A stretch of DNA of 64,000 nt from Thiomargarita sp. (GTDB taxonomy: Bacteria; Pseudomonadota; Gammaproteobacteria; Beggiatoales; Beggiatoaceae), in assembly GCA_022729575.1 (NCBI GenBank), contig DZAL01000002.1, positions 1 through 64,000 of the forward strand. The letters run 5' to 3'. Below the pieces are notes generated by a model, which ran no database searches, was not told the origin of the DNA, and saw only the letters and a list, made by a program, of their open reading frames with translations. This document shows, piece by piece, positions 1 to 64,000 of this stretch; positions within the stretch are counted from its first letter, which is position 1; every line of letters begins with the position of its first letter. The position numbers were made by a program, and so were the translations under genes.

Positions 1-60
1 CCCAGAGGGAGAGGGGCGAAAGAAAATACGAGAAAATTTATGCTTCAGTACTTATTCCTC

Positions 61-274
61 GATTTGACAACTTTGCGGGTAGTCCCTCCAAACCAATGGA
101 GGTGTTAAAATTCAAGGAGTTATCAAAGGTCAAAGTTTCCTAAACCTTTGAGGTTTAGGAAACTTAGAATCGCCGAGAGTTCTTAAACCGGTGAGGTTTA
201 GGAAAATTAGCACCTGGATTTTAATACCTCCATTAGTTGGTAGGGACTACCACTTTTCGCAAGTTGTCAAATCT
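61..274. repeat. Family A palindrome split by a mobile element
   Basis: The left half (61-77, GATTTGACAACTTTGCG) and right half (252-274, ACTTTTCGCAAGTTGTC and on) together make one copy of the family A palindrome that recurs through the window. A MITE-like element lies between them. The halves share an 8-bp overlap (ACTTTGCG / ACTTTTCG, one mismatch), as expected of a target-site duplication. Confidence 0.8.
78..251. mobile_element. MITE-like element, copy 1 (E family)
   Basis: A 174-bp non-coding element with inverted ends: GGTAGTCCCTCCAAACC on the left and the complement of GGTAGTCCCTACCAAC on the right. Its interior holds one perfect hairpin (AGTTTCCTAAACCT, loop TTG, complement) and one degenerate hairpin. 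It is flanked by an imperfect 8-bp duplication and sits inside a family A palindrome. It codes for no transposase, so any movement would depend on an enzyme supplied in trans. Confidence 0.75.
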
Positions 275-288
275 AAAACTGGCCCCCC

Positions 289-390
289 AGATTTGACAAC
301 TTTTCGAATCAGATTTGACAACTTTTCGAAAGTTGTCAAATCTAAAGCTGGCCACTCAGATTTGACAACTTTTCGCAAGTTGTCAAATCT
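289..390. repeat. Family A palindromes upstream of pssA
   Basis: One half copy (289-307) and two full copies (311-343 and 359-390) of a roughly 33-bp palindrome, AGATTTGACAACTTTTC followed by its complement. The last copy ends 19 bp before the pssA start codon, so it would lie in the 5' leader or promoter. The repeats read through in frame upstream of the gene, which artificially extends the open frame. Confidence 0.85.
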
Positions 391-409
391 AAAAACAGAG
401 AGCACAATT

Positions 410-1234
410 ATGGCAGAAGCCGAAACCGACCAGACTACTAATAATAAGCCAAAACGCCGCCGCGGCATTTATCTGTTACCCAATTTATTTACCACCGCGG
501 CTTTATTTTCTGGTTTCTATGCGATTGTCGCCGCCACCAATAATCGCTTTGAAGCGGCAGCTATCGCCATTTTTGTCGCCATGGTGTTAGATGGATTAGA
601 TGGCAGAGTCGCCCGTTTAACTAAAACTCAAAGTGCTTTTGGTGCCGAATACGACAGTTTAGCCGACCTTATCTCCTTTGGACTGGCACCAGCTTTAGTG
701 ATGTATGAATGGTCGCTCGTTAGTTTAGGAAAACCAGGATGGTTGGCGGCGTTTTTTTACACCGCCACCGCCGCCTTACGATTAGCACGATTTAACACCC
801 AAGTCGGCAAAGTGAATAAAGCCTACTTTCAAGGACTACCTAGCCCGGCGGCGGCAGCAGTGATGGCTGGATTCGTGTGGGTAGGTACCGGTTATCAACT
901 TACCGGCACCAATATCAGCATTGCGATTGTCACCTGGATTCTCACCATTCTCACCGGTTTTCTGATGGTCAGCACCTTACGGTATCGTAGCTTTAAAGAT
1001 TTAGACTTGCGTGGAAGAGTACGTTTTGTCACGGTCTTGATTATAGTGGTCATCTTCATGTTCATCTCGTTGGACCCGTCCCAAGTATTATTTTTTGGTT
1101 TCTCCATCTATGCGATTTCGGGTCCTCTGGGCACTTTAATTCAAAAACGCAAACGTCGACTAGCGCGTTTAAGTACGGGAGGAGTTATCACCGACTCATC
1201 TCCTCCAGATGTACCACCGACTCCTAAGTCCTAA
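410..1234 (+). CDS. pssA: CDP-diacylglycerol--serine O-phosphatidyltransferase
   Basis: This membrane enzyme makes phosphatidylserine from CDP-diacylglycerol and L-serine, the first committed step to phosphatidylethanolamine. The protein has 274 residues. The CDP-alcohol phosphatidyltransferase signature is complete: D64-G-R-V-A-R69, then G78, D82 and D86 in the usual spacing. Several hydrophobic segments follow, including roughly residues 160-185 and 210-235. The arginine-rich N-terminus (KRRRG) and YLLPNLFT match the short bacterial type. I place the start at ATG 410 because the open frame further upstream (from 191) consists only of translated palindromic repeats. The ribosome-binding site is weak (AGAG). 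The gene stands alone on this strand. The C-terminal 25 residues are hydrophilic and Pro/Ser-rich. Confidence 0.93.
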   Translation: MAEAETDQTTNNKPKRRRGIYLLPNLFTTAALFSGFYAIVAATNNRFEAAAIAIFVAMVLDGLDGRVARLTKTQSAFGAEYDSLADLISFGLAPALVMYEWSLVSLGKPGWLAAFFYTATAALRLARFNTQVGKVNKAYFQGLPSPAAAAVMAGFVWVGTGYQLTGTNISIAIVTWILTILTGFLMVSTLRYRSFKDLDLRGRVRFVTVLIIVVIFMFISLDPSQVLFFGFSIYAISGPLGTLIQKRKRRLARLSTGGVITDSSPPDVPPTPKS

Positions 1235-1463
1235 CTTAATAGCATAGTCGGTTACCCTTCCACCAAGTTTAGATTCTATTCTCACCTCTGTAGCATTCAT
1301 TTTTAACGAGCCTCACTCCTGGATTTTCCAAGTTCTAAATTTGGAAAATCTAGGGACCTGGCACTGGTATTGCTTAATATTTAATAATGCTCAATCTTTT
1401 AATGATAAACTATTTTTACGCACTTTTAACTCAACCCTACCCCTCCTCGGTGTTGTGCCGAGC

Positions 1464-1664
1464 AACGGAATAAATTCCGGACTCCAAAATCACCATTGCG
1501 GTTGGAGTCCGGAATTTATTCCGTTGGGTTCTCCGGGCTAAGGCTACTCTATGTACACCAGTGGGTTTCGGCCCTCCGCGTGGGAGACGCGTCGTGCCGA
1601 GCAACGGAATAAATTCCGTACTCCAAAATCACCATTGCGGTTGGAGTACGGAATTTATTCCGTT
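1464..1664. repeat. Two long hairpins with a compensatory base pair change
   Basis: The 491-bp space between pssA and the next kinase holds two 62-nt inverted repeats (1464-1525 and 1603-1664) with the same loop. In the first, the stem reads AATTCCGGACTCC; in the second it reads AATTCCGTACTCC. The opposite arm carries the matching change (GGAGTCC versus GGAGTAC), so pairing is kept. Between them is CTAAGGCTACTCTATG and a CG-rich stem. I see no gene in this space; the small frame across the first hairpin is repeat sequence. Confidence 0.85.
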
Positions 1665-1725
1665 CCTACCTCCCACGCCGAGCGTGGGAACAAGCAGAAA
1701 CTCAAATAATTAACTACTCAGTCTT

Positions 1726-3771
1726 ATGAAAATAAAAAATTTAATTCATTTTATTTATAATTTATCTAGCCGATTTTCATTACGCACTATTCTCGTGGTG
1801 CCTTCGGTGTTATTAATTTTAATGGCAGTAGGTTTAACTGGCTCTTTAGCTTTACGTAATGGTCAAAATGCAGTCAATGAAGTCACCACTCAATTACGCG
1901 AAGAAATTACGGCCCGAATTCAACAACATTTACTGACTTACTTAGAAACGCCTCATTTAGTCAACCGGGTCAACCATGATGCCATCAATCTGGGGTTCTT
2001 CAATCTGCACAATGCCAACTTACTGGAGCAACATTTCTGGCACCAGTTACAAACTTTTCAAGTGATTAGTGGAATTTATTTAGGCACCACCGAAGGCGGC
2101 ATCATTGCGGTGGCCCGCTATGATAAAGATAAAATTACGATTCAATTAACCAAGGGATTGACTAAAGGAGATTATTATACCTATTCTACTGACTCTCAAG
2201 GTAATCGCACCACTTTATTAGAAATTGCACCTAATTATGATGCGACCAAACGTCCTTGGTATCAAGCGGCTACACAGGCGGGAAAACGGGTATGGAGTGA
2301 AATTTATACGTTCACTTATCCGGCCGGTAGTCTAGGAATCACTGCCAATCAGCCAATTTACAATAAGGCCGGTCAATTACAAGGAGTCTTAGCCGCGGAT
2401 TTTATGTTAATCAAAATCAGCGAATTTTTACAAAGTTTGAAAATTGGCCGCGCCGGTCAAACCTTTATTATGGAGCGCTCTGGCTTAATGGTTGCCTCTT
2501 CCACCACGGAACCTCCTTTTACCAGAGACCCACAAAGTAAAGAAGATAAACGTTTACAAGCCAGCGATAGTCGTACCCCACTCATTCGCGCCAGTAGTCG
2601 ATATTTACTGGAGCAATTTGGGAATTTAACTCGCATTAACCAGAGTCAGCAACTAAATTTTCGAATAGATGGAAATAAACATTTTCTACAAGTCACGCCA
2701 TTACAAGATAATTATGGTTTAGATTGGCTAATCGTCGTGGTCGTGCCAGAAAAAGATTTTATGCAGAAAATCAATGACAATACTCGTTTAACCATTATAC
2801 TGTCAATCGTGGTGGCCATGGTCATGGCACTATTAATGGGAATCCTGATTTCACAATGGGTGGTACATCCGATTTTACGTCTCAACACCGCCGCCAAAAC
2901 TTTAGCTAAAGGTGAATGGAATCAATCCATTCAATTAAAACGTGCCGATGAATTAGGACAACTGGCCGACTCCTTTACCCAGATGTCTCAACAATTGCAA
3001 GAATCATTTCTTACCTTAGAGCAAGCCTACACCATTGCCGAATCCGCACGTCAAACCGCGGAAGCCGCCAGTCTAGCCAAAAGTACCTTTTTGGCCAATA
3101 TGAGCCATGAATTACGGACCCCCTTGAATGCGATTATTGGCTATAGTAATCTCATCGAAGAAGAAACTTTAGACCTGGGTTACACCGAGATTATTCCATC
3201 TCTGCAAAAAATTCAACAATCGGGCCAATTACTGTTGGCACTCATTAGCGATGTTTTAGACATATCCAAAATTGAATCCGACAAGATGGAATTAAACTTA
3301 ACCGAATTTGAAATTACTTTTCTTATCCATGAGGTGGAGACTTTTATGCAACCATTATTGGTCACCAACCATCAAAATAATTGTCTAATAGTGGAATGTC
3401 CAACCACCGTGGGCCCGCTCTACACCGATTTTAACAAAATTCAACAAATTTTAAAAATTTTACTGAATAATGCGAACAAGTTTACGCACCATGGCATTAT
3501 TAGATTGACCGTGAAACGTACTGAAGCCGGCATTTATTTTGAAATTGCCGACACCGGTATCGGCATTGCGACCCAACATCTGATTGATATTTTCAAACCG
3601 TTTACCCAAGCCGACAATTCGAGTACGCGCCGTTATGGCGGCACCGGCTTAGGATTAACCATTTGTGAACATTTTTGCCAACTTCTGGGCGGCAATATTA
3701 CAGTTAACAGTGAGCTAGGAAAAGGTAGTTTATTTACGGTATATTGTCCTTCGAAAAGAGCTTCTACCTAA
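1726..3771 (+). CDS. Membrane sensor histidine kinase (Cache-HAMP-HisKA-HATPase)
   Basis: A 681-residue inner-membrane sensor kinase. The first transmembrane segment covers about residues 21-43. A periplasmic sensory domain of about 300 residues follows; KRPWYQAATQAGKRVWSE and the later ITANQPIYNKAGQLQGVLA are typical of double-Cache domains, which bind small organic ligands. The second transmembrane segment is about 355-380 and the HAMP linker about 381-430. The HisKA helix carries the phospho-acceptor H461 in MSHELRTPLN. The ATPase domain has an N box (NNANKF), DTGIGIA and GGTGLGLTI. There is no receiver domain and no response regulator nearby. The kinase core closely resembles that of the next gene, 134 bp downstream on the same strand, so the two may act together or have arisen by duplication. 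The ligand is unknown. Confidence 0.9.
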   Translation: MKIKNLIHFIYNLSSRFSLRTILVVPSVLLILMAVGLTGSLALRNGQNAVNEVTTQLREEITARIQQHLLTYLETPHLVNRVNHDAINLGFFNLHNANLLEQHFWHQLQTFQVISGIYLGTTEGGIIAVARYDKDKITIQLTKGLTKGDYYTYSTDSQGNRTTLLEIAPNYDATKRPWYQAATQAGKRVWSEIYTFTYPAGSLGITANQPIYNKAGQLQGVLAADFMLIKISEFLQSLKIGRAGQTFIMERSGLMVASSTTEPPFTRDPQSKEDKRLQASDSRTPLIRASSRYLLEQFGNLTRINQSQQLNFRIDGNKHFLQVTPLQDNYGLDWLIVVVVPEKDFMQKINDNTRLTIILSIVVAMVMALLMGILISQWVVHPILRLNTAAKTLAKGEWNQSIQLKRADELGQLADSFTQMSQQLQESFLTLEQAYTIAESARQTAEAASLAKSTFLANMSHELRTPLNAIIGYSNLIEEETLDLGYTEIIPSLQKIQQSGQLLLALISDVLDISKIESDKMELNLTEFEITFLIHEVETFMQPLLVTNHQNNCLIVECPTTVGPLYTDFNKIQQILKILLNNANKFTHHGIIRLTVKRTEAGIYFEIADTGIGIATQHLIDIFKPFTQADNSSTRRYGGTGLGLTICEHFCQLLGGNITVNSELGKGSLFTVYCPSKRAST

Positions 3772-3905
3772 TAGATAAATCATCTATCAGCACCAATAAA
3801 AAAGGAGTCCAAAACCAGTTTTGGGCTCCGGTTTTAGACACTTGTAACAAGTTGTCAAGTCCCCGCTTAATCATAAAATCTGATTTTACCAAGAGCCATA
3901 ATAAT

Positions 3906-6900
3906 ATGCTAGGACTACCAGATTATACTGTCACTGAAAAGATTTACCAAGGAGACAAAACTGTCGTCTATCGCGGCTATCGTGAGGAGGACACTTTGCC
4001 AGTGATTATCAAAACCTTGTTAAGCCCTTATCCGGAACCCAAAAAAATCGCGCAATTTCACCATGAATATGAAATTACCAAGGATTTAAATTTAACCGGT
4101 ATTATCAAACCTTATGAATTGCGAAAATATAAAAATACCTGGGCGCTCATTTTAGAGGACATTCATGGCTCCTCCTTAAAAAATTTACTGGCAGTCCAGC
4201 AATTAGACTTAGTGACTTTTCTGCAAATTGCGCTGATACTGGCAGAAACTTTAAGTGAGTTACACCGTCATAATATCATTCATAAAGATATTAAGCCGGC
4301 GAATATCATCGTGAATCTGCACACCCACCAGGTCCGATTAACCGATTTTAGTATTTCCTCCAAGCTCTCTTTAGAAACGCCAGCGATTAATCAGCCTAAC
4401 TTGTTAGAAGGGACGTTAACCTATATGTCACCGGAACAAACCGGCCGCATGAATCGCCCGTTAGACTACCGCACTGATTTCTACTCGTTAGGTATCGTCT
4501 TTTATGAAATGTTAGTGGGACACCCACCGTTTCAAAGTGTTAATGCCATTGAATTGGTACATGCGCATCTAGCGAAACATCCGCTACCACCGCATAAAGT
4601 TAATCGCCAACTGCCACGGGCAATTTCTCATATCATTATGAAATTAATTGCCAAAAGTCCAGAAACCCGCTATCAGAATGCCAGAGGACTGAAAGCGGAC
4701 TTGCTAACCTGTTGGCACCAATTACAAACGACCGGTAAAATTGAAGAATTTATCTGTGGTCAACAAGACCGGTCGGATAAATTTCAACTGTCACCGAAAA
4801 TCTATGGACGAGATAATGAATTAGGTAAACTGCTACAAACTTTTGAGCGAGTTAAACACGGGGCCACGGAATTATTATTAGTGACGGGTCCCGCCGGTAT
4901 AGGTAAATCAGCGTTGATTCAGCAAATTTACAAACCACTGGTGCAACGTTATGGTTATTTTGTCGCCGGTAAATTTGACCACTCGCAACGTCATCTCCCC
5001 TATCATGCCATTATTCAAGCCAGTCGTGACTTATTAACTCAAATTTTAACTGAATCCGAAGAGCGTATTCACTATTGGCAAGAATTATTGAATAATACTT
5101 TAGGCGACTCCTTACCATTATTGCTCGAAGTCTTACCCGAATTAGAAATTTTACTTGGAGTCCCCCCGGCGGCAACCTGGTCCTCGCTCTTGGAAATACA
5201 ATATCGCTTTAATCTGGCGCTCCAACAATTCATTCAAACTTTTGCGCAACCTGATCACCCGCTAGTGATTTTCCTAGACGATATGCAATGGGCCGATGCC
5301 ACTTCATTAAAATTGATAGAAAGTTTACTCACCGAAACTATTCGTGCGCCTTTATTTATCATTGGGGCTTATCAAGATGAAGAAGTAACCGCCACTCATC
5401 CTCTTACTCACACGCTCCTAAAAATTCAAGAATCGCAGTCTTATCCTACTCAAATTCGCTTGTCACCCCTCAGTTTAATCAGTATCAATCAACTCATTAT
5501 CGATACGATACATGCTGAGACTACGGACTCGTTAGCACTGGCGAATTTAATTTTACGCAAAACCGACGGCAATCCCTTTTTCGTCACTGAATTTCTGAAG
5601 ACTCTCTACCATAACCAGTTACTACGTTTTGATACTCAACAATTGACTTGGGTCTGGGATTTAGAGCAAATTCAACAATGTATTATCACTGATAACGTAG
5701 TAGATTTGCTGATTAATCAACTGCAAGAATTTCCTGAAGTGACTCGTCTGGTGCTAACCCGAGCGGCTTGTATTGGCATAGAATTTGACCTGTTAACTTT
5801 AGCCACCATTTCTAATTACTCTCCTTTTGCCACCGCCCAAGCCCTGATCAGCACCTTGGAAAGTAATGTCTGCCTGCCGTTAGGAGATGGCTATAGATAT
5901 ACCCTGGTCGAAGAATTTTTTACCGTATTGACCCAGCAAAGTGAAACGGAGAAACAACTCTTTCTATCGAAATGCCGCTATCGCTTTTCTCATTCACGAA
6001 TCCAACAAGCGGCTTATTCACTACTTAGCGCAACCGAGCAACAAGTCATTCATTATCGACTAGGTAATTTATTATTAGAAACTTATTCGACCGCGGATTC
6101 CGTAGAAGAACGATTGTTTGAGATTGCCAACCATTTAAATCAAGGAGTATCACTGGTCCAGTTTTTTCTGGAAAAAGTGCAACTGGCCAGTTTAAATCTG
6201 CGAGCGGGGCGCAAAGCCAAAATGACGATGGCTTATGCTACCGCCACTAAATATCTTAACACCGGCTTGAGCTTACTCAATGAAAACAGTTGGCGGGAGT
6301 ATTATGCACTGACCTTGGCGTTAACCGTGGAATTGCTAGAAATTGCTTATTTTAACCGAAATTTGACCACCGCGGCACCATTGGCCGATACCGCCTTACA
6401 ACACGCGCAGTCGGTGTTAGACACGGTTAAAATCTATGAACTCAAAATTAATTTTTATGTGGCGCAAACTCAACTGCTCACCGCTATCGACTTAGCTTTA
6501 GAGATTTTGACCAAATTAGAAGTTACTTGGTGCAAGATTCCTCCAACCTTCAGCTTGGAAGAATTAAGTCAACTACCACCGCTAAACTACCCAGTGGCCA
6601 CCGCCGCTTTACGCATTTTCGTCGCCATCGCACCTGCCATTTACATTGCTAAACCAGAAATATTTGCTACGCTAGTCTTCACCATGTTGAAATTAAGCCT
6701 CACCTATGGTAATGCCCCAGAATCGGCGGTTGCTTATGCCTGTTATGGTTTAATTTTATGTGGCACTTCAAACGATATAGAAAGAGGTTATCAACTCGGT
6801 CAATTGGCATTAGTCTTAGTGGAGCAATTCAAAGCTAATTCACTGAAACCTAAAATTTACGAAATCGTCAATGCGCATATTCAATTATGGAAGAAGCATG

Positions 6901-9206
6901 TTAAGACTACCTTGGCACCATTACAAGACACTATTGAACTCAGCCGCAATCAAGGTGATTTTGAATTTGCCGGCTATACTACTATTGCCTACACTATTCA
7001 CCTTTTTTTCATTGGCGAGCCATTAACTGTGGTGGCCAAACAATATCATAAATACTTGGAGTTGATGACCTCGCTTAAACAATCTTTGGCGCCTCCTTTT
7101 ATTAATATATGGCAACAATTGGTAGCTAATTTAATGTCAGTTGAAGTGATAAACTCGCCGGCCCGGCTCACCGGAGAATATTTAGACGAAACACAGATAT
7201 TACCGTGGTTAGTAGAGACCAATAATCATTCTTCTCGATTTGCGTTTCACCTGGTCAAGTGCATGTTAAATTATTGGTTTAATGACTTTGAAGCCGCCAT
7301 CGCCCAGGCTCAATTGGCTAGACCATACGAAATGGCCATCACCGGTTTATTGTTGATAGCCGAATTAAATTTCTATGAATCACTCGCCCGTCTCGCGCAC
7401 GCGCAGTCACTAGCTACCGGCGACACCACGGCTTTAATTGAACCAGTCACACGCTATAATCAACCTCAAATGCAACACTGGGCGAGTCAGGCGCCCATGA
7501 ATTATCAACATAAATATTATTTAGTCGAAGCGGAATTAGCACGGTTACAAGGACACGTTACCGAGGCGATGAGCCTCTATGAGCAAGCCATTGAAGGGGC
7601 GCAGAAAGAAGGTTATCTACAAGAAATGGCCTTAGCCAATGAACGCGCCGCCGAATTTTATTTGGCCTTAGGACAAACCAAAATTGCTAAAATGTATTTA
7701 ACCGAAGCCCATTCCGCTTATTTAACTTGGGGTGCTCACGCTAAAGTCAAAGAGTTACGACAACGTTACTCCTTTTTGGCGGTCAGCACCACGGCTTACG
7801 ATGCTCATTTGCCACAGCATTCCCTGATGGCGACAGTCACCGCGACCACTTTAACCATGGACAATCCGTTGGACTTTACCACCATGATTAAGGTCAATCA
7901 AGCCATTTCTAGCGAAATTGTCTTAGACCAGTTGATTCAACAGTTAATGCACATTGTCCTGGAAAACCTGGGGGCTGAAGAAGGTTGGCTACTCCTCACG
8001 AAAACGACTTCAAGCCCGACTGCCAGTACGCCAAATCCAAGTTTGACTCCACTATTTCTGGAAGCCTACGCCACCACGGAACAAGTCCAACTGTTAAATT
8101 CGCTCCCCTTGGACTCCACGACCCTGCATGAGCATACCTTATCAAACTCCATCGTCAAATATGTAGCCCGCACTCAATCTCCTCTAGTTATCCACAACGC
8201 CAGTCACAACCATTTATTTAGCAACGACCCTTATATTATTCAAAAGCAACCCAAATCAGTGTTGTGTACCCCGATTATCAATAAAAATCAATTGATTGGT
8301 ATTATTTACCTAGAAAATAATTTAACCGCTGGCGCGTTCACTCAAGACCGCTTGACGATATTAAAATTGCTTTCCACCCAAATGGCGATTTCTCTGGAAA
8401 ATGCTCGATTCTATGCACAATTAGAACAAGCACGGTTAACCGCCGAGCAAGCGCGAGTAGCTGCCGAGCAAGCGCGTCAAACTGCCGAAACCGCCAGCCG
8501 TGCCAAAAGCACGTTTTTAGCCAAAATGAGCCATGAGCTACGCACCCCCTTGAATGCCATTTTAGGTTATAGTGATCTGTTGCAAGAGGAAGCCGAAGAA
8601 GCTCATTATAACAGTATTCTACCCGACCTGGAGCGGATTCAAATCGCCGGCCATAACTTGTTGGGCATTATCAGTGACATCTTAGATATTTCTAAAATTG
8701 AAGCCGATAAATTAGACCTAAATTTATCCGAATTTGTCGTCACCGAATTAATTGAAGAAGTCGTGACCACGATTCAACCGTTGCTCTCTTTGGAAAATAA
8801 TCGGTTAATAGTCCAGCCCGCAAATAATCTTGGCACCTGCCAGGCCGACCGCCAAAAAGTAGCGCAAATTTTATTAAATTTATTGAACAATGCCACCAAA
8901 TTTACTCATCAAGGCACGATTACCTTCACCTGTTATCGTCAAACTATTGCCGCCACTCATTCCGATTGGTTATTTTTCCAAATTGTCGACACCGGCATTG
9001 GGATTCCTCAAGCGCAGATGAGTGACATTTTCGAAGCGTTTTGCCAAGCCGATAATTCCAGCACGCGCCGTTACGAAGGGGCTGGTTTAGGCTTAACTAT
9101 CAGTGAACATTTTGCGCGTGCTCTGGGTGGCAATATTTCGTTGACTTCTGAACCAGGTCAGGGGTCGATTTTTACGGTGCAATTACCCGCTAAAGTGAAG
9201 TTATGA
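3906..9206 (+). CDS. Ser/Thr kinase / AAA ATPase / GAF / histidine kinase fusion
   Basis: A giant cytoplasmic signalling protein of 1766 residues, of the trifunctional type known from cyanobacteria (HstK-like) and other large-genome bacteria. The N-terminal Ser/Thr kinase (about 1-265) has lysine K36, HKD at 126-128 in place of HRD, and DFS at 147-149 in place of DFG. An AAA/STAND-like ATPase follows with a P-loop at about 328-335 (GPAGIGKS) and Walker B near 456 (FLDDMQWAD), then a long helical region. A GAF domain lies at about 1322-1500. The HisKA domain has H1543 in MSHELRTPLN, and a HATPase ends the protein (DTGIGIP, GAGLGLTI). I use ATG 3906, since the open frame before it overlaps the previous gene and looks non-coding. 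Whether the kinase with DFS is active is not visible from sequence. There is no neighbouring response regulator. Confidence 0.9.
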   Translation: MLGLPDYTVTEKIYQGDKTVVYRGYREEDTLPVIIKTLLSPYPEPKKIAQFHHEYEITKDLNLTGIIKPYELRKYKNTWALILEDIHGSSLKNLLAVQQLDLVTFLQIALILAETLSELHRHNIIHKDIKPANIIVNLHTHQVRLTDFSISSKLSLETPAINQPNLLEGTLTYMSPEQTGRMNRPLDYRTDFYSLGIVFYEMLVGHPPFQSVNAIELVHAHLAKHPLPPHKVNRQLPRAISHIIMKLIAKSPETRYQNARGLKADLLTCWHQLQTTGKIEEFICGQQDRSDKFQLSPKIYGRDNELGKLLQTFERVKHGATELLLVTGPAGIGKSALIQQIYKPLVQRYGYFVAGKFDHSQRHLPYHAIIQASRDLLTQILTESEERIHYWQELLNNTLGDSLPLLLEVLPELEILLGVPPAATWSSLLEIQYRFNLALQQFIQTFAQPDHPLVIFLDDMQWADATSLKLIESLLTETIRAPLFIIGAYQDEEVTATHPLTHTLLKIQESQSYPTQIRLSPLSLISINQLIIDTIHAETTDSLALANLILRKTDGNPFFVTEFLKTLYHNQLLRFDTQQLTWVWDLEQIQQCIITDNVVDLLINQLQEFPEVTRLVLTRAACIGIEFDLLTLATISNYSPFATAQALISTLESNVCLPLGDGYRYTLVEEFFTVLTQQSETEKQLFLSKCRYRFSHSRIQQAAYSLLSATEQQVIHYRLGNLLLETYSTADSVEERLFEIANHLNQGVSLVQFFLEKVQLASLNLRAGRKAKMTMAYATATKYLNTGLSLLNENSWREYYALTLALTVELLEIAYFNRNLTTAAPLADTALQHAQSVLDTVKIYELKINFYVAQTQLLTAIDLALEILTKLEVTWCKIPPTFSLEELSQLPPLNYPVATAALRIFVAIAPAIYIAKPEIFATLVFTMLKLSLTYGNAPESAVAYACYGLILCGTSNDIERGYQLGQLALVLVEQFKANSLKPKIYEIVNAHIQLWKKHVKTTLAPLQDTIELSRNQGDFEFAGYTTIAYTIHLFFIGEPLTVVAKQYHKYLELMTSLKQSLAPPFINIWQQLVANLMSVEVINSPARLTGEYLDETQILPWLVETNNHSSRFAFHLVKCMLNYWFNDFEAAIAQAQLARPYEMAITGLLLIAELNFYESLARLAHAQSLATGDTTALIEPVTRYNQPQMQHWASQAPMNYQHKYYLVEAELARLQGHVTEAMSLYEQAIEGAQKEGYLQEMALANERAAEFYLALGQTKIAKMYLTEAHSAYLTWGAHAKVKELRQRYSFLAVSTTAYDAHLPQHSLMATVTATTLTMDNPLDFTTMIKVNQAISSEIVLDQLIQQLMHIVLENLGAEEGWLLLTKTTSSPTASTPNPSLTPLFLEAYATTEQVQLLNSLPLDSTTLHEHTLSNSIVKYVARTQSPLVIHNASHNHLFSNDPYIIQKQPKSVLCTPIINKNQLIGIIYLENNLTAGAFTQDRLTILKLLSTQMAISLENARFYAQLEQARLTAEQARVAAEQARQTAETASRAKSTFLAKMSHELRTPLNAILGYSDLLQEEAEEAHYNSILPDLERIQIAGHNLLGIISDILDISKIEADKLDLNLSEFVVTELIEEVVTTIQPLLSLENNRLIVQPANNLGTCQADRQKVAQILLNLLNNATKFTHQGTITFTCYRQTIAATHSDWLFFQIVDTGIGIPQAQMSDIFEAFCQADNSSTRRYEGAGLGLTISEHFARALGGNISLTSEPGQGSIFTVQLPAKVKL

Positions 9207-9232
9207 CCAGATTTGTGACCAGATTTGTGACC

Positions 9233-9355
9233 AGATTTGACAACTTTTCGAAAGTTGTCAAATCTCAATTTGTGACCAGATTTGACAACTTTTCGAAAGT
9301 TGTCAAATCTCAATTTGTGACCAGATTTGACAACTTTTCGAAAGTTGTCAAATCT
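9233..9355. repeat. Three tandem family A palindromes
   Basis: Three identical palindromes (AGATTTGACAACTTTTC plus complement) at 9233-9265, 9278-9310 and 9323-9355, period 45 bp, separated by CAATTTGTGACC. They fill the space between two convergent genes. The last base of copy 3 is part of the stop codon of the secretion ABC transporter. The hairpins could act as a shared two-way transcription end, though no T-run follows. Confidence 0.9.
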
Positions 9356-11517
9356 CAAACCATCTTAACCTTACCACTGGCTAACGCCTGAATCACCGAC
9401 TCTTTAGGCCCCATCGCCACCACTTTACCACCGTCGATGACGATTAAATGAGTGACTAGGGATAATAATGAGAAACGGTGAGTAACCAATAATAAAGTTT
9501 TAGCCTCTAACCAAGGTTGCAACCGGGCTTTTAATTGTTCTTCAGTATTATTATCCATCGAATTCGTCGGCTCGTCTAATAACAAAATTGGTGAGTTTAG
9601 CAACAACGCTCTGGCTAAAATAATGGCTTGTCGTTGGCCGCTGGATAAATTCTCACCCCGCTCTCCCACTGGCATATCGAATCCCAAGGGATGACGGTTG
9701 ACAAATTCATCGACCCCAGCCAATTGCGCCACGCTTAAAATTTGCGCATCTTCCACATAAGGCGCACCCAGCACTATATTATCCTTAACCGTACCATAAA
9801 ATAATTGACTATCCTGCGGCACATAACCTAAATTGCGTCGTAAATCTACCGGATCCAATTGGCGACTGTCCACTCCATCTAATAAAATACAACCTTGGTT
9901 GGGGGTGTATAGATTCAAAATTAATTTAGCGATGGTACTTTTGCCAGAGCCAATGCGGCCAATAATCCCGACTTTTTGGCCTGCCGTGATTTTAAACGAC
10001 ACTTGGTTCAAAGCTGACTGCGGTTGTTCTGGGTAAGAAAATTCCACCTCTCTAAATTCAATCTCCCCTTGTAACTGCGGACGGTGTAGAAAACTATGTT
10101 TAGGCGGACGTTCTAACGGCAGAGTCATAATGTGATTAAGTGAATGTAAAGCCGCTAACGATTGATGATAACGGGTTAATAAACTAGCCAAAGGGGCCAA
10201 AGGAGCTAAAGCCCGTCCGGTTAATAGAGTAGTAGCGATTAAACCACCGGTGGTCAATTGATTGTCGACAATGAGATACACGCCCGCAATGACTACAGCG
10301 ACGGTGGTCAGTTGTTGTACTAACCAGGTAAAATTGACCGAGAATGCCGATAAGAATCTGGACTTTAAACTAGATTGCGCAATTTGCCCAATCAGTTGCT
10401 CCCAACGTCGTTGCATCAAACCTTCCGCCCGCATCGTTTTTAAGTCTTCCAAACCAGTTAAAGTTTCCACCAATAACGCCTGTTTTTGGGCACTGGCGCG
10501 AAAAGTTTGTTGCACCACTTGGCGCAGTGGAATTTGAATGAGTAAACTGACGACTAAGACCAGTGGAATGACCAATAATGGAATCTCGGCTAACTGAGGA
10601 TGGATGGTCCAAACCACTGCGATAAAAATTAAGGCAAACGGTAAATCAATCAATGTGGTTAGCGTCGCTGAAGTGAAAAATTCGCGAAAGGCTTCAAATT
10701 CGTGTAAATGACTCGCAAAGGCCCCAACCGAGCGCGGATGGGCTTTTCGTTGGGTCCCCAAGACCTGTTCAAAAATCATGCTGGCCAGCAGAATATCCGA
10801 TTTTTTACCTGCTAAATCAATAAAATAGCCACGTAAAGTTCTCATCAAAAAATCAAAACCAAACACCACGGTTACGCCGATAGCTAACACCCAGAGCGTT
10901 TCTATGGCATGATTGGGCACTACCCGGTCATAGACATTCATAATAAATAAGGGAGAAGCGAGCGCAAATAAATTAATCAAAAAGGAGGCCAGGACAACTT
11001 CGCCATACCAGTACCAGGATTTAAGCAAAGTACCCCAAAACCAACTGAAAGGACGTGGCATGAGCGGGTCTTCAGTTCGAGCATCAAAAGTATATCTGGG
11101 ATGCGCAAACAGTGCATAACCGCTATAATTAGTTTTCAAATCCGACAATGAAATGTCTATCTCTCCCGCACCCGATTCTGGTAAAATAATCCGCAGGGTG
11201 TTTTTACGTTTATGCGTATATTTTAATAAGATACAAGCCTGTCCATCTTTGAGTAGTAACACCGCAGGTAAGACTAACTCATTAAATTGGGTAAGTGACC
11301 GTTTGAGCAAACGTGCTGACAACTGAGCACGGTCGGCAGCCCGAATGAACAATTCTGGGGTGAAGCGGTGATTAACGAGGGGCAAGCCCGCGCTTAAAGC
11401 CTCAGCCGAGTGCGGACGCTGAAGCAATTTAGTGAGGATGACTAAACACTGTAAAAGTGGATCGTCGAAAGTGAGGAGAAAATTCAAATCGTGGCTGGTG
11501 GAAGCGGTATCGATCAT
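9355..11517 (-). CDS. Type I secretion system permease/ATPase
   Basis: An ABC exporter of 720 residues that would drive secretion of RTX-type or adhesin proteins through a type I machine; the layout fits the LapB/LssB group. The N-terminal 150 residues form a degenerate C39-like domain. A transmembrane domain with several helices covers about 165-430. The nucleotide-binding domain has Walker A GRIGSGKST near 519-527, signature LSSGQRQAI near 624, Walker B ILLLDEPTN near 648 and the switch histidine in LVTHR. No HlyD-type adaptor, TolC or substrate gene lies next to it, so partners must be elsewhere. Its stop codon TGA (9355-9357) overlaps the last base of a palindromic repeat. The start ATG at 11517 is the first in frame. 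Confidence 0.9.
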   Translation of the reverse strand: MIDTASTSHDLNFLLTFDDPLLQCLVILTKLLQRPHSAEALSAGLPLVNHRFTPELFIRAADRAQLSARLLKRSLTQFNELVLPAVLLLKDGQACILLKYTHKRKNTLRIILPESGAGEIDISLSDLKTNYSGYALFAHPRYTFDARTEDPLMPRPFSWFWGTLLKSWYWYGEVVLASFLINLFALASPLFIMNVYDRVVPNHAIETLWVLAIGVTVVFGFDFLMRTLRGYFIDLAGKKSDILLASMIFEQVLGTQRKAHPRSVGAFASHLHEFEAFREFFTSATLTTLIDLPFALIFIAVVWTIHPQLAEIPLLVIPLVLVVSLLIQIPLRQVVQQTFRASAQKQALLVETLTGLEDLKTMRAEGLMQRRWEQLIGQIAQSSLKSRFLSAFSVNFTWLVQQLTTVAVVIAGVYLIVDNQLTTGGLIATTLLTGRALAPLAPLASLLTRYHQSLAALHSLNHIMTLPLERPPKHSFLHRPQLQGEIEFREVEFSYPEQPQSALNQVSFKITAGQKVGIIGRIGSGKSTIAKLILNLYTPNQGCILLDGVDSRQLDPVDLRRNLGYVPQDSQLFYGTVKDNIVLGAPYVEDAQILSVAQLAGVDEFVNRHPLGFDMPVGERGENLSSGQRQAIILARALLLNSPILLLDEPTNSMDNNTEEQLKARLQPWLEAKTLLLVTHRFSLLSLVTHLIVIDGGKVVAMGPKESVIQALASGKVKMV

Positions 11518-11541
11518 AAGTAAAATTTAAATGAATGGTAG

Positions 11542-11660
11542 GGTAGTCCCTCCAAACCAATGGAGGTGTTAAAATTCAATGAGTTATCAAAGCTCAAAGT
11601 TTCCTAAACCGGTGAGGTTTAGGAAACTTAGAATCGCCGAGGTTTCCTAAACCGCAAGCA
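11542..11660. mobile_element. MITE-like element, truncated copy 2 (E family)
   Basis: The left end GGTAGTCCCTCCAAACC, the spacer and one hairpin arm pair (GTTTCCTAAACC / GGTTTAGGAAAC) match copy 1. Similarity stops near 11660, and no right end is visible. The following stretch to 11780 holds a small inverted repeat (CCGCAAG ... CTTGCGG) and no gene. Confidence 0.6.
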
Positions 11661-11781
11661 TGTTCCAAAAGAAATTGTCGGTAATGCTATCAAAAACACC
11701 TTGCGGTTGAGGAGTAATCATGATATAATGTCCTGTGATGGTGTTTGGTAAGTACTGACCTTTTACCCTGGTGCTCAGGAC

Positions 11782-11907
11782 CAATGCCATTAAGTTAAGA
11801 CGGTGTTGGAGTCCAAATCTTCAGATTTGGCCACGCCGTCTCATCTTGACCAGTCTCGTCCAAAGCTAAAGGTTTGAACTCCAACACGCCGTAACTTAAT
11901 GGCATTG
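11782..11907. mobile_element. MITE-like element with CAATGCCATTAAGTTAAG ends (G family)
   Basis: A 126-bp non-coding element bounded by CAATGCCATTAAGTTAAG and its complement. Its interior carries GTTGGAGTCCAAATCTTCAG and a matching inverted arm. The same interior recurs at 42740-42837, at the end of the copper ATPase gene. I see no clear target duplication around it. Confidence 0.65.
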
Positions 11908-11963
11908 TAGCTAAACTTTGCCAGTCACCGAGACCAGTGAAGGTTAAACCGAAAGAGACCCTT

Positions 11964-13442
11964 ATGACTACCTTAACATTAAATTCTATTCATGCCAGAG
12001 CCTTCAATGAATTAGGTGTGGAGCATTGGCATCAAAATCAACTGTCTAAAGCCATCACTTGTCACCAACGGGCGTTAGAATTAAATCCACAATGCCTAGA
12101 GGCCCACGCTAATTTAGGATTAATCTTGGCCTTTCAAGGTCGTCTGGAGGAAGCTATCTATCATAATCATCAAGTGTTAGCACTCGATCCCTCGGCGGCC
12201 AAAGCCTATTCCAATTTATTGCTGACTTTGAATTATTCGGACCAGCTGACCCCGGCGATGCTGTTTCAGGCGCACCAACAATTTGATGAGCGCTATGCGC
12301 TACCATTGACGCTGACGATTCAGCCATCTCTTCACTTACCCCCGCTATCGGCCATTTCATCGAGTCGACGCTTAAAAATTGGCTACCTTTCTGGTGATTT
12401 TAAAAAACATGCGGTTACTTATTTTTTGGCACCGATTCTGGCGCACCATAATCATCAACAGTTTGAAATTTTTTGTTACTACAATAACACTATTATTGAC
12501 CATATCACCACCCGTTTACAAGACTACGCAGATAACTGGATCAACTGTTATTCTCTCACTGATGAAGCCTTGGCCAGTAGAATTAGAGAAGATGGCATTG
12601 ATATTTTAGTCGATTTATCCGGACATACCGGACGAAATCGTTTGCTGGTGTTGGCCCGAAAACCCGCGCCGATACAAATGACCTTTTTAGGTTATCCTAA
12701 CACGACTGGACTGACCGCTATTGATTATCGAATCACTGACCAGTATGTGGATGCCCAGGGCATTAATGACCATTTCAACAGTGAAACTTTAATCAAATTA
12801 CCTCATAGTTTTTTCTGCTACCAACCTGTTGCGGACGGTCCTGCGGTCAATCAGTTACCTGCGCTTGATAATAATTATATCACCTTTGGCTCGTTTAATA
12901 ATTTAGCCAAATTAAGTCCAACGATTCTCCGATTATGGGCTAACGTGTTAGAAGCCGTCCCAGGTTCAAAATTGCTAATCAAGGACCGCTGTCTTCGTGA
13001 GGATGCGGACCGTGAAGCGTTTACCCAACGAGTAGCCAATTATGGAATCACCGCGGCGCAATTAATTTTAGAGGAGTATGAAATGGCTCCAGGTTATTTA
13101 AAGACTTATCACCAGGTCGACCTGGCGCTCGATACCTATCCCTATAATGGCGGTTTAACTACTTGCGAGGCTTTATGGATGGGTATTCCCGTCATTACGC
13201 TAGTTGGTACGAAATCAGTTTCACGGTTAGGATTGAGTATTTTATCGACGCTTGGTTTGACTGAGTTGATTACTGAGAATCCACAGGATTATGTGCAGAC
13301 TGCGGTGAATTTGGCCGTGGCGCGAGATTACTTGCAACAGTTACGTGCAGAATTGAGGACTCGAATGAATACTTCACCATTAATGGCTGCGGCCAGTTTT
13401 ACTCGTTCATTGGAAAGTATTTATAATGAATTTAAAATTTGA
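11964..13442 (+). CDS. TPR / O-GlcNAc transferase-like (SPINDLY-type) glycosyltransferase
   Basis: A 492-residue protein with about two and a half TPR units (residues 10-110) followed by a family 41 glycosyltransferase domain. Recognisable stretches are YLSGDFKKHAV, DLSGHTGRNRL, FGSFNNLAKLSP and TYPYNGGLTTCEALWMG, which match the nucleotide-sugar and catalytic regions of this family. Such proteins add sugars to Ser/Thr or Asn of adhesins or other proteins, or work in surface glycan synthesis; the acceptor is unknown. I prefer ATG 11964, which has an AAAGAGA ribosome-binding site, over the in-frame GTG at 11937. The stop codon TGA lies inside a family A palindrome (ATTTGACAAC), so the repeat sets the C-terminus. 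No glycan gene cluster surrounds it. Confidence 0.87.
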   Translation: MTTLTLNSIHARAFNELGVEHWHQNQLSKAITCHQRALELNPQCLEAHANLGLILAFQGRLEEAIYHNHQVLALDPSAAKAYSNLLLTLNYSDQLTPAMLFQAHQQFDERYALPLTLTIQPSLHLPPLSAISSSRRLKIGYLSGDFKKHAVTYFLAPILAHHNHQQFEIFCYYNNTIIDHITTRLQDYADNWINCYSLTDEALASRIREDGIDILVDLSGHTGRNRLLVLARKPAPIQMTFLGYPNTTGLTAIDYRITDQYVDAQGINDHFNSETLIKLPHSFFCYQPVADGPAVNQLPALDNNYITFGSFNNLAKLSPTILRLWANVLEAVPGSKLLIKDRCLREDADREAFTQRVANYGITAAQLILEEYEMAPGYLKTYHQVDLALDTYPYNGGLTTCEALWMGIPVITLVGTKSVSRLGLSILSTLGLTELITENPQDYVQTAVNLAVARDYLQQLRAELRTRMNTSPLMAAASFTRSLESIYNEFKI

Positions 13443-13567
13443 CAACTTTTGAAAAGTTGTCAAATCTGATTAACAATGAATTTAAGATTTGACAACTTTT
13501 GAAAAGTTGTCAAATCTGATTAACAATGAATTTAAGATTTGACAACTTTTGAAAAGTTGTCAAATCT
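13435..13567. repeat. Three family A palindromes in a 50-bp tandem repeat
   Basis: Copies at 13435-13467, 13485-13517 and 13535-13567. The 50-bp period includes AATGAATTTAA, which duplicates the last codons of the glycosyltransferase gene, so the unit was copied together with the gene's end. The array sits between two convergent genes; the stop codon of the DUF2339 gene is 3 bp beyond it. Confidence 0.9.
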
Positions 13568-13569
13568 GG

Positions 13570-16419
13570 TCAGTGTTTGATAAATTTTTGTCGTGAATAA
13601 ATATAGACAAAAGTCCCGATTAACAAAGCCACGCCTACCAGTGAGAATACCATGACTCGATATAGAGTCGCTGTTTGGGCTAAATCAATAAAGAAAATTT
13701 TGCTAATCACGACCATGAATAATGATAATCCCAAATAACGTAAACTTTTGAAATTTTTCCAAATTCCAACGCTGAGATAGACCGCGGCAAAGATGGCCCA
13801 CAAGATAGAAATACCGGCGGTTTGGAAGTCTGGCAGTTTCCAGTAAAGGAGATTATTTAACTCTAATGAGAGGTAAATAAATAGAATTAGGCAGTCAATG
13901 AAAATTAAAATAAACGGGAGTGCAGGCCATGATACAATCCCTATTCCGCCGAAAACTGTTCCAACGTGAGGAGTGATAATTTCCTCGGTGGAGTCAGTTA
14001 AGGCAGGGTCATTCTTAAGCATTCTGGATGACCACCGTGGTTTCAATAATCGCCAAAGGATATACAAAGTGACCATGACGAGAGCAAAGTCAAATAAGCG
14101 AATCGATAGATTTAACGGCGTGTAGGGTAGGCCATAAGTTAATTGCGGAGTGAGTTGCCAAGAGAGCAGGTCAATGACCAATAATTTGAAAATAGTCACG
14201 ACTAGAAAGTAGAGCAACACTTTTAGCATCATGGCTTCACGGGTCCTCAGGTAATAATGGAGGAAATACATCACCATGCCACTCCAGAGCAAAGTCAACA
14301 TGGGCAAGCGTAATGGCTCATAGTAACTGAAGAGGGTGTTAAATTCTAACTGTAAGTATAAAAAGAGAAATAATACACCGGTCCAATAAAATGCACTTTC
14401 TAAAAAATTAGTACCTAACGTGGCTGGAGTGTCATTCAACGGGTCAATTTCTAGTTGAGTAAACGTCTGGAAGGGGTGATGCAACAAAACCACAGCACCC
14501 AAAATCGAAGTTATGGCAATCCCAAAGGTCCAAAATCTTTCCCACAGTGTCCATAAATAGTAACTAAAATTAATCACTTGAGGAAATAAGTCAAAGTGTC
14601 GTGGCAGGTCAAAATATAACAGTCGCACTACAATAGTGAGATAAATCAGATAGGCTAAGTTTTTAATAAAATTGCTGCGTAATTTGAGACCTATCCATAA
14701 AAATAAAAATGCTTGCAGTGACCAACTCAAGGTGAGTGATTCTTTTTCAAAGAGCAATGGCATGGTCCAAGTGGTGTAGAAACCAGTGAGCGCAATGAGC
14801 GCAATGATTAAGTTACGGTCAATGGGGCGATGTTTGATGAACAAATAAGCATGAGCGGCATAAAATAGTGCCAGTGATATTGATAACCATGCGGTCGGCG
14901 CCGTGCTACCGTAAGTCTCCTCAATGAGGTAATGAGTAATGACGGTATAAATGGTGGCATTGACCAATAATTGGGCTATTTCTAAGAGACTAGATTTTTC
15001 ACCTTTGGCAATATTGTAAATATAAACTAGCGAGGAGTGTAGAATAAAAAATAGGGTTAAAAAGGTAATGACTAGGGGAAAATCATTGGTTTGATAGTCC
15101 AGTAGAGAATTGAAAAAAATGAGATAGTTAAAGAGGAAAGCGAGATAATTGAGTAAACGCCATTGCTGGTAGTGGGCAATGAATAAAATACTTAAACCCA
15201 AGAGGAGAGTGTAACTATATGAGACTAGCAGTGCCGGCTGACCGGCCCATAAGCTCAAGGGGCTGGCGTAGCCGCCAATAATGGCGAAGAGGGCGAGTAA
15301 TAAGGAATTTATGCGCACGGCTAACACGGTGACGATCACGGTAACTATGGTCATGTAGATAAACGCTGCCGCCAGAGAAATTAATTGGTACAAAATGGCC
15401 GCAGCATAGATGCTGAAATAGAGGACGGCTAATCCTCCTCCCATCAAGCCTTGGCCAATTAGATAATATTTGCTTCGTAGGAGTTTTAAACCTCCTAGCA
15501 ACATGCTTAAACCGACGAGCAAGACAATGATTACCTTAACCAGGGGGACTAGATAGCCTTTGACAATAGAATACTTTAAAAAGTAGCCGCTGGCAAAGAG
15601 GATGGCGATCACGCCAAATCGGAGGAGCCAGGTGGTGGCAATGGCATATTCAATATTGACAGTTTTGGAGCGATATTCTTCGCCCACAATAATCCAACTC
15701 CAGATGGAGTGGAGAATGTCACGAGCTGAGGTGAATAAGCTGGAAAGTGGACTTTCTGGAGGTTTTGAAGGTGCCGGGGTTTCGGTATGAAGAGTAGTAG
15801 CAGTAATTGTCGTTTCTGCCGAATTAACGTCATTAATGGGCGCATTGATCGGTGGTTGGTTGAGGTCTAAAACGGAGTTAATTTCAGTGAGTTGATTTGG
15901 AACAATTTGAATGAGTTGAGTTTGGATGACAGTGCCGGTGGTTGCCGTTTCGATAGTTATTTCATAAATTCGATTGGCCGGTAATAGTTTCACTAAAATA
16001 CCATTTTCCGGGGTAAATTCTGGTGACCATTCGGTATGTAAAAAAGTGACCTTGAGATTGGATAATGGTAAACCTTGAGGGTCGGTGAGCGTTAATTTTA
16101 AAGTGCCTTCGGCGACGGGAATGGCCTCAGTGAGCACGGTGGTTGAGGTCGCAGTCTGGCTACGCTCATCGACGACCGGAAATTTCAGCGCACCGTTAGA
16201 AAATTTTTCGAGCCGGGTAATGGCTTCGGTCAATGGTAAGAATAATTTATTTAGTTTACCCAGTTGCGCTTGAATTTGTTCTAACAGTGAGCCTAAGTGT
16301 CTGAGTTGTTGTTGCAGGTCCTGATAATGTTGTCGTTGATGTTGTTCTAAGTGGAAAATTTTTAATAAAATTAATATGATGAATAGTAATAACAGAATTA
16401 AGATAGTTTGAAAAGTCAT
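13570..16419 (-). CDS. DUF2339-family multi-pass membrane protein
   Basis: A very hydrophobic protein of about 949 residues. It has an N-terminal membrane anchor followed by a coiled-coil stretch (EQHQRQHYQDLQQQLRHLG). A soluble beta-rich segment comes next (about residues 85-190), with phrases like LKLTLTDPQGLPLSNLKVTF that suggest an Ig-like or carboxypeptidase-regulatory fold. Some twenty or more membrane helices fill the rest. The helix-rich part fits DUF2339, whose function is unknown. The start is uncertain: ATG 16419 is the first that does not lie in the translated palindromic repeat (GGACTGGCAGTCC), but it has no clear ribosome-binding site. The gene is convergent with the glycosyltransferase and separated from it only by repeats. 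Confidence 0.8.
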   Translation of the reverse strand: MTFQTILILLLLFIILILLKIFHLEQHQRQHYQDLQQQLRHLGSLLEQIQAQLGKLNKLFLPLTEAITRLEKFSNGALKFPVVDERSQTATSTTVLTEAIPVAEGTLKLTLTDPQGLPLSNLKVTFLHTEWSPEFTPENGILVKLLPANRIYEITIETATTGTVIQTQLIQIVPNQLTEINSVLDLNQPPINAPINDVNSAETTITATTLHTETPAPSKPPESPLSSLFTSARDILHSIWSWIIVGEEYRSKTVNIEYAIATTWLLRFGVIAILFASGYFLKYSIVKGYLVPLVKVIIVLLVGLSMLLGGLKLLRSKYYLIGQGLMGGGLAVLYFSIYAAAILYQLISLAAAFIYMTIVTVIVTVLAVRINSLLLALFAIIGGYASPLSLWAGQPALLVSYSYTLLLGLSILFIAHYQQWRLLNYLAFLFNYLIFFNSLLDYQTNDFPLVITFLTLFFILHSSLVYIYNIAKGEKSSLLEIAQLLVNATIYTVITHYLIEETYGSTAPTAWLSISLALFYAAHAYLFIKHRPIDRNLIIALIALTGFYTTWTMPLLFEKESLTLSWSLQAFLFLWIGLKLRSNFIKNLAYLIYLTIVVRLLYFDLPRHFDLFPQVINFSYYLWTLWERFWTFGIAITSILGAVVLLHHPFQTFTQLEIDPLNDTPATLGTNFLESAFYWTGVLFLFLYLQLEFNTLFSYYEPLRLPMLTLLWSGMVMYFLHYYLRTREAMMLKVLLYFLVVTIFKLLVIDLLSWQLTPQLTYGLPYTPLNLSIRLFDFALVMVTLYILWRLLKPRWSSRMLKNDPALTDSTEEIITPHVGTVFGGIGIVSWPALPFILIFIDCLILFIYLSLELNNLLYWKLPDFQTAGISILWAIFAAVYLSVGIWKNFKSLRYLGLSLFMVVISKIFFIDLAQTATLYRVMVFSLVGVALLIGTFVYIYSRQKFIKH

Positions 16420-16464
16420 GGGAGTTAAACCAGTTATGAGTAATGATGAAATGTAGGTGGTCAC

Positions 16465-16545
16465 GCGGTCAGGACTGCCAGTCCTCAAAGGACTGCCAGT
16501 CCTAGATAGGACTAGATTGCCGCCAATCCTGACCACATCATCACC
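16465..16545. repeat. Family B palindromes (GGACTGGCAGTCC type)
   Basis: AGGACTGCCAGTCCTCAAAG and its complement, followed by a diverged arm (CCAATCCTGACC). The block lies just upstream of the DUF2339 gene on its 5' side and reads through in frame, creating a false N-terminal extension. Confidence 0.8.
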
Positions 16546-16573
16546 CAGATTTCATTATTGCCAAGTTAAGATA

Positions 16574-17356
16574 TTACGGGTTAGTTTGTCCTTCGCCAAT
16601 GCCTGGTCCTTGGGTCAGGTCGGCTAATACTTCGGCGACATGATAGACTTTGATGGGACTGTCTAACCGCTTTAAGCGTCCTGCAATATTAAACAAACAG
16701 CCTAAATCTCCTGCTAACACGACTTGGGCTTCGGTGCTCTGAATATTTGCGATCTTGTCCGAGACGAGGCGGGTGGAGATTTCGGGATATTTGACGCAAA
16801 ACGTGCCACCAAAACCACAACAAACTTCGGCTTCTGGCATTTCGGTTAACTGTAAACCTTGGACGGTGTTTAATAGTTGTCGTGGTTGCGTTTTAATTCC
16901 TAATTCACGTAGGCCCGAGCAAGAATCGTGATAAGTTACGGAGTGTTCAAATTTAGCGGTGACACTGGTCAGGCCGCGCACTTCCGTTAAAAAACTGATT
17001 AATTCATAACAACGGCTGGCCAAATTCTCGGCCTGCGGGAGCCAGGTGGGGTCATCTTTGAATAAAGCTGGGTAATGTTGTTTGACCATGCCGGCGCAAG
17101 AGCCGGAGGGGATGACCACATAGTCAAAAGGAGCAAAATTTTGAATCACTTGTTTCGCTATGGCCCGGCTGTTTTTTAAGTCACCGCTATTATAAGCCGG
17201 TTGACCACAACAAGTTTGAGTGGTGGGGACTTCCACTTGGCAACCTGCTTGTTGTAGTAATTTAATTGCGGCAAAACCGACGCTGGGACGAAATAAGTCA
17301 ACTAAGCAAGTGACCAGTATTCCCACGCGAGGAGGAGAAGTAGAGTCAGTGGACAT
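16574..17356 (-). CDS. lutA: LutA/YkgE-type (Fe-S)-binding oxidoreductase subunit
   Basis: A 260-residue cytoplasmic protein of the LutA/YkgE/GlcF C-terminal type. It has the two cysteine-rich CCG motifs that bind iron-sulfur or heterodisulfide-type centres: TCCGQPAYNSG in the first half and VCCGFGGTFC in the second. LutA works with LutB and LutC in oxidation of L-lactate. Neither partner is next to it here, so the role is an inference from family membership. The start ATG 17356 has AGGAA seven bases upstream. An in-frame extension to 17401 is translated family A repeat. The gene is followed by a GlyGln-rich tail (GPGIGEGQTNP). Confidence 0.85.
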   Translation of the reverse strand: MSTDSTSPPRVGILVTCLVDLFRPSVGFAAIKLLQQAGCQVEVPTTQTCCGQPAYNSGDLKNSRAIAKQVIQNFAPFDYVVIPSGSCAGMVKQHYPALFKDDPTWLPQAENLASRCYELISFLTEVRGLTSVTAKFEHSVTYHDSCSGLRELGIKTQPRQLLNTVQGLQLTEMPEAEVCCGFGGTFCVKYPEISTRLVSDKIANIQSTEAQVVLAGDLGCLFNIAGRLKRLDSPIKVYHVAEVLADLTQGPGIGEGQTNP

Positions 17357-17390
17357 GAATGAAGTTCCTAAGAATTTTTTTGTAAGATGA

Positions 17391-17577
17391 AGATTTGACA
17401 ACTTTCAAAAAGTTGTCAAATCTGGCCCAGTGTTAGATTTGACAACTCACGCACTTTTAATTTAACCACCTCCAACCCCTCTTGTTTAAGGAGGGGAGTA
17501 TCCTGGTGGTGCAGGTGGTGCGTACTCTCCTCCTTACCAAGGAGGGGTTGGGGATGGTGGTGCGTAAGGTGAGTTAA
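17391..17577. repeat. Family A copies and a stem with AACTCACCTTACGCA-type end
   Basis: One full family A palindrome (17391-17423) and a partial one (17434-17447). After these comes a 100-bp inverted repeat built from CCTCCTTACCAAGGAGGGG-like arms, ending in TGCGTAAGGTGAGTT. The same end (AACTCACCTTACGCA) recurs at 22672, 24826 and 59931, which marks another small repeat family. Confidence 0.75.
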
Positions 17578-17579
17578 AA

Positions 17580-17960
17580 CTATTTGACAATTACCGAAGG
17601 AATATTCGGACTATCGGGATTTACTGCCAACGTATTGGTGGCTGGAATGACGACTAAATCCATATCTTCTAATGGTATCGCACCCATTAAGACGCTATCA
17701 CCAATCACTAACGCACCGGTAAAACAGTGACGTTTTTCAAAAGTGATTTGCACAGGTCCCACGTAAGGAATGAGATGATATTTATTATCTGCGGTCCTCA
17801 CTTCGCGGGTTTCAATCGCCTGTAATTTCAATTGAATGGCGATATGTTCGGGAATACATAAAGTGTTTGCTCCTGTATCCACGAGTGCCGTCACGGTGAT
17901 AGGTTTTAATTTCGCGCGCACCGGATTACTCAGTTGAATTTTGCTGTAGATGAGGCCCAT
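17580..17960 (-). CDS. Retropepsin-like aspartic protease domain protein
   Basis: A small cytoplasmic protein of 126 residues with the clan AA aspartyl protease signature ALVDTGANTLCIP. In this family the Asp-Thr-Gly triad works as a homodimer. The later hydrophobic-hydrophobic-Gly motif (VLMGAIPLEDMDLV) matches the second conserved element. Substrates of these bacterial single-domain proteins are unknown. ATG 17960 has an excellent ribosome-binding site (AGAAGG). The open frame further upstream has none. A similar protein begins at 63687 at the other end of the window. Confidence 0.85.
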   Translation of the reverse strand: MGLIYSKIQLSNPVRAKLKPITVTALVDTGANTLCIPEHIAIQLKLQAIETREVRTADNKYHLIPYVGPVQITFEKRHCFTGALVIGDSVLMGAIPLEDMDLVVIPATNTLAVNPDSPNIPSVIVK

Positions 17961-18019
17961 AAAATTACCTTCTAATCGTATTGTTCCTACATTCTCCCAA
18001 CGTTCGCCAGGAGTCAAGA

Positions 18020-18052
18020 AGATTTGACAACTTTCGAAAAGTTGTCAACTCT
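18020..18052. repeat. Family A palindrome
   Basis: A single, slightly diverged copy (AGATTTGACAACTTTCG with complement; last arm reads CAACTCT). It lies 60 bp upstream of the retropepsin start and downstream of the next gene's stop. Confidence 0.8.
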
Positions 18053-18077
18053 AATACCTGAAAATTACGCAGGTTGG

Positions 18078-19151
18078 TCACGGTGCCCTGTGGTGGTGAA
18101 TTACCGAGGCTTCACCATTTAGGGATAAATCATAGTGGCCGGTATTGACGAGAGCACGATGAGGTAGATAACTGACTGATTCGCGCCAATTTTCATTACC
18201 CATAAGTGCTCGTTGCTGTTCACGGTTGGCGAGGCTACCGGTTAACTCCAGGTTCACTCCTCCCGTAGCCCAGAAATTACCGTTGATGTCGTAAGCCAGC
18301 GATAAATCTGCGAGTTGTAAACTTTGTAAATATCGTTGTTGCTGGGCTTGCTGAAGATGACCTTGCCATTGTTTAGTCTGACGAGCCGTTAGCCAAGCCT
18401 GGTGGTTAGGTTGAACACCGGTAGCTAATTCGAACGCTTCTTGAGTTTGTAACTTCCGTTGCTCGGTGTCAGTATTCACTTGACCCTGCGCTGCTATTTC
18501 ATAGTATCCTTGTCCTAAAAAATCACCGCTTTCAGGATTGAAAGTAACCGTCGCCGCCGCGGTTTCTTGACCATCAAAAATGCGTTGCTCTTTAGCCGTG
18601 TGTACCATGCCGGCTAAGGTCAGTTGAGATTGTCCATAGCCAATGAAGTTATCCTCTGGGGTTAATGAAAATAGGAGGGTATTAGATTCACTACTATTGA
18701 GTGTAACTTCCTGTTTTTTAAAATAACTTTCTCCAAATATCTTCCTTCCATAATGGGTCGAAATTTTTATTAAACGGTAGTGAGAAAACTCAATGGTATA
18801 GTCAAAAAAAACTTGGCCACTTAACAAGCTGGGTACTGGCTGGGTAATCATGCCGTTGAGTACCATTTCATAATGACCTTGAAACCGGGCTCGGCCTTGG
18901 GGGCGTAGAGCTACTCCGAGTTGCCAGCGTTGTCGTCCTTGCCAAAAACTACTGGGCAACCACAGGGACCACCAATTAGGGTGCGTGGATAATAGTAGCG
19001 GGATCCAAATTGGCAGAGGTTCGCTGATTGAGTTTACGTGGTGCCACTGTTGGAAGATTTCTTCGGCCTGGACCCAGGGACTGTCTAAACCTAGTCCGGT
19101 CAGACAACAAATACCGGTGAGTACAGACAGTAGGCAAAGTAGGACGTGCAT
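18078..19151 (-). CDS. Exported protein of unknown function with internal repeats
   Basis: I do not recognise this 357-residue protein. Residues 1-29 form a signal peptide (MHVLLCLLSVLTGICCLTG, cleavage near VQA), so it is exported. The rest is beta-rich with five or so repeats of a pattern like F-x-G-x-G-x-[Y/L]-x-[L/I]-x-G: RFQGHYEMVLNGMI, FIGYGQSQLTLAGMV, FLGQGYYEIAAQGQV, FWATGGVNLELTGSL and NTGHYDLSLNGEAS. Three of them are followed by an EQR stretch (AKEQR, DTEQR, NREQQR). It ends with HHHRAP. It could be an outer-membrane or periplasmic beta protein. It has no operon partner in tight spacing. The ribosome-binding site is weak. Confidence 0.7.
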   Translation of the reverse strand: MHVLLCLLSVLTGICCLTGLGLDSPWVQAEEIFQQWHHVNSISEPLPIWIPLLLSTHPNWWSLWLPSSFWQGRQRWQLGVALRPQGRARFQGHYEMVLNGMITQPVPSLLSGQVFFDYTIEFSHYRLIKISTHYGRKIFGESYFKKQEVTLNSSESNTLLFSLTPEDNFIGYGQSQLTLAGMVHTAKEQRIFDGQETAAATVTFNPESGDFLGQGYYEIAAQGQVNTDTEQRKLQTQEAFELATGVQPNHQAWLTARQTKQWQGHLQQAQQQRYLQSLQLADLSLAYDINGNFWATGGVNLELTGSLANREQQRALMGNENWRESVSYLPHRALVNTGHYDLSLNGEASVIHHHRAP

Positions 19152-19184
19152 AGAATGTTCATTTGAGAAGCGACAGAGTTTTCA

Positions 19185-19360
19185 TAATTCCACCTCCTAC
19201 CCTTAGCAAGGAGGAGTTGGGGGTGGTTATAACCCCCAATGCCATTAAGTTAAGGCTGGAGGTAAGGGATAACACCCCTTCGAGGGGTGTTATCCCTAGC
19301 TTTCTAAATTTGGGTAGCACGGTCAGGACTGGCAGTCCTCAAAGGACTGCCAGTCCTAAG
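19185..19360. repeat. Cluster of four repeat families
   Basis: In order: a CCTCC...GGAGG stem (19190-19230), the G-family end CAATGCCATTAAGTTAAGG (from 19240), a D-family hairpin AGGGATAACACCCC with complement (19265-19297) followed by AGCTTTCT, and a family B palindrome (19325-19357). No gene is present. Confidence 0.8.
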
Positions 19361-19395
19361 TTCTCACCCAGATTTCAGGACTACCGAATTAATTT

Positions 19396-22300
19396 TCAAT
19401 AAGGTTTTTGTCCAATAAAGTTTCCTGGAGGATTATAATTACATACCCAGAGGATGCTACCATCATCACATTGTGCTTTACCACAACCAACTTCGCTAGA
19501 GTCACGCCAGACTAATTGGGTGTAGTGACCACACATTTTACCGGTTGCGCAGGTATTGGTGGCGTAATCGTAATCAGCAATTTCCTTGCCCCAAGAATCA
19601 ATTACTTGTTTGGGAGTAGGCGTGAAACCGCTAGCCCAGTAAATATTCTCGCCGGCGGTGTTGTTTGGACGATGTTCAAAGGCACAATCTCGTCCTTTAA
19701 GGGTATCGGCCCAGTCTTGTGCTAGGGTTGCCAGGTCAGTTGACCAAGTGAGAGCTGATACCTTGACTTGTTGTCGCCATTCATTGTGAGCCGCTAATGT
19801 GCCAGCAAATTCCGCCGGTTCATTGGTGGTAGTAGAATCACCCGTGGTGCTTTCTTCAGCCGCGGGTGTGGTAGTTTCTTCAGCAGGCGTGGTTTCCGTC
19901 TCAGTTGTCGTGGTGGTACCTACGGGCTGAGTCGGTTGTGGCGCGGTGAGTGTGTAATTACCTGCCACATCTCCTCCTAACATGGCCGAATAGTAATCTA
20001 AGAGTTGTCCTTGCTCATCCTCAAAAGCTAATTCCTCTACCATAAACTGAGGTGCTTGAGTAAAGGTAATAAAGCCGCGGTCATTCATTAACCAAAGGTC
20101 ATCTTGGCCTTCTAAACTAAAGGCTTGTGCATAAAAAGCGATGACATCTCCTGGTTGTAAAGACTGGGAGATTTTATCAAATTGCACTTGCCCCATATCG
20201 TTTTCGTCACCGTTATATAATATTTTGTAGGTACGAATGGCATGATTGACCACTTGATTATTGGCATCGACGATAATATCTAGGCGTGCCCATTCAATGG
20301 GATTGATGGGATTTCCTTGATTATCTTTGGCATATATTGGATTTCCTTGGTCGTCCTGCGCAATGGCTACCAATTCTCCTTTCGCATCGATGTTGATTTG
20401 TTTCGCCATCTCGGCTTTAATGTAATCAATTTCGCTAGAGTAATAGCTATAGGTCTGGCCGTCTTTTTTATACCGGTATTGAAACATCATCGGCATCCAT
20501 TCAGTTTCTTGCGCGGGGTCAAATTTGACGGTGTACCATTGTTGATTCCATTGCGGCGTGAAATAATAACCTGCGTTATCAGTCGGATAGGCTTCCACTT
20601 CCGCGGTTACCCAGAAATAATTGCTGGTCACTTCGTCAAAGGTCAGTGGCATGACATTTCCAAACAAGGTGGTCACACTGGTTAAGTGGTCGTCGTCAAA
20701 TTTAGCTACGATGCCATCGACATCGGCTAAGGTGGCTTGGGCACGTAATTTGTGATTAAAATCCACAAACGCGGTACGTTCGCCTTGTAGGAAGGAGGGT
20801 ACTGGACGGCGCGGCGCGGTGGAACTTTTAGCGGTGCCCTGGTCATCTTCCCACCAAGTCAAATCATCTTCGGTAAAAAGGCTGTCTTCATCAGTAAAAC
20901 TGCTTTCATTAAACCATTGGTCCGCAGTGGTATTAGAGTTTTGGTCGGTTACTGCGGGTGCCACTGTATCCCCGTTTTTAACCGCCAAAAAAGCGGTTTG
21001 AAAACTCTTAGCCGCTTCACTGAGAGGCGGTGCCTCTGCTTCTAATCCGCCGAAACTCACGCCATAAGAACGTGGTTTGCTACCATCTTGGTTTGAATAA
21101 ATTACATAATTGTCAATGGCGGTGATTAAGTTATCTAGGAGTTGCACTAAGACTTCGTTGTCGCCACTACCCAAGTAACCTTTAGTTAGTTGCGCAAAGT
21201 CTTTCCAATCAATCGAGGTTCGTTGATCGGCTTTGCTTTGCTTACCATAGTCGCGACTTTGAGTGGAGGCTTTGATTAAAGCCGTGGTCGAGGTGGCGGT
21301 GATACCAGCGGCGGCAAACGCATCAAATGCGGTCAGGACCTGGTTAAACTGGCTTAAGTCTGCTACTGATAACGTTTTGCCCTCTTGCACCGAGTCTGCT
21401 GAATAATTGTTGTTATCCACATAATTGTCGATAATGGCTTTGGCGACTTCAACTATTTCATCCTTCGCCGCATATTCTTTGATAACGGCAGTCCAATTCC
21501 AGCCATGCCCTGGTTCTAATTCTTCCGAAGCTAATAAATAGTTGGCATGGTTTTGAACTACGGGGGCAACTTCGGCGGAAGCCATCAGACAAGCATCAAA
21601 TCCAATCAGGTCAACTTGACCCAGACCGCCGTTGGTGAGGCTGTCATCAATTTCTTGCAGTGATAAACCGTCATCATCGAAATTTTCATCATTGCCAAAA
21701 CCGCCATAGGCCCCCCCATGGTCCCACAAAGTTAAAAAGCGGGTGGTATAGTCCGTATAACCTTCTTTCACATATTGAAGAAATAGAGTTAGAGAACTTT
21801 TATCACCCATGTGCGCACGATCTTCTTGGTAGAGATAATTTTCCAAATTACCAAAAATGCCATCTTGACTGTCTTCGATAATTTGAGTCATATCGGCAAA
21901 TTTCATTCCACGCCAACCGTCTTGATTAGCGCCACCAAAAGCGATGATGACATCTATCGAAGGATCACTCAGGGTTTGGTAGCCCTCAATCAATTCCTGT
22001 AAATCAGTGGTAGCCGCACTACCGCCACTTTCTAAATCACTGCCTACCATGTAAATCGCTAACAATTTACGATTGGCACCCGCGTGCGGTGACGGTGGCG
22101 TATAAGCGGCTAAGGTGCCATAACTGTCGGAAAAACCTGATGTATCACGACTGTCTAATTGTTTGACCAAGGTCCAGTAATAGCCGTCGGGGTCCTCCGG
22201 ATGGGAATGGGGGATATAATGCAGTACGGTGCTTGCTGTTTTACCTTTTAAGGAGAGATTTGGTAGCTTGGCTTCCCAAGGTTGTGTCACCTCCATTGCT

Positions 22301-22599
22301 CTAGAAATTCCTTTCTTGCGGTCAGGTGCAAGGGAGACGGTCACACAGGTTTGGGGATTCCAGGCGCAAGCATTGGTTTTAAACTCGTTTAAATCAAATT
22401 TCCATTCCTCAGACCCTATTACTGTCAGCTTGCCTTGGTACAAAAAACCATCGATAGCAATGCAGGGCAGGGTAATGTTTTGACTGGTATCCACCGTTGG
22501 ATTACCACATTCTTCTTGCGCAATTGCAAGGGTGGTCCCCAATCCTAACCCTATATTTAGGCTAAGAATAGCCACGGGTAATTTATATAAGTTCTTCAT
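19396..22599 (-). CDS. Secreted clostripain-like (C11) cysteine peptidase fused to a CAP domain
   Basis: An exported protein of 1067 residues. A signal peptide covers residues 1-27 (cut near AIAQE). The clostripain-type peptidase domain has the catalytic histidine H294 in LWDHGGAYGGFG and catalytic cysteine C337 in FDACLMASAE. A long beta-rich middle follows. A Thr/Glu/Pro-rich linker (TTTTTETETTPAEE and on, about residues 905-945) leads to a C-terminal CAP/SCP-PR1 domain of about 130 residues. That domain carries the signatures GHYTQLVWRDSSEVGCG and VCNYNPPGNF, with conserved cysteines. The linker suggests a cell-wall-distal secreted protein. The pairing of a C11 peptidase with a CAP domain is unusual. 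ATG 22599 has AAAGG upstream; the slightly longer start at 22626 lacks one. Target proteins are unknown. Confidence 0.87.
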   Translation of the reverse strand: MKNLYKLPVAILSLNIGLGLGTTLAIAQEECGNPTVDTSQNITLPCIAIDGFLYQGKLTVIGSEEWKFDLNEFKTNACAWNPQTCVTVSLAPDRKKGISRAMEVTQPWEAKLPNLSLKGKTASTVLHYIPHSHPEDPDGYYWTLVKQLDSRDTSGFSDSYGTLAAYTPPSPHAGANRKLLAIYMVGSDLESGGSAATTDLQELIEGYQTLSDPSIDVIIAFGGANQDGWRGMKFADMTQIIEDSQDGIFGNLENYLYQEDRAHMGDKSSLTLFLQYVKEGYTDYTTRFLTLWDHGGAYGGFGNDENFDDDGLSLQEIDDSLTNGGLGQVDLIGFDACLMASAEVAPVVQNHANYLLASEELEPGHGWNWTAVIKEYAAKDEIVEVAKAIIDNYVDNNNYSADSVQEGKTLSVADLSQFNQVLTAFDAFAAAGITATSTTALIKASTQSRDYGKQSKADQRTSIDWKDFAQLTKGYLGSGDNEVLVQLLDNLITAIDNYVIYSNQDGSKPRSYGVSFGGLEAEAPPLSEAAKSFQTAFLAVKNGDTVAPAVTDQNSNTTADQWFNESSFTDEDSLFTEDDLTWWEDDQGTAKSSTAPRRPVPSFLQGERTAFVDFNHKLRAQATLADVDGIVAKFDDDHLTSVTTLFGNVMPLTFDEVTSNYFWVTAEVEAYPTDNAGYYFTPQWNQQWYTVKFDPAQETEWMPMMFQYRYKKDGQTYSYYSSEIDYIKAEMAKQINIDAKGELVAIAQDDQGNPIYAKDNQGNPINPIEWARLDIIVDANNQVVNHAIRTYKILYNGDENDMGQVQFDKISQSLQPGDVIAFYAQAFSLEGQDDLWLMNDRGFITFTQAPQFMVEELAFEDEQGQLLDYYSAMLGGDVAGNYTLTAPQPTQPVGTTTTTETETTPAEETTTPAAEESTTGDSTTTNEPAEFAGTLAAHNEWRQQVKVSALTWSTDLATLAQDWADTLKGRDCAFEHRPNNTAGENIYWASGFTPTPKQVIDSWGKEIADYDYATNTCATGKMCGHYTQLVWRDSSEVGCGKAQCDDGSILWVCNYNPPGNFIGQKPY

Positions 22600-22670
22600 T
22601 TTATACCTTTTTGTTAGAAGTTTCACGATTAACCATTTGATTATAACACATCTTGAAAAATTTGTAACTC

Positions 22671-22985
22671 ACCTTACGCATGACCACTCTCAGCGCCTCC
22701 TTAGCAAGAAGGGAGTATGCGCCAACTGAGTTGGTAGGGTGTACTCCCTTCCTTAATAAGCTACTCTATGCACACCAGTTAAAACTGCCGGACTGGAGGC
22801 TTTAGCCGCAATGCCATTAAGTTAAGGAATCACCCATTTCAAAGTCGGAGTCCCCAAACACGTTTTGGGCGGAGGTTGTCCAAAACGTGTTTTGGACTCC
22901 TTAACTTAATGTTGTCCAAAACGTGTTTTGGACTCCTTAACTTAATGTTGTCCAAAACGTGTTTTGGACTCCTTAACTTAATGAG
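22671..22985. repeat. Repeat cluster with a 36-bp tandem array
   Basis: The block starts with AACTCACCTTACGCA and a CCTCC/GGAGG-type stem. It continues with the G-family end CAATGCCATTAAGTTAAGG (about 22810). At the end stand three identical 36-bp units (22876, 22912 and 22948) of TTGTCCAAAACGTGTTTTGG plus ACTCCTTAACTTAATG. Each unit holds a CCAAAACGTGTTTTGG palindrome. No gene is seen in the 404-bp gap. Confidence 0.85.
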
Positions 22986-23003
22986 TTAACCGTTTATACT
23001 GAA

Positions 23004-24626
23004 TTAATCCACTCGTACTACTCGAAATCCCAGAGTATCCATTTGAGTTTTCGGATTGTAACTGCTTCTTTTAGTGGTTCGTAAATCTTTTTCCGAAGTT
23101 TGGAATGAACTACTACGTATCATCTTTTTTGAACAATTACCCCCTTCCCAATTTTGGCCAAACGCAGGTGATCCTTGATAACTAGAGTGGTAACAAGTGC
23201 TGGTCCATTCTAACACATTTCCAATAGTATCATATAAGCCAAAGGGATTTTCAGAAAAACTGCCAACGGGCGCAGTTTGACTACCATCCCATCGACTACC
23301 ACAATTAGCACAATTAGCGCGATTTTTCCCCAATTCATATCCCCACCAATAAGGGGTATCAGTACCTGCACCTGCGGCATATTCCCATTCTCTTTCACTA
23401 GGTAAACGATATTGATGTCCTGTTTGTTCAGTCAACCATTTAGCATATTCAACTGCCTCATCCCAACTCACATTGATCACGGGGTGATTTTCACGACCCC
23501 ATCCCCCATCACTAGGTAAGGATTTCTCAGTGCTGCTGGCAAACAGATCATAATCATTAAAAGTGATTTCATATTTACTAATGGAAAAGCCTTGTAGCGA
23601 GATAGAATGTTGCGGACGTTCATCTTGATATAGGGAGGAGCTTTTACTACCCATCATAAAAGTACCTTCGGGCAATTGCATCATCGCTGGTCCCACTCCG
23701 CCGCTACTCAAACGGTCTTGAAAAGATTTAATAGGTCGTGCCACGAATTTAGGCACATTTTTTTCTTCAGTTTCCTGCCGGTCTTTTTTATGGTCTTTTT
23801 CTTTCTCGACATTGGTTACGGTATTATTTTTGCCGGTATCAGTAGTGGAGACCGCCGGTTTTCCCATAATACTATCGCCAAGAGGAGTTAACAAAATGAG
23901 CACGATTAACATAATTACGCTCATGACACCTCCAATTGCGATTCCTATCCATAATCCTTTATGGCCACTACCTCGATGACGCGATTGCAATCTTTCAGAT
24001 TCTAATTTTTTCTGCTTTTCTACCATAGCTTTGGCCGCGTCACGTTGTATTTTTAACAACTCGGCTTCCTTCAGCGCTTGGTTTCTAATCGCTTCCATTT
24101 CTTGTTTGAGGTTGAGATGTTCCGCTTCTTTTTTCTCAATCAGTTTAGCAATTTCTTGTTGCAATTTTTCTTCATTTTGGCGGCGCTCTTTAACTACCGA
24201 AGTGACATTGCGTTCAGCTTCTTCACGTAACCGTGCTAATTCCGCTTTAGCTCGCGTGAGTTGGTCAATTTGAGCTCGGGTTTTTCTCTGCGCATCTTCA
24301 ATTCGATTAATACGCATTTCTAAAGCCCGTTTTTCGGCTTCCGATTGTTTGACTTCTTCAGTTGTCGGAATGGCTGCACTAGAAGTTGAAGTGGCACCAA
24401 CTCCACTTTTGGCCGGCGGCGGTTTTTTCGCAGTCATTTCTCGATCTTTGGCTTGCAATTTCGCAATGGCGCCTTGCAAGGCACTGATTTGAGAAACCAA
24501 TTTTTCAGCTTCGGCCGCTTTACTGGCAGCATCAGCCGCGTCTGCTTGTTTAGCTTCTGCCTGGAGCTTGTTATACTGCTTAATAAGTTTTTGGGCTTCA
24601 GCTTTGGCTTGAGTTATTGAAGACAC
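23004..24626 (-). CDS. Membrane-anchored coiled-coil protein with FGE-sulfatase (SUMF1-like) domain
   Basis: A 540-residue protein. Residues 1-220 are an Ala/Glu/Lys/Gln-rich coiled coil, a single membrane helix spans about 225-248 (WIGIAIGGVMSVIMLIVL), and the FGE-sulfatase fold fills 310-540. The fold is clear from MMQLPEGTFMMGS, ISKYEITFNDYDLF, VSWDEAVEYAKWL, RLPSEREWEYAA, NPFGLYDTIGNVLEWTS and LGFRVVRV. Only some family members make formylglycine; many bind other ligands or modify other proteins. The NCANCGSRWDG cysteines are notable but do not prove catalysis. The N-terminal coiled coil is predicted inside and the fold outside the membrane. The start is GTG 24626 with a weak ribosome-binding site. 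It shares the strand with the clostripain gene, 400 bp of repeats away. Confidence 0.85.
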   Translation of the reverse strand: MSSITQAKAEAQKLIKQYNKLQAEAKQADAADAASKAAEAEKLVSQISALQGAIAKLQAKDREMTAKKPPPAKSGVGATSTSSAAIPTTEEVKQSEAEKRALEMRINRIEDAQRKTRAQIDQLTRAKAELARLREEAERNVTSVVKERRQNEEKLQQEIAKLIEKKEAEHLNLKQEMEAIRNQALKEAELLKIQRDAAKAMVEKQKKLESERLQSRHRGSGHKGLWIGIAIGGVMSVIMLIVLILLTPLGDSIMGKPAVSTTDTGKNNTVTNVEKEKDHKKDRQETEEKNVPKFVARPIKSFQDRLSSGGVGPAMMQLPEGTFMMGSKSSSLYQDERPQHSISLQGFSISKYEITFNDYDLFASSTEKSLPSDGGWGRENHPVINVSWDEAVEYAKWLTEQTGHQYRLPSEREWEYAAGAGTDTPYWWGYELGKNRANCANCGSRWDGSQTAPVGSFSENPFGLYDTIGNVLEWTSTCYHSSYQGSPAFGQNWEGGNCSKKMIRSSSFQTSEKDLRTTKRSSYNPKTQMDTLGFRVVRVD

Positions 24627-25050
24627 TATCGTATTCTCGCAAAGGGGGTTGTTTAATTCGGATAAGTTTTTCCGTCAATGACACTGTGGGCAATTTGCTA
24701 TTTTAAGTTTAGGTAAGGGATAACACCCATCGAAGGGTTGTTATCCCTAGCTTTCTGCAACCGCTTTTATCCAATGCTTTAAATATGGATATTGCTTAAC
24801 TTAATGGCATTGGGGCTGGGGTGGGGTGCGTAAGGTGAGTTAATCATAGAGTTTTAACTACTTACTTTAAATCCTGTTGCCCCTGCTTAAGTAAAATTAT
24901 AAGGATTTTTTACTGAATGGAAAGGTATACTTCATACATAGTTTAATTTTTTGAAATACTACCTTGATTAACCCAAAATAATTGAAATTATTCTCATCTA
25001 TTCAATCACTGGCATTAATCAGTGAAATTCATGGCCTCGGTCTATTTTTA
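24627..25050. other. Intergenic stretch with D- and G-family repeats
   Basis: From 24716 to 24748 there is a D-family hairpin (AGGGATAACACCC, diverged loop), followed by AGCTTTCT as at 19297. CTTAACTTAATGGCATTG follows at about 24796-24813, then TGCGTAAGGTGAGTT (about 24826-24840). The rest, to 25050, is AT-rich and I see no gene in it. Confidence 0.75.
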
Positions 25051-25875
25051 TTACAGATAACACTGAATTTTTCGATGTTCATGTACAGGAAAATTATGTC
25101 GTGTAATTAATTGTTGGTCTTTATCAATATCAGCACAAATTACGCCAGCACCACGATTAAGGCGGGTTAAAACCACTCCCCAAGGGTCTATTATCATACT
25201 ATCGCCATAAGTTTCTCGTCCATTAACATGGTAACCCCCTTGATTAGCCGCAATTAAATAACATAAATTTTCTATGGCCCTGGCCCGTACTAATACTTCC
25301 CAATGGGCCCGACCAGTCACCGCGGTAAATGCCGAGGGTACCGTGATTAATTCTACTCCTTGTTGGAGCATACAACGGAACAATTCTGGAAAACGTAAAT
25401 CATAACATACGGCTAACCCTAACCGTCCATAAGGAGTATCCGCCACTACTACTTGGGTGCCTGCTTCAATGGTTTCGGATTCGCAATAATGCTCTTCTGG
25501 GGTGACAGTCACATCAAATAAGTGCATTTTGTTATACCGTGCTACGCATTGGCCTGTATGGTCAAACAATAAAGCCGACGCACAGTGTTTATATTGATTC
25601 GTGGTAGCTAAGGGGATGGTGCCTCCGACTAACCACACGCCATGACGAGCAGCTTGTTGAGATAGAAAATTTTGTAGAGGTCCTTGCCCTGGAGTTTCAC
25701 AAATTTTCAAACTATCAGCAGGATGAATCGCCATCAACGCAAAATTTTCGGGCAAAATAATTAATTTCGCGCCCATATTCACTGCTTCCAAAATCAGGCG
25801 AGCGGCTTCATTAAGATTGGCATTGACATTAGAGCCTGAAGCCATCTGTATTGCAGCAACACGGTACTTAGACAT
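25051..25875 (-). CDS. Carbon-nitrogen hydrolase, Nit1/deaminated glutathione amidase type
   Basis: A 274-residue nitrilase-superfamily amidase. The catalytic triad is visible: E43 in LPENFALM, K116 in NKMHLFDV and C157 in VCYDLRFPELFR. The CYDLRFPELFR context and the opening VAAIQMASG are typical of the Nit1/YbeM group, which hydrolyses deaminated glutathione as metabolite repair. The full length fits. The start ATG at 25875 lies in an AT-rich leader. It stands alone between repeat-bearing spaces. An N-carbamoylputrescine amidase is less likely, although an agmatine deiminase gene lies 1.4 kb away. Confidence 0.87.
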   Translation of the reverse strand: MSKYRVAAIQMASGSNVNANLNEAARLILEAVNMGAKLIILPENFALMAIHPADSLKICETPGQGPLQNFLSQQAARHGVWLVGGTIPLATTNQYKHCASALLFDHTGQCVARYNKMHLFDVTVTPEEHYCESETIEAGTQVVVADTPYGRLGLAVCYDLRFPELFRCMLQQGVELITVPSAFTAVTGRAHWEVLVRARAIENLCYLIAANQGGYHVNGRETYGDSMIIDPWGVVLTRLNRGAGVICADIDKDQQLITRHNFPVHEHRKIQCYL

Positions 25876-25932
25876 ATAATATATATTTTAATAGAGTGGA
25901 TAAAAAAATTTTGGTAGTATATTGAGTAATCA

Positions 25933-25965
25933 AGGGATAACACCCCTCGATGGGGTGTTATCCCT
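25933..25965. repeat. D-family hairpin
   Basis: AGGGATAACACCCCTCGATG with complement, between two divergent genes (nitrilase and rsmH). It has no T-run. Confidence 0.8.
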
Positions 25966-26042
25966 GTCTGTAATAAATAGGTGCATGTCCATTCGTAGCT
26001 ACGTTGATAACCAAACTTATAACCAACTGGTGTTAAAATATT

Positions 26043-26990
26043 GTGTCAAATTCTGAAGTTACCCATTTTTCACCACATTTACCCGTCTTACTCACAGAGA
26101 CTCTAAATTACTTACAGATACAATCTGATGGTATTTATGTCGACTGCACTTTTGGTCGGGGGGGACATAGTCGAGCCATTTTAAATCACTTAGGTCCACA
26201 AGGACGGTTGCTGGCTTTTGACCAGGATCCCGAGGCTATTCCCATTGCTCAAGCCTTAGCGGCGACTGATTCGCGTTTTCAGTTTGTTCATAGTAGTTTT
26301 ACCGATTTATTCGTTGGTTTAAAAGAACATCATTGGTTAGAACCAGTTAAAGGAATTTTGTTAGATTTGGGAGTCTCCTCTCCACAACTGGATAACTCAG
26401 AGCGCGGTTTTAGCTTTCTCCGTGAAGGTCCCTTGGATATGCGAATGAATCCAACTCAGGGAGAAAGTTTAAGCGACTGGTTAGCTAATGCCACTACGTC
26501 ACAATTAGCGATGGTGTTGCAAAAATATGGCGAAGAACGTTACGCTAAACGCATTGCGCGTGCTATTATACAAACCCGAGACCAACAAGGTCTTACCTCT
26601 ACCCGTCAATTAGCGGAAGTGATTACCGCTGCTCATCCTGCTTGGCCACCTGACAAACATCCAGCCACTCGCTCGTTTTTAGCTTTACGCATTTTTATTA
26701 ACCGTGAGTTAGAACAATTGCAACAGGTGTTACCTCAAGCCGTCGCCGCTTTGGCGCCAACAGGACGGTTAGTGATTATCAGTTTTCATTCGTTGGAAGA
26801 TAGAATCGTCAAACGTTTTATTCGAGACGCGGTGAAAGGAGATTCGTTTCCAACCACGGTACCGATTCCCATCAGTGCGTTACGACCCACTTTACGTACC
26901 CTAGCTAAACCGATTTTTCCAAGTGCTGAGGAGGTAGACAGAAATCCTCGCGCTAGGAGTGCGGTATTACGAGTAGCAGAGAAATTATAA
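26043..26990 (+). CDS. rsmH: 16S rRNA (cytosine(1402)-N(4))-methyltransferase
   Basis: RsmH (MraW) adds a methyl group to C1402 of 16S rRNA in the ribosomal P site. The 315-residue protein has the AdoMet-binding motif DCTFGRGGHS (34-43), LLDLGVSSPQLD, the RGFSF segment and the C-terminal IISFHSLEDRIVKRF. The start is GTG 26043 with a poor ribosome-binding site. In most gammaproteobacteria this gene sits in the division/cell-wall cluster behind mraZ and before ftsL and ftsI. Here it is isolated, with a repeat element and agmatine deiminase downstream. Confidence 0.95.
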   Translation: MSNSEVTHFSPHLPVLLTETLNYLQIQSDGIYVDCTFGRGGHSRAILNHLGPQGRLLAFDQDPEAIPIAQALAATDSRFQFVHSSFTDLFVGLKEHHWLEPVKGILLDLGVSSPQLDNSERGFSFLREGPLDMRMNPTQGESLSDWLANATTSQLAMVLQKYGEERYAKRIARAIIQTRDQQGLTSTRQLAEVITAAHPAWPPDKHPATRSFLALRIFINRELEQLQQVLPQAVAALAPTGRLVIISFHSLEDRIVKRFIRDAVKGDSFPTTVPIPISALRPTLRTLAKPIFPSAEEVDRNPRARSAVLRVAEKL

Positions 26991-27034
26991 AGGGCGAAAG
27001 GGCGAAAGAGTGTAACCACTTGGTTACAGTTGTT

Positions 27035-27233
27035 GGTAGTCCCCACCAACTAATGGAGGTATTAAAATCCAGGTGCTAATTTTCCTAAACTTTACCAGTT
27101 TCAGGCTTTTTAAACCTCACAGGTTGAGGAAACCTCGGCGGTTCTAAGTTTCCTAAACCTCAAAGGTTTAGGAAACTTTAACCTTTGATAACTCATTGAA
27201 TTTTAACGCCTCCATTGGTTTGGAAGGACTACC
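27035..27233. mobile_element. MITE-like element, copy 3 (E family)
   Basis: A 199-bp copy in the opposite orientation to copy 1. It begins with GGTAGTCCCCACCAAC and ends in the complement of GGTAGTCCTTCCAAACC, with three GTTTCCTAAACC-type arms inside, some diverged. It fills the space between rsmH and the convergent agmatine deiminase gene. I see no clear target duplication. Confidence 0.7.
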
Positions 27234-27259
27234 ATCGACTTTATAATTCTGGTGGACGA

Positions 27260-28303
27260 TTATACCACCGGTACTGGTTGTTGTTGGGTCATACAATGCA
27301 CACAACCGCAACCATAGACCAAATCGAGACCATCGATGGTAACGATTTGATAATTAGGGAATACTTGTCGAAAAGTGTTCAATGCTTGTTGGTCTGTGAC
27401 AGGGTCCTCAAAAGTGGGTAAAATAATTCCTCCATTGGCCACATAAAAGTTAATATAGGACGTAGTAAGACGTAAACCATTGAAATCATCACGCCGGCTG
27501 GGTTGTTCAAGTTCAATAATTTCTAAACGTCGACCTTGAGCATCTTTAGCCTGGCGCAATCGCTGTAGATTATCTTGTAATATAGCATAATTGCTGTCTA
27601 ACGGATCCTGACAGGTCAGCGCTAACACTACTCCAGGTCGTGCAAAACCGGCTAAATTGTCAATATGTCCAGCCGTTTCATCATCTTGCAAACCTTGACC
27701 TAGCCAAATGATTTGAGTGACCCCCAAGTATTGGCGTAATAATTCTTCAATCTCCTGGCGAGAAAGTTGTGGATTCCGGTTAATATTGAGGAGACATTTT
27801 TCAGTAGTGAGTAAAGTGCCCATACCATCCACATGAATTGAGCCACCTTCCAAAATCAAGGGCGCGGCCTGACGTGGGAGGTGAGTATACTCCAAAATTC
27901 GTTGTGCCAATTCGGCATCCCTTAGATAATCTTCAAGTTTTTCTCGATTTTCGCCCCAGGCATTAAATTGCCAATCGACACCAGCTATCTGTCCATGGCC
28001 ATCAATCACAAAAGTGGGACCGGTATCTCGTAACCAGATGTCATCAATGGGTAGCGGGATGATCTCTACCCCATTGCCACAATAATTTTTAGCCACGGTC
28101 ACTTGGTCAGGCGGAGTAATGACTTTGACTGGTTCAAATTGAGCAATGGCGTGCATAGCGTTTACCCAACTGGCACGAGCGCGGTCAAGTTCAAATGGCC
28201 AACTATCGGCGCGGGCCGGCCAAGCCATCCAACAACAGGTATGCGGATGCCATTCGGCGGGCATGTAAAAATGAGTAGGGGAATGATTTATCTCTGTTTT
28301 CAT
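27260..28303 (-). CDS. aguA: Agmatine deiminase
   Basis: This enzyme converts agmatine to N-carbamoylputrescine and ammonia in polyamine synthesis or arginine/agmatine breakdown. The protein has 347 residues. The opening MPAEWHPHTCCWMAWP, DDIWLRDTGP, ILEGGSIHVDGMGT, DDETAGHIDN and the C-terminal GCGCVHCMTQQQP with catalytic C337 all match the family. Usual homologues read GGGGIHC; the extra cysteines here (C332, C334) are a small variation. No N-carbamoylputrescine amidase (aguB) stands next to it. The start ATG 28303 follows an AT-rich leader. Confidence 0.93.
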   Translation of the reverse strand: MKTEINHSPTHFYMPAEWHPHTCCWMAWPARADSWPFELDRARASWVNAMHAIAQFEPVKVITPPDQVTVAKNYCGNGVEIIPLPIDDIWLRDTGPTFVIDGHGQIAGVDWQFNAWGENREKLEDYLRDAELAQRILEYTHLPRQAAPLILEGGSIHVDGMGTLLTTEKCLLNINRNPQLSRQEIEELLRQYLGVTQIIWLGQGLQDDETAGHIDNLAGFARPGVVLALTCQDPLDSNYAILQDNLQRLRQAKDAQGRRLEIIELEQPSRRDDFNGLRLTTSYINFYVANGGIILPTFEDPVTDQQALNTFRQVFPNYQIVTIDGLDLVYGCGCVHCMTQQQPVPVV

Positions 28304-28360
28304 ATTTCATAAAAATTCAAATAAGACCAACTTTTTCAAAGTTTAAATCTTAAAAAATTT

Positions 28361-28470
28361 GGTAGTCCCGCCAAATTAATGGAGGTATTAACCTTCAATG
28401 AGTTACCAAGATTCAAAGTTTCCTAAACCTTTGAGATTTAGGAAACTTAGCACCTGCCAGGCTTAGGAAT
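28361..28470. mobile_element. MITE-like element, truncated copy 4 (E family)
   Basis: The left end GGTAGTCCCGCCAAATTAAT, spacer and one AGTTTCCTAAACC hairpin are present, followed by TTAGCACCTG. The right end is missing. It lies between two genes on the minus strand. Confidence 0.65.
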
Positions 28471-28499
28471 CTTCGCCCCCGGCGGCTATCGATGATTTT

Positions 28500-29123
28500 T
28501 CAACCAACGGCTAACTGCAGTTTAAGTTCTCCTTTTTTACTGATTTCAATTGCAGGTTGTATGACATCAGTGACATCTTGCATTCCCGTAGCAAAGGAAA
28601 CTTCTTGACGAGTGCCGTTAGGTAAAATAATAATACCTTTAACCTTGTATTCATGGTGTCCTACGCTAAGGATTTTGTCACTAGCGCACGCTCCTTCGGC
28701 AATCAAGGTGCCATTCTCAAATTCACGGTGGATGGTCGCTACCAATTTGCCAGAAAGATTACAAATCACTGCGTTATCGAAAAATACCACCAACGATAAT
28801 CTCACTCTGGCTTGAGCGATGACATCAATCCGCGGTAATTTCTTAGTATCTTCCGCGAGCGGTTTTAATGATAATGGTGGAATGGTAAAAGTTTCTTCCT
28901 CACCCTTTGCCTCGGTCTCTTCTACTGAAACCATTTCAACTGCTTCCTTTTTATTCGTAATGGCAGTTGCGGTTGGTGGATTCAAAGAAAGTGAAGCAGG
29001 CTCTACTTTAGCCGGCGGTGGTAATTTCTTAGCAGGTCCTGCTAACGGTTCCGTTTCTTGCTGATCACAAGCAACTAAACAGAATATCGTCAGTAATAAA
29101 GTGAAAGAAAAAATTTTATTCAT
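28500..29123 (-). CDS. Lipoprotein of unknown function
   Basis: A 207-residue predicted lipoprotein. The signal peptide ends in a lipobox, L16-V-A-C19, so the mature protein would start at Cys19 and sit in the cell envelope. A Pro/Lys-rich, low-complexity linker (KKLPPPAKVEP) follows, then a charged stretch, then a compact beta-rich domain from about residue 105 to the end (VIAQARVRLSLVVFFDN, then GKLVATIHREF). I do not recognise the family. It has no close operon partner. A GGAGAAAT-like ribosome-binding site precedes the ATG. Confidence 0.75.
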   Translation of the reverse strand: MNKIFSFTLLLTIFCLVACDQQETEPLAGPAKKLPPPAKVEPASLSLNPPTATAITNKKEAVEMVSVEETEAKGEEETFTIPPLSLKPLAEDTKKLPRIDVIAQARVRLSLVVFFDNAVICNLSGKLVATIHREFENGTLIAEGACASDKILSVGHHEYKVKGIIILPNGTRQEVSFATGMQDVTDVIQPAIEISKKGELKLQLAVG

Positions 29124-29625
29124 AGGATTTCTCCTTAAGTGATTAAGATTAGCTAAAACTAAATTAAATTTGTTCCTAAATAAGCGAGTATAACGGATTT
29201 ACCAAATAGACCGATCAAACTTCGATCTACTGAATTATTTGAAAACAACTTTATTAATATTAAACAAAATACATATTATACACTCATTATCAACGGCAAT
29301 GGTAAAGATTGAAGGCTTTTAACATACTAATTATAGGTATAAATTAATACATACTTACAGATAGAAAATAATACGCCTTATTAAATAATAATTTATTAAA
29401 TTAACCAATTCTTAAATAAACCTGCAACCAGATTTGACAACTTTTCAAAAGTTGTCAAATCTAAATTCGATGATTTATTCAATAATTAATATTTTATTCT
29501 GTAGCTTGTTAACTAGAAATTGGAATATAATGATTAGTTAACTGTTCTTAAAGTTTAAAATTTATTCTACATTATCCTTTATCTAAATTAAAAACTCATT
29601 TAAAAAATGAGTTGGAGAATCAAGT
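29124..29625. other. AT-rich intergenic region with one family A palindrome
   Basis: A 500-bp AT-rich space between divergent genes (lipoprotein and cysQ), likely holding both promoters. A family A palindrome lies at 29430-29462. I see no coding sequence and no convincing single promoter. Confidence 0.7.
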
Positions 29626-30441
29626 ATGTCAGGCCCATCGCCGTTAGAATTACTAGAAACCGTCAAACAGATTGCGCAAACGGCGGGTGAGCGAATTATG
29701 GAAGTCTATGCCACGGATTTTCAGGTCGAACATAAAGCCGATAAAACACCTTTAACTGAAGCCGATATGGCCTCTCACCAAACAATTATAGCGGGCTTGA
29801 AACAACTAACTCCCCACTGGCCAATCTTATCAGAGGAGTCTTCCAGTATTCCGTATGAGGAACGTGCGTCCTGGCAACGTTATTGGTTAGTCGACCCCTT
29901 GGATGGTACCCGAGAATTTATCAAACGCAACGGCGAATTTACCGTTAACATCGCCTTGATTGATGATCATCAACCAGTGTTAGGAGTGGTTTACGTACCA
30001 GTCACCCAAGTGAATTATTTTGCCGCACAGGGAGGAGGCGCGTTTAAAAGTTTGCCAGGACAAGCGCCAGTGCCAATTAATCCGCGACCATGTCCCACTA
30101 ACCATTGGATTATAGCGGGAAGTCGGTCACATGCAAGTGAAACATTGCAACAATTCATTAAACAACTTAACGTGGAAGTAGAATTAGTTAGCATTGGTAG
30201 CTCTTTAAAATTTTGTCTGGTGGCGGAAGGTAAAGCCGACATTTATCCGCGCTTTGGTCTTACTTCCGAATGGGATACCGCCGCGGCTCAATGTGTAGTG
30301 GAACAAGCGGGAGGACATATAACCAATCTGCAAATGCAGCCGTTACGTTATAATACCAAAGACTCTTTACTTAATTCACATTTTTTGGTATTCGGAGATG
30401 CCTTGATTAATTGGGCACAATACTTGCAAAAATTACAGTAA
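29626..30441 (+). CDS. cysQ: 3'(2'),5'-bisphosphate nucleotidase
   Basis: CysQ removes the 3'-phosphate from PAP (and PAPS), the by-product of sulfate assimilation, with Mg2+. The protein has 271 residues. Metal-binding residues of the inositol monophosphatase family are seen in SEES (70-73), D90-P-L-D93-G-T95 and the later SEWDTAAA. TPLTEADMASH matches the family start. A GGAG sits before ATG 29626. Its presence fits an organism with active sulfur metabolism, though PAP removal is general. It is a single gene with no close neighbour. Confidence 0.94.
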   Translation: MSGPSPLELLETVKQIAQTAGERIMEVYATDFQVEHKADKTPLTEADMASHQTIIAGLKQLTPHWPILSEESSSIPYEERASWQRYWLVDPLDGTREFIKRNGEFTVNIALIDDHQPVLGVVYVPVTQVNYFAAQGGGAFKSLPGQAPVPINPRPCPTNHWIIAGSRSHASETLQQFIKQLNVEVELVSIGSSLKFCLVAEGKADIYPRFGLTSEWDTAAAQCVVEQAGGHITNLQMQPLRYNTKDSLLNSHFLVFGDALINWAQYLQKLQ

Positions 30442-30852
30442 TTTAGTCAACTATACTCCAAAACTCAACTTTTCAAAGTGTTAACTTTAATTTTCTCACC
30501 AAGCTAAACTTTGAATTTCATTTTTGAAGTGTACCAAAACTATAGACTGCTATTCATAATTTTTATTATCGAATAAAATATACCTGTTAATCTTGAAGTA
30601 AATCGAGCATCATCTAGTATTCCAGACTATTTTTTGCTAAAATGTTATAAGGGTAGGTAGGTTATCTGGGTTTAGTTGTCTAACGGTGAAATTTACAATC
30701 CAAAATGATAGGAGTAACCGTTAATGAAAAAAGGTCTAAGTGTCGACCCATAAGTATTTACAGACTACATTTTAGGAGAGCCAGATTATCTGCGCAATCT
30801 CTACCTTATAAATTTCTATTTCACTGATAATAGACTATTAAGGACAACTCGG
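30442..30852. other. Intergenic region, no gene seen
   Basis: A 411-bp AT-rich stretch. It contains a tiny frame of nine codons with a ribosome-binding site (ATG at 30724, stop TAA), in frame with the pentapeptide gene downstream; it may be a leader or chance. No repeat of the known families lies here. Confidence 0.6.
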
Positions 30853-31290
30853 ATGAAACACAAAAAATTATTATTTATGGTATTAATACCACTGCTTATG
30901 GTTGGTTTATTAGGACATTTAACGTTAGCAGCCAATCCCACCCATCTCAAGACGCTTAAAGAGACCAAAAAGTGTGTGCGTTGTAATTTAAGTGGAGCGC
31001 GTTTGAATGGGGCACGTTTAATCCGTGCCCAATTAGCAGGTGCCAATTTAAGCGGTGCCAAATTAAGAGGTGCCAATTTGCGAGGTGCCGACCTAAGTGG
31101 TGCTAATTTAGCAGGAGCGGATTTACGTCGAGCCAATTTACGCGGCGCGAGAATGGGAAGAGCCAATTTGAGAAATGCCAATTTAGGTGGTGCTAATTTG
31201 CGCGGCGTGAATTTAAGTGGAGCAAATACTGCCGGAGCAACTCTTACAGGGGCGGTGCTAAATGACGCGACCGGGACCTCAGGTCAATAA
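30853..31290 (+). CDS. Exported pentapeptide-repeat protein
   Basis: A 145-residue protein with a signal peptide (residues 1-26, MKHKKLLFMVLIPLLMVGLL, cut after LTLA). The body consists of about 17 pentapeptide units of the A-[N/D]-L-x-x type (ANLSG, AKLRG, ADLSG, ANLAG and so on), which fold as a right-handed square beta helix. A CVRC motif precedes the repeats; such a pair could form a disulfide in the periplasm. Pentapeptide proteins have no single function, and exported ones are poorly understood. ATG 30853 has AAGGA nine bases upstream. It has no operon partner. Confidence 0.85.
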   Translation: MKHKKLLFMVLIPLLMVGLLGHLTLAANPTHLKTLKETKKCVRCNLSGARLNGARLIRAQLAGANLSGAKLRGANLRGADLSGANLAGADLRRANLRGARMGRANLRNANLGGANLRGVNLSGANTAGATLTGAVLNDATGTSGQ

Positions 31291-31687
31291 TTATTGCTGA
31301 ATTCTCTGAATTCAACGTAATCCAGTGGGAAACTTTTATCTTACGCATCTGATATACTCTTGGATTCCTGCATGATGATTCGCTGATACGTGATTCACCG
31401 ACCACGGTTGGCAACTCCAACGTCATAACCAATCGCATAACCAATTTTATATTTATTATCAACCAAGTTAAGGAATTTAACACACGTTTGGGACACCAGT
31501 TTTTCAAGCGCGGGTGACCAAATGTTATTCCTTAACTTAACAGTTTTGAGCCTGTCAGCAGTTTTTCTGGTTTCAATTCAAAAAACTCCCTCCACCAAGT
31601 CCGTAGATGAGATGATTTATTATGCCTATTGAGGTTTCGAGAAAACTTTCCCACAACCATCTTCGTTAAAATAATGAATACCCATCT
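31291..31687. other. Intergenic region with a relic inverted repeat
   Basis: A 397-bp space. AAGTTAAGGAAT (about 31468) and ATTCCTTAACTTAAC (about 31535) form an inverted pair resembling G-family ends, spaced by about 60 bp. No gene is visible. Confidence 0.55.
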
Positions 31688-32251
31688 ATGTTAACCATTC
31701 CGCCTGAACGAATTCAAATACAACAAGCCATTGTGCAGAAACATCAGATAACACCACGTCATAACTGGGGACGCTATCCTCCTCGCTATGATAAATTAGT
31801 GCTGGATTGGAATTACGATTCGCTGGTGATTCATCACTCCGGTAATGCAGGAGAAAAAGACCCGACTAGAATTGAACATCGTCACTGTTTAGAGCAAGGT
31901 TATGATGATGTAGGGTATCATTATCTCATACATCCCAGTGGCCAAATTTTTGAAGGACGATCGATAATCTATAAAGGTGCTCATGTCAATCTAAAAAATA
32001 CCGGTAAAATTGGTCTCCTAATGATGGGTGACTATGATGAGCAATGGTGGGATGATGATGATACCTTGACCCGGCCATTCCTAGAAACTTTAGAATCTCT
32101 GTTGGTGACCCTAACCTCTTATTTTCCAACGAAATATTTAGGCGGACATAAAGAATTTTTGCGCGGCCAGAAGTATACTTGCCCAGGTAATTTGTTGATG
32201 CCAGTGGTGGAAACCTGGCGAAAAAAATTTAGCTTGCAAGCACCGCCGTAA
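31688..32251 (+). CDS. N-acetylmuramoyl-L-alanine amidase / PGRP-type domain protein
   Basis: A 187-residue protein with an amidase-2/PGRP fold, which cuts the bond between N-acetylmuramic acid and L-alanine in peptidoglycan. Zinc ligands are visible as the H49-H50 pair in VIHHSGN, H154 in GGHKEF and C165 in TCPGN. YHYLIHPSGQIFEGR and the GYDDVGYHYLI stretch are typical. There is no signal peptide, so it is either cytosolic, exported by a non-standard route or a toxin-like effector. It lies upstream of gmhB with a family A repeat between. The start ATG 31688 has no strong ribosome-binding site. Confidence 0.85.
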   Translation: MLTIPPERIQIQQAIVQKHQITPRHNWGRYPPRYDKLVLDWNYDSLVIHHSGNAGEKDPTRIEHRHCLEQGYDDVGYHYLIHPSGQIFEGRSIIYKGAHVNLKNTGKIGLLMMGDYDEQWWDDDDTLTRPFLETLESLLVTLTSYFPTKYLGGHKEFLRGQKYTCPGNLLMPVVETWRKKFSLQAPP

Positions 32252-32256
32252 TTTTG

Positions 32257-32289
32257 AGATTTGACAACTTTAAAAAAGTTGTCAAATCT
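32257..32289. repeat. Family A palindrome
   Basis: A single copy (AGATTTGACAACTTTAAAA with complement arm) six bases after the amidase stop codon and 50 bp before gmhB. It may mark the 3' end of the amidase transcript. Confidence 0.8.
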
Positions 32290-32339
32290 GAATTTACCCT
32301 CTTTTTTCCTGATACTGACTAAATGGACATTTATAAATT

Positions 32340-32885
32340 ATGAAATTAGTTATTCTTGACCGAGACGGTGTGATTAACAAAGATTCCGATGAATACATTA
32401 AATCACCCGAAGAATGGGAAGCCTTACCAGAGAGTCTCAATGCCATTGCTCGTTTAAATCAAGCCGGTTATCGAGTGGTGATAGCCTCCAACCAATCAGG
32501 GCTGGCCAGAGGATTCTTTACCTTAGATACTTTAAATCAAATTCACAATAAAATGTTGAAACAATTGGCCGAAATTGGTGGCAACATTGAAGCCATTTTT
32601 TTCTGTCCTCATGCCGAAACCGAAGGCTGTCAATGTCGCAAACCACGACCAGGCCTATTTCAAGACATTGCTAATCGCTTGGGCATTTCTTTAGCCAAAG
32701 TGCCGGCCGTAGGCGATTCCTTACGAGATTTACAAGCGGCCATTGTGGCCGGCGCCCAACCCGTTTTAGTCTTGACGGGCAAAGGGAAACGGACTGTAAA
32801 CGATTTGGAAGGATTCAAAGACGTGCCAGTATATGAAGATTTAGCCGCATTCGTGGATAGTTTTTTAAAGGAAAGAGGAGAATAA
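32340..32885 (+). CDS. gmhB: D-glycero-beta-D-manno-heptose 1,7-bisphosphate 7-phosphatase
   Basis: GmhB removes the 7-phosphate in the synthesis of ADP-heptose for the inner core of lipopolysaccharide. The protein has 181 residues. It is a HAD phosphatase with D7 and D9 in LDRDGVIN, S50-N-Q-S and K101 in CRKPRPG. It also has the zinc site of GmhB: C89, H91, C97 and C99. GDSLRDLQAA completes the motifs. It runs into plsC with a 2-nt gap, a pairing common in gammaproteobacteria. Confidence 0.94.
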   Translation: MKLVILDRDGVINKDSDEYIKSPEEWEALPESLNAIARLNQAGYRVVIASNQSGLARGFFTLDTLNQIHNKMLKQLAEIGGNIEAIFFCPHAETEGCQCRKPRPGLFQDIANRLGISLAKVPAVGDSLRDLQAAIVAGAQPVLVLTGKGKRTVNDLEGFKDVPVYEDLAAFVDSFLKERGE

Positions 32886-32887
32886 AT

Positions 32888-33595
32888 TTGGAATTATTTA
32901 TTCGCGCTTTAATCTTTTACCTTGGCATCGCACTGGCGGCTATCATTTGTTTTACCCTGGCATTATTTCTGTTGCCGTTACCGTTTCGGCAACGGTATCA
33001 ATTTTTAACACAATGGTCAGAATTTGCTTTATGGTGGTTAAAAAAAACGTGTCGTTTGAGTTACCAATTACACGGCCAATCGAATATTCCTGAGCAACCA
33101 GTGATTGTACTAAGTAAACACCAGTCGGCTTGGGAAACGATTGCATTGACTCGATTATTTATGCCACAATGTTGGGTCTTAAAACGAGAATTATTATGGC
33201 TCCCATTCTTCGGCTGGTCCTTGGCCATGTTGAAACCCATTGCCATTAACCGAGGAAGCCCGCGTCAAGCCATACAACAAGTGGTTAAACAAGGTAAGCA
33301 ACGATTAGCTCAGGGAATCTTCGTCGTCATTTTTCCTGAAGGTACTAGAGTGGCGCTTGGTGAAAAAGGACGTTATGGCATTGGGGGAGCCTGGTTAGCC
33401 GCCGAAAGTGGTTATCCCGTGGTCCCGGTAGCGCATAACGCGGGAAAATTTTGGCCTCCTCATGGCTTCCTAAAATATCCCGGCACGATTCAAGTTTATA
33501 TTGGACCGCCTATTGATTCCAAGGGTAAAACTGCTCAAGAAATTAATGCACTGGTGGAAGCATGGATTGAAGGGAAAATATTGGAAATAAATTAG
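32888..33595 (+). CDS. plsC: 1-acyl-sn-glycerol-3-phosphate acyltransferase
   Basis: PlsC makes phosphatidic acid by acylating the 2-position of lysophosphatidic acid at the inner membrane. The 235-residue protein has a hydrophobic N-terminus (about residues 8-30). The acceptor/catalytic motif reads HQSAWE, with H78 and E83 in the HX4D/E position; glutamate here occurs in many bacterial homologues. FPEGTR (149-154) and VPVAHNAGKFW are present. The start codon is TTG 32888, supported by GAGGAG seven bases upstream. It forms an operon with gmhB. Confidence 0.92.
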   Translation: MELFIRALIFYLGIALAAIICFTLALFLLPLPFRQRYQFLTQWSEFALWWLKKTCRLSYQLHGQSNIPEQPVIVLSKHQSAWETIALTRLFMPQCWVLKRELLWLPFFGWSLAMLKPIAINRGSPRQAIQQVVKQGKQRLAQGIFVVIFPEGTRVALGEKGRYGIGGAWLAAESGYPVVPVAHNAGKFWPPHGFLKYPGTIQVYIGPPIDSKGKTAQEINALVEAWIEGKILEIN

Positions 33596-33665
33596 GATAC
33601 CTGGTGTGCAACACCTATTTTTCTTCTCGTTACGAGTTTAGAAAACGTTGACCATTTTGGTGGTA

Positions 33666-33888
33666 ATGAAATTTGGCTGAGAACTTAGGACTGCCAGTCC
33701 TGACCGCCTCAGAGAACTTAGGACTGGCAGTCCTTTGAGGACTACCAGTCCTGACCGCATCATCATCCACCTGTCATCACTAGCACTATTTTTCGCTTTC
33801 CTAAACGGCAAAGGTTTAGGAAATCTTAACCTTTGGTTGTTGATAACCCATTGAAGGTTAACACCTCCATTGGTTTGGAGGGACTACC
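33666..33888. repeat. Left direct repeat flanking the PIN/ATPase cassette
   Basis: This block holds family B palindromes (GGACTGGCAGTCC) and the right half of an E-family element, ending in GGTTTGGAGGGACTACC. The last 133 bp are identical to the block at 37677-37809. The upstream part differs mainly by lacking one 51-bp family B unit. It lies between plsC and the cassette. Confidence 0.9.
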
Positions 33889-33920
33889 CAGAATGAACTA
33901 GAAAGACAACTGGAATACTT

Positions 33921-34268
33921 ATGAAAATTCGTATTATTGACACTACCTATGAAAAGCAACACCAGGGTCTAATTAGTGAAAGTCCAGCATTAGGATTAGC
34001 CGGCACCGAAGCCATACCCATCCCCAATTGGGCTAACCAGGTGACTAAGCAAAGTTCATGGCAAGGTTGCCAATTTCCATTAGAACAACTCGAAATGTTG
34101 CTAGAGAAGATTCCTTATAGCATCTCAGAAAAAGAGAGAAATATGGTGCGATGGACCATCGATGAGCAAGATTTAGAAGTTGATCTGTCTATCGTCTTGG
34201 CAGTATTAGGCCGCGATTTCTTAATACTTAATCCAGAAGCGAAAAAATTCGTCCTAACCTTGGAGTAA
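33921..34268 (+). CDS. Small protein of unknown function, first gene of cassette
   Basis: I do not recognise this 115-residue protein. It has no signal peptide or membrane helix. The C-terminal half (DEQDLEVDLSIVLAVLGRDFLI) looks helical with a hydrophobic core. The gene starts at ATG 33921 and ends 4 nt before the next gene, so the two are almost certainly translated together. It may be an adaptor, antitoxin or sensor of the cassette; this is inference from position only. Confidence 0.8.
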   Translation: MKIRIIDTTYEKQHQGLISESPALGLAGTEAIPIPNWANQVTKQSSWQGCQFPLEQLEMLLEKIPYSISEKERNMVRWTIDEQDLEVDLSIVLAVLGRDFLILNPEAKKFVLTLE

Positions 34269-34272
34269 AGCC

Positions 34273-36303
34273 GTGGCTATCCTCGAAATTAAATCTGGAG
34301 ATTACATTTTTGGTATAGAGTATACCACGTCAAATAATCAGAAACAACACCATGAACTGGGTATTCTCAGAGTCTTTCCATTCGAGTCAGGCTCCCCAAA
34401 AACTGGCCAATGGCATGTACAATTCAATACGACTGATCAGCAGCCGATAAAAGAGGTCATCATTAGCATAGCTGCTCGCTTGGGATTACTACCAGTACAC
34501 TTCATTGAGGAGTTTAAACAAGCACTACTATCACCGCGTCCCCTCTGTTTAGTGGCAGATACCTCGTCCCTACATCACGGTAGCCTGGTACAAGCCTGTC
34601 GCCTGCGAAAAGGTAAACCCACTCATCTGGTTATTCCAGACCAAGTTTACATGGAAATCCAAAGACAACGAGAACGATATAGTTCACGTCAAAATAAACC
34701 TGAGCATGACTCGGTAATCGCTACCGCAACCAGCCACCAGGTTCCCCAAACTACGACGACCGCACTATTTAATAGTATGCAAGTTTCTACGGTGCGTAGT
34801 TTAACCGGTAAGATTGATCAGCAGGATGACACTCATTGGTCCGAATGGTTGAAAGCACGCCGTTCTCAAAGTATGCAAGTAGCCGCCGCTCGTTCCGTGC
34901 GCAGATTAAAAGAATTGGGAATGATACCTCATTATATCCGTCCACCAGATGCGATGGTACGTTATTTTGGTTCGGCGAGTGGTACTGGGGAACAAACCGA
35001 ACCATCTTTTAAAGATGGCCCCAATTATCACAGAGATCGTTTGATACTAGAGGCCGCCAGAGTGCAACGGATGTTGTTACCCACGGTGCCTGTTTGGTTA
35101 GTCACTGGGGATGCTAATCTGGCGATACAAGCTAAACTAGAAGATTTTCAGGTAGGATATTCCTGGTTGCCCAAATTTCAACCAGCCAGTCAGGTAATTC
35201 TTACCTCACCTTATTTTGAACCTTATACCTTGACACCACAATTTTTAACCATCGAAGAATTTTTAGAAGAATGGTTATGGCATTGGGAAACTATAATGTT
35301 GCAACGGTCTGGCAAAGGTGAAAGAACTATTTGGGAACTGCCTCCTAGACAGTCTCGTGAAAGAGTTCAACTGCAACTCAGTCAGCCCTCTTCAAATTTA
35401 ATTAAATCAACTACCAGTAAATGTCCACGTCGCCAAATAGGGGGAGTTTTTAATCAGGTCAGCGATAACAATAGTTCCAAAGTCTCCGTGCCAGCCAGAG
35501 CGCCCACGGTATCCAATTTACTGCAAGGATTGCAACGGTTAGCTGGAATTGACACGGTTGACGCTCACAAGCCTATCGCCCCAGAGGTAGTTTCCTATCT
35601 ATGTGGTCTGAAATGGGCACGAAAAACGGATTCTCTGAAAATTACCGAGCGGGGTAGAAATTTGGCAGAGCGTTGGAATCAGCTAACTGCCGATATGGTG
35701 GTAGAATGGTATGACTGGATATATGATGCCAGTCAAGATTTATTATCGTTATTACCCCAACCAAAAATTTTGGACGCACTCCTCCTCTCAAAATCGTTAT
35801 TACCCCAACCAAAAATTTTGGACGCACTCCTCCTCTCAAAATGGCAAGGTGATAATGAGCTAGCTGACCAAATTAATGAGAGCGAGCGGAATATTGAAAG
35901 TCAATCCAGGTTGGCTAATGCGTTTGGTTTAATCGTTCGTTTGAATGGTAAATCCTATAAGACTGAATGGAAAACTCCTCAAGAGGCCGCGGATTTGATT
36001 TTTGATACCGCTACTCAGCTACAGCAACAAATTAGTCACAGCAGTGCAGTACCAGTAGGTAAGGTATTTACTCACTTACTGACGACTGAAGGAGCGCTAT
36101 CGTTACCCGATTTTCGCAGGGGATTGTTTGAATTATACACCACTAAGCGAATTATTCTAAGTGGTACGGTGCCTGACAAAAATTCGGTAAAAATTAAAGT
36201 ATTAGTGCCTCACCACCAAACCGAACTATTGGAGGTTAACCTGGGGGTTGGTGATTTTTTGATTCCCAACCAACCTAGCCAAGTCATCATTTTGGAGAAA
36301 TAA
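34273..36303 (+). CDS. PIN-like nuclease protein, second gene of cassette
   Basis: A 676-residue cytoplasmic protein with a PIN-like nuclease region at about 90-300. Acidic residues fit the PIN active site: D96 in CLVADTSSL, E128 in DQVYMEIQ, D255 in YHRDRLILEAA and D280 with N282 in VWLVTGDANLA. PIN domains cut single-stranded RNA or DNA with Mg2+/Mn2+. The region after residue 330 is unfamiliar and could bind the partner ATPase or a substrate. At residues of about 492-523 a 16-residue block is exactly duplicated (SLLPQPKILDALLLSK twice), from a 48-bp tandem DNA copy. The start is GTG 34273. The stop is 1 nt before the ATPase gene. Confidence 0.82.
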   Translation: MAILEIKSGDYIFGIEYTTSNNQKQHHELGILRVFPFESGSPKTGQWHVQFNTTDQQPIKEVIISIAARLGLLPVHFIEEFKQALLSPRPLCLVADTSSLHHGSLVQACRLRKGKPTHLVIPDQVYMEIQRQRERYSSRQNKPEHDSVIATATSHQVPQTTTTALFNSMQVSTVRSLTGKIDQQDDTHWSEWLKARRSQSMQVAAARSVRRLKELGMIPHYIRPPDAMVRYFGSASGTGEQTEPSFKDGPNYHRDRLILEAARVQRMLLPTVPVWLVTGDANLAIQAKLEDFQVGYSWLPKFQPASQVILTSPYFEPYTLTPQFLTIEEFLEEWLWHWETIMLQRSGKGERTIWELPPRQSRERVQLQLSQPSSNLIKSTTSKCPRRQIGGVFNQVSDNNSSKVSVPARAPTVSNLLQGLQRLAGIDTVDAHKPIAPEVVSYLCGLKWARKTDSLKITERGRNLAERWNQLTADMVVEWYDWIYDASQDLLSLLPQPKILDALLLSKSLLPQPKILDALLLSKWQGDNELADQINESERNIESQSRLANAFGLIVRLNGKSYKTEWKTPQEAADLIFDTATQLQQQISHSSAVPVGKVFTHLLTTEGALSLPDFRRGLFELYTTKRIILSGTVPDKNSVKIKVLVPHHQTELLEVNLGVGDFLIPNQPSQVIILEK

Positions 36304-36304
36304 T

Positions 36305-37465
36305 ATGGGATTTCTAAAGTTAGACGACAACCACCAATCAACAATTGTGGTGACTCCAAACTATGAGAAGTTAAGTTATTTAAAAAATCCTTTTCCTCCC
36401 AAGGGCCAAGTATGTCATGAAGTTTATGTAGAACGACCGGAATTAAACGAATTAAGTCGTGCTTTACATAGTTTTCTGTCTGGTCGTAAATCAGGTGGAT
36501 TCTGGGTCATAGAAAGTGAACGTGGCGTGGGTAAGAGTAATTTCTTAAAACATCTGGAATGGGAATTTAACCAAGCCTACAGTAATGGCCAATTAGAAGG
36601 GACGGTACACCAATATATTCCAGGTCCACAGGTTGAAGCACAACTACTGGTCGAATACCTACTGCAAGCGATTGGGGAAGAGCGGTTTCACCGCTTGTTG
36701 AAAACCGGCGTATCTCTGCCTGAATCTTCTAAAGGCACGGATTTATACCGCTTTATCTCTAGCCTGAAAACAGCAAAAATGGTTACCTCAAAACCACTAC
36801 CTTCACAACCGCCGTTGTTTGGCGAACCGCAACCTGCGGAACAACCAGAAGAGGATTTATGGTTAGAACCTACTACTTTTTTAATACGGTGGTTAGCAGG
36901 ACACCAAACTTACACCAAAGAGCGGGAGCATTATAATATCTGGTCAAAAGACCGGATGCCCCCAGCGGTAGCCTTTCCCTATTTAAGACTGTTGGTAGAG
37001 GAGATGGGACATCACCAAATTCTCCAACGCATTGTGTTATTGTTGGACGAATTTGAAGATATACAGGTGTTAAATAATCAGGCTCAATCTGAATATATTT
37101 TAGCCTTAAAGAATTTACTCAACTGCTTTAACTGGCAAGGATTATTCGTGATTATCGCCGGCCAAGCTGGTGCTTTTAGTGCGATTGGTAGTCGCTACAC
37201 CTCTTTTTCTGACCGATGGGAACGTGCTAACTTGAGACCGCTACAAAACCACGAGGATGCTGTGAAATTGGCTAGGGCTTATATGGAATTTGCTCACCAA
37301 GAATATCTCAAGCGGAATCGTAGTAAAAAACCACTACCGGTAGAAAAGTTGGAGCCTTCCGAGAAGGACCTCAGAATCTTTGTAAATGCCGATACACCAA
37401 TTACTCAGAGGAATTTTCTGCAAAAGTTGCATGAATGGATTGAACAAAAGTGTTTGCCAAACTAA
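36305..37465 (+). CDS. P-loop ATPase, third gene of cassette
   Basis: A 386-residue AAA-type ATPase. The opening YLKNPFPPKG resembles the N-terminus of ORC/Cdc6- and TniB-like ATPases. Walker A is S71-E-R-G-V-G76-K77-S78; the first position is Ser rather than Gly/Ala. Walker B is LLLDEFEDI with D248-E249. A sensor-like stretch FVIIAGQ and an arginine-rich SDRWERANLRPL follow, then a C-terminal lid. It probably powers or gates the PIN nuclease encoded by the gene 1 nt upstream. I cannot assign it to a named defence family. Confidence 0.85.
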   Translation: MGFLKLDDNHQSTIVVTPNYEKLSYLKNPFPPKGQVCHEVYVERPELNELSRALHSFLSGRKSGGFWVIESERGVGKSNFLKHLEWEFNQAYSNGQLEGTVHQYIPGPQVEAQLLVEYLLQAIGEERFHRLLKTGVSLPESSKGTDLYRFISSLKTAKMVTSKPLPSQPPLFGEPQPAEQPEEDLWLEPTTFLIRWLAGHQTYTKEREHYNIWSKDRMPPAVAFPYLRLLVEEMGHHQILQRIVLLLDEFEDIQVLNNQAQSEYILALKNLLNCFNWQGLFVIIAGQAGAFSAIGSRYTSFSDRWERANLRPLQNHEDAVKLARAYMEFAHQEYLKRNRSKKPLPVEKLEPSEKDLRIFVNADTPITQRNFLQKLHEWIEQKCLPN

Positions 37466-37535
37466 ATAGAGTTTAACACTCCGTAGAGTCATAATCAAGT
37501 ATTCTGGAGTCCAAATTTTTCAAATTTGGATAGCG

Positions 37536-37809
37536 ATGAAATTTAGGTGAGAACTTAGGACTGGCAGTCCTTTGAGGACTGCCAGTCCTGACCGCCTCAA
37601 AGAACTTAGGACTGGCAGTCCTTTGAGGACTGCCAGTCCTGACCGCCTCAGAGAACTTAAGACTGCCAGTCCTGATCGCATCATCATCCACCTGTCATCA
37701 CTAGCACTATTTTTCGCTTTCCTAAACGGCAAAGGTTTAGGAAATCTTAACCTTTGGTTGTTGATAACCCATTGAAGGTTAACACCTCCATTGGTTTGGA
37801 GGGACTACC
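37536..37809. repeat. Right direct repeat flanking the PIN/ATPase cassette
   Basis: This is the same sequence and orientation as 33666-33888 but with one extra 51-bp family B unit, so three units instead of two. It runs right up to the argH stop codon (37810). The direct orientation would allow loss or gain of the 3.6-kb cassette by homologous recombination. Confidence 0.9.
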
Positions 37810-39207
37810 TTAATTCTCAATTCCAAATTCCAAACGACTACGTACACGTTGAATGGCCGCCCGTACTTGCGCTGGTGCAGTGCCACCAAAATGCTGCCGT
37901 GCCACCACCGCGCCTTCTAAAGTCAAAATGGCATAGACTTCCTCAGTAATCAGCGGCGAAAACCGTTGAAAGACCTCTAAGCTCACCTCTTCTAAATCTT
38001 TCCCAGCGTCGATACAATAACGCACGGTTTTACCAACGATTTCATGGGCTTCACGAAATGGCACTCCTTTACGTACTAAATAATCGGCCAAATCCGTGGC
38101 TGTGGTAAAACCGCGTTTAGCGGCTTGATACATCACTTCTCGATTGAATTGTATCGTCGGTATCATCTCGGCATATACTCGTAAACATCCGGTTACTGTA
38201 TCAATGGTATCAAATAACGGCTCCTTATCTTCCTGATTGTCTTTATTGTACGCCAACGGTTGTGATTTCATCAAGGTCAATAAACTAAGAAGATGGCCAT
38301 AGACGCGGCCAGTTTTGCCGCGGACCAATTCTGGCACATCAGGATTTTTCTTCTGTGGCATAATAGAGGAGCCGGTACAAAACGCATCGCTGAGTTCAAT
38401 AAAATTGAATTGGGCCGAAGACCATAATACTAACTCCTCGGAAAAACGTGACAAGTGCATCATCAAAATCGCGGCGGTCGCAGTAAATTCAATGGCAAAA
38501 TCACGGTCACTGACCGCGTCTAAGGAATTTTCTGCTACTGTGTCAAAGTCCAACAATTGGGCCGTATAATGACGGTCGAGGGGATAACTGGTGCCTGCTA
38601 AGGCTGCGGCTCCCAGCGGTAAACTATTCACTCGTTGCCGCCCTTCTTGTAACCGATTGCGATCACGTAATAGCATTTCACACCAGGCTAATAAATGATG
38701 ACCCAAAGTAATCGGTTGCGCATTTTGTAAATGGGTAAAACCCGGCATAATCGTCTCCGCTTCCGCTTCGGCCACCGTCACTAGCGCGGTAATTAACCGA
38801 GTTAACTCGATCTGGATGACATCTATTTCATGGCGCAAATATAACCGAATATCGGTGGCGACTTGGTCATTACGAGAGCGGCCGGTATGTAATTTCTTGC
38901 CGACGAGTCCAATTTTTTGCACTAAGCGAGTTTCGATATTCATGTGGACATCTTCTAACGCCAGTGACCAAGTAAATTGACCTTGATTAATCTCCTCCTG
39001 AATGGCTTGGAGACCTTGAATAATTTGGGCGGCTTCGGTTTCCGTTAACACGCCTACTTTCGCCAACATTTGCGCATGAGCAATGGAACCTTGAATATCG
39101 TATTCAGCCAACCGATTATCGAAACTAACCGAAGCCGTAAACGCTTCCACAAAGACATTAGTGGGCGCGGTAAACCGACCACCCCAGGGTTTTTCTTGAT
39201 TATTCAT
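37810..39207 (-). CDS. argH: Argininosuccinate lyase
   Basis: ArgH cleaves argininosuccinate to arginine and fumarate, the last step of arginine synthesis. The protein has 465 residues in the expected length range. The fumarase/aspartase superfamily signature [11 protein letters not shown] is present, as are [26 protein letters not shown] and the opening KPWGGRF. I use ATG 39207 because it gives the usual [12 protein letters not shown] start; a TTG at 39237 is less likely. It is separated from the plsC side by the accessory cassette. Confidence 0.95.
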
Positions 39208-39251
39208 AATATTTTTGATTAAAATTGCGGGTAACAACCAGAATTCTGGAC

Positions 39252-39393
39252 CGATTTGACAACTTTTTGAAAGTTGTCAAATCTAAACCCCGAACCGATT
39301 TGACAACTGTTTAAACCGATTTGACAACTTTTCGAAAGTTGTCAAATCTAAACGGCGAACCGATTTGACAACTTTTCGAAAGTTGTCAAATCT
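39252..39393. repeat. Family A palindromes upstream of argH
   Basis: Three full copies (39252-39284, 39317-39349 and 39361-39393) and one half copy between them. All begin CGATTTGACAAC rather than AGATTTGACAAC. They fill the space between argH and the convergently or tandemly placed ODP gene on the minus strand. Confidence 0.85.
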
Positions 39394-39400
39394 ACAACAC

Positions 39401-40159
39401 CTAAGGTAATTTGTAATTATCCTGCGTCAATAAATCGACTCCACATTTAAGGTCCTCCAGCCAATCTAACAACATCTCAATCATAGCCTTACCCTTAAAT
39501 GGTCGTCCATGTTGCGGTACCATCCATTCTACATCTAAACCACGTATCATATTGACCCAGTAACGACAAACCTTATTACTGGCCATATAGCGGCGGTGAA
39601 ATGATTCCATATAAAACCGATGACTCTCAAAATTTTCCACTGGACAATCCGCTTTCGACGGCACGATAGAAGCCCCTAAATCACCAGTGAAGAGAATTTT
39701 ACTAATGGAATCGTAAAACTGAAAATTGCCCTCCGAATGTAAAAAATGGGCTGGTATCGCTTTCAGCACGGTCCGCCCCAATTGGATATTCATCCCTTTA
39801 TCCGGAATACCAATCATTCGGTCTTTGAGTTTACCCGCGGTAGCAAAATGAGTGATAAAATGTTCCCACAGCGCCGGGACCATGACTTTACAATCACTAC
39901 CAACTAGCCATTTATCCAAGGAGGAGATAACGTCAGGGTCTTGGTGAGAGCCGATGACATAATCCAAACTTTTCGTGAATAGATATTTGTAGGATTGCAT
40001 GAATAAATCATTGTAAATCAAGTCCCCGCCAGGGTCAAGTAAAGCCGAATGGTTGCCATCGATAATCAAAAATTGATTGCATTGAACACTTTTTTCGTGA
40101 ACTAAATCATAAAAACCGATACACTTATGGCTACCATCATTGTAAAGTTCAACTGCCAT
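39401..40159 (-). CDS. Oxygen-binding diiron (ODP) metallo-beta-lactamase-fold protein
   Basis: A 252-residue cytoplasmic protein of the ODP/flavodiiron core type. The metal ligands run H72-Q-D74-P-D76 (variant of HxExD), H141 in LHSEGNF, D160 in LFTGDLG and a later histidine in MVPQHGRP. In Treponema an ODP protein senses oxygen in chemotaxis. No flavodoxin domain is present, so it is not a complete flavodiiron reductase. ATG 40159 has GGAGAA upstream; a longer frame is only translated family A repeat. It is divergent from the copper ATPase gene, and both could share a promoter region. Confidence 0.85.
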   Translation of the reverse strand: MAVELYNDGSHKCIGFYDLVHEKSVQCNQFLIIDGNHSALLDPGGDLIYNDLFMQSYKYLFTKSLDYVIGSHQDPDVISSLDKWLVGSDCKVMVPALWEHFITHFATAGKLKDRMIGIPDKGMNIQLGRTVLKAIPAHFLHSEGNFQFYDSISKILFTGDLGASIVPSKADCPVENFESHRFYMESFHRRYMASNKVCRYWVNMIRGLDVEWMVPQHGRPFKGKAMIEMLLDWLEDLKCGVDLLTQDNYKLP

Positions 40160-40198
40160 GGTGGTCTTTTCTCCTCTACCAAAACAATATTTAACAAA

Positions 40199-40231
40199 AG
40201 ATTTGACAACTGGTTGAAAGTTGTCAAATCT
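40199..40231. repeat. Family A palindrome in divergent promoter region
   Basis: A single copy (AGATTTGACAACTGGTTG with complement) in the 127-bp space between the divergent ODP and copper ATPase genes. Its place, between the two start codons, would suit an operator, but the same repeat also lies at many gene ends. Confidence 0.75.
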
Positions 40232-40286
40232 AAATCTTACCGAGTTTTTCTTTAACAACGTCAACTATTTTTTAGATTATACCATT

Positions 40287-42791
40287 ATGTCAAAACAGCA
40301 ATGCTATCATTGTGGCCTACCAGTGCCTGAGCATTCGGAGTGGTCAGTGATTATTCAAGCACAACCACGTCCAATGTGTTGTCCAGGCTGTCAAGCGGTT
40401 GCTCAAGCCATCGTCGGCGCCGGGTTGCAGGAGTTTTATACTTATCGTACTACTCAGGCCCCGACTGGGCAACTGTTAATTCCTGAATTGTTGCAACAAA
40501 CTCAAGTGTATGATAACCCTGCGGTGCAAAAACGCTTGGTGCGGCTTGAAGGGGAGCATATTCGTGAGGTATCCTTAATTTTAGAGGGAATTACCTGTGC
40601 GGCTTGTATTTGGTTAAATGAACGCCATTTGCGTACATTGCCCGGTGTCTTGAGCGTACAAGTCAACTATTCCACTCACCGTGCCCAGGTACGGTGGGAT
40701 AATTCTCAACTTCCTCTCAGTGAAATTTTGCAAGCGGTTAGTCAAATTGGTTATGTCGCCCATCCTTATGACCCGCAACGTCAGCAAGCGGTGTTAGAGC
40801 GAGAGCGCAAGCAGCAATTACGTCGACTTGGGGTTGCGGGCGTATTAGGAATGCAGGTGATGATGATTTCCATCGCGTTATATGCTGGGGCTTGGTCTGG
40901 CATGGCACCAGAATTTAGAACTTTATTTCACTGGCTCAATCTATTATTGACCACCCCCATTTTACTCTATTCCGCCGCGCCCTTTTTTCGCGGTGCTTGG
41001 CGAGATTTGAGTCATCGACAAGCTGGAATGGAGGTCCCTATTGCTTTAGCTATCAGTCTCGCTTTTCTAGGTAGTGTGTGGGCGACGTTGAGTGGCACCG
41101 GCGAGGTTTATTATGACTCCGTTGCTATGTTTGTCTTTTTCCTCTTGACGGGCCGCTATTTTGAATTAATGGCTCGTCATAAAAGTTCTCAAGCGGCTGA
41201 AAATTTAGTGCGGATGGTGCCGATGACCGCCATTCGTTTACCTTCCAATGCCACCGGCGCAGTCAAGGAAGAAGTGGTACTGGTGGCGGAGTTAAACCAG
41301 GGGGATACTGTGCTCATTCGACCTGGCGAGACCATTCCGGCGGATGGGACTATTATAGTAGGTCACTCTAATATAGATGAAGCCTTACTCACCGGCGAAA
41401 GTTATCCGATTGCCAAACAACCTGGACAAACGGTATTAGCCGGTACTATCAATATCCACAGTCCCTTGCAAATACAAGTCGATAAAGTGGGCGCGGAGAC
41501 GGTATTATCGCACATTTTACGCTTATTGGAACGAGCGCAGATGGAAAAACCGACGTTGACTCAATTGGCCGATAAAATAGCGGCCTGGTTCATTTTAGGC
41601 GTGTTAATTTTAGCCACCGCAGTCGCTTGCTATTGGTGGCTAGTCAACCCTGAAGTATGGCTACCTATCACTTTAGCCGTCTTAGTCGTCACTTGTCCGT
41701 GCGCCTTATCACTGGCCACCCCGACCGCGGTGACTGCCGCCACCAGCACGTTAACGCGAGTGGGTTTGCTCATTACTCGTGGTCATACGTTAGAAACTTT
41801 AGCCCGTGCCACTCATTTTGTCTTTGATAAAACGGGGACGTTAACCGAAGGACATTTGCAATTACTCGCCACCCAGGCTTTTAGTGCTTTACCTTCAAGC
41901 ACTTGCTTACAATATGCCATCGCTTTAGAACGTCATTCTGAACATCCGATTGCCCAAGCATTGATAACTGCCATCAGTGATAATCTCTCCGCCCTGACCG
42001 CCACCGCGGTGAGTAATTACCCCGGCGCGGGGATGCAGGGAATGGTGGCGGGGAATACTTACTTTATCGGCACCCCTAAGTTTATTGCGGACCGTACCGG
42101 TTTAGCCTTGCCCATGGCACCATTGCAAGCGTTACAGCAAGAAGGTCATACCTTAGTATTGTTAGCCGACTCGCAAATGATACATGCGGCTTTTACTTTA
42201 GGTGATAAAATTCGGCTAGGCGCACGGGAATTAGTGACCGCTTTGCAACAGCAGGGAAAATCAGTCATTCTCCTCAGTGGGGACCAGGCGACGGCCGTGC
42301 AACGAGTCGCGCAGGCGGTTGGAATCAGCGAATTTGGTTATTCGCTCACCCCAGAAGATAAGTTAGCGCGAGTGAAAGCGTTGCAGGCGCAAGGGGCGAT
42401 GGTGGCCATGATTGGAGACGGGGTGAATGATGCGCCAGTATTGGCCCAGGCTCAAGTGTCGATAGCGATGGGCAGTGGGACTCAAATCGCCAAAGCCAGT
42501 GCCGATATGATATTACTGACCGAGCAATTACCTAATTTACTGATTGGGATTAAGACCGCCCATAACACTTTGAATATCATTCGGCAAAATGTGAGGTGGG
42601 CGATCGTTTACAACGTAATCGCCTTGCCCGCGGCCGCAATTGGTTGGATCGCACCTTGGATGGCGGCGCTTGGGATGTCATTAAGTTCGCTATTGGTCGT
42701 CGTGAATGCGTTACGATTATTAAAGTTACCCTCACGAACGGCGTTGGAGTCCAAATCTTCAGATTTGGCAACGTCGTCTCACTTTGATTAA
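40287..42791 (+). CDS. ccoI: CcoI/FixI-type copper P1B-ATPase
   Basis: This inner-membrane copper exporter is needed to assemble cbb3-type cytochrome oxidase, the high-affinity oxidase for low oxygen. The protein has 834 residues. A Cys-rich N-terminus (C6-x2-C9, C31-C32-x2-C35) and HMA domain (C104-A-A-C107) precede eight membrane helices. The metal site C470-P-C472, phosphorylation site D514-KTGT and GDGVNDAP are complete. I use ATG 40287. The last 16 residues or so (ALESKSSDLATSSHFD) and the stop codon come from a G-family repeat. The ccoNOP operon is not here. Confidence 0.9.
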   Translation: MSKQQCYHCGLPVPEHSEWSVIIQAQPRPMCCPGCQAVAQAIVGAGLQEFYTYRTTQAPTGQLLIPELLQQTQVYDNPAVQKRLVRLEGEHIREVSLILEGITCAACIWLNERHLRTLPGVLSVQVNYSTHRAQVRWDNSQLPLSEILQAVSQIGYVAHPYDPQRQQAVLERERKQQLRRLGVAGVLGMQVMMISIALYAGAWSGMAPEFRTLFHWLNLLLTTPILLYSAAPFFRGAWRDLSHRQAGMEVPIALAISLAFLGSVWATLSGTGEVYYDSVAMFVFFLLTGRYFELMARHKSSQAAENLVRMVPMTAIRLPSNATGAVKEEVVLVAELNQGDTVLIRPGETIPADGTIIVGHSNIDEALLTGESYPIAKQPGQTVLAGTINIHSPLQIQVDKVGAETVLSHILRLLERAQMEKPTLTQLADKIAAWFILGVLILATAVACYWWLVNPEVWLPITLAVLVVTCPCALSLATPTAVTAATSTLTRVGLLITRGHTLETLARATHFVFDKTGTLTEGHLQLLATQAFSALPSSTCLQYAIALERHSEHPIAQALITAISDNLSALTATAVSNYPGAGMQGMVAGNTYFIGTPKFIADRTGLALPMAPLQALQQEGHTLVLLADSQMIHAAFTLGDKIRLGARELVTALQQQGKSVILLSGDQATAVQRVAQAVGISEFGYSLTPEDKLARVKALQAQGAMVAMIGDGVNDAPVLAQAQVSIAMGSGTQIAKASADMILLTEQLPNLLIGIKTAHNTLNIIRQNVRWAIVYNVIALPAAAIGWIAPWMAALGMSLSSLLVVVNALRLLKLPSRTALESKSSDLATSSHFD

Positions 42792-43032
42792 TCCCGTCCA
42801 AAGCTGAAGGTTTGGACTCCAACGCGGTTTAACTTAATGGCAGTGCGGCTAAAGCCTCTACTCCAACCTTCGAAAGAGCAAACCTGTTGGAGTAGAGGCT
42901 TTAGCCGGTGGACCGGCCGCGACGACCTTTAATGGGGGTGCCGACCTCTACCGGCTAAAGCCTCCACTCCAACCTTCGAAAGAGCAAACCTGTTGGAGTA
43001 GAGGCTTTAGCCGCACTGCCATTAAGTTAAGG
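42740..43032. mobile_element. G-family composite inverted repeat
   Basis: The start overlaps the 3' end of ccoI and matches the interior of the element at 11782-11907. A second element follows, bounded by TTAACTTAATGGCAGTGCGG and its complement at about 43013-43032. Inside it stand two arm pairs of GGCTAAAGCCTCTACTCC with a shared loop (CTTCGAAAGAGC). No gene is inside. Confidence 0.75.
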
Positions 43033-43115
43033 AATTGGAAGCTAACGTAGGGTGCATCAGCGATAGCGTCATGCACCATTTTCGGTTCGGTGTATGCCAG
43101 ATTCGATAATAGTCA

Positions 43116-43568
43116 TCATTTCAAAGCCAATTCCACTTCTTCTTTATAGAGCCGAATAGATTCATCAATGATTGGGTTGTTTGGCATTCCATCGGTTAAA
43201 TTTTCCGCTTGCCAAACTTCGCTGAACAGGGAAATAGTGGGAATCGAAAGCCCCTTCTCTTGCGCGAGGAGGTAAAGTTTTTTGATCACAAAATAAGAGT
43301 GACTGGCTAAGAAAAACTGAATACCCTCTTCCGCCAACTTGGCGATGATGTCAAGTAATTGCGAGATCGCCTTTGGGTGCAGAGCTGATTCTGGTTCATC
43401 CATAAAAATTACCGAATTTTTATCTAGGTAGCGATTGCCAAGTAACGTATCAAGGATAGCAATTTTTTTAATGCCTTCTGCCGTTACTCCAATCGGAAAC
43501 TTTTGATTGCCTGTTCTAAATTGCCAGCGACTGGAAGCGTCGTCATATTCAACTTTGCCACCAAACAT
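43116..43568 (-). pseudogene. C-terminal fragment of an OLD/AAA-type ATPase
   Basis: A 150-residue frame with only the second half of a SMC/ABC-type ATPase: Walker B SVIFMDEPESALHP and the His-loop FFLASHSYFV. The Walker A half is missing. The frame stays open to about 43632 upstream but then runs into repeat sequence. Family members with this layout act in defence (OLD, AbiEii-linked) or repair. It is most likely a remnant after deletion or insertion. Confidence 0.75.
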
Positions 43569-43694
43569 ATCATCGAGGCGGTGCCGGGACTGGGAGGGCA
43601 GTTTAGCACTTCGCTTTCTCCTCCTCCTTACTCAAGTCTTTCCCCCCTCCTTACTCAAGGAGGGGTAGGGGGTGGTTAACGTACTGACACTAGC

Positions 43695-46600
43695 CTACTC
43701 CTTCGGTTTCTCCACTCGCGAAGCCGATTCATCTCTTTCTGCTTCATCCATAATTTCGCTACCAGTTACCTCGCTAGATAAATCGGTTTTTAATCTAATG
43801 CCACGCCGGGATTGAAATTTTTTCTTAGACATTTTAGCACCGCTCATCTGCGAATAAGTATCAGGTCGTGCTGAAGCCGCTAAATCGTCACCGTCTTCAC
43901 TGTCATCATGAGGAATTATTAGCATCTCCATTGACGGCAGATTAACCGGCTGGGATTTCTCCTCATCACTGGTTACGGCCGCTATGGTAGGTGAAACGGC
44001 TACTACTGATACCGGCGGTGGTGGTAGAGGGTCCAGATTTGACAACTTTTCGAAAGTTGTCAAATCTAAAGTTGTCAAATCTTCAGTAGGTGGCGGTGGT
44101 GACGTTGGCCCAACCGGTGGCACCACACTACTAGGTGCCGGTGGTGCTGGCGTTACTGGTGGCACCGGCGTTACTGGTGGCGCTGGAGGCATAGACCGCG
44201 GTGGTATCGGTGGTTGTGCCGAGGCTTTAATTTTACTCCATAGCCCTTCCAACAGACTGAATAACAGGAGGAAAATGCCGCGAATCAGATAGAACATCAT
44301 CGTCACTATATTGATGATGTTGATAATTAAGTTAATGATGAAACTCCACAGCCGGAGCCATAACGGGAGTTTGTAAACGGTCTCTGGGACTTTGGGATGG
44401 AGATTTTTCGCGTCGAGATTAGGCAACTGTTCGAAAGTGGTCAAATCTTCTCGAGAGGCACACAACGCTTTTGGTCCAATACTGATACAACCCAGTGGAA
44501 TGACTACCAAGGTTAATAGAGTAGAAACTAACACGCCAAAGAGCAGAGAAATGGCCATGCCTTGGAAAATCGGGTCAAATAAAATGACTCCGGAGCCTGC
44601 GACTAAGGCAAACGCAGTAATCAAAATAGGGCGAGTCCGCGTTTTACAAGCGAGAATCACGGCATCTTGAATACAAGTGCCTTTTTGAATTTCGTGGATT
44701 GAGTAATCTACTAACAAAATAGAATTACGCACAATAATTCCTGCCAACGCAATCCAACCAATCATCGAGGTGGCGGTAAATGCCGCATTCAGTGCCCAGT
44801 GGCCAGGAATGATTCCCAGCAAAGTGAGTGGAATGGGGACCATGATAATGGCGGGGACAATAAAGTTCCCAAACAGCCATACGACTAGAATATAAATTAA
44901 CACCATGGCGGCGGCAAATGCCAGTCCCATGTCACGGAAAGTTTCATAAGTGACGGTCCATTCGCCGGTCCATTCAAACCCAGATTGACCATATTCCTTG
45001 GGTGGGCCCAGATAGCGGTTACAAAGCGGAATCAATTGAAAATAGGTGTGACAACCGCTTTCCCGTAAATCAATACCGTCGGGGGTGCGATAATCGGTTA
45101 ATTGAGCTTCAATTTCGCGCATTCCATAAATCGGGGCGCTGAGATGATATTGGTTGGTGGCGACATCATATACACCTACGGAATCGCCCACCACATATTC
45201 AACTGGTCGTAAGTCTTTTTGATAGTAAATAGGGTGTTGTTTGAGTTTTTGGAACCGTCCTAATTCAGCCAAGGGTACGGTGGTACCGGTGGTGGTAGGA
45301 ATGGGTAAATCGTATAAACGATTAAGTTGGGACCGGACCGCCAGTGGTACTTGCATGACCATGTAAGTTGGTTCCAAACGAGTCCCTCGTTTAATGTCGC
45401 CTAGTTTAAATCCACCCATGGCCATGGCTAAGTTTTGGTTAATCACATCGATGGCAATGCCACGCCGCACGGCTTTTTCGGTATCCACGTCGAAGCGCCA
45501 AATTCCATGTTCTTTGGCCATATAATTGTCAACATCATCGAGGATCTCGGCATCTTCAAATAACTTGGTCATGTGGTTAGCCACTTGACGGCGAGTTGCA
45601 TCATCAGGACCATAAATTTCGGCTACAATGGATTGCAACACGGGTGGTCCAGGGGGCATTTCGACCACGGCAATTTTGGCCGGACTCTTCATTTCGAGCA
45701 GCACTGCTTTTAACATGCGCCGGGTATCTAAAGCCATTTCATGGCTGCTACGGTGGCGGTCGGTTTTATCTTTAAGTTGGACGTGAATATCAGCCTGCCA
45801 AGGAGATTGACGCATATAGTAGTGTCGTACCATGCCGTTAAAATCAAAGGGTTGGGAGGTGCCGACATAGGTTTGCAAAGCGGTCACTTCGGGCATTTCA
45901 CGCAGTTTTTCCGCAAAGGTCAGGGTGAGATTAGTCGTTTCTAAGAGCGCAGTACCTTCTGGCATGTGGATAAATACGTTAAATTCTGGTTTGTTGTCCA
46001 GCGGTAACATTTTCACTTCGACGTGTTGGGTGTAAAACATGGATAACGCGGCGAAAAAGGAGATGATGAGAACGATTAAAAATAAACCGCCTTTGAGCTT
46101 GCTGTTAAACAATGGCGGTAACAGTTTGCGGAAAAACCGTTCGAGTTTTTCATTAAAGTGATGCTCTTTCTGTTCAGCTTTGCGCAAGGCGGCTATCGAT
46201 GGTTTAATCCGCATGGCTAACCAGGGGGTGAAGATGAAGGCGGCAAACAGTGAAAAAATCATGGCCACGGAACCTAACGCGGGGATGGGTTCCATATAGG
46301 GTCCCATCATGCCAGAGACAAAGCCCATCGGGAGTAAGGCGGCAACCACGGTGAAGGTGGCTAAAATGGTGGGATTGCCGACTTCACGCACGGCATCGAC
46401 TGCGGTATCGGTATCGGTTTCCCCTTTGAGGAGCCAACGGCGATAGATATTTTCGATGACGACAATGGCATCGTCCACCAGGATGCCAATAGAGAAAATC
46501 AGGGCAAATAAACTAACACGGTCAATGGTATAGCCGAGCAACCAGGCTGCGAATACGGTAATTAAAATGACCACTGGAATGACTAGGGTGACGACAATCG

Positions 46601-47804
46601 CCGGTCGTATGCCCAAGGAAAAGAGGACCAGGACGGTGACCGCACTGGTGGCGATGAATAATTTTTTGATCAAGTCGTTGACTTTATCATTGGCGGTTTG
46701 ACCGTAATTGCGGGTGACTTCGACATGAACGTTACTGGGGATGAGACTCCCTTTTAATTTTTCGACATGAGTTAAAATCGAACTGGCGACGGTGACTCCG
46801 TTGCTGGCGATTTTTTTGGCAATGGCAATGGTGACGGCGGGCGCATTGTCGATGTTGGCGGTCGGTACTTTGAGAGTTGGGTCCTGTTTTTGTGCTTCAT
46901 AGCCATAGGCAGCGCCCGAAAAATAATTAACAAATTGTCGTCGTTCACTTTGTGGCTCAGGGCCGATGGTGACCTCGGCAATGTCGCGGACATAGACAGG
47001 AGTCCCTTGATAAGTACCAATGACTAATTGTTCGACTTCTCGCGCACTGCTTAAAAATTTACCGGCATAGACGCTAAAATGGGTATTTCCGGTTTCGATC
47101 TGGCCGGCCGGTATTTCGCTGTTAGCGGTTTGAATGGTTTGCGCGACTTGGGCTAAACTGATGCCAAAGCCCGATAATCGCTCCGGTTTGACTTCGATTA
47201 AGACTTGTTCGGCCCGGCCGCCAATGATAAAACTGTGGCCGGTGTTTTCAATCTCCTTAAGACTTTGCATGACATCTAAGGCTAACGTGCGTAGATCGCT
47301 GTCGTCCACGTCTTCCGACCATAAAGTTAAGTTGACGACAGGGACATCGTCAATGCCTTTGGGCTTAACCAGGGGTGGCATGACACCAGGGGGCATTTGG
47401 TCTAGGTTGGATTGTAATTTATCATGAACTTTGAAAATAGAAAATTCTAATTGCTCTCCCACTTCAAATTGTACCGTCACTAAACCTTGTCCATGCTCGG
47501 CGGCTGAGTAAACATGTTCGACGGCTGGAATTTCGCTAAGTATTCGTTGCATGGGTTCAATGGCTAACCGGGACACTTGTTGGGAGGAGGCACCGGGGTA
47601 TTGGATAAAAATATCTACCATGGGCACGGAAATTTGTGGGTCTTCTTGGCGTGGGGTAAAGAGTAAGCCAAGGAGACCCATAAATAACATAGCAAAAAAC
47701 AGTAAGGGTGAGAGCGGCGAATGAATAAACGCTTTCGCCATACGACCCGCTATTCCCAAGTGAGTGGATGATAAAGTTGGTGGGGAAGAGTGTTGTTCAG
47801 TCAT
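43695..47804 (-). CDS. RND efflux permease with an extended C-terminal tail
   Basis: An inner-membrane RND transporter of 1369 residues, longer than the usual 1030-1050. The first 1070 residues are a normal AcrB-type pump: TPRQEDPQISVPMVDI, the first periplasmic loop, IFSIGILVDDAIVVIENIYR in helix 4 and the second half with LAGIIVRNSILLVDY. After about residue 1080 come a translated family A repeat (EDLTTFEQLPNL), two more hydrophobic helices (SFIINLIINIINIV, FYLIRGIFLLLFSLLEG) and a Pro-rich low-complexity stretch. A second family A repeat (TTLDLTTFEKLSNL) and a charged end follow. No Shine-Dalgarno site is visible before ATG 47804; AATAACC heptamers occupy that place. It follows its adaptor gene by 86 nt. 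No outer-membrane factor is present. Confidence 0.87.
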   Translation of the reverse strand: MTEQHSSPPTLSSTHLGIAGRMAKAFIHSPLSPLLFFAMLFMGLLGLLFTPRQEDPQISVPMVDIFIQYPGASSQQVSRLAIEPMQRILSEIPAVEHVYSAAEHGQGLVTVQFEVGEQLEFSIFKVHDKLQSNLDQMPPGVMPPLVKPKGIDDVPVVNLTLWSEDVDDSDLRTLALDVMQSLKEIENTGHSFIIGGRAEQVLIEVKPERLSGFGISLAQVAQTIQTANSEIPAGQIETGNTHFSVYAGKFLSSAREVEQLVIGTYQGTPVYVRDIAEVTIGPEPQSERRQFVNYFSGAAYGYEAQKQDPTLKVPTANIDNAPAVTIAIAKKIASNGVTVASSILTHVEKLKGSLIPSNVHVEVTRNYGQTANDKVNDLIKKLFIATSAVTVLVLFSLGIRPAIVVTLVIPVVILITVFAAWLLGYTIDRVSLFALIFSIGILVDDAIVVIENIYRRWLLKGETDTDTAVDAVREVGNPTILATFTVVAALLPMGFVSGMMGPYMEPIPALGSVAMIFSLFAAFIFTPWLAMRIKPSIAALRKAEQKEHHFNEKLERFFRKLLPPLFNSKLKGGLFLIVLIISFFAALSMFYTQHVEVKMLPLDNKPEFNVFIHMPEGTALLETTNLTLTFAEKLREMPEVTALQTYVGTSQPFDFNGMVRHYYMRQSPWQADIHVQLKDKTDRHRSSHEMALDTRRMLKAVLLEMKSPAKIAVVEMPPGPPVLQSIVAEIYGPDDATRRQVANHMTKLFEDAEILDDVDNYMAKEHGIWRFDVDTEKAVRRGIAIDVINQNLAMAMGGFKLGDIKRGTRLEPTYMVMQVPLAVRSQLNRLYDLPIPTTTGTTVPLAELGRFQKLKQHPIYYQKDLRPVEYVVGDSVGVYDVATNQYHLSAPIYGMREIEAQLTDYRTPDGIDLRESGCHTYFQLIPLCNRYLGPPKEYGQSGFEWTGEWTVTYETFRDMGLAFAAAMVLIYILVVWLFGNFIVPAIIMVPIPLTLLGIIPGHWALNAAFTATSMIGWIALAGIIVRNSILLVDYSIHEIQKGTCIQDAVILACKTRTRPILITAFALVAGSGVILFDPIFQGMAISLLFGVLVSTLLTLVVIPLGCISIGPKALCASREDLTTFEQLPNLDAKNLHPKVPETVYKLPLWLRLWSFIINLIINIINIVTMMFYLIRGIFLLLFSLLEGLWSKIKASAQPPIPPRSMPPAPPVTPVPPVTPAPPAPSSVVPPVGPTSPPPPTEDLTTLDLTTFEKLSNLDPLPPPPVSVVAVSPTIAAVTSDEEKSQPVNLPSMEMLIIPHDDSEDGDDLAASARPDTYSQMSGAKMSKKKFQSRRGIRLKTDLSSEVTGSEIMDEAERDESASRVEKPKE
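44035..44082. repeat. Family A palindrome inside the RND gene
   Basis: A perfect family A palindrome plus an extra half arm (AAAGTTGTCAAATCT) lies within the Pro-rich tail coding region of the RND gene and is in frame. It adds about 16 codons without a stop. Confidence 0.85.
44416..44448. repeat. Degenerate family A palindrome inside the RND gene
   Basis: AGATTAGGCAACTGTTCG and a diverged right arm (AAAGTGGTCAAATCT) lie in frame between the pump core and the tail. The changes are not paired, which suggests an old insertion now evolving as coding sequence. Confidence 0.7.
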
Positions 47805-47843
47805 TGGTTATTGGTTATTTGGTTATTGGTTATTCGGTTATTC
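47805..47843. repeat. Heptanucleotide direct repeats before the RND start
   Basis: Five GGTTATT units (AATAACC on the coding strand), with spacers of 0-1 base, sit directly before the ATG of the RND gene, where a ribosome-binding site is expected. A GGAGTCCAAGAC hairpin lies just upstream of them. Heptanucleotide direct repeats between genes are known from marine Beggiatoaceae and cyanobacteria. Confidence 0.75.
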
Positions 47844-47890
47844 AGTCTAAGGAGTCCAAGACCTGTCTTGGACTCCAAAAGTGTTATCTA

Positions 47891-49111
47891 TTATAACTTT
47901 TCATCGGTTACTGCTGGTTTCAGCTTGGTAGTCCAACCGGTGGCCAGTCCTGGGGTGGGTGTCAATTCAATCACTTCACCTTCTTTTAAACCGCTTAACA
48001 CCGTGATTAAGTTATCGAAAGGGATGGCGGCATCTTTGATTAAGTAGGGGTTAATGTCATTGCCTAAGCGTAATAAGCGTAGTTCACGTTTGCCATCTTT
48101 GAGAATATACACGCCTGGCAGACTACCGCGCCACATCAGGGCTTGTCGTGGAATCACCGGTAAGACCGATAATTCTCGATTAGTGTTGTCTGACATCTCC
48201 ACTTGTACATATTGACCTGGACCAGTTTGCATGGGTTCAGGTAATTGAGGAATATCCAATTTAATTTTTACGGTGTGACGTTGTGGATCGGCCATCGGGA
48301 AAATTTGCGCCACTTTGGTTTGAATGGTAAAGCTGTCGGCATCTAATTTGGCAATGACGGTATCCCCTAATTTTAATCCTCGTTCCAATCTAGCGGGTAC
48401 TTCGACTTCGATTTGCAGACGGTCAATGTCAGCAAACTGTAATAAGCGTTGGCCGGGTTGTACGGTGTCTCCGATTTCGACAAATTTTTTTATAATCACT
48501 CCATCAAACGGTGCCTTGCCAACGGCATCGCGTAATTTGGCATCAATTTGTTCGATTTGAGATTGCGCTTGTAATAAAACACTGCGGGATTGGCGGATTT
48601 GGGTGCTGTAAGTATGCAATTCGGCACGACGGTCAAGTGTTTCATCGCTTTCACTCATCATGTCGCTCATGGGTTTGGTAAAAAATTGGTCAAATAAATG
48701 CGGTAAGCCCATTCCTCCTGGTGCTTTGCTGGGCGAATCTGGGGAGTATAATTCACGTTCATATTGAACTCCGGCATGACGTAATGTGGCTTCCGCATTC
48801 ATTATCCCTGCTACGGCGGCGCGTCGTTGTGCCAACAATTCGGTATCGTCTAAAGCAATTAATACGGTACTTTTCTGAAAATGGTCTCCTTCTTCACCGG
48901 CCATGATTTCCACACGCCCAGGTAACTGGGCCGATAAAGTAATTTCTTTATAAGGAATAACCGTACCACTGAGAGTAATCGCGGTGCTTACAGAAAAATT
49001 ACGTACCACATAATTTTCTGGTGCTTCTGTTGCCGGTGCCTCTGCCGAAACCTCTAATACTTGATGACAAACTCCAACAATAACTACTACTTTAATCAAT
49101 TGTTTGAACAT
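47891..49111 (-). CDS. RND efflux periplasmic adaptor (membrane fusion protein)
   Basis: A 406-residue adaptor that links the RND pump to an outer-membrane channel. A signal peptide covers residues 1-24. The barrel-sandwich domain (ITLSAQLPGRVEIMAGEEGD ... GKAPFDGVIIKKFVEIGD) surrounds a coiled hairpin, followed by a beta barrel and membrane-proximal domain. The hairpin includes an odd insert (SPSKAPGGMGLPHLFDQF) that is not typical. It is first in a two-gene operon with the pump. Metal or drug substrate cannot be told from the sequence. Confidence 0.87.
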   Translation of the reverse strand: MFKQLIKVVVIVGVCHQVLEVSAEAPATEAPENYVVRNFSVSTAITLSGTVIPYKEITLSAQLPGRVEIMAGEEGDHFQKSTVLIALDDTELLAQRRAAVAGIMNAEATLRHAGVQYERELYSPDSPSKAPGGMGLPHLFDQFFTKPMSDMMSESDETLDRRAELHTYSTQIRQSRSVLLQAQSQIEQIDAKLRDAVGKAPFDGVIIKKFVEIGDTVQPGQRLLQFADIDRLQIEVEVPARLERGLKLGDTVIAKLDADSFTIQTKVAQIFPMADPQRHTVKIKLDIPQLPEPMQTGPGQYVQVEMSDNTNRELSVLPVIPRQALMWRGSLPGVYILKDGKRELRLLRLGNDINPYLIKDAAIPFDNLITVLSGLKEGEVIELTPTPGLATGWTTKLKPAVTDEKL

Positions 49112-49232
49112 AACTATATGCTTATACCTTAAAATGACATGGGAAGTTTAATGAAGCATTCTCTAAAATTAAGTGAAAATTTTAAGAAGAACGTTTGATT
49201 AAACTTCCAATGGTGTTAATTCATTAATTTCC

Positions 49233-49331
49233 AGATTTGACAACTTGTCGAAAGTTGTCAAATCTCTAGTTGGTTTCCAGATTTGATAACTGGTCGAAAG
49301 TTATCAAATTTAGTGGAAAGTTGTCAAATCT
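49233..49331. repeat. Family A palindromes with a paired variant
   Basis: A full copy (49233-49265), a variant copy (49279-49311) and a half copy (to 49331). The variant reads GATTTGATAACT with AGTTATCAAATT on the other arm, so C-to-T and G-to-A changes pair with each other. The block lies just beyond the stop codon of the SCP2-like gene. Confidence 0.85.
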
Positions 49332-49334
49332 ACG

Positions 49335-49733
49335 CTATTTGACTCGTCCCATCACGGTAAAACTTCTGACAAACGGGCCTGCCATCCGGGGATCTTTAAT
49401 CATGGCACCATAGTCGCCAACCTTAAATTTCAATTTGCCACCCACGTATGCCATACCTAATCCTGCCATGCCGATGCCTTTGTCCATCCATTTCGCCCAG
49501 TTCTCGGGAGTGGCACGTAAATCCCAATTCACTTCTTCTCCATTATACGCGCCAGCGGAGATGCCCTTGCCATTTTCAATCGTCAAAATTCCCAGGGCCT
49601 TCTCCTCATTATCAAACCCATAAGAGATTTTTGAATTAAAGTTGATTTTAGCCAACGCATCCGATAATTCAGGCTCTTTATTCCATTCTTCCATAAAGCT
49701 TTTCATCCAGGCATCCGAAAATAAATCGGCCAT
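49335..49733 (-). CDS. SCP2 sterol-transfer-like protein
   Basis: A small cytoplasmic protein of 132 residues. The pattern (ISYGFDNEEKALGILTIENG, then GGKLKFKVGDYGAMIKDP) fits the SCP2 sterol-binding fold, which holds lipids or acyl chains in a hydrophobic cavity. The assignment is moderate since the family is diverse. The ribosome-binding site is very strong (AAAGGAGG), which suggests high expression. Its leader holds a hairpin terminator and a small palindrome, listed separately. Confidence 0.7.
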   Translation of the reverse strand: MADLFSDAWMKSFMEEWNKEPELSDALAKINFNSKISYGFDNEEKALGILTIENGKGISAGAYNGEEVNWDLRATPENWAKWMDKGIGMAGLGMAYVGGKLKFKVGDYGAMIKDPRMAGPFVRSFTVMGRVK

Positions 49734-49770
49734 ATTGTTTTCCTCCTTTTTATAATTTCAGGTTAAAACA

Positions 49771-49792
49771 GGATAATATTGTTCAATTATCC
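49771..49792. promoter_or_regulatory. Small palindrome in the SCP2-like leader
   Basis: GGATAATATTGTTCAATTATCC has 7-bp arms and an 8-base centre. It lies between a terminator-like hairpin and the start of the SCP2-like gene, so it may be an operator or part of a leader fold. Confidence 0.4.
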
Positions 49793-49805
49793 CACTATAA
49801 AAAAT

Positions 49806-49849
49806 GCAGAATGAGGCATAAATCAAATTATTATTATGCCTCATTCTGC
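49806..49849 (-). terminator. Intrinsic terminator or attenuator upstream of the SCP2-like gene
   Basis: A perfect 16-bp stem (GCAGAATGAGGCATAA arm) with a 12-base loop. On the minus strand it is followed by ATTTTTTATAG, a proper T-run. It lies 73 bp upstream of the SCP2-like start codon on the same strand, and no gene precedes it for over 600 bp. It therefore either ends an unannotated RNA or controls the gene by attenuation. Confidence 0.7.
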
Positions 49850-50474
49850 TCACCAGAATAGTCATTGTCACGCGGTTATTCTACGCTATTTCGCGAAAAA
49901 TTGCCGAGCCAATGGCTAGTATTCAAAAATTTTTTTAAAATCAAACTTTTTAGCCAGCCCTTCATTTATAATATCAACTTGCCTAGCGACTTAAATATGA
50001 GGCAGACACGCTCATTTTAAAACCAATGCTTAAACTAAAAAATGCTTTGTTCTATATTTGCTCTATACTGGATAGTGTTTTAAACCATTATATTTGTAAT
50101 GATAAACGAATCTACAATCATTTTTAATCAGGTCAACAATTAATGATAATTCTACCAATAAAGTATTAGCCTATTGAAATAAATTAATCGGTTATCCTGC
50201 ATAAATAAATTTTTTCTGTTAAGCTATTTTTTATTTAATTTTAAAAATATTAACGACAGATTTATTTTAGGGCAAATACCTTTTCCAAGTCTATACGGTC
50301 CACCACCCCATTTGTGTTTATGTCAATTCATGTCATTTGTGGCTAAATGTTAAAAGCACATAAGACAATAGTGAGTATAGTATTTTTAAAAACCATGGCT
50401 ATTGTTGATCCATGATCTCATTAATTTCATAATTGTTCAATCATTTAACTAACTTTAAAGGAAATCTATATTCT
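49850..50474. other. AT-rich intergenic region
   Basis: A 625-bp space without coding sequence or known repeats, between divergent genes. On the minus strand it may produce the transcript that ends at the hairpin at 49806-49849. AAAGGAA at about 50457 is the ribosome-binding site of the next gene. Confidence 0.6.
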
Positions 50475-52286
50475 ATGAGTTTTATCACTGTAGGCAATGC
50501 GTTAGGTTGTACCATCAACTCTCACCGTCGTGGCTGGGACGGTAGCATTTGTAAAAATGCCGAAACCTGGAATTGCTCCGCCAAACAACAATTTCGAACA
50601 GATTATTGTCAACAAGGTGATCCCCGTTGTTACCATATCCATATTTTTGAAGAAGGCAATCCCTATTGTCTAATCGACGACTTAGGAATTGGGTGGTTAC
50701 TGGAACCTTACCCTGAAGCCCTCAATAATCAGATTTTACTGTTTTGGGGTAAACGTTTTCAAGAGCCTCGTGGCATTAGTGACATTAATACCAGACCAAA
50801 GGATTATGTATTTGGTGCTTATCGCGTGCAAAGCGTCTATCCACAAAAAATTAATGAATTTAAAACTTTGTGGAAAATAGAACCTTATCCTGATGGTTGG
50901 ACACGTTTTCAGCAACCCTATATACTGACAGTCTATTATAAAAGTATTATCGGTGGGGTATATCTAAAAGAAGTCAACCGTGTAGCAGTAGAAAATATGT
51001 TTGAGAAAGCGGCAGAGCAGGCTCGTAGTCCTCATCCTAACTGGTTTACCAGCAAAGATGCCGAGCGATTTGAGTATTTTCATGCTCATTTACACGAATG
51101 GTTTGAACAGGCCCGCGAAGATGCGTTGAAATTACAACAAAACATGGTACATACCTATACCAAACCTTCCTCATTACTGTCGTCGGTAGTAAAGAATCCA
51201 TTTGTGGATGGACTGAAAGGGATCGAACTAAAAAAGACCACGATAACACCTACGAGCATCGTGGCACCTATAGCGTTAACGCCTAAGCCGGTGGTGTCTG
51301 CTAAAATGGACGCACCGGCTTATCCTTTGATCGAAAAAGATACCACTAAGGACCGAATAAAAACGGTTTATAGTAAAGAAACTTTAGATGCTTTGATGGC
51401 CGCGTCGTTAACCAAGAATATTGTGATCTTGACAGGTTCCCCTGGCGTAGGTAAAAGCAGTTTAGCCATTGATTTAATAGATGACTCGGAACGTAAATTA
51501 ATTGTGGCAGTGGGATCCACTTGGCGAGGACGTGAAGATTTGTTAGGTTATGTGAATCCGATTAGCAACGAATTTGAACCGACCGATTTTACTCGTTTTC
51601 TTTATAAAGCCGAAAATACTTGGCGTAAAAATGACAAACGTACTCATATGGTGGTTTTCGAAGAATTTAATTTAAGTCAACCAGAATATTGGTTTGCCGA
51701 TATGTTAGTACGATCCCAATATCCAGAAGACCAAGAAAAACTAAGAACTATTGAATTTGGTGGTAAATGTATTCGTGGTGTCACTACCAATGGCAGTAGA
51801 ATTTTTATTTCACCAGCACTGCGATTTGTAGCTACCATTAACAATGATCATACTACACTGTCCTTGTCACCACGAGTCTTAGACCGAGCCTCGATCATTG
51901 AGTTAACTTTAGAACCGCGCTACACTTTGGAACGGGCTAAACTCGAATTGGACGAAAAACAAATTATGTCCATTGAGGAGCTAGATGCACTACTCAAATA
52001 TAAGAATGCGATGTTTTCCTTACGTGCGGCCGAATCGCTCAAACGTTGCATCGATAATCTACATTTATTAGACATGAACAGCACTTGGGATGCCTTAGAC
52101 ATCATACTACATCAACAGGTACTGACCAAAGTGCGATTAATGGTCGGCGATCCAGCGAATGATAGCCTGATGCAAGGTTTAGAAGATTGGAGTGAGAGTT
52201 ACGGCAAGTATCTGCGTAAATGTGCCACCTTGATTGATGGCTGGACTGAAGCGTTAAAGGATGGACGAGATGTGATTCAGGCGTAA
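50475..52286 (+). CDS. McrB-like AAA ATPase with Cys-rich N-terminal domain
   Basis: A 603-residue cytoplasmic protein. Residues 1-200 form an unfamiliar domain opening with SHRRGWDGSIC and six spaced cysteines (C12, C26, C34, C45, C52, C65) that could bind zinc or an iron-sulfur cluster. A linker follows. The AAA_5/dynein-like ATPase resembles McrB and MoxR: Walker A GSPGVGKS at 321-328, Walker B VVFEEFN near 393-398, ATINNDHTTLSLSPRVLDR with a sensor Asn and arginine finger. McrB uses GTP to drive the McrC nuclease against modified DNA. No McrC-like nuclease is next to it. ATG 50475 has AAAGGAA; a TTG at 50433 is less likely. The role in defence is inference. Confidence 0.83.
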   Translation: MSFITVGNALGCTINSHRRGWDGSICKNAETWNCSAKQQFRTDYCQQGDPRCYHIHIFEEGNPYCLIDDLGIGWLLEPYPEALNNQILLFWGKRFQEPRGISDINTRPKDYVFGAYRVQSVYPQKINEFKTLWKIEPYPDGWTRFQQPYILTVYYKSIIGGVYLKEVNRVAVENMFEKAAEQARSPHPNWFTSKDAERFEYFHAHLHEWFEQAREDALKLQQNMVHTYTKPSSLLSSVVKNPFVDGLKGIELKKTTITPTSIVAPIALTPKPVVSAKMDAPAYPLIEKDTTKDRIKTVYSKETLDALMAASLTKNIVILTGSPGVGKSSLAIDLIDDSERKLIVAVGSTWRGREDLLGYVNPISNEFEPTDFTRFLYKAENTWRKNDKRTHMVVFEEFNLSQPEYWFADMLVRSQYPEDQEKLRTIEFGGKCIRGVTTNGSRIFISPALRFVATINNDHTTLSLSPRVLDRASIIELTLEPRYTLERAKLELDEKQIMSIEELDALLKYKNAMFSLRAAESLKRCIDNLHLLDMNSTWDALDIILHQQVLTKVRLMVGDPANDSLMQGLEDWSESYGKYLRKCATLIDGWTEALKDGRDVIQA

Positions 52287-52313
52287 TCATAATTGGTAGG
52301 GGTGCCTCCTACG

Positions 52314-52812
52314 GGTAGTCCCTCCAAACCCATGGAGGTGTTAACCTTCAATGAGTTATCAAGGCTCAAAGTTTCCTAAACCTTTGAGGTTTAGGAAACT
52401 TAGAATCGCCTTGGCTCAAAGTTTCCTAAACCTTTGAGGTTTAGGAAACTTAGAATCGCCTTGGCTCAAAGTTTCCTAAACCTTTGAGGTTTAGGAAACT
52501 TAGAATCGCCTTGGCTCAAAGTTTCCTAAACCTTTGAGGTTTAGGAAACTTAGAATCGCCTTGGCTCAAAGTTTCCTAAACCTTTGAGGTTTAGGAAACT
52601 TAGAATCGCCTTGGCTCAAAGTTTCCTAAACCTTTGAGGTTTAGGAAACTTAGAATCGCCTTGGCTCAAAGTTTCCTAAACCTTTGAGGTTTAGGAAACT
52701 TAGAATCGCCGAGGTTTCCTAAACCTGTGGGGTTTAGGAAACCTAAAACTGGTAAGGTTTAGGAAAGTTAGCACCTGGATTCTAGTACCTCCATTAATTG
52801 GTAGGGACTACC
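52314..52812. mobile_element. MITE-like element, expanded copy (E family) with 8-bp target duplication
   Basis: A 499-bp copy with both inverted ends (GGTAGTCCCTCCAAACC left, complement of GGTAGTCCCTACCAATT right). It is flanked on both sides by the exact 8-bp sequence CTCCTACG. Its interior is enlarged by a 7-copy 50-bp hairpin array. It lies 27 bp after the McrB-like gene. There is no transposase gene inside. Confidence 0.85.
52363..52712. repeat. Seven perfect 50-bp tandem hairpin repeats
   Basis: Units start at 52363, 52413, 52463, 52513, 52563, 52613 and 52663. Each begins GGCTCAAAGTTTCCTAAACC and contains a 14-bp stem with a TTG loop followed by AGAATCGCC. The units appear identical apart from the final edge. 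It is not a CRISPR array, because the spacers are the same in every unit. Confidence 0.93.
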
Positions 52813-52927
52813 CTCCTACGCATTACTGGTAACACACTGCAATTTGCCGAATGCACCCTACTTCAACTACCAAGTTTGACCCGCACATTAAGTTCCTTTC
52901 TGAAAGCCGATTGGAGTGAAAACTTTC

Positions 52928-53095
52928 CTCGTTCCCACGCGCCAGCGGTCAGCGTTATACACAAGTCCCGCGGCGCCTCTGTAATAGATTGATTTATAAG
53001 AAAATACCTCAAGTGGGACGTACTTACTAAAATCTTTGTAAATCAACTACCTAAAAACTTGTGTATAAGGCTGACCGCGCCAGCGTGGGAACGAG
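52928..53095. mobile_element. Small element with CTCGTTCCCACGC ends
   Basis: A 168-bp element with 39-bp inverted ends that begin CTCGTTCCCACGC and end in TTATACACAAGT. The two arms differ in a short middle block (GCCAGCG versus TGGCGCG). Each arm carries an exact match to the DnaA-box consensus (TTATACACA at 52955-52963 and its complement at 53060-53068). Interior is AT-rich and non-coding. CTCGTTCCCACGC-type arms also occur at 58678-58740. Confidence 0.65.
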
Positions 53096-53112
53096 AAGAA
53101 TATTAATTCAGA

Positions 53113-53170
53113 CCTGGAAAGCCGTGTGCCATGAAAGTTGCCCGCACGGTTTGGATGGGGGGGAAAGAGG
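53113..53170 (+). other. Possible group II intron remnant
   Basis: AAAGCCGTGTGCCATGAAAG followed by TTGCCCGCACGGTTTGG and a G-rich run resembles the conserved stretch found just before the reverse transcriptase gene in bacterial group II introns. No reverse transcriptase or domain V is present nearby, so it would be a fragment. Confidence 0.35.
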
Positions 53171-53267
53171 ACAAGTATCCAGTGAGATAATGAAACTAAG
53201 ATTAGTTCACTGGAGAAAGAAATCTTTTCTCTATCCATATCTATATCACATCACACACTTATGAACT

Positions 53268-54593
53268 ATGAACACTGACCATTTAGAATTTACGGGGGAG
53301 TTTGCTAAATCTTATGAATTAATGGAGCAAACTAAGCAATGTATCTTTATCACGGGCAAAGCGGGTACGGGGAAGTCGAGGTTGTTGCTATATTTTAAAA
53401 CTAACACCAGTAAAAAGGTGGTGGTGTTGGCACCTACGGGCGTAGCAGCACTGAATGTGGAGGGGGCAACGCTACATTCGTTTTTTCGATTACCTCCTCG
53501 TCCGATTCATCCTGATGAAATCAAAGCAGTGTCACCGAAGAAACGGAAGTTATATCAAACAATTGATGCTATTGTCATCGATGAAGTTTCTATGGTCCGG
53601 GCCGATTTGATCGACGTGATAGACCGTTTTCTGCGTTTAAATGGGAAAGACCGCTTGAAGCCTTTTGGTGGTATCCAAATGATTTTCATTGGCGATTTGT
53701 TTCAACTCCCACCAGTCGTTTCTAGCAATGAGGAGGCTAAGTTATTTGCGACCGGTTATCGTAGCCCGTTCTTTTTCGATGCTCACGTCTTTCAAGAAAC
53801 TCTCTTGCGGACGATGGAACTGACGAAGGTTTATCGGCAACAGGAGCCAGATTTTATTAAGTTGCTGAATGCCATTCGTAACAATCAGGCTAATCTTTCT
53901 GAGATTCAGCAGATTAATCAACGTTATCAGCCGCAGGTGGAGGCTAACGTCAATGATTATTATCTCACTTTAACCACTACCAATCAACTGGCCGCTAATA
54001 TTAATACTGCGCATTTGGCGCAACTCTCGGCGCCGGCTTATCAATTTGAAGGTGCCTTTGAGGGTAAATTTGAAACTGGTAATCTGCCCACGGAGGAGGT
54101 ATTGATTCTCAAAGAAGGGGCACAGGTGATGTTTGTCAAAAATGATAGTGACCGTCGTTGGGTCAATGGCACTTTGGGAAAGGTTAAAAAACTTGACCAG
54201 AATAAGATTGTGATAGAAACTGCCGACCACGACAGCTACTCGGTGGAGCCAGTCAAGTGGGAAATCTTGAAATATCAGTTCGATGAGGGGGCGCAAACCG
54301 TGACGACAGAAGTCACGGGTTCATTTAAACAATATCCTCTCCGGTTGGCTTCGGCCATAACTATTCATAAGAGCCAGGGTAAGCAATTTGATAAGGTGGT
54401 GATAGATTTAGGCAGTGGTGCTTTTGCCCATGGTCAACTTTATGTGGCTCTTTCTCGCTGTAGAACTTTAGCTGGACTGGTTCTTAAACGTCAGGTACGT
54501 CTTCAAGATGTGATTGTGGATAAACGGGTAGTGGAATTTTGTGCTTCGTGGAACCAGCCAAATTTCGAAAATCAAAAAGGCCGTAACCAATGA
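53268..54593 (+). CDS. Pif1-family DNA helicase
   Basis: A 441-residue superfamily 1B helicase. Walker A GKAGTGKS (30-37), motif Ia VLAPTGVAALNV, Walker B VIDEVSM with D105-E106, motif III FIGDLFQLPPV, motif V AITIHKSQGKQFDKVVIDLG and motif VI YVALSRCR are all present. Pif1 helicases unwind G-quadruplexes and R-loops with 5'-3' polarity. In bacteria many copies are accessory, on mobile elements or in defence loci. The stop codon overlaps the ATG of a transposase fragment (ATGA). The ribosome-binding site is poor. It lies 1 kb of repeats downstream of the McrB-like gene. Confidence 0.9.
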   Translation: MNTDHLEFTGEFAKSYELMEQTKQCIFITGKAGTGKSRLLLYFKTNTSKKVVVLAPTGVAALNVEGATLHSFFRLPPRPIHPDEIKAVSPKKRKLYQTIDAIVIDEVSMVRADLIDVIDRFLRLNGKDRLKPFGGIQMIFIGDLFQLPPVVSSNEEAKLFATGYRSPFFFDAHVFQETLLRTMELTKVYRQQEPDFIKLLNAIRNNQANLSEIQQINQRYQPQVEANVNDYYLTLTTTNQLAANINTAHLAQLSAPAYQFEGAFEGKFETGNLPTEEVLILKEGAQVMFVKNDSDRRWVNGTLGKVKKLDQNKIVIETADHDSYSVEPVKWEILKYQFDEGAQTVTTEVTGSFKQYPLRLASAITIHKSQGKQFDKVVIDLGSGAFAHGQLYVALSRCRTLAGLVLKRQVRLQDVIVDKRVVEFCASWNQPNFENQKGRNQ

Positions 54594-54747
54594 ACCGCCT
54601 GGTACATTATCTCCAGAATATCGAAGATTATCGTCACCCAAAAGGGAAACGTCACCAACTTCTCCCCGGCCTAATCATCATGATAATGGCCATGACTGGT
54701 GGTTACACCGGGCTAGATTTGGCCAACACTGCGGTACCCGAGGTCCG
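54590..54747 (+). pseudogene. N-terminal stub of an ISAs1/H-repeat-type transposase
   Basis: The first 53 codons (LQNIEDYRHPKGKRHQLLPG ... MAMTGGYTGLDLANT) match the N-terminal region of H-repeat/ISAs1-type transposases. The frame then runs into a D-family hairpin (54748-54780) and ends out of context near 54832. No catalytic DDE part is present. The start overlaps the helicase stop codon. Confidence 0.65.
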
Positions 54748-54780
54748 AGGGATAACACCCCTTCGAGGGGTGTTATCCCT
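54748..54780. repeat. D-family hairpin truncating the transposase stub
   Basis: A perfect copy of AGGGATAACACCCCTTCG and complement. It separates the transposase fragment from the 3' end of the convergent hybrid kinase gene, whose stop codon is 8 bp away. Confidence 0.85.
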
Positions 54781-54788
54781 TGGTTGGT

Positions 54789-57700
54789 TCAGCGATACAA
54801 CCACACCCTCATCAAATACATCAATTTGTTAGTATCCACGGGCTTCGTAATATAGTCATTGGCCCCAGCGTCAATACATTTAGCCTTGTCCCCTTTCATC
54901 GCCTTAGCGGTCAACGCAATTATCGGTAGATGACAAAAGCGGGGTTGGGCTCGAATTCGCCGCATAGCTTCATCACCATCCATCTCCGGCATCATAATAT
55001 CCATCAACACCAGATCCACGTTAGGATGCTCATTTAATAATTCTAGTGCCTCCTTACCATGAGCCGCAACTACTGCTTCCATCTCCTGCCGCTCTAAAAA
55101 ACTTACTAATGCAAACGTATTCCGAGCGTCATCGTCCACTATCAACACTTTCTTACCAATGAGAATCGCCGGTTTATCATGCACACGCTGGAGCATTTTC
55201 TGCTTCTCTTTAGGTAAATTGGCTTCTACTTGATGCAAAAATAGAATCACTTCGTCTAATAACCGTTCAGGGGTTCGGACCGATTTGAGGATCAGATTAT
55301 TCTCATAACGATGTAACAGGGTCTCTTCTGGAGCGGTTAATTCTCGTTCCGCATAAACAATCACGGGAATTTGTGACAATTCTTCTTTCTGACCGAGTTG
55401 TTCAAGCAATTGCAGACTGGCGCCAGTTTCACAGTCAACGTCTAAGACAATACAATCAAATTGCTGTTGCAAGAGTTGACGATAAGCTTCGACTTGAGTC
55501 GTAGCAACTGTCGTTTTGATTTCTTGACTTGCGACCAACTCTAAAATTTGCTGTTGACGTGTTTGCAGATCCACTACGACCAGGAGTTGTCGGAGAGGAA
55601 TGGCGATAAAACTGGCTATCTTTTTGAAAACTTTAGTCAGTTCTACCAGGCCCACCGGTTTTGACAAATAACCGAAGGCTCCCATTTTTCTACTCTCCTG
55701 ATCACCGTCGACAGCCGAAATAAAATGCACGGGCCGATGGCGAGTCTCGGGATTATCTTTCAATTGTTCCATGACCGTCCAACCATCCATTATCGGCAAA
55801 GCAACGTCCAGGATAATCGCGTCCGGCTTGTAATCAACAGCTAATTGTAGACCCGTTTTACCATCTTCAGCTACAATACACTTAAAGTCTTTCTCCCGCG
55901 CTAGTTCCATTAAGGTGCGCAAAAAGTTACGATCATCTTCGATAATCAACAGAGTGCGGTCTTGGGGCTGAAGGGTACCTCTATCGTCGTTTAAAGGTTC
56001 AGCACTCACAGGACTAGGCATAATAGGCCTGGCGGAATCTGGAATCGCTGAATCCTTGACCTCCGGAATTTCTGATCTCCTGACGACCTCCTGACCTCCT
56101 GATGTTCTGGCGGCCGGAACTTTTGAACGTCGAGTCTCCGGAATTTCTGAACGGCTTTTTAGTGGTAAGTAAATAGTGAAAATACTGCCATGGCCCACCT
56201 CACTTTGCAATTTAATCTCCCCTTCCAGTAGGCGCACTAACTGGCGGGCAATCGATAATCCCAAGCCGGTCCCACCATAACTTCTACTGGTGGAACCATC
56301 CGCTTGTTGGAAAGCTTCAAAAATAATTTCTTGTTTATCTTTGGGAATTCCAATGCCCGTATCCATGACACTGATAGCTAGAGATTCCCTAGGGCCAGTT
56401 CCAGAAGAACTCAATTCTTGGTTAGCTGCTAGACCAATGGCTAGTTTAACTTCTCCCTGTGCAGTAAATTTGAAGGCATTGGCTAGTAAATTATTGACGA
56501 CTTGTTTAAGCTTTTGTTCATCCGTGTATAATACGGTGGGTACGGTATCCGCCAACTGAATCGTAAAAGTGAGTCTCTTCTTATCAGCCAGTGGTTGGAA
56601 TTTTTGCTGAATAGTCACTATTAAATTACTTAGCAACACATCTTCTTGGTGAAGGTCCACTTTGCCCGCTTCTATCTTTGACCAATCTAAAACTTCATTA
56701 ATGATGGTCAGCAAATCGACACCCGCGCTATGAATCGTATGGACAAATTGTATTTGTTTGTCAGTCAAATTACTCTCTTTATTCTCAATTAACAGTTGAC
56801 TCAGAATGAGCAAACTATTTAGAGGAGTGCGTAATTCATGGGACATATTGGCCAAAAATTCAGATTTATATTTACTCGCTATTTCTAATTCTTTCGCGTT
56901 CGCTTCGATGTCTTGACGAGTTTTTTCTAAGGTCCGATTTTTCTCATTGATGGCCTCTTTTTGCCGTTCCAACTCCCGGGTCCGTATTTCTAATTCTTCA
57001 TTAGCATGACGCAACTCTTCTTGTTGAGTTTGTAACTCCTCTGACTGAGTTTGCAATTCTTCGTTGGTTGATTGTAACTCCTCTTGTTGAGTTTGTAAGT
57101 CCTCTGATTGACTTTGCAACTCTTCGTTAGTCGCTTGCAACTCCTCCTGTTGTCTCTGTAATTCTTTGGCTTGTTGCTGACTTTGTTGCAACAGCGCTTG
57201 CATTTGGTCACGGGCCACCGTACTATTTACCGCTATCCCCAGGCTGGGCATCGCTTGCTCCAGAAGTTCACGCTGAACTTCGGACCGCGGCTCAAACGAA
57301 CCCAGTTCAATCACCCCTAAGATTGCTCCTTCATACGAAAAAGGGAGCAACAGCACATGACGAGGTATCGCTTTGGAGAGACTCGAGCGAATAATATAGC
57401 TATATTCGTCAGGATGATGAACACACTCAATGGCTCGTTTTTCTAAAGCCACTTGTCCAACCAGCCCTTCTCCAAGATAAAATTTATCGGGCCAATTTTC
57501 AGCGTGAGTATAAGCATAACTAGCTATTCTGTGTAGAAAAGACCGAGGTCGGTCTGGGTCCGTTCTAAGCAGATAAAATAATCCTACTTGTGCTGCCAAA
57601 TAGGTAGTCAGAAAGTCAATAGTATTCTTCGCTAGGGTCAGAATATCCTGTTCTCCCCGCCATTTTTCATTTAATTTAGCTAGTCCCGTCTTTAACCAAT

Positions 57701-58601
57701 TTTTGGTTTCTAACTGTTGAGAAGCAACCACGGTTTTTTCAAGTAATTCTTGATTCAGACGAAATTGATGGTTAAACGCTTCTGCCAGTAGGTGCAGTTC
57801 ATGAGTTCCGACGGGTTTCAAACTAAAATTGGCACTTCGAACCTCTTCACTGTGCAAAGCTTCGATATAACTTTTTACCGGGGTACTTAATTGTGTGCGA
57901 AAAATCCATAGAATGAAGCCCATCACCACGGGAATCAAAACCGCAAAGAGGAATAAAGTCATTTCGGCCCACTGAATTTCGGTCATGGCAACTTGAACTT
58001 CCCGGGCGGCCCGTCCATTCATGGTTTCCTGAAACTTCGCAATGGGTTCCATAATCAGTTTCTTATCATAATGATACTGATTATCAAACATAATTTTTTG
58101 TGCTACCCGGATTTTTTCCTCAGCATTCAGGGATACCTCTTCGGGCGACAAGAGCCAGGCAGCAATGGCAGGGTGCATAGAAGATTGAGGAATCTTGAGT
58201 GCTTCTAACATTAACCGCATCGAACGGGTTTCGGTAGCAACCAGCGCATCAGAATTTTGTTTCGCTAATTGGAGCCAATGCAATTCTTCTAGCGGTGCTT
58301 TCAATTCCTTGAGTCTGGTCAAAACCTTATCCCGCGTTTTCGTCACTTCAATTTCACGCCAATAATTTTGCAGAGGTTTGAGGTCGGAAGTGACCGCAAA
58401 TTCACGGGCTTCATCGGTCAAATAATCAGAGGCATCGGCAAGGTCAATGCCTAATTGTTTCAATTCAACTTATCTGGTGACCGCATCTTGATTTTGTTGA
58501 TGCGCGAGTTTAGTAAAGTAAACGCTGCTTCCTAGTAGTAGTGAGATTAGCGAAAAAGCAACCACCGTAAGAAAGTTAAGTGTAGAATGTTTGATAATCA
58601 T
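54789..58601 (-). pseudogene. Hybrid sensor histidine kinase split by an in-frame TAA
   Basis: A membrane hybrid kinase of 1271 codons with a TAA at codon 44 (58470-58472). The first part (ATG 58601) holds membrane helix 1 (FLTVVAFSLISLLLGSSVYF). The rest could restart at TTG 58463 as a 1224-residue protein. Domains in order: periplasmic helical region, membrane helix 2 (LFAVLIPVVMGFILWIF), HAMP, GAF, a long Q/E-rich coiled coil (ELQTQQEELQSTNEELQ), HisKA with MSHELRTPLN, HATPase (DTGIGIP, GGTGLGLSI) and three receiver domains near the C-terminus. The second receiver is degenerate. Everything after the stop is intact and in the same frame. This means a recent nonsense mutation, a sequence error, read-through or a functional shorter form without helix 1. 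Confidence 0.85.
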
Positions 58602-58619
58602 TATAAGTCTTGTAGGTTG

Positions 58620-58817
58620 GACTGGTCTTGTAGGTTGGACTGAGCGTAGCGAAGTCCAACAGGAGTCAACTGTTTTCTCGTTCCCACGCACCAACGTCCA
58701 TTTCTCGCAACGCTGGTGCGTGAGAACGAGAAAACGAGAAATTAAAATATACTTCATAGCGCAACAATCTGAACTTTTACAGGCAGGGATAACACCCCTT
58801 CGAGGGGTGTTATCCCT
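58620..58817. repeat. Mixed repeats upstream of the hybrid kinase
   Basis: Two copies of TTGTAGGTTGGACTG, then CTCGTTCCCACGCACCAACG with a matching inverted arm (to about 58735), then a D-family hairpin (58785-58817). No gene. Confidence 0.7.
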
Positions 58818-58902
58818 TGGATATTTCGAAAGTTCGCTCGCTTACACAGACACATTAATAAAATTGACCTAAGTATAAAATTTTATTGTAGTTTTGAGAG
58901 GC

Positions 58903-58931
58903 TTGACACTTTTTGCAAAATCGTTTTTAAT
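58903..58931 (+). promoter_or_regulatory. Sigma-70-like promoter of a putative small RNA
   Basis: A perfect -35 TTGACA (58903-58908), a 17-bp spacer and TTTAAT (58926-58931) as -10. Transcription would begin near 58938. No gene follows for 270 bp, but a terminator does. Confidence 0.5.
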
Positions 58932-58937
58932 ACCTTC

Positions 58938-59067
58938 ATGAGACAGAGCCTGCTTGCTATCGAGATGGATAGACTTGGTTTTTGTGGACTTGCCCATTCG
59001 CATCATTATTCCCTGCGTCGATGAAATTGGCAGTATCTTCCCTTAACTATCCAGTTAGGGATTTTTT
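58938..59067 (+). ncRNA. Putative small RNA
   Basis: A stretch of about 130 nt between a sigma-70-like promoter and an intrinsic terminator (CCC-T-TAACT stem, loop ATCC, AGTTA-GGG, then ATTTTTT at 59061-59067). It has no convincing plus-strand reading frame. The minus strand stays open for about 42 codons, so decayed coding sequence is an alternative. It does not resemble 6S RNA, SRP RNA, tmRNA or RNase P RNA. Confidence 0.4.
59040..59067 (+). terminator. Intrinsic terminator
   Basis: An 8-bp stem with one bulge and a 4-base loop (CCCTTAACT, ATCC, AGTTAGGG), followed by ATTTTTT. It is the only clear T-run terminator on the plus strand in this area and lies 148 bp upstream of the YqeG-like gene. 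Confidence 0.65.
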
Positions 59068-59214
59068 CTGTGAAGGAGATATAGCACGGTTCTCGATGCT
59101 GGTTGTCACTTCGTTAGTATATAGATAATTTGCTTTTTGAAGAAAGCCTTGGTAGGCAATCTTGAACCAATCAGACCTGACCGATTTTGAAAAACCGGTC
59201 TGGTCAAATACCGA

Positions 59215-59802
59215 ATGGCTAAACCAATTCCTAATTTTGCCATGAAACTACTTCTAAACCGATTAAGACAACACCGCGAAAGGTTGGCACAGATTTATCA
59301 AACTTCACCGCCAGGTTATCGTTTACTTCAATTATCTCCTCAAGACTTGAAACAACAAGGAATCTCGGTATTGGTGTTAGATTTTGATGGCGTGTTGGCG
59401 GCTTACGGTGAATTATCTCCAGTGCCAGAATTGGATGAATGGTTACAAAACTGTTTGAACATTTTTGGGGCCTCACAGGTGTTTATTTTATCAAATAAAC
59501 CATTAGCTCAGAGGATTACTTATTTAGAGAAACATTATCAGGGGGTGCGTTGGATTACGGGGGTGAGGAAAAAACCGGATCCACAAGGACTGGAAACAAT
59601 TTTAGAGTACACAGGACAACCGGCATCAAGTGTGATGCTGGTTGATGACCGTTTGCTCACCGGCGCGTTGGCGGCATGTATTGCCAACGTCCGATTTACT
59701 TACATTACTCGACCTTATATGCAAATATGGAAACGACCTATTCCAGAGCTATTTTTTTGGCTGTTGCGATTTTTAGAACGACGATTGGTGCAGTGGTATT
59801 AA
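59215..59802 (+). CDS. YqeG-type HAD phosphatase
   Basis: A 195-residue HAD-superfamily IIIA phosphatase. The four motifs are visible: VLDFDGVLA (nucleophile Asp), LSNK, RKKPD and VDDRLLTG. The YqeG group includes phosphatidylglycerophosphate phosphatase-like enzymes (Gep4/PTPMT-type relatives), so a role in phospholipid synthesis is possible but unproven. The C-terminus (IWKRPIPELFFWLLRFLERR) is amphipathic and could bind the membrane. Start ATG 59215; ATG 59242 is an alternative. It stands alone. Confidence 0.85.
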   Translation: MAKPIPNFAMKLLLNRLRQHRERLAQIYQTSPPGYRLLQLSPQDLKQQGISVLVLDFDGVLAAYGELSPVPELDEWLQNCLNIFGASQVFILSNKPLAQRITYLEKHYQGVRWITGVRKKPDPQGLETILEYTGQPASSVMLVDDRLLTGALAACIANVRFTYITRPYMQIWKRPIPELFFWLLRFLERRLVQWY

Positions 59803-59839
59803 TGTGAGGTAATACTGAAAATCTTTCCGAGGTTACTAA

Positions 59840-59945
59840 CATATTTACCTTCCCCCCTAACTCCTCCTTGACCAGGAAGGGGAGTGACCCCCCTTCTTTT
59901 TCCCCTTCCTTGCCAGGGAGGGGTGATGTTACGCAAGGTGAGTTA
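59840..59945. repeat. CCTTCC-stem repeat with AACTCACCTTGCG-type end
   Basis: An inverted repeat with arms like CTCCTCCTTG...AGGGGAG and CCTTCCTTGCCAGGGAGGGG, ending GCAAGGTGAGTTAC. It resembles the family at 17465-17577 and sits between the YqeG-type gene and the convergent gene after it. Confidence 0.65.
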
Positions 59946-60644
59946 CATAATACGAGGAAAATCATTGGCAGAAATATCTACAAACAACGGTTTCAATTTC
60001 TGTAAATGTTGCTCTAAACTGACTGATAATAGAGAAGAAATAGAAAATAACGTGGATAATACATCGAGATTAGAATCTGCTTCACTGGCGGCGCGAATCC
60101 GTTGTAAAAAATCATAATTCAGGGTCAGTAAATCTTTATAGTGCTTTTTCAAACCATTCAATTCTAAATCTGCTCTTCCCCCTGCCTGATAGATATAATA
60201 TTGACTCAATAGATAAGAAGAGGTCACCCGGAAGACAATTTCATCAATCGTGGCAAATGGTAAATGATAATGTGCCATTCCGCGCATCCGTGACAGAATA
60301 GGACAAGCACTGGTGGCCATGACAAATCCAATCAAGGCTCTTAGGCCCGTTTGGGCATCGCATCGTTTAAAATATTCACGCTCCGGGGTAATTACCCGGA
60401 CGCTAGTGGTGCTGCATGATAAGATTTCGCGAAACCCCAGAATAATCTCCTTGGCATCAATCGCCACAGGACAGTGCGAATACTCTTTGGTATTTAATGG
60501 ACAGTTGTCACATTGCTTAAAACTTAATTCGGTCCATGCTGGATAATCGGCTTTATCCAAAATATCAGCACGCGGTCTGACAAAATTAATTTTATAGTGC
60601 AGTAAGTTACCATCGTCCATGGTAAAAGTGTATTCAATAAACAT
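59943..60644 (-). CDS. DUF6901-like Cys-motif protein, paralogue 1
   Basis: A cytoplasmic protein of about 233 residues, closely related to the next gene. Near residues 45-65 it has Q-C-D-N-C-P-L then SHCPVA, a CxxC...HC cluster that looks metal-binding. The rest is helical (TGLRALIGFVMATSACPIL, VTSSYLLSQYY). I think it belongs to the DUF6901 family, from memory of the FKQCDNCPL-type motif; function unknown. The start is uncertain: ATG 60644 aligns with the paralogue, while ATG 60665 would add seven residues. The two genes are 51 bp apart or less. Confidence 0.75.
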   Translation of the reverse strand: MFIEYTFTMDDGNLLHYKINFVRPRADILDKADYPAWTELSFKQCDNCPLNTKEYSHCPVAIDAKEIILGFREILSCSTTSVRVITPEREYFKRCDAQTGLRALIGFVMATSACPILSRMRGMAHYHLPFATIDEIVFRVTSSYLLSQYYIYQAGGRADLELNGLKKHYKDLLTLNYDFLQRIRAASEADSNLDVLSTLFSISSLLSVSLEQHLQKLKPLFVDISANDFPRIM

Positions 60645-60694
60645 ATCCTGTTTGTCAATTACCATATATAGTTACCATAATGTTGACTACCGTG

Positions 60695-61378
60695 TTAGCT
60701 CAATATCGTTTCAACAAATAAATGTTCTATCTCTTTTAGGTGTCTTTCTAATGAGAGTGATAACATGGAGGAGATGGTGAATAAAGTGGCGAGTACGTTC
60801 AAATTGGAGTCTGCTTCACAGGCGGCGCGAAGCCGTTTTAAAAAATGATAATTTAAAGTTTGCATTTCTCTATAATAGGCTTTTAAACCGATTAGCTCCA
60901 AATCATACTGACCGCCATTTTTATATTGATAATACTGACGCAGTAAGTAAGAAGAGGTTACACGAAAAACCGTTTCTTCCAACGAGGCAAATGGTAAATG
61001 ATAATAGGCCATTCCTCGCATAGTGTATAAAATTGGACAGGTACTACTGGCCATGACAAATCCAATCAAGGCTCTCAAACCAGTTTGAGCGTCAGTACGT
61101 TTAAAATAATCACGCTCTGGGGTACGAACATGAATATCCACCTCTCGACAAGATAACACTTCGGCAAAACCCATTACGATTTCATACGCATCAATCGCTA
61201 CAGGACAATGAGAATATTCTTCTATCTTTAAGGGGCAGTTCGAACATTGATGAAAATCCAAATGTGTCCAAGGAGGGTATTTAGTTTTGGCTAAAATATT
61301 TTTCCGTAGTCGATCAAACTCTACTCGATAATGCAGCACCTTACCATCATCCATGATAAAAGTGTATTCAATAAACAT
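60695..61378 (-). CDS. DUF6901-like Cys-motif protein, paralogue 2
   Basis: A 227-residue protein that matches paralogue 1 along its whole length: MFIEYTF start, HQCSNCPLKIEEYSHCPVA cluster, RTPERDYFKR, AQTGLRALIGFVMAS, FRVTSSYLLRQYY and a similar C-terminus. It precedes paralogue 1 in transcription order, so they form a tandem duplicated pair. ATG 61378 has GGA eight bases upstream. No hint of function from neighbours. Confidence 0.78.
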   Translation of the reverse strand: MFIEYTFIMDDGKVLHYRVEFDRLRKNILAKTKYPPWTHLDFHQCSNCPLKIEEYSHCPVAIDAYEIVMGFAEVLSCREVDIHVRTPERDYFKRTDAQTGLRALIGFVMASSTCPILYTMRGMAYYHLPFASLEETVFRVTSSYLLRQYYQYKNGGQYDLELIGLKAYYREMQTLNYHFLKRLRAACEADSNLNVLATLFTISSMLSLSLERHLKEIEHLFVETILS

Positions 61379-61509
61379 AAAACAGTTCCAGCATCATCCA
61401 GTCATCATAGTTGATATTATTTGTTACCCAGATTAAGAAGGCGGTTTAAGGATAAAACGATTAACGGTAGAAAATGTTGATATCCTCTTCTCACCATAAC
61501 ACTAAAGAA

Positions 61510-61564
61510 ACCCGCTAACACTTAAAGACTGAGGTTTAATTCAGTCGTCAAAACTCTAGCGGGT
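61510..61564 (-). terminator. Terminator after tRNA-Leu
   Basis: On the minus strand ACCCGCTA ... TAGCGGGT forms an outer stem and GACTGA ... TCAGTC an inner one, followed by TTCTTTAG. It lies 63 bp downstream of the tRNA and fits its transcription end. Confidence 0.6.
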
Positions 61565-61627
61565 ATTATCGATAATATCAACGAGAAGAGTAAGTATTTA
61601 AATATACTTTCAAAAATTTATGAATAA

Positions 61628-61714
61628 TGGTACCGAGGGTCGGACTCGAACCGACACGATGTTTCCACCACTAGATTTTGAGTCTAGCGCGTCTACCAGT
61701 TCCGCCACCCCGGC
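61628..61714 (-). tRNA. tRNA-Leu (anticodon CAA)
   Basis: An 87-nt class II tRNA with encoded CCA. The acceptor stem GCCGGGG pairs with CCTCGGT, with a closing G-T pair. The anticodon stem-loop is CTAGA-CTCAAAA-TCTAG, so the anticodon is CAA and reads UUG. A variable arm and the T arm GTCGG-TTCGAGT-CCGAC follow. Confidence 0.96.
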
Positions 61715-62276
61715 TTAGATTTGTTGAGATTCAGAAAGTATTGTAAAGGATTTTAGATACGGAGGGAAGTCTTTAAATTTAATAAATCTGGTTTAAATTT
61801 TATAATTTATTGATATATAAATAATAATTTTAAATTAATAATTTTATTACCAATCTTTAATAATATCAAATCTGAACTTATTTTAGTAAATCAATTTATT
61901 TTTCTGAAAATTGAGAAACTGAACATAATACTCTATTAGAGTTAAATCGCCATACTGAATTACCAGGTTTAAAGGGCAATATCATTTAAGGACTAGCCTG
62001 ATGCACCGTTGTAGGTTGGAGTGACCTGTCAGGTTTGAATCGTCACTGTCTTGACACCCCAAAGACGAGTACAGCGGATTTGGGGGATAAACGGATAAAC
62101 CCGCAGGTCTGCCTTATCCGTGTATCCCCTAAATCCGCTGTACTCAATAGCAAACAAGAAGGCAAATTAACACTTGCCAACCTCTCTTAACTAATATATC
62201 ATTCACCTTTCAAAACTAACCTAAACCTATTACCATTTCAGGACTGGCAGTCCTTAAAGGACTGCCAGTCCTAAAA
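61715..62276. other. AT-rich intergenic region with a long inverted repeat
   Basis: 61740-61980 is strongly AT-rich without a gene. 62067-62145 is a near-perfect inverted repeat (GAGTACAGCGGATTTGGGGG and complement) with a short centre. A family B palindrome (62240-62272) precedes the next gene. No coding sequence is seen. Confidence 0.7.
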
Positions 62277-62294
62277 TTGAAGAGGAATAAGACC

Positions 62295-62949
62295 ATGATA
62301 ATAACGTTGAAAATTATTATATTGGGTTTTCTGTTTCTAGTCAGTGGTGGTTCCCTGTTTGGACGAGTGTTCCATGGCAAGTTATGGCTGGAACTTCTGG
62401 CAGGCATAGTGGCCACGGCTTCTTTTGTTTATTTGGCCAAGGATATTATTTATCAGATGGTTTCTCAGGAGATTCAACAGGTCAAACAGGAGATGATTAA
62501 CCCAGTCCCAGCTAAACCGACAGCGGAGATAGTTAACCCAGTCCCCGTTATATCGGCTGAACCGAAACCGCCCGATGAGATGACTAACCCAGTCCCTGCT
62601 AAACCGACAGAAGAAGTGGTTAACCCAATTCCCGTTACCTCGACTGAACCGAAACCGCCCGCTTTGTCTCCTAAAACTTTTCCTCTACCGACAAGTGCGG
62701 AGTTGGAAAGCCCATCCAGGGGAAGACGAGGGGGCAATCTGTTTTGGGCACTGCCTAGACTTTACGCCTGATGGACAACTCTTAGCTTCGGGTAGTTGGG
62801 ATAAGACCATCAAACTGTGGCAAGTGAGTACGGGTCAGTTACTCAAGACCTTGTCAGGGCATCAAAGCTCTGTGTATTCTGTCGCCTTCAGTCCCGACAG
62901 GCGGTTGGCTTCGGGGTATGATGATGGGGTGATTAAGTTGTGGGAGTAG
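62295..62949 (+). pseudogene. Membrane-anchored WD40 protein broken by a frameshift
   Basis: ATG 62295 with GAGGAA upstream opens a protein with two membrane helices (LKIIILGFLFLVSGGSLFG, LWLELLAGIVATASFVYLA) and a Pro-rich region. That region contains a duplicated unit of about 28 residues ([17 protein letters not shown] and again). The frame ends at 62771. In the +1 frame from about 62695 to 62949 lies a WD40 blade and a half: [20 protein letters not shown] and [10 protein letters not shown]. The second blade lacks the usual G after SPD. The layout suggests one original gene with a frameshift near 62700-62750 and a shortened WD40 part. Confidence 0.65.
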
Positions 62950-63019
62950 GGAGAGTTCAAAGTCTTACGAGTTAGACTCCAAAAAGTGGAATTTGTTTAG
63001 TGAAGAAGAGGAAAATCGG

Positions 63020-63310
63020 ATGTCTCGGATGTCAATGAATACGGTCAGAATTGATAATAAGTTACTGCAACAAGCGGTGTAAGTCAGTGGGTTAGCCACG
63101 AAACGAGAAATGGTAGAAAGGGCGTTGCGGTTATTGATTTCGCTACAAAATCAGTCATCCCTCGCCACCCCAGTTCCCAGACCATCCTCTCAATCGGCAA
63201 ACTACCATCCAGAAGTGGTCAAGATGTTACATACTCTGGCCGCAGAAGAACCCATTACGCCTCCTCAAGACACGGAGGAATTTTTAGCCTGGCTGAAGCA
63301 ACGGTATTAA
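63020..63310 (+). pseudogene. VapB-like antitoxin with in-frame TAA
   Basis: From ATG 63020 (GAGGA upstream) the protein reads MNTVRIDNKLLQQAV, TAA (63080-63082), then VSGLATKREMVERALRLLI in the same frame. This is the ribbon-helix-helix start of VapB-type antitoxins (TVRID ... ATKREMVERALRLL). The C-terminal part is longer than in classic VapB. No VapC toxin follows. Translation could resume at ATG 63110. Confidence 0.65.
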
Positions 63311-63341
63311 ACCTGACAGGTCTAACAGACCTGTCAGGTTT
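63309..63341. repeat. AACCTGACAGGTC palindrome
   Basis: AAACCTGACAGGTC, loop TAACA, then the complement. It overlaps the stop region of the VapB-like frame. GACCTGTCAGGTTTG recurs at 62021-62035. It may be a transcription end, although a T-run is absent. Confidence 0.6.
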
Positions 63342-63425
63342 GACCCCTTGACCTCTTGATAACTCCATTCCATTGCACTATACTAATGTCACTCAACTAT
63401 TTTCTCAAAAAAGAGGATAACCAAT

Positions 63426-63674
63426 ATGTTTGACAGTCAGATTCCCAAACCGACCATTTTGAAGAACCGCAACCACGCTCCCAAACCTACCACTGCCGAA
63501 GATATTCGCAAAGACGTTGCGTGGCTTCAACAACATCATCAAGAGTATCAGGGGCAATGGATAGCTCTTCACAAAGGTGTCTTGTTGGGGGCCAATAAAA
63601 GTTTAGTGGCACTCCATAATGCGATAGAAAGCACGGGGCAGTTGAAGAACTCATTATTTATCAGCCTGGCCTAG
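63426..63674 (+). CDS. DUF5678-like small protein
   Basis: An 82-residue protein with WLQQHHQEYQGQWIALHKGVLLGA, a pattern typical of the DUF5678 family, whose function is unknown. ATG 63426 has AGAGGA nine bases upstream. The last ten residues (LKNSLFISLA) look out of register: the frame shifted by two bases reads AVEELIIYQPGLDRESHE, a more natural end, so a frameshift near 63640 is possible. It is followed after 12 bp by a retropepsin-like gene, a pairing that suggests joint function. Confidence 0.65.
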   Translation: MFDSQIPKPTILKNRNHAPKPTTAEDIRKDVAWLQQHHQEYQGQWIALHKGVLLGANKSLVALHNAIESTGQLKNSLFISLA

Positions 63675-63686
63675 ACCGAGAATCGC

Positions 63687-64000
63687 ATGAATAATCGCTA
63701 TGGTCATTCTCAAAAACTGATTCAGAGGTATACAGGGGGTGCTTATTTACGGTTTCTATATGAAATTGGTCCGCATAAGTTGATTACTGGAGTAGAATGT
63801 GAATTTCCCGTCATTCAACATCCACAGATAGCTTTATTAGACACCGGGGCCGAATTATCAGTAGTGAGTGGCGATATTTATGAATTATGTCTCCAGAAAG
63901 ACTTGGTATCAGAAACGTCGGTAGGCACCAGAAGTATTCATACTAGACTTGGCACCTTTGAAGGCAATCTCCATCGGGTCGAGGTAGAATTAACGGCCCA
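63687..64000 (+). CDS. Retropepsin-like aspartic protease (partial, cut by window end)
   Basis: The first 104 residues are visible. ALLDTGAELSVVSG is the clan AA aspartyl protease motif, as in the gene at 17580-17960. The frame is open to the end of the window. ATG 63687 is the first in frame. Confidence 0.75.
   Translation, partial: MNNRYGHSQKLIQRYTGGAYLRFLYEIGPHKLITGVECEFPVIQHPQIALLDTGAELSVVSGDIYELCLQKDLVSETSVGTRSIHTRLGTFEGNLHRVEVELTA

What the first reader, a model, noticed from the sequence alone, without database searches (positions are those of the whole stretch)
33921..37465. Three-gene PIN nuclease / P-loop ATPase cassette of unknown function
Three genes with gaps of 4 and 1 nt encode a small unknown protein, a 676-residue protein with a PIN-like site (D96, E128, D255, D280) and an AAA-type ATPase (K77-S78, D248-E249). 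None matches a system I can name. A nuclease joined to an ATPase and a small partner, at an accessory locus between housekeeping genes, fits an anti-phage or plasmid defence module. The function is inference; the domains are seen in the sequence.
Basis: partly seen in the sequence, partly recalled or inferred. Interest (0 to 1): 0.85.

Follow-up and report, generated by a model that had tools for sequence, protein, structure and literature searches.

The report
PIN nuclease–AAA ATPase three-gene cassette
Three adjacent genes (a small protein, a DNA/RNA-cutting enzyme of the PIN class and a molecular motor related to those of known anti-virus systems) travel together through a few giant sulfur bacteria and one plant-symbiont plasmid, and probably form an undescribed, not yet tested defence module.

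Summary
Genes at 33921-34268, 34273-36303 and 36305-37465 encode a 115-aa unknown, a 676-aa PIN protein (PIN_4, E 7e-7) and a 386-aa P-loop ATPase. The same trio, in the same order, sits at unrelated sites in three other genera of the family, with the named active-site residues invariant. Far more divergent trios occur in Thiomargarita nelsonii, another family member, and an Ensifer plasmid beside a methylase/DUF499/SNF2 BREX-related locus. The trio is patchy (type I in 4 of 43 genomes of the order; absent from roughly 400-genome samples of class and phylum, and from phages), so accessory. The ATPase is linked to the BrxC/BrxD-SngB clade; relatives lie in haloarchaeal DpdA-type clusters and, beside another PIN gene, in an SspABCD locus. 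T. nelsonii lost genes 1 and 2 of one trio and kept the ATPase. In the window the cassette lies between 99%-identical copies of a dispersed 149-nt repeat. Best reading: an undescribed nuclease-effector module, probably anti-phage or anti-plasmid, in which the ATPase licenses the PIN enzyme. Defence is inferred; five of six informative copies lie outside defence islands. Structure models failed.

The parts
33921..34268 (+). Gene 1: small protein, 115 aa, no known family
   Evidence: orthologues 44-46% and 35% identical; no hit in Pfam, PADLOC, NCBIfam or PHROGs; coding substitution pattern
34273..36303 (+). Gene 2: 676-aa PIN nuclease with a long C-terminal region
   Evidence: PIN_4 E 7.4e-7; orthologues 48-52% identical
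34552..35151 (+). PIN domain, residues 94-293 (D96, E128, D255, D280), with an insertion between E128 and D255
34720..34842 (+). Insertion of about 40 residues private to the window protein
   Evidence: Gap in the three orthologues
35745..35840 (+). Perfect 48-nt in-frame tandem duplication (16 aa), absent in relatives
35977..36204 (+). Possible winged helix (residues about 569-644) in the C-terminal region
   Evidence: Weak: order helix-strand-helix-helix-strand-strand; most of it is the only stretch of the model with pLDDT about 60-76; one family member touches GMT-wHTH at E 0.048
36305..37465 (+). Gene 3: 386-aa BrxD/ORC-like AAA ATPase with an N-terminal NPFP motif
   Evidence: AAA_22 E 2e-5; profile link to the PF10923 clade through relatives
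36515..36538 (+). Walker A SERGVGKS (residues 71-78, K77-S78)
37046..37051 (+). Walker B D248-E249
33740..33888 (+). Upstream copy of the dispersed 149-nt repeat
37661..37809 (+). Downstream direct copy of the same repeat, 99% identical; ends at the argH stop codon

Best explanation
The trio is one horizontally moving, undescribed effector module. Gene 2 is a metal-dependent PIN nuclease held in check in the resting cell. Gene 3 is a BrxC/BrxD-SngB-type AAA+ ATPase that probably oligomerises on nucleic acid or on an invader-derived signal. Gene 1 is the small partner that docks gene 2 to gene 3 or restrains it. On infection or plasmid entry the ATPase would change the gene 1/gene 2 complex so that the PIN site cuts nucleic acid, most likely RNA as in VapC-type PIN enzymes, and stops the invader or the cell. 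Shown: gene order, conservation, PIN and ATPase motifs, patchy distribution, clade of the ATPase (through relatives), joint loss of genes 1 and 2 in one genome. Inferred: complex formation, trigger, substrate, and that the benefit is defence.
For: Trio in the same order in G028, G039 and G040 with unrelated neighbours. Divergent trios in T. nelsonii C345 and G041 and on Ensifer pT173c with 4-nt overlaps. Profile links between the subfamilies: gene 3 type I-II 1e-22, I-Ensifer 3e-11, II-Ensifer 2e-15; gene 2 type I-II 5e-7, II-Ensifer 3e-8. Patchy: type I in 4 of 43 genomes of the order, none elsewhere among 369 of the class or 398 of the phylum. ATPase clade: haloarchaeal relatives match PF10923 BrxC_BrxD (1e-16 to 1e-19), BrxD and SngB and align with gene 3 at 4.5e-8 (type I) and 4e-14 (type II); they lie in plasmid clusters with a DpdA-like transglycosylase. 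The Ensifer trio abuts SNF2/DUF1156-methylase/DUF499 genes, which resembles the 'Type-1 BR' systems of PMC12839542. In G117 a PIN gene and a related ATPase sit inside an SspABCD-like locus. PIN enzymes are proven anti-phage effectors in systems DS-3 and DS-5 of PMC13092281.
Against: Of the six copies with readable flanks, five are among ordinary genes; only Ensifer is in a defence-like island. No copy was found in phage records or in any plasmid but Ensifer's. No model of a defence system matches. Direct matches of the window ATPase to BrxD are only E 0.035-0.1. The PIN acidic set is incomplete in Ensifer. Both structure predictions failed (pLDDT 33 and 43).
Confidence: 0.55

Rival explanations
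1. Three-component toxin-antitoxin-like module: gene 2 is a PIN ribonuclease toxin of the VapC kind, gene 1 its antitoxin, gene 3 a chaperone-like ATPase; it is kept by addiction or general stress response rather than by phage defence.
For: PIN domain; small upstream partner in every copy; genes 1 and 2 were lost together in T. nelsonii while the ATPase stayed (L020), as expected if the toxin and its partner go as a unit; in the sister genome G020 a VapBC-like pair lies downstream of the same plsC gene.
Against: Gene 1 does not match any antitoxin family and its sequence is not alignable between subfamilies; the 600-670-aa nuclease and dedicated AAA ATPase are unlike VapBC.
Confidence: 0.2
2. 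Non-defensive RNA or DNA metabolism module, for example an ATP-driven nuclease for RNA processing or repair, acquired by a few large sulfur bacteria.
For: PIN domains also serve RNA processing and DNA repair (general knowledge); most copies sit among housekeeping genes.
Against: Absent from 39 of 43 genomes of the same order, with different insertion sites and a clean partial loss in T. nelsonii; ATPase relatives cluster with DNA-modification defence genes.
Confidence: 0.2
3. Chance neighbours, or remnants of a mobile element, with no joint function.
For: Cassette lies between two copies of a dispersed repeat.
Against: Same order in three subfamilies too divergent to be recent copies, tight spacing or 4-nt overlaps, purifying pattern in all three genes.
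Confidence: 0.05

Closest known systems
BrxD / BrxC of BREX (PF10923) and SngB of Shango
   Same: AAA+ ATPase of the ORC/Cdc6-like BrxC/BrxD clade, standalone size like BrxD; linked through haloarchaeal relatives
   Different: No PglZ, PglX, BrxHI, SngA or SngC among the trio genes; partner is a PIN nuclease; direct match weak
SspABCD-associated PIN + ATPase pair in genome G117
   Same: PIN-like gene directly upstream of a BrxD/TniB-like ATPase, with an unassigned 369-aa gene in front
   Different: Embedded in a phosphorothioation locus (SspD/BrxP-like, SspB, SspC, cysteine desulfurase); separate short PIN-like protein recognised by motif only; its ATPase is closer to the archaeal ones (4e-10) than to gene 3 (1e-3)
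Haloarchaeal DpdA-type clusters (tRNA-guanine transglycosylase + 300-aa protein + 'BREX ATP-binding' ATPase)
   Same: ATPase homologous to gene 3 (4.5e-8 type I, 4e-14 type II)
   Different: No PIN; 300-aa partner shows no detectable similarity to gene 2
DS-3 and DS-5 PIN systems (PMC13092281)
   Same: PIN nuclease as an anti-phage effector, in DS-5 with a required second protein
VapBC toxin-antitoxin
   Same: PIN nuclease with a small upstream partner
   Different: VapC is about 130 aa without a long C-terminal region or ATPase partner

Membership tests
PIN-domain nuclease (PIN_4) | Significant family match and the acidic active-site set | tested here: met
   PIN_4 30 bits, above cut-off; D96/E128/D255/D280 invariant in close orthologues; the E position is not kept in Ensifer
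BrxC/BrxD (PF10923) ATPase clade | Match to PF10923 above cut-off | tested here: inconclusive
   Window protein below detection; Ensifer trio ATPase E 6e-4 (19.3 of 22.2 bits); haloarchaeal relatives 1e-16 to 1e-19; the link is by profile comparison
BREX system | PglZ, BrxC/PglY and a methylase or PAPS reductase in the locus | tested here: not met
   None seen among the ORFs near the window copy or in L016-L018 and L033 (by reading the ORFs, not by profile)
Shango | SngA (TerB-like), SngB ATPase, SngC helicase | tested here: not met
   No PADLOC match of the window proteins to SngA, SngB or SngC
VapBC toxin-antitoxin | Short PIN toxin with a recognised antitoxin family upstream | tested here: not met
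   Gene 1 matches no family; gene 2 is 676 aa
Any known anti-phage system | PADLOC model match for the whole set | tested here: not met
   Best matches E 0.016-0.046; type II ATPase 3e-5 to PifA over a P-loop stretch only; Ensifer trio none
Any known anti-phage system | Protection against phage | not testable with these tools
   Needs a wet-lab test

The most novel reading that the evidence does not exclude
A so far undescribed family of defence systems (small adaptor, long PIN nuclease, BrxD-like ATPase) with at least three ancient subfamilies. It would show that BREX-, Ssp- and Dpd-type ATPases were also recruited, without any DNA modification gene, to control a PIN nuclease.
Probability: 0.45. 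Interest if true: 0.72.

Novelty: new variant of a known kind. Interest (0 to 1): 0.58.

Why it matters
If it is a defence system, it joins an ATPase clade known from modification-based immunity (BREX, Ssp, Shango, perhaps Dpd) to a PIN nuclease without any modification enzyme. How BrxD-type ATPases work is an open question, and a three-gene system would be a simple setting in which to test it. It would also be a defence unit that usually lies outside defence islands, where neighbour-based discovery misses it.

Tried and rejected
Solved-structure sequence searches gave only chance hits. The idea that the C-terminal half of gene 2 equals the 300-aa haloarchaeal partner or the 369-aa G117 protein was tested by profile comparison and not supported (E 0.25-0.57). 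Homology of gene 1 between subfamilies: not detectable; only position and rough size are shared. Weak phylum-wide ATPase hits (15-23 bits) cover only the P-loop stretch and were rejected; the G235 hit lies in a glycogen phosphorylase-like gene, rejected. Viral contigs: none. The first scan of genome contigs with a single sequence found nothing. Rfam: nothing near the cassette. Literature searches found no paper that describes the trio.

Full report
OBSERVATION. Gene 2 matches Pfam PIN_4 (residues 94-293, 30 bits, E 7.4e-7, above the curated cut-off) and gene 3 AAA_22 (E 2e-5, just below it); gene 1 matches nothing. Codon-position differences between L016 and L017 show purifying selection on all three genes, the 110-codon first gene included.

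THE UNIT RECURS. In the order of the host, 4 of 43 genomes carry gene 2, each with gene 1 before it and gene 3 after it: the window, a 'Candidatus Parabeggiatoa' MAG (L016; title), a Thiotrichaceae MAG (L017 = L019) and a complete genome G040 (L018). The neighbours differ each time: plsC/argH; a RecD-like helicase; bioC/bioH-like genes and a hemerythrin; leuS and an rRNA-methylase-like gene (gene names by reading). The host family is thus the Beggiatoa/Thiomargarita group (inferred from relatives' titles).

DIVERGENT SUBFAMILIES. A profile of gene 3 found a second, much more distant kind: T. nelsonii contig C345 (L034) and genome G041 (L033). There too the order is small protein, about 670-aa PIN protein, about 385-aa ATPase. 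Profile comparison joins the ATPases at 1e-22 and the PIN proteins at 5e-7, but the small proteins not at all. tblastn from this kind found a third on plasmid pT173c of Ensifer canadensis (L060): 126 + 662 + 402 aa with 4-nt overlaps. Its ATPase joins the others at 3e-11 and 2e-15, its PIN protein joins type II at 3e-8. D96, D255 and D280 are kept in all six PIN proteins compared; the E128 position is not acidic in Ensifer as aligned. Three subfamilies so far apart, in one order, make chance adjacency very unlikely.

DISTRIBUTION. No other trio was found among 369 genomes of the class (gene 2) or 398 of the phylum (genes 3 and 2), in phage records, in viral contigs, or in 72,556 plasmids apart from Ensifer's. 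This is the pattern of a rare accessory cassette. Other phyla could not be sampled.

GAIN AND LOSS. In T. nelsonii Hydrate Ridge (L020) the chromosomal neighbourhood is that of L017, but genes 1 and 2 are gone: after bioC come about 13 nt of unrelated sequence and then the last bases of gene 2 (ATTCCGGTGGAGAACGCCGCATGA) running into an intact gene 3. The orphan ATPase has lost two residues just behind the otherwise invariant NPF motif, yet its dN/dS against L017 (0.40) is only slightly above its neighbours' (0.14-0.38), so decay is not proven. The same genome keeps a type II trio elsewhere. In G041 gene 2 is broken by two frameshifts with sequence conserved on both sides: decay or sequencing error.

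THE ATPASE POINTS TO DEFENCE SYSTEMS. Type II gene 3 finds haloarchaeal plasmid proteins annotated as BREX ATP-binding; two of these were scanned and match PF10923 BrxC_BrxD, BrxD and SngB well, and the set of four aligns with the trio ATPases at 4.5e-8 (type I), 4e-14 (type II) and 2e-5 (Ensifer). All four examined lie directly downstream of a DpdA-like transglycosylase and a 300-aa protein, on plasmids with queuosine-type genes, helicases or a PLD protein. A weaker relative (borderline to gene 3, 4e-10 to the archaeal ones) lies right behind a PIN-like gene inside an SspABCD-like locus in G117. The Ensifer trio abuts SNF2, DUF1156-methylase and DUF499 genes, which resembles the Type-1 BR systems described in PMC12839542. 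BrxD is described there as a standalone ORC-Cdc6 AAA+ ATPase whose role is uncharacterised.

MECHANISM. Shown: nuclease domain, ATPase domain, one conserved unit, gene 1 present wherever gene 2 is. Inferred: gene 3 oligomerises and senses or remodels; gene 1 couples or restrains; gene 2 cuts. PIN domains as anti-phage effectors have been proven by mutation in DS-3 and DS-5, where DS-5 needs a second protein and is likely not a toxin-antitoxin pair (PMC13092281). That precedent makes an RNase effector plausible; DNA cleavage is not excluded. A winged helix near the C-terminus of gene 2 is only hinted at.

THE INSERTION. In the window the cassette lies between two direct copies of a 149-nt repeat (33740-33888, 37661-37809; 99% identical). 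The repeat has about a dozen further near-full copies in the genome, all at most 95% identical to it, and shorter copies bring the matches to 61; several copies carry an inverted 31-nt end about 120-150 bp away, as in MITE-like elements. The two flanking copies are closer to each other than the upstream copy is to any other, which fits duplication with insertion, or gene conversion. The second copy ends at the argH stop codon. L016 also has a shorter (37-nt) repeat pair around its trio; L017, L018, L033 and L060 have none. gmhB-plsC is conserved in 24 of the other loci tested, but argH is never next to it there; in G020 a VapBC-like pair lies downstream of plsC.

VERDICT. Defence is the likeliest function (about 0.55) but rests on the company the ATPase clade keeps, not on a test.

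Noticed in passing
window 33740-33888 and 37661-37809; other copies in G000: Dispersed 149-nt MITE-like intergenic repeat, 61 matches in the genome; the pair around the cassette is 99% identical.
   Followed up: partly
window 33687-33762 and 37557-37701: Palindromic 51-nt tandem units (AGGACTGGCAGTCCTTTGAGGACTGCCAGTCCT) next to the repeat, fewer upstream than downstream.
   Followed up: no
window 35745-35840: Perfect 48-nt in-frame tandem duplication in gene 2; could be recent or an assembly artefact.
   Followed up: no
L038 969-4009 (genome G117): 369-aa protein, PIN-like protein (226 aa) and BrxD/TniB-like ATPase (409 aa) inside an SspABCD-like phosphorothioation locus; the first two match no library model.
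   Followed up: partly
L061-L064, around 8000-11150: Haloarchaeal plasmid triplet: DpdA-like transglycosylase, 300-aa unknown protein, BrxD/SngB-like ATPase.
   Followed up: partly
L020 7921-7963: T. nelsonii deletion of genes 1 and 2 with a 13-nt filler; ATPase left alone, missing two residues at its NPFP motif.
   Followed up: yes
L033 6211-8248: Type II gene 2 broken by two frameshifts.
   Followed up: partly
window 43116-43712: Remnant of an AAA_21 ATPase with stop codons, one of 89 AAA_21 matches in this genome.
   Followed up: no
window 50433-52286 and 53268-54593: 617-aa AAA (McrB-like by eye) ATPase and a 441-aa Pif1-like helicase; not examined.
   Followed up: no
window 19396-22626: 1076-aa protein with a clostripain-like peptidase and a C-terminal CAP domain (by eye).
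   Followed up: no
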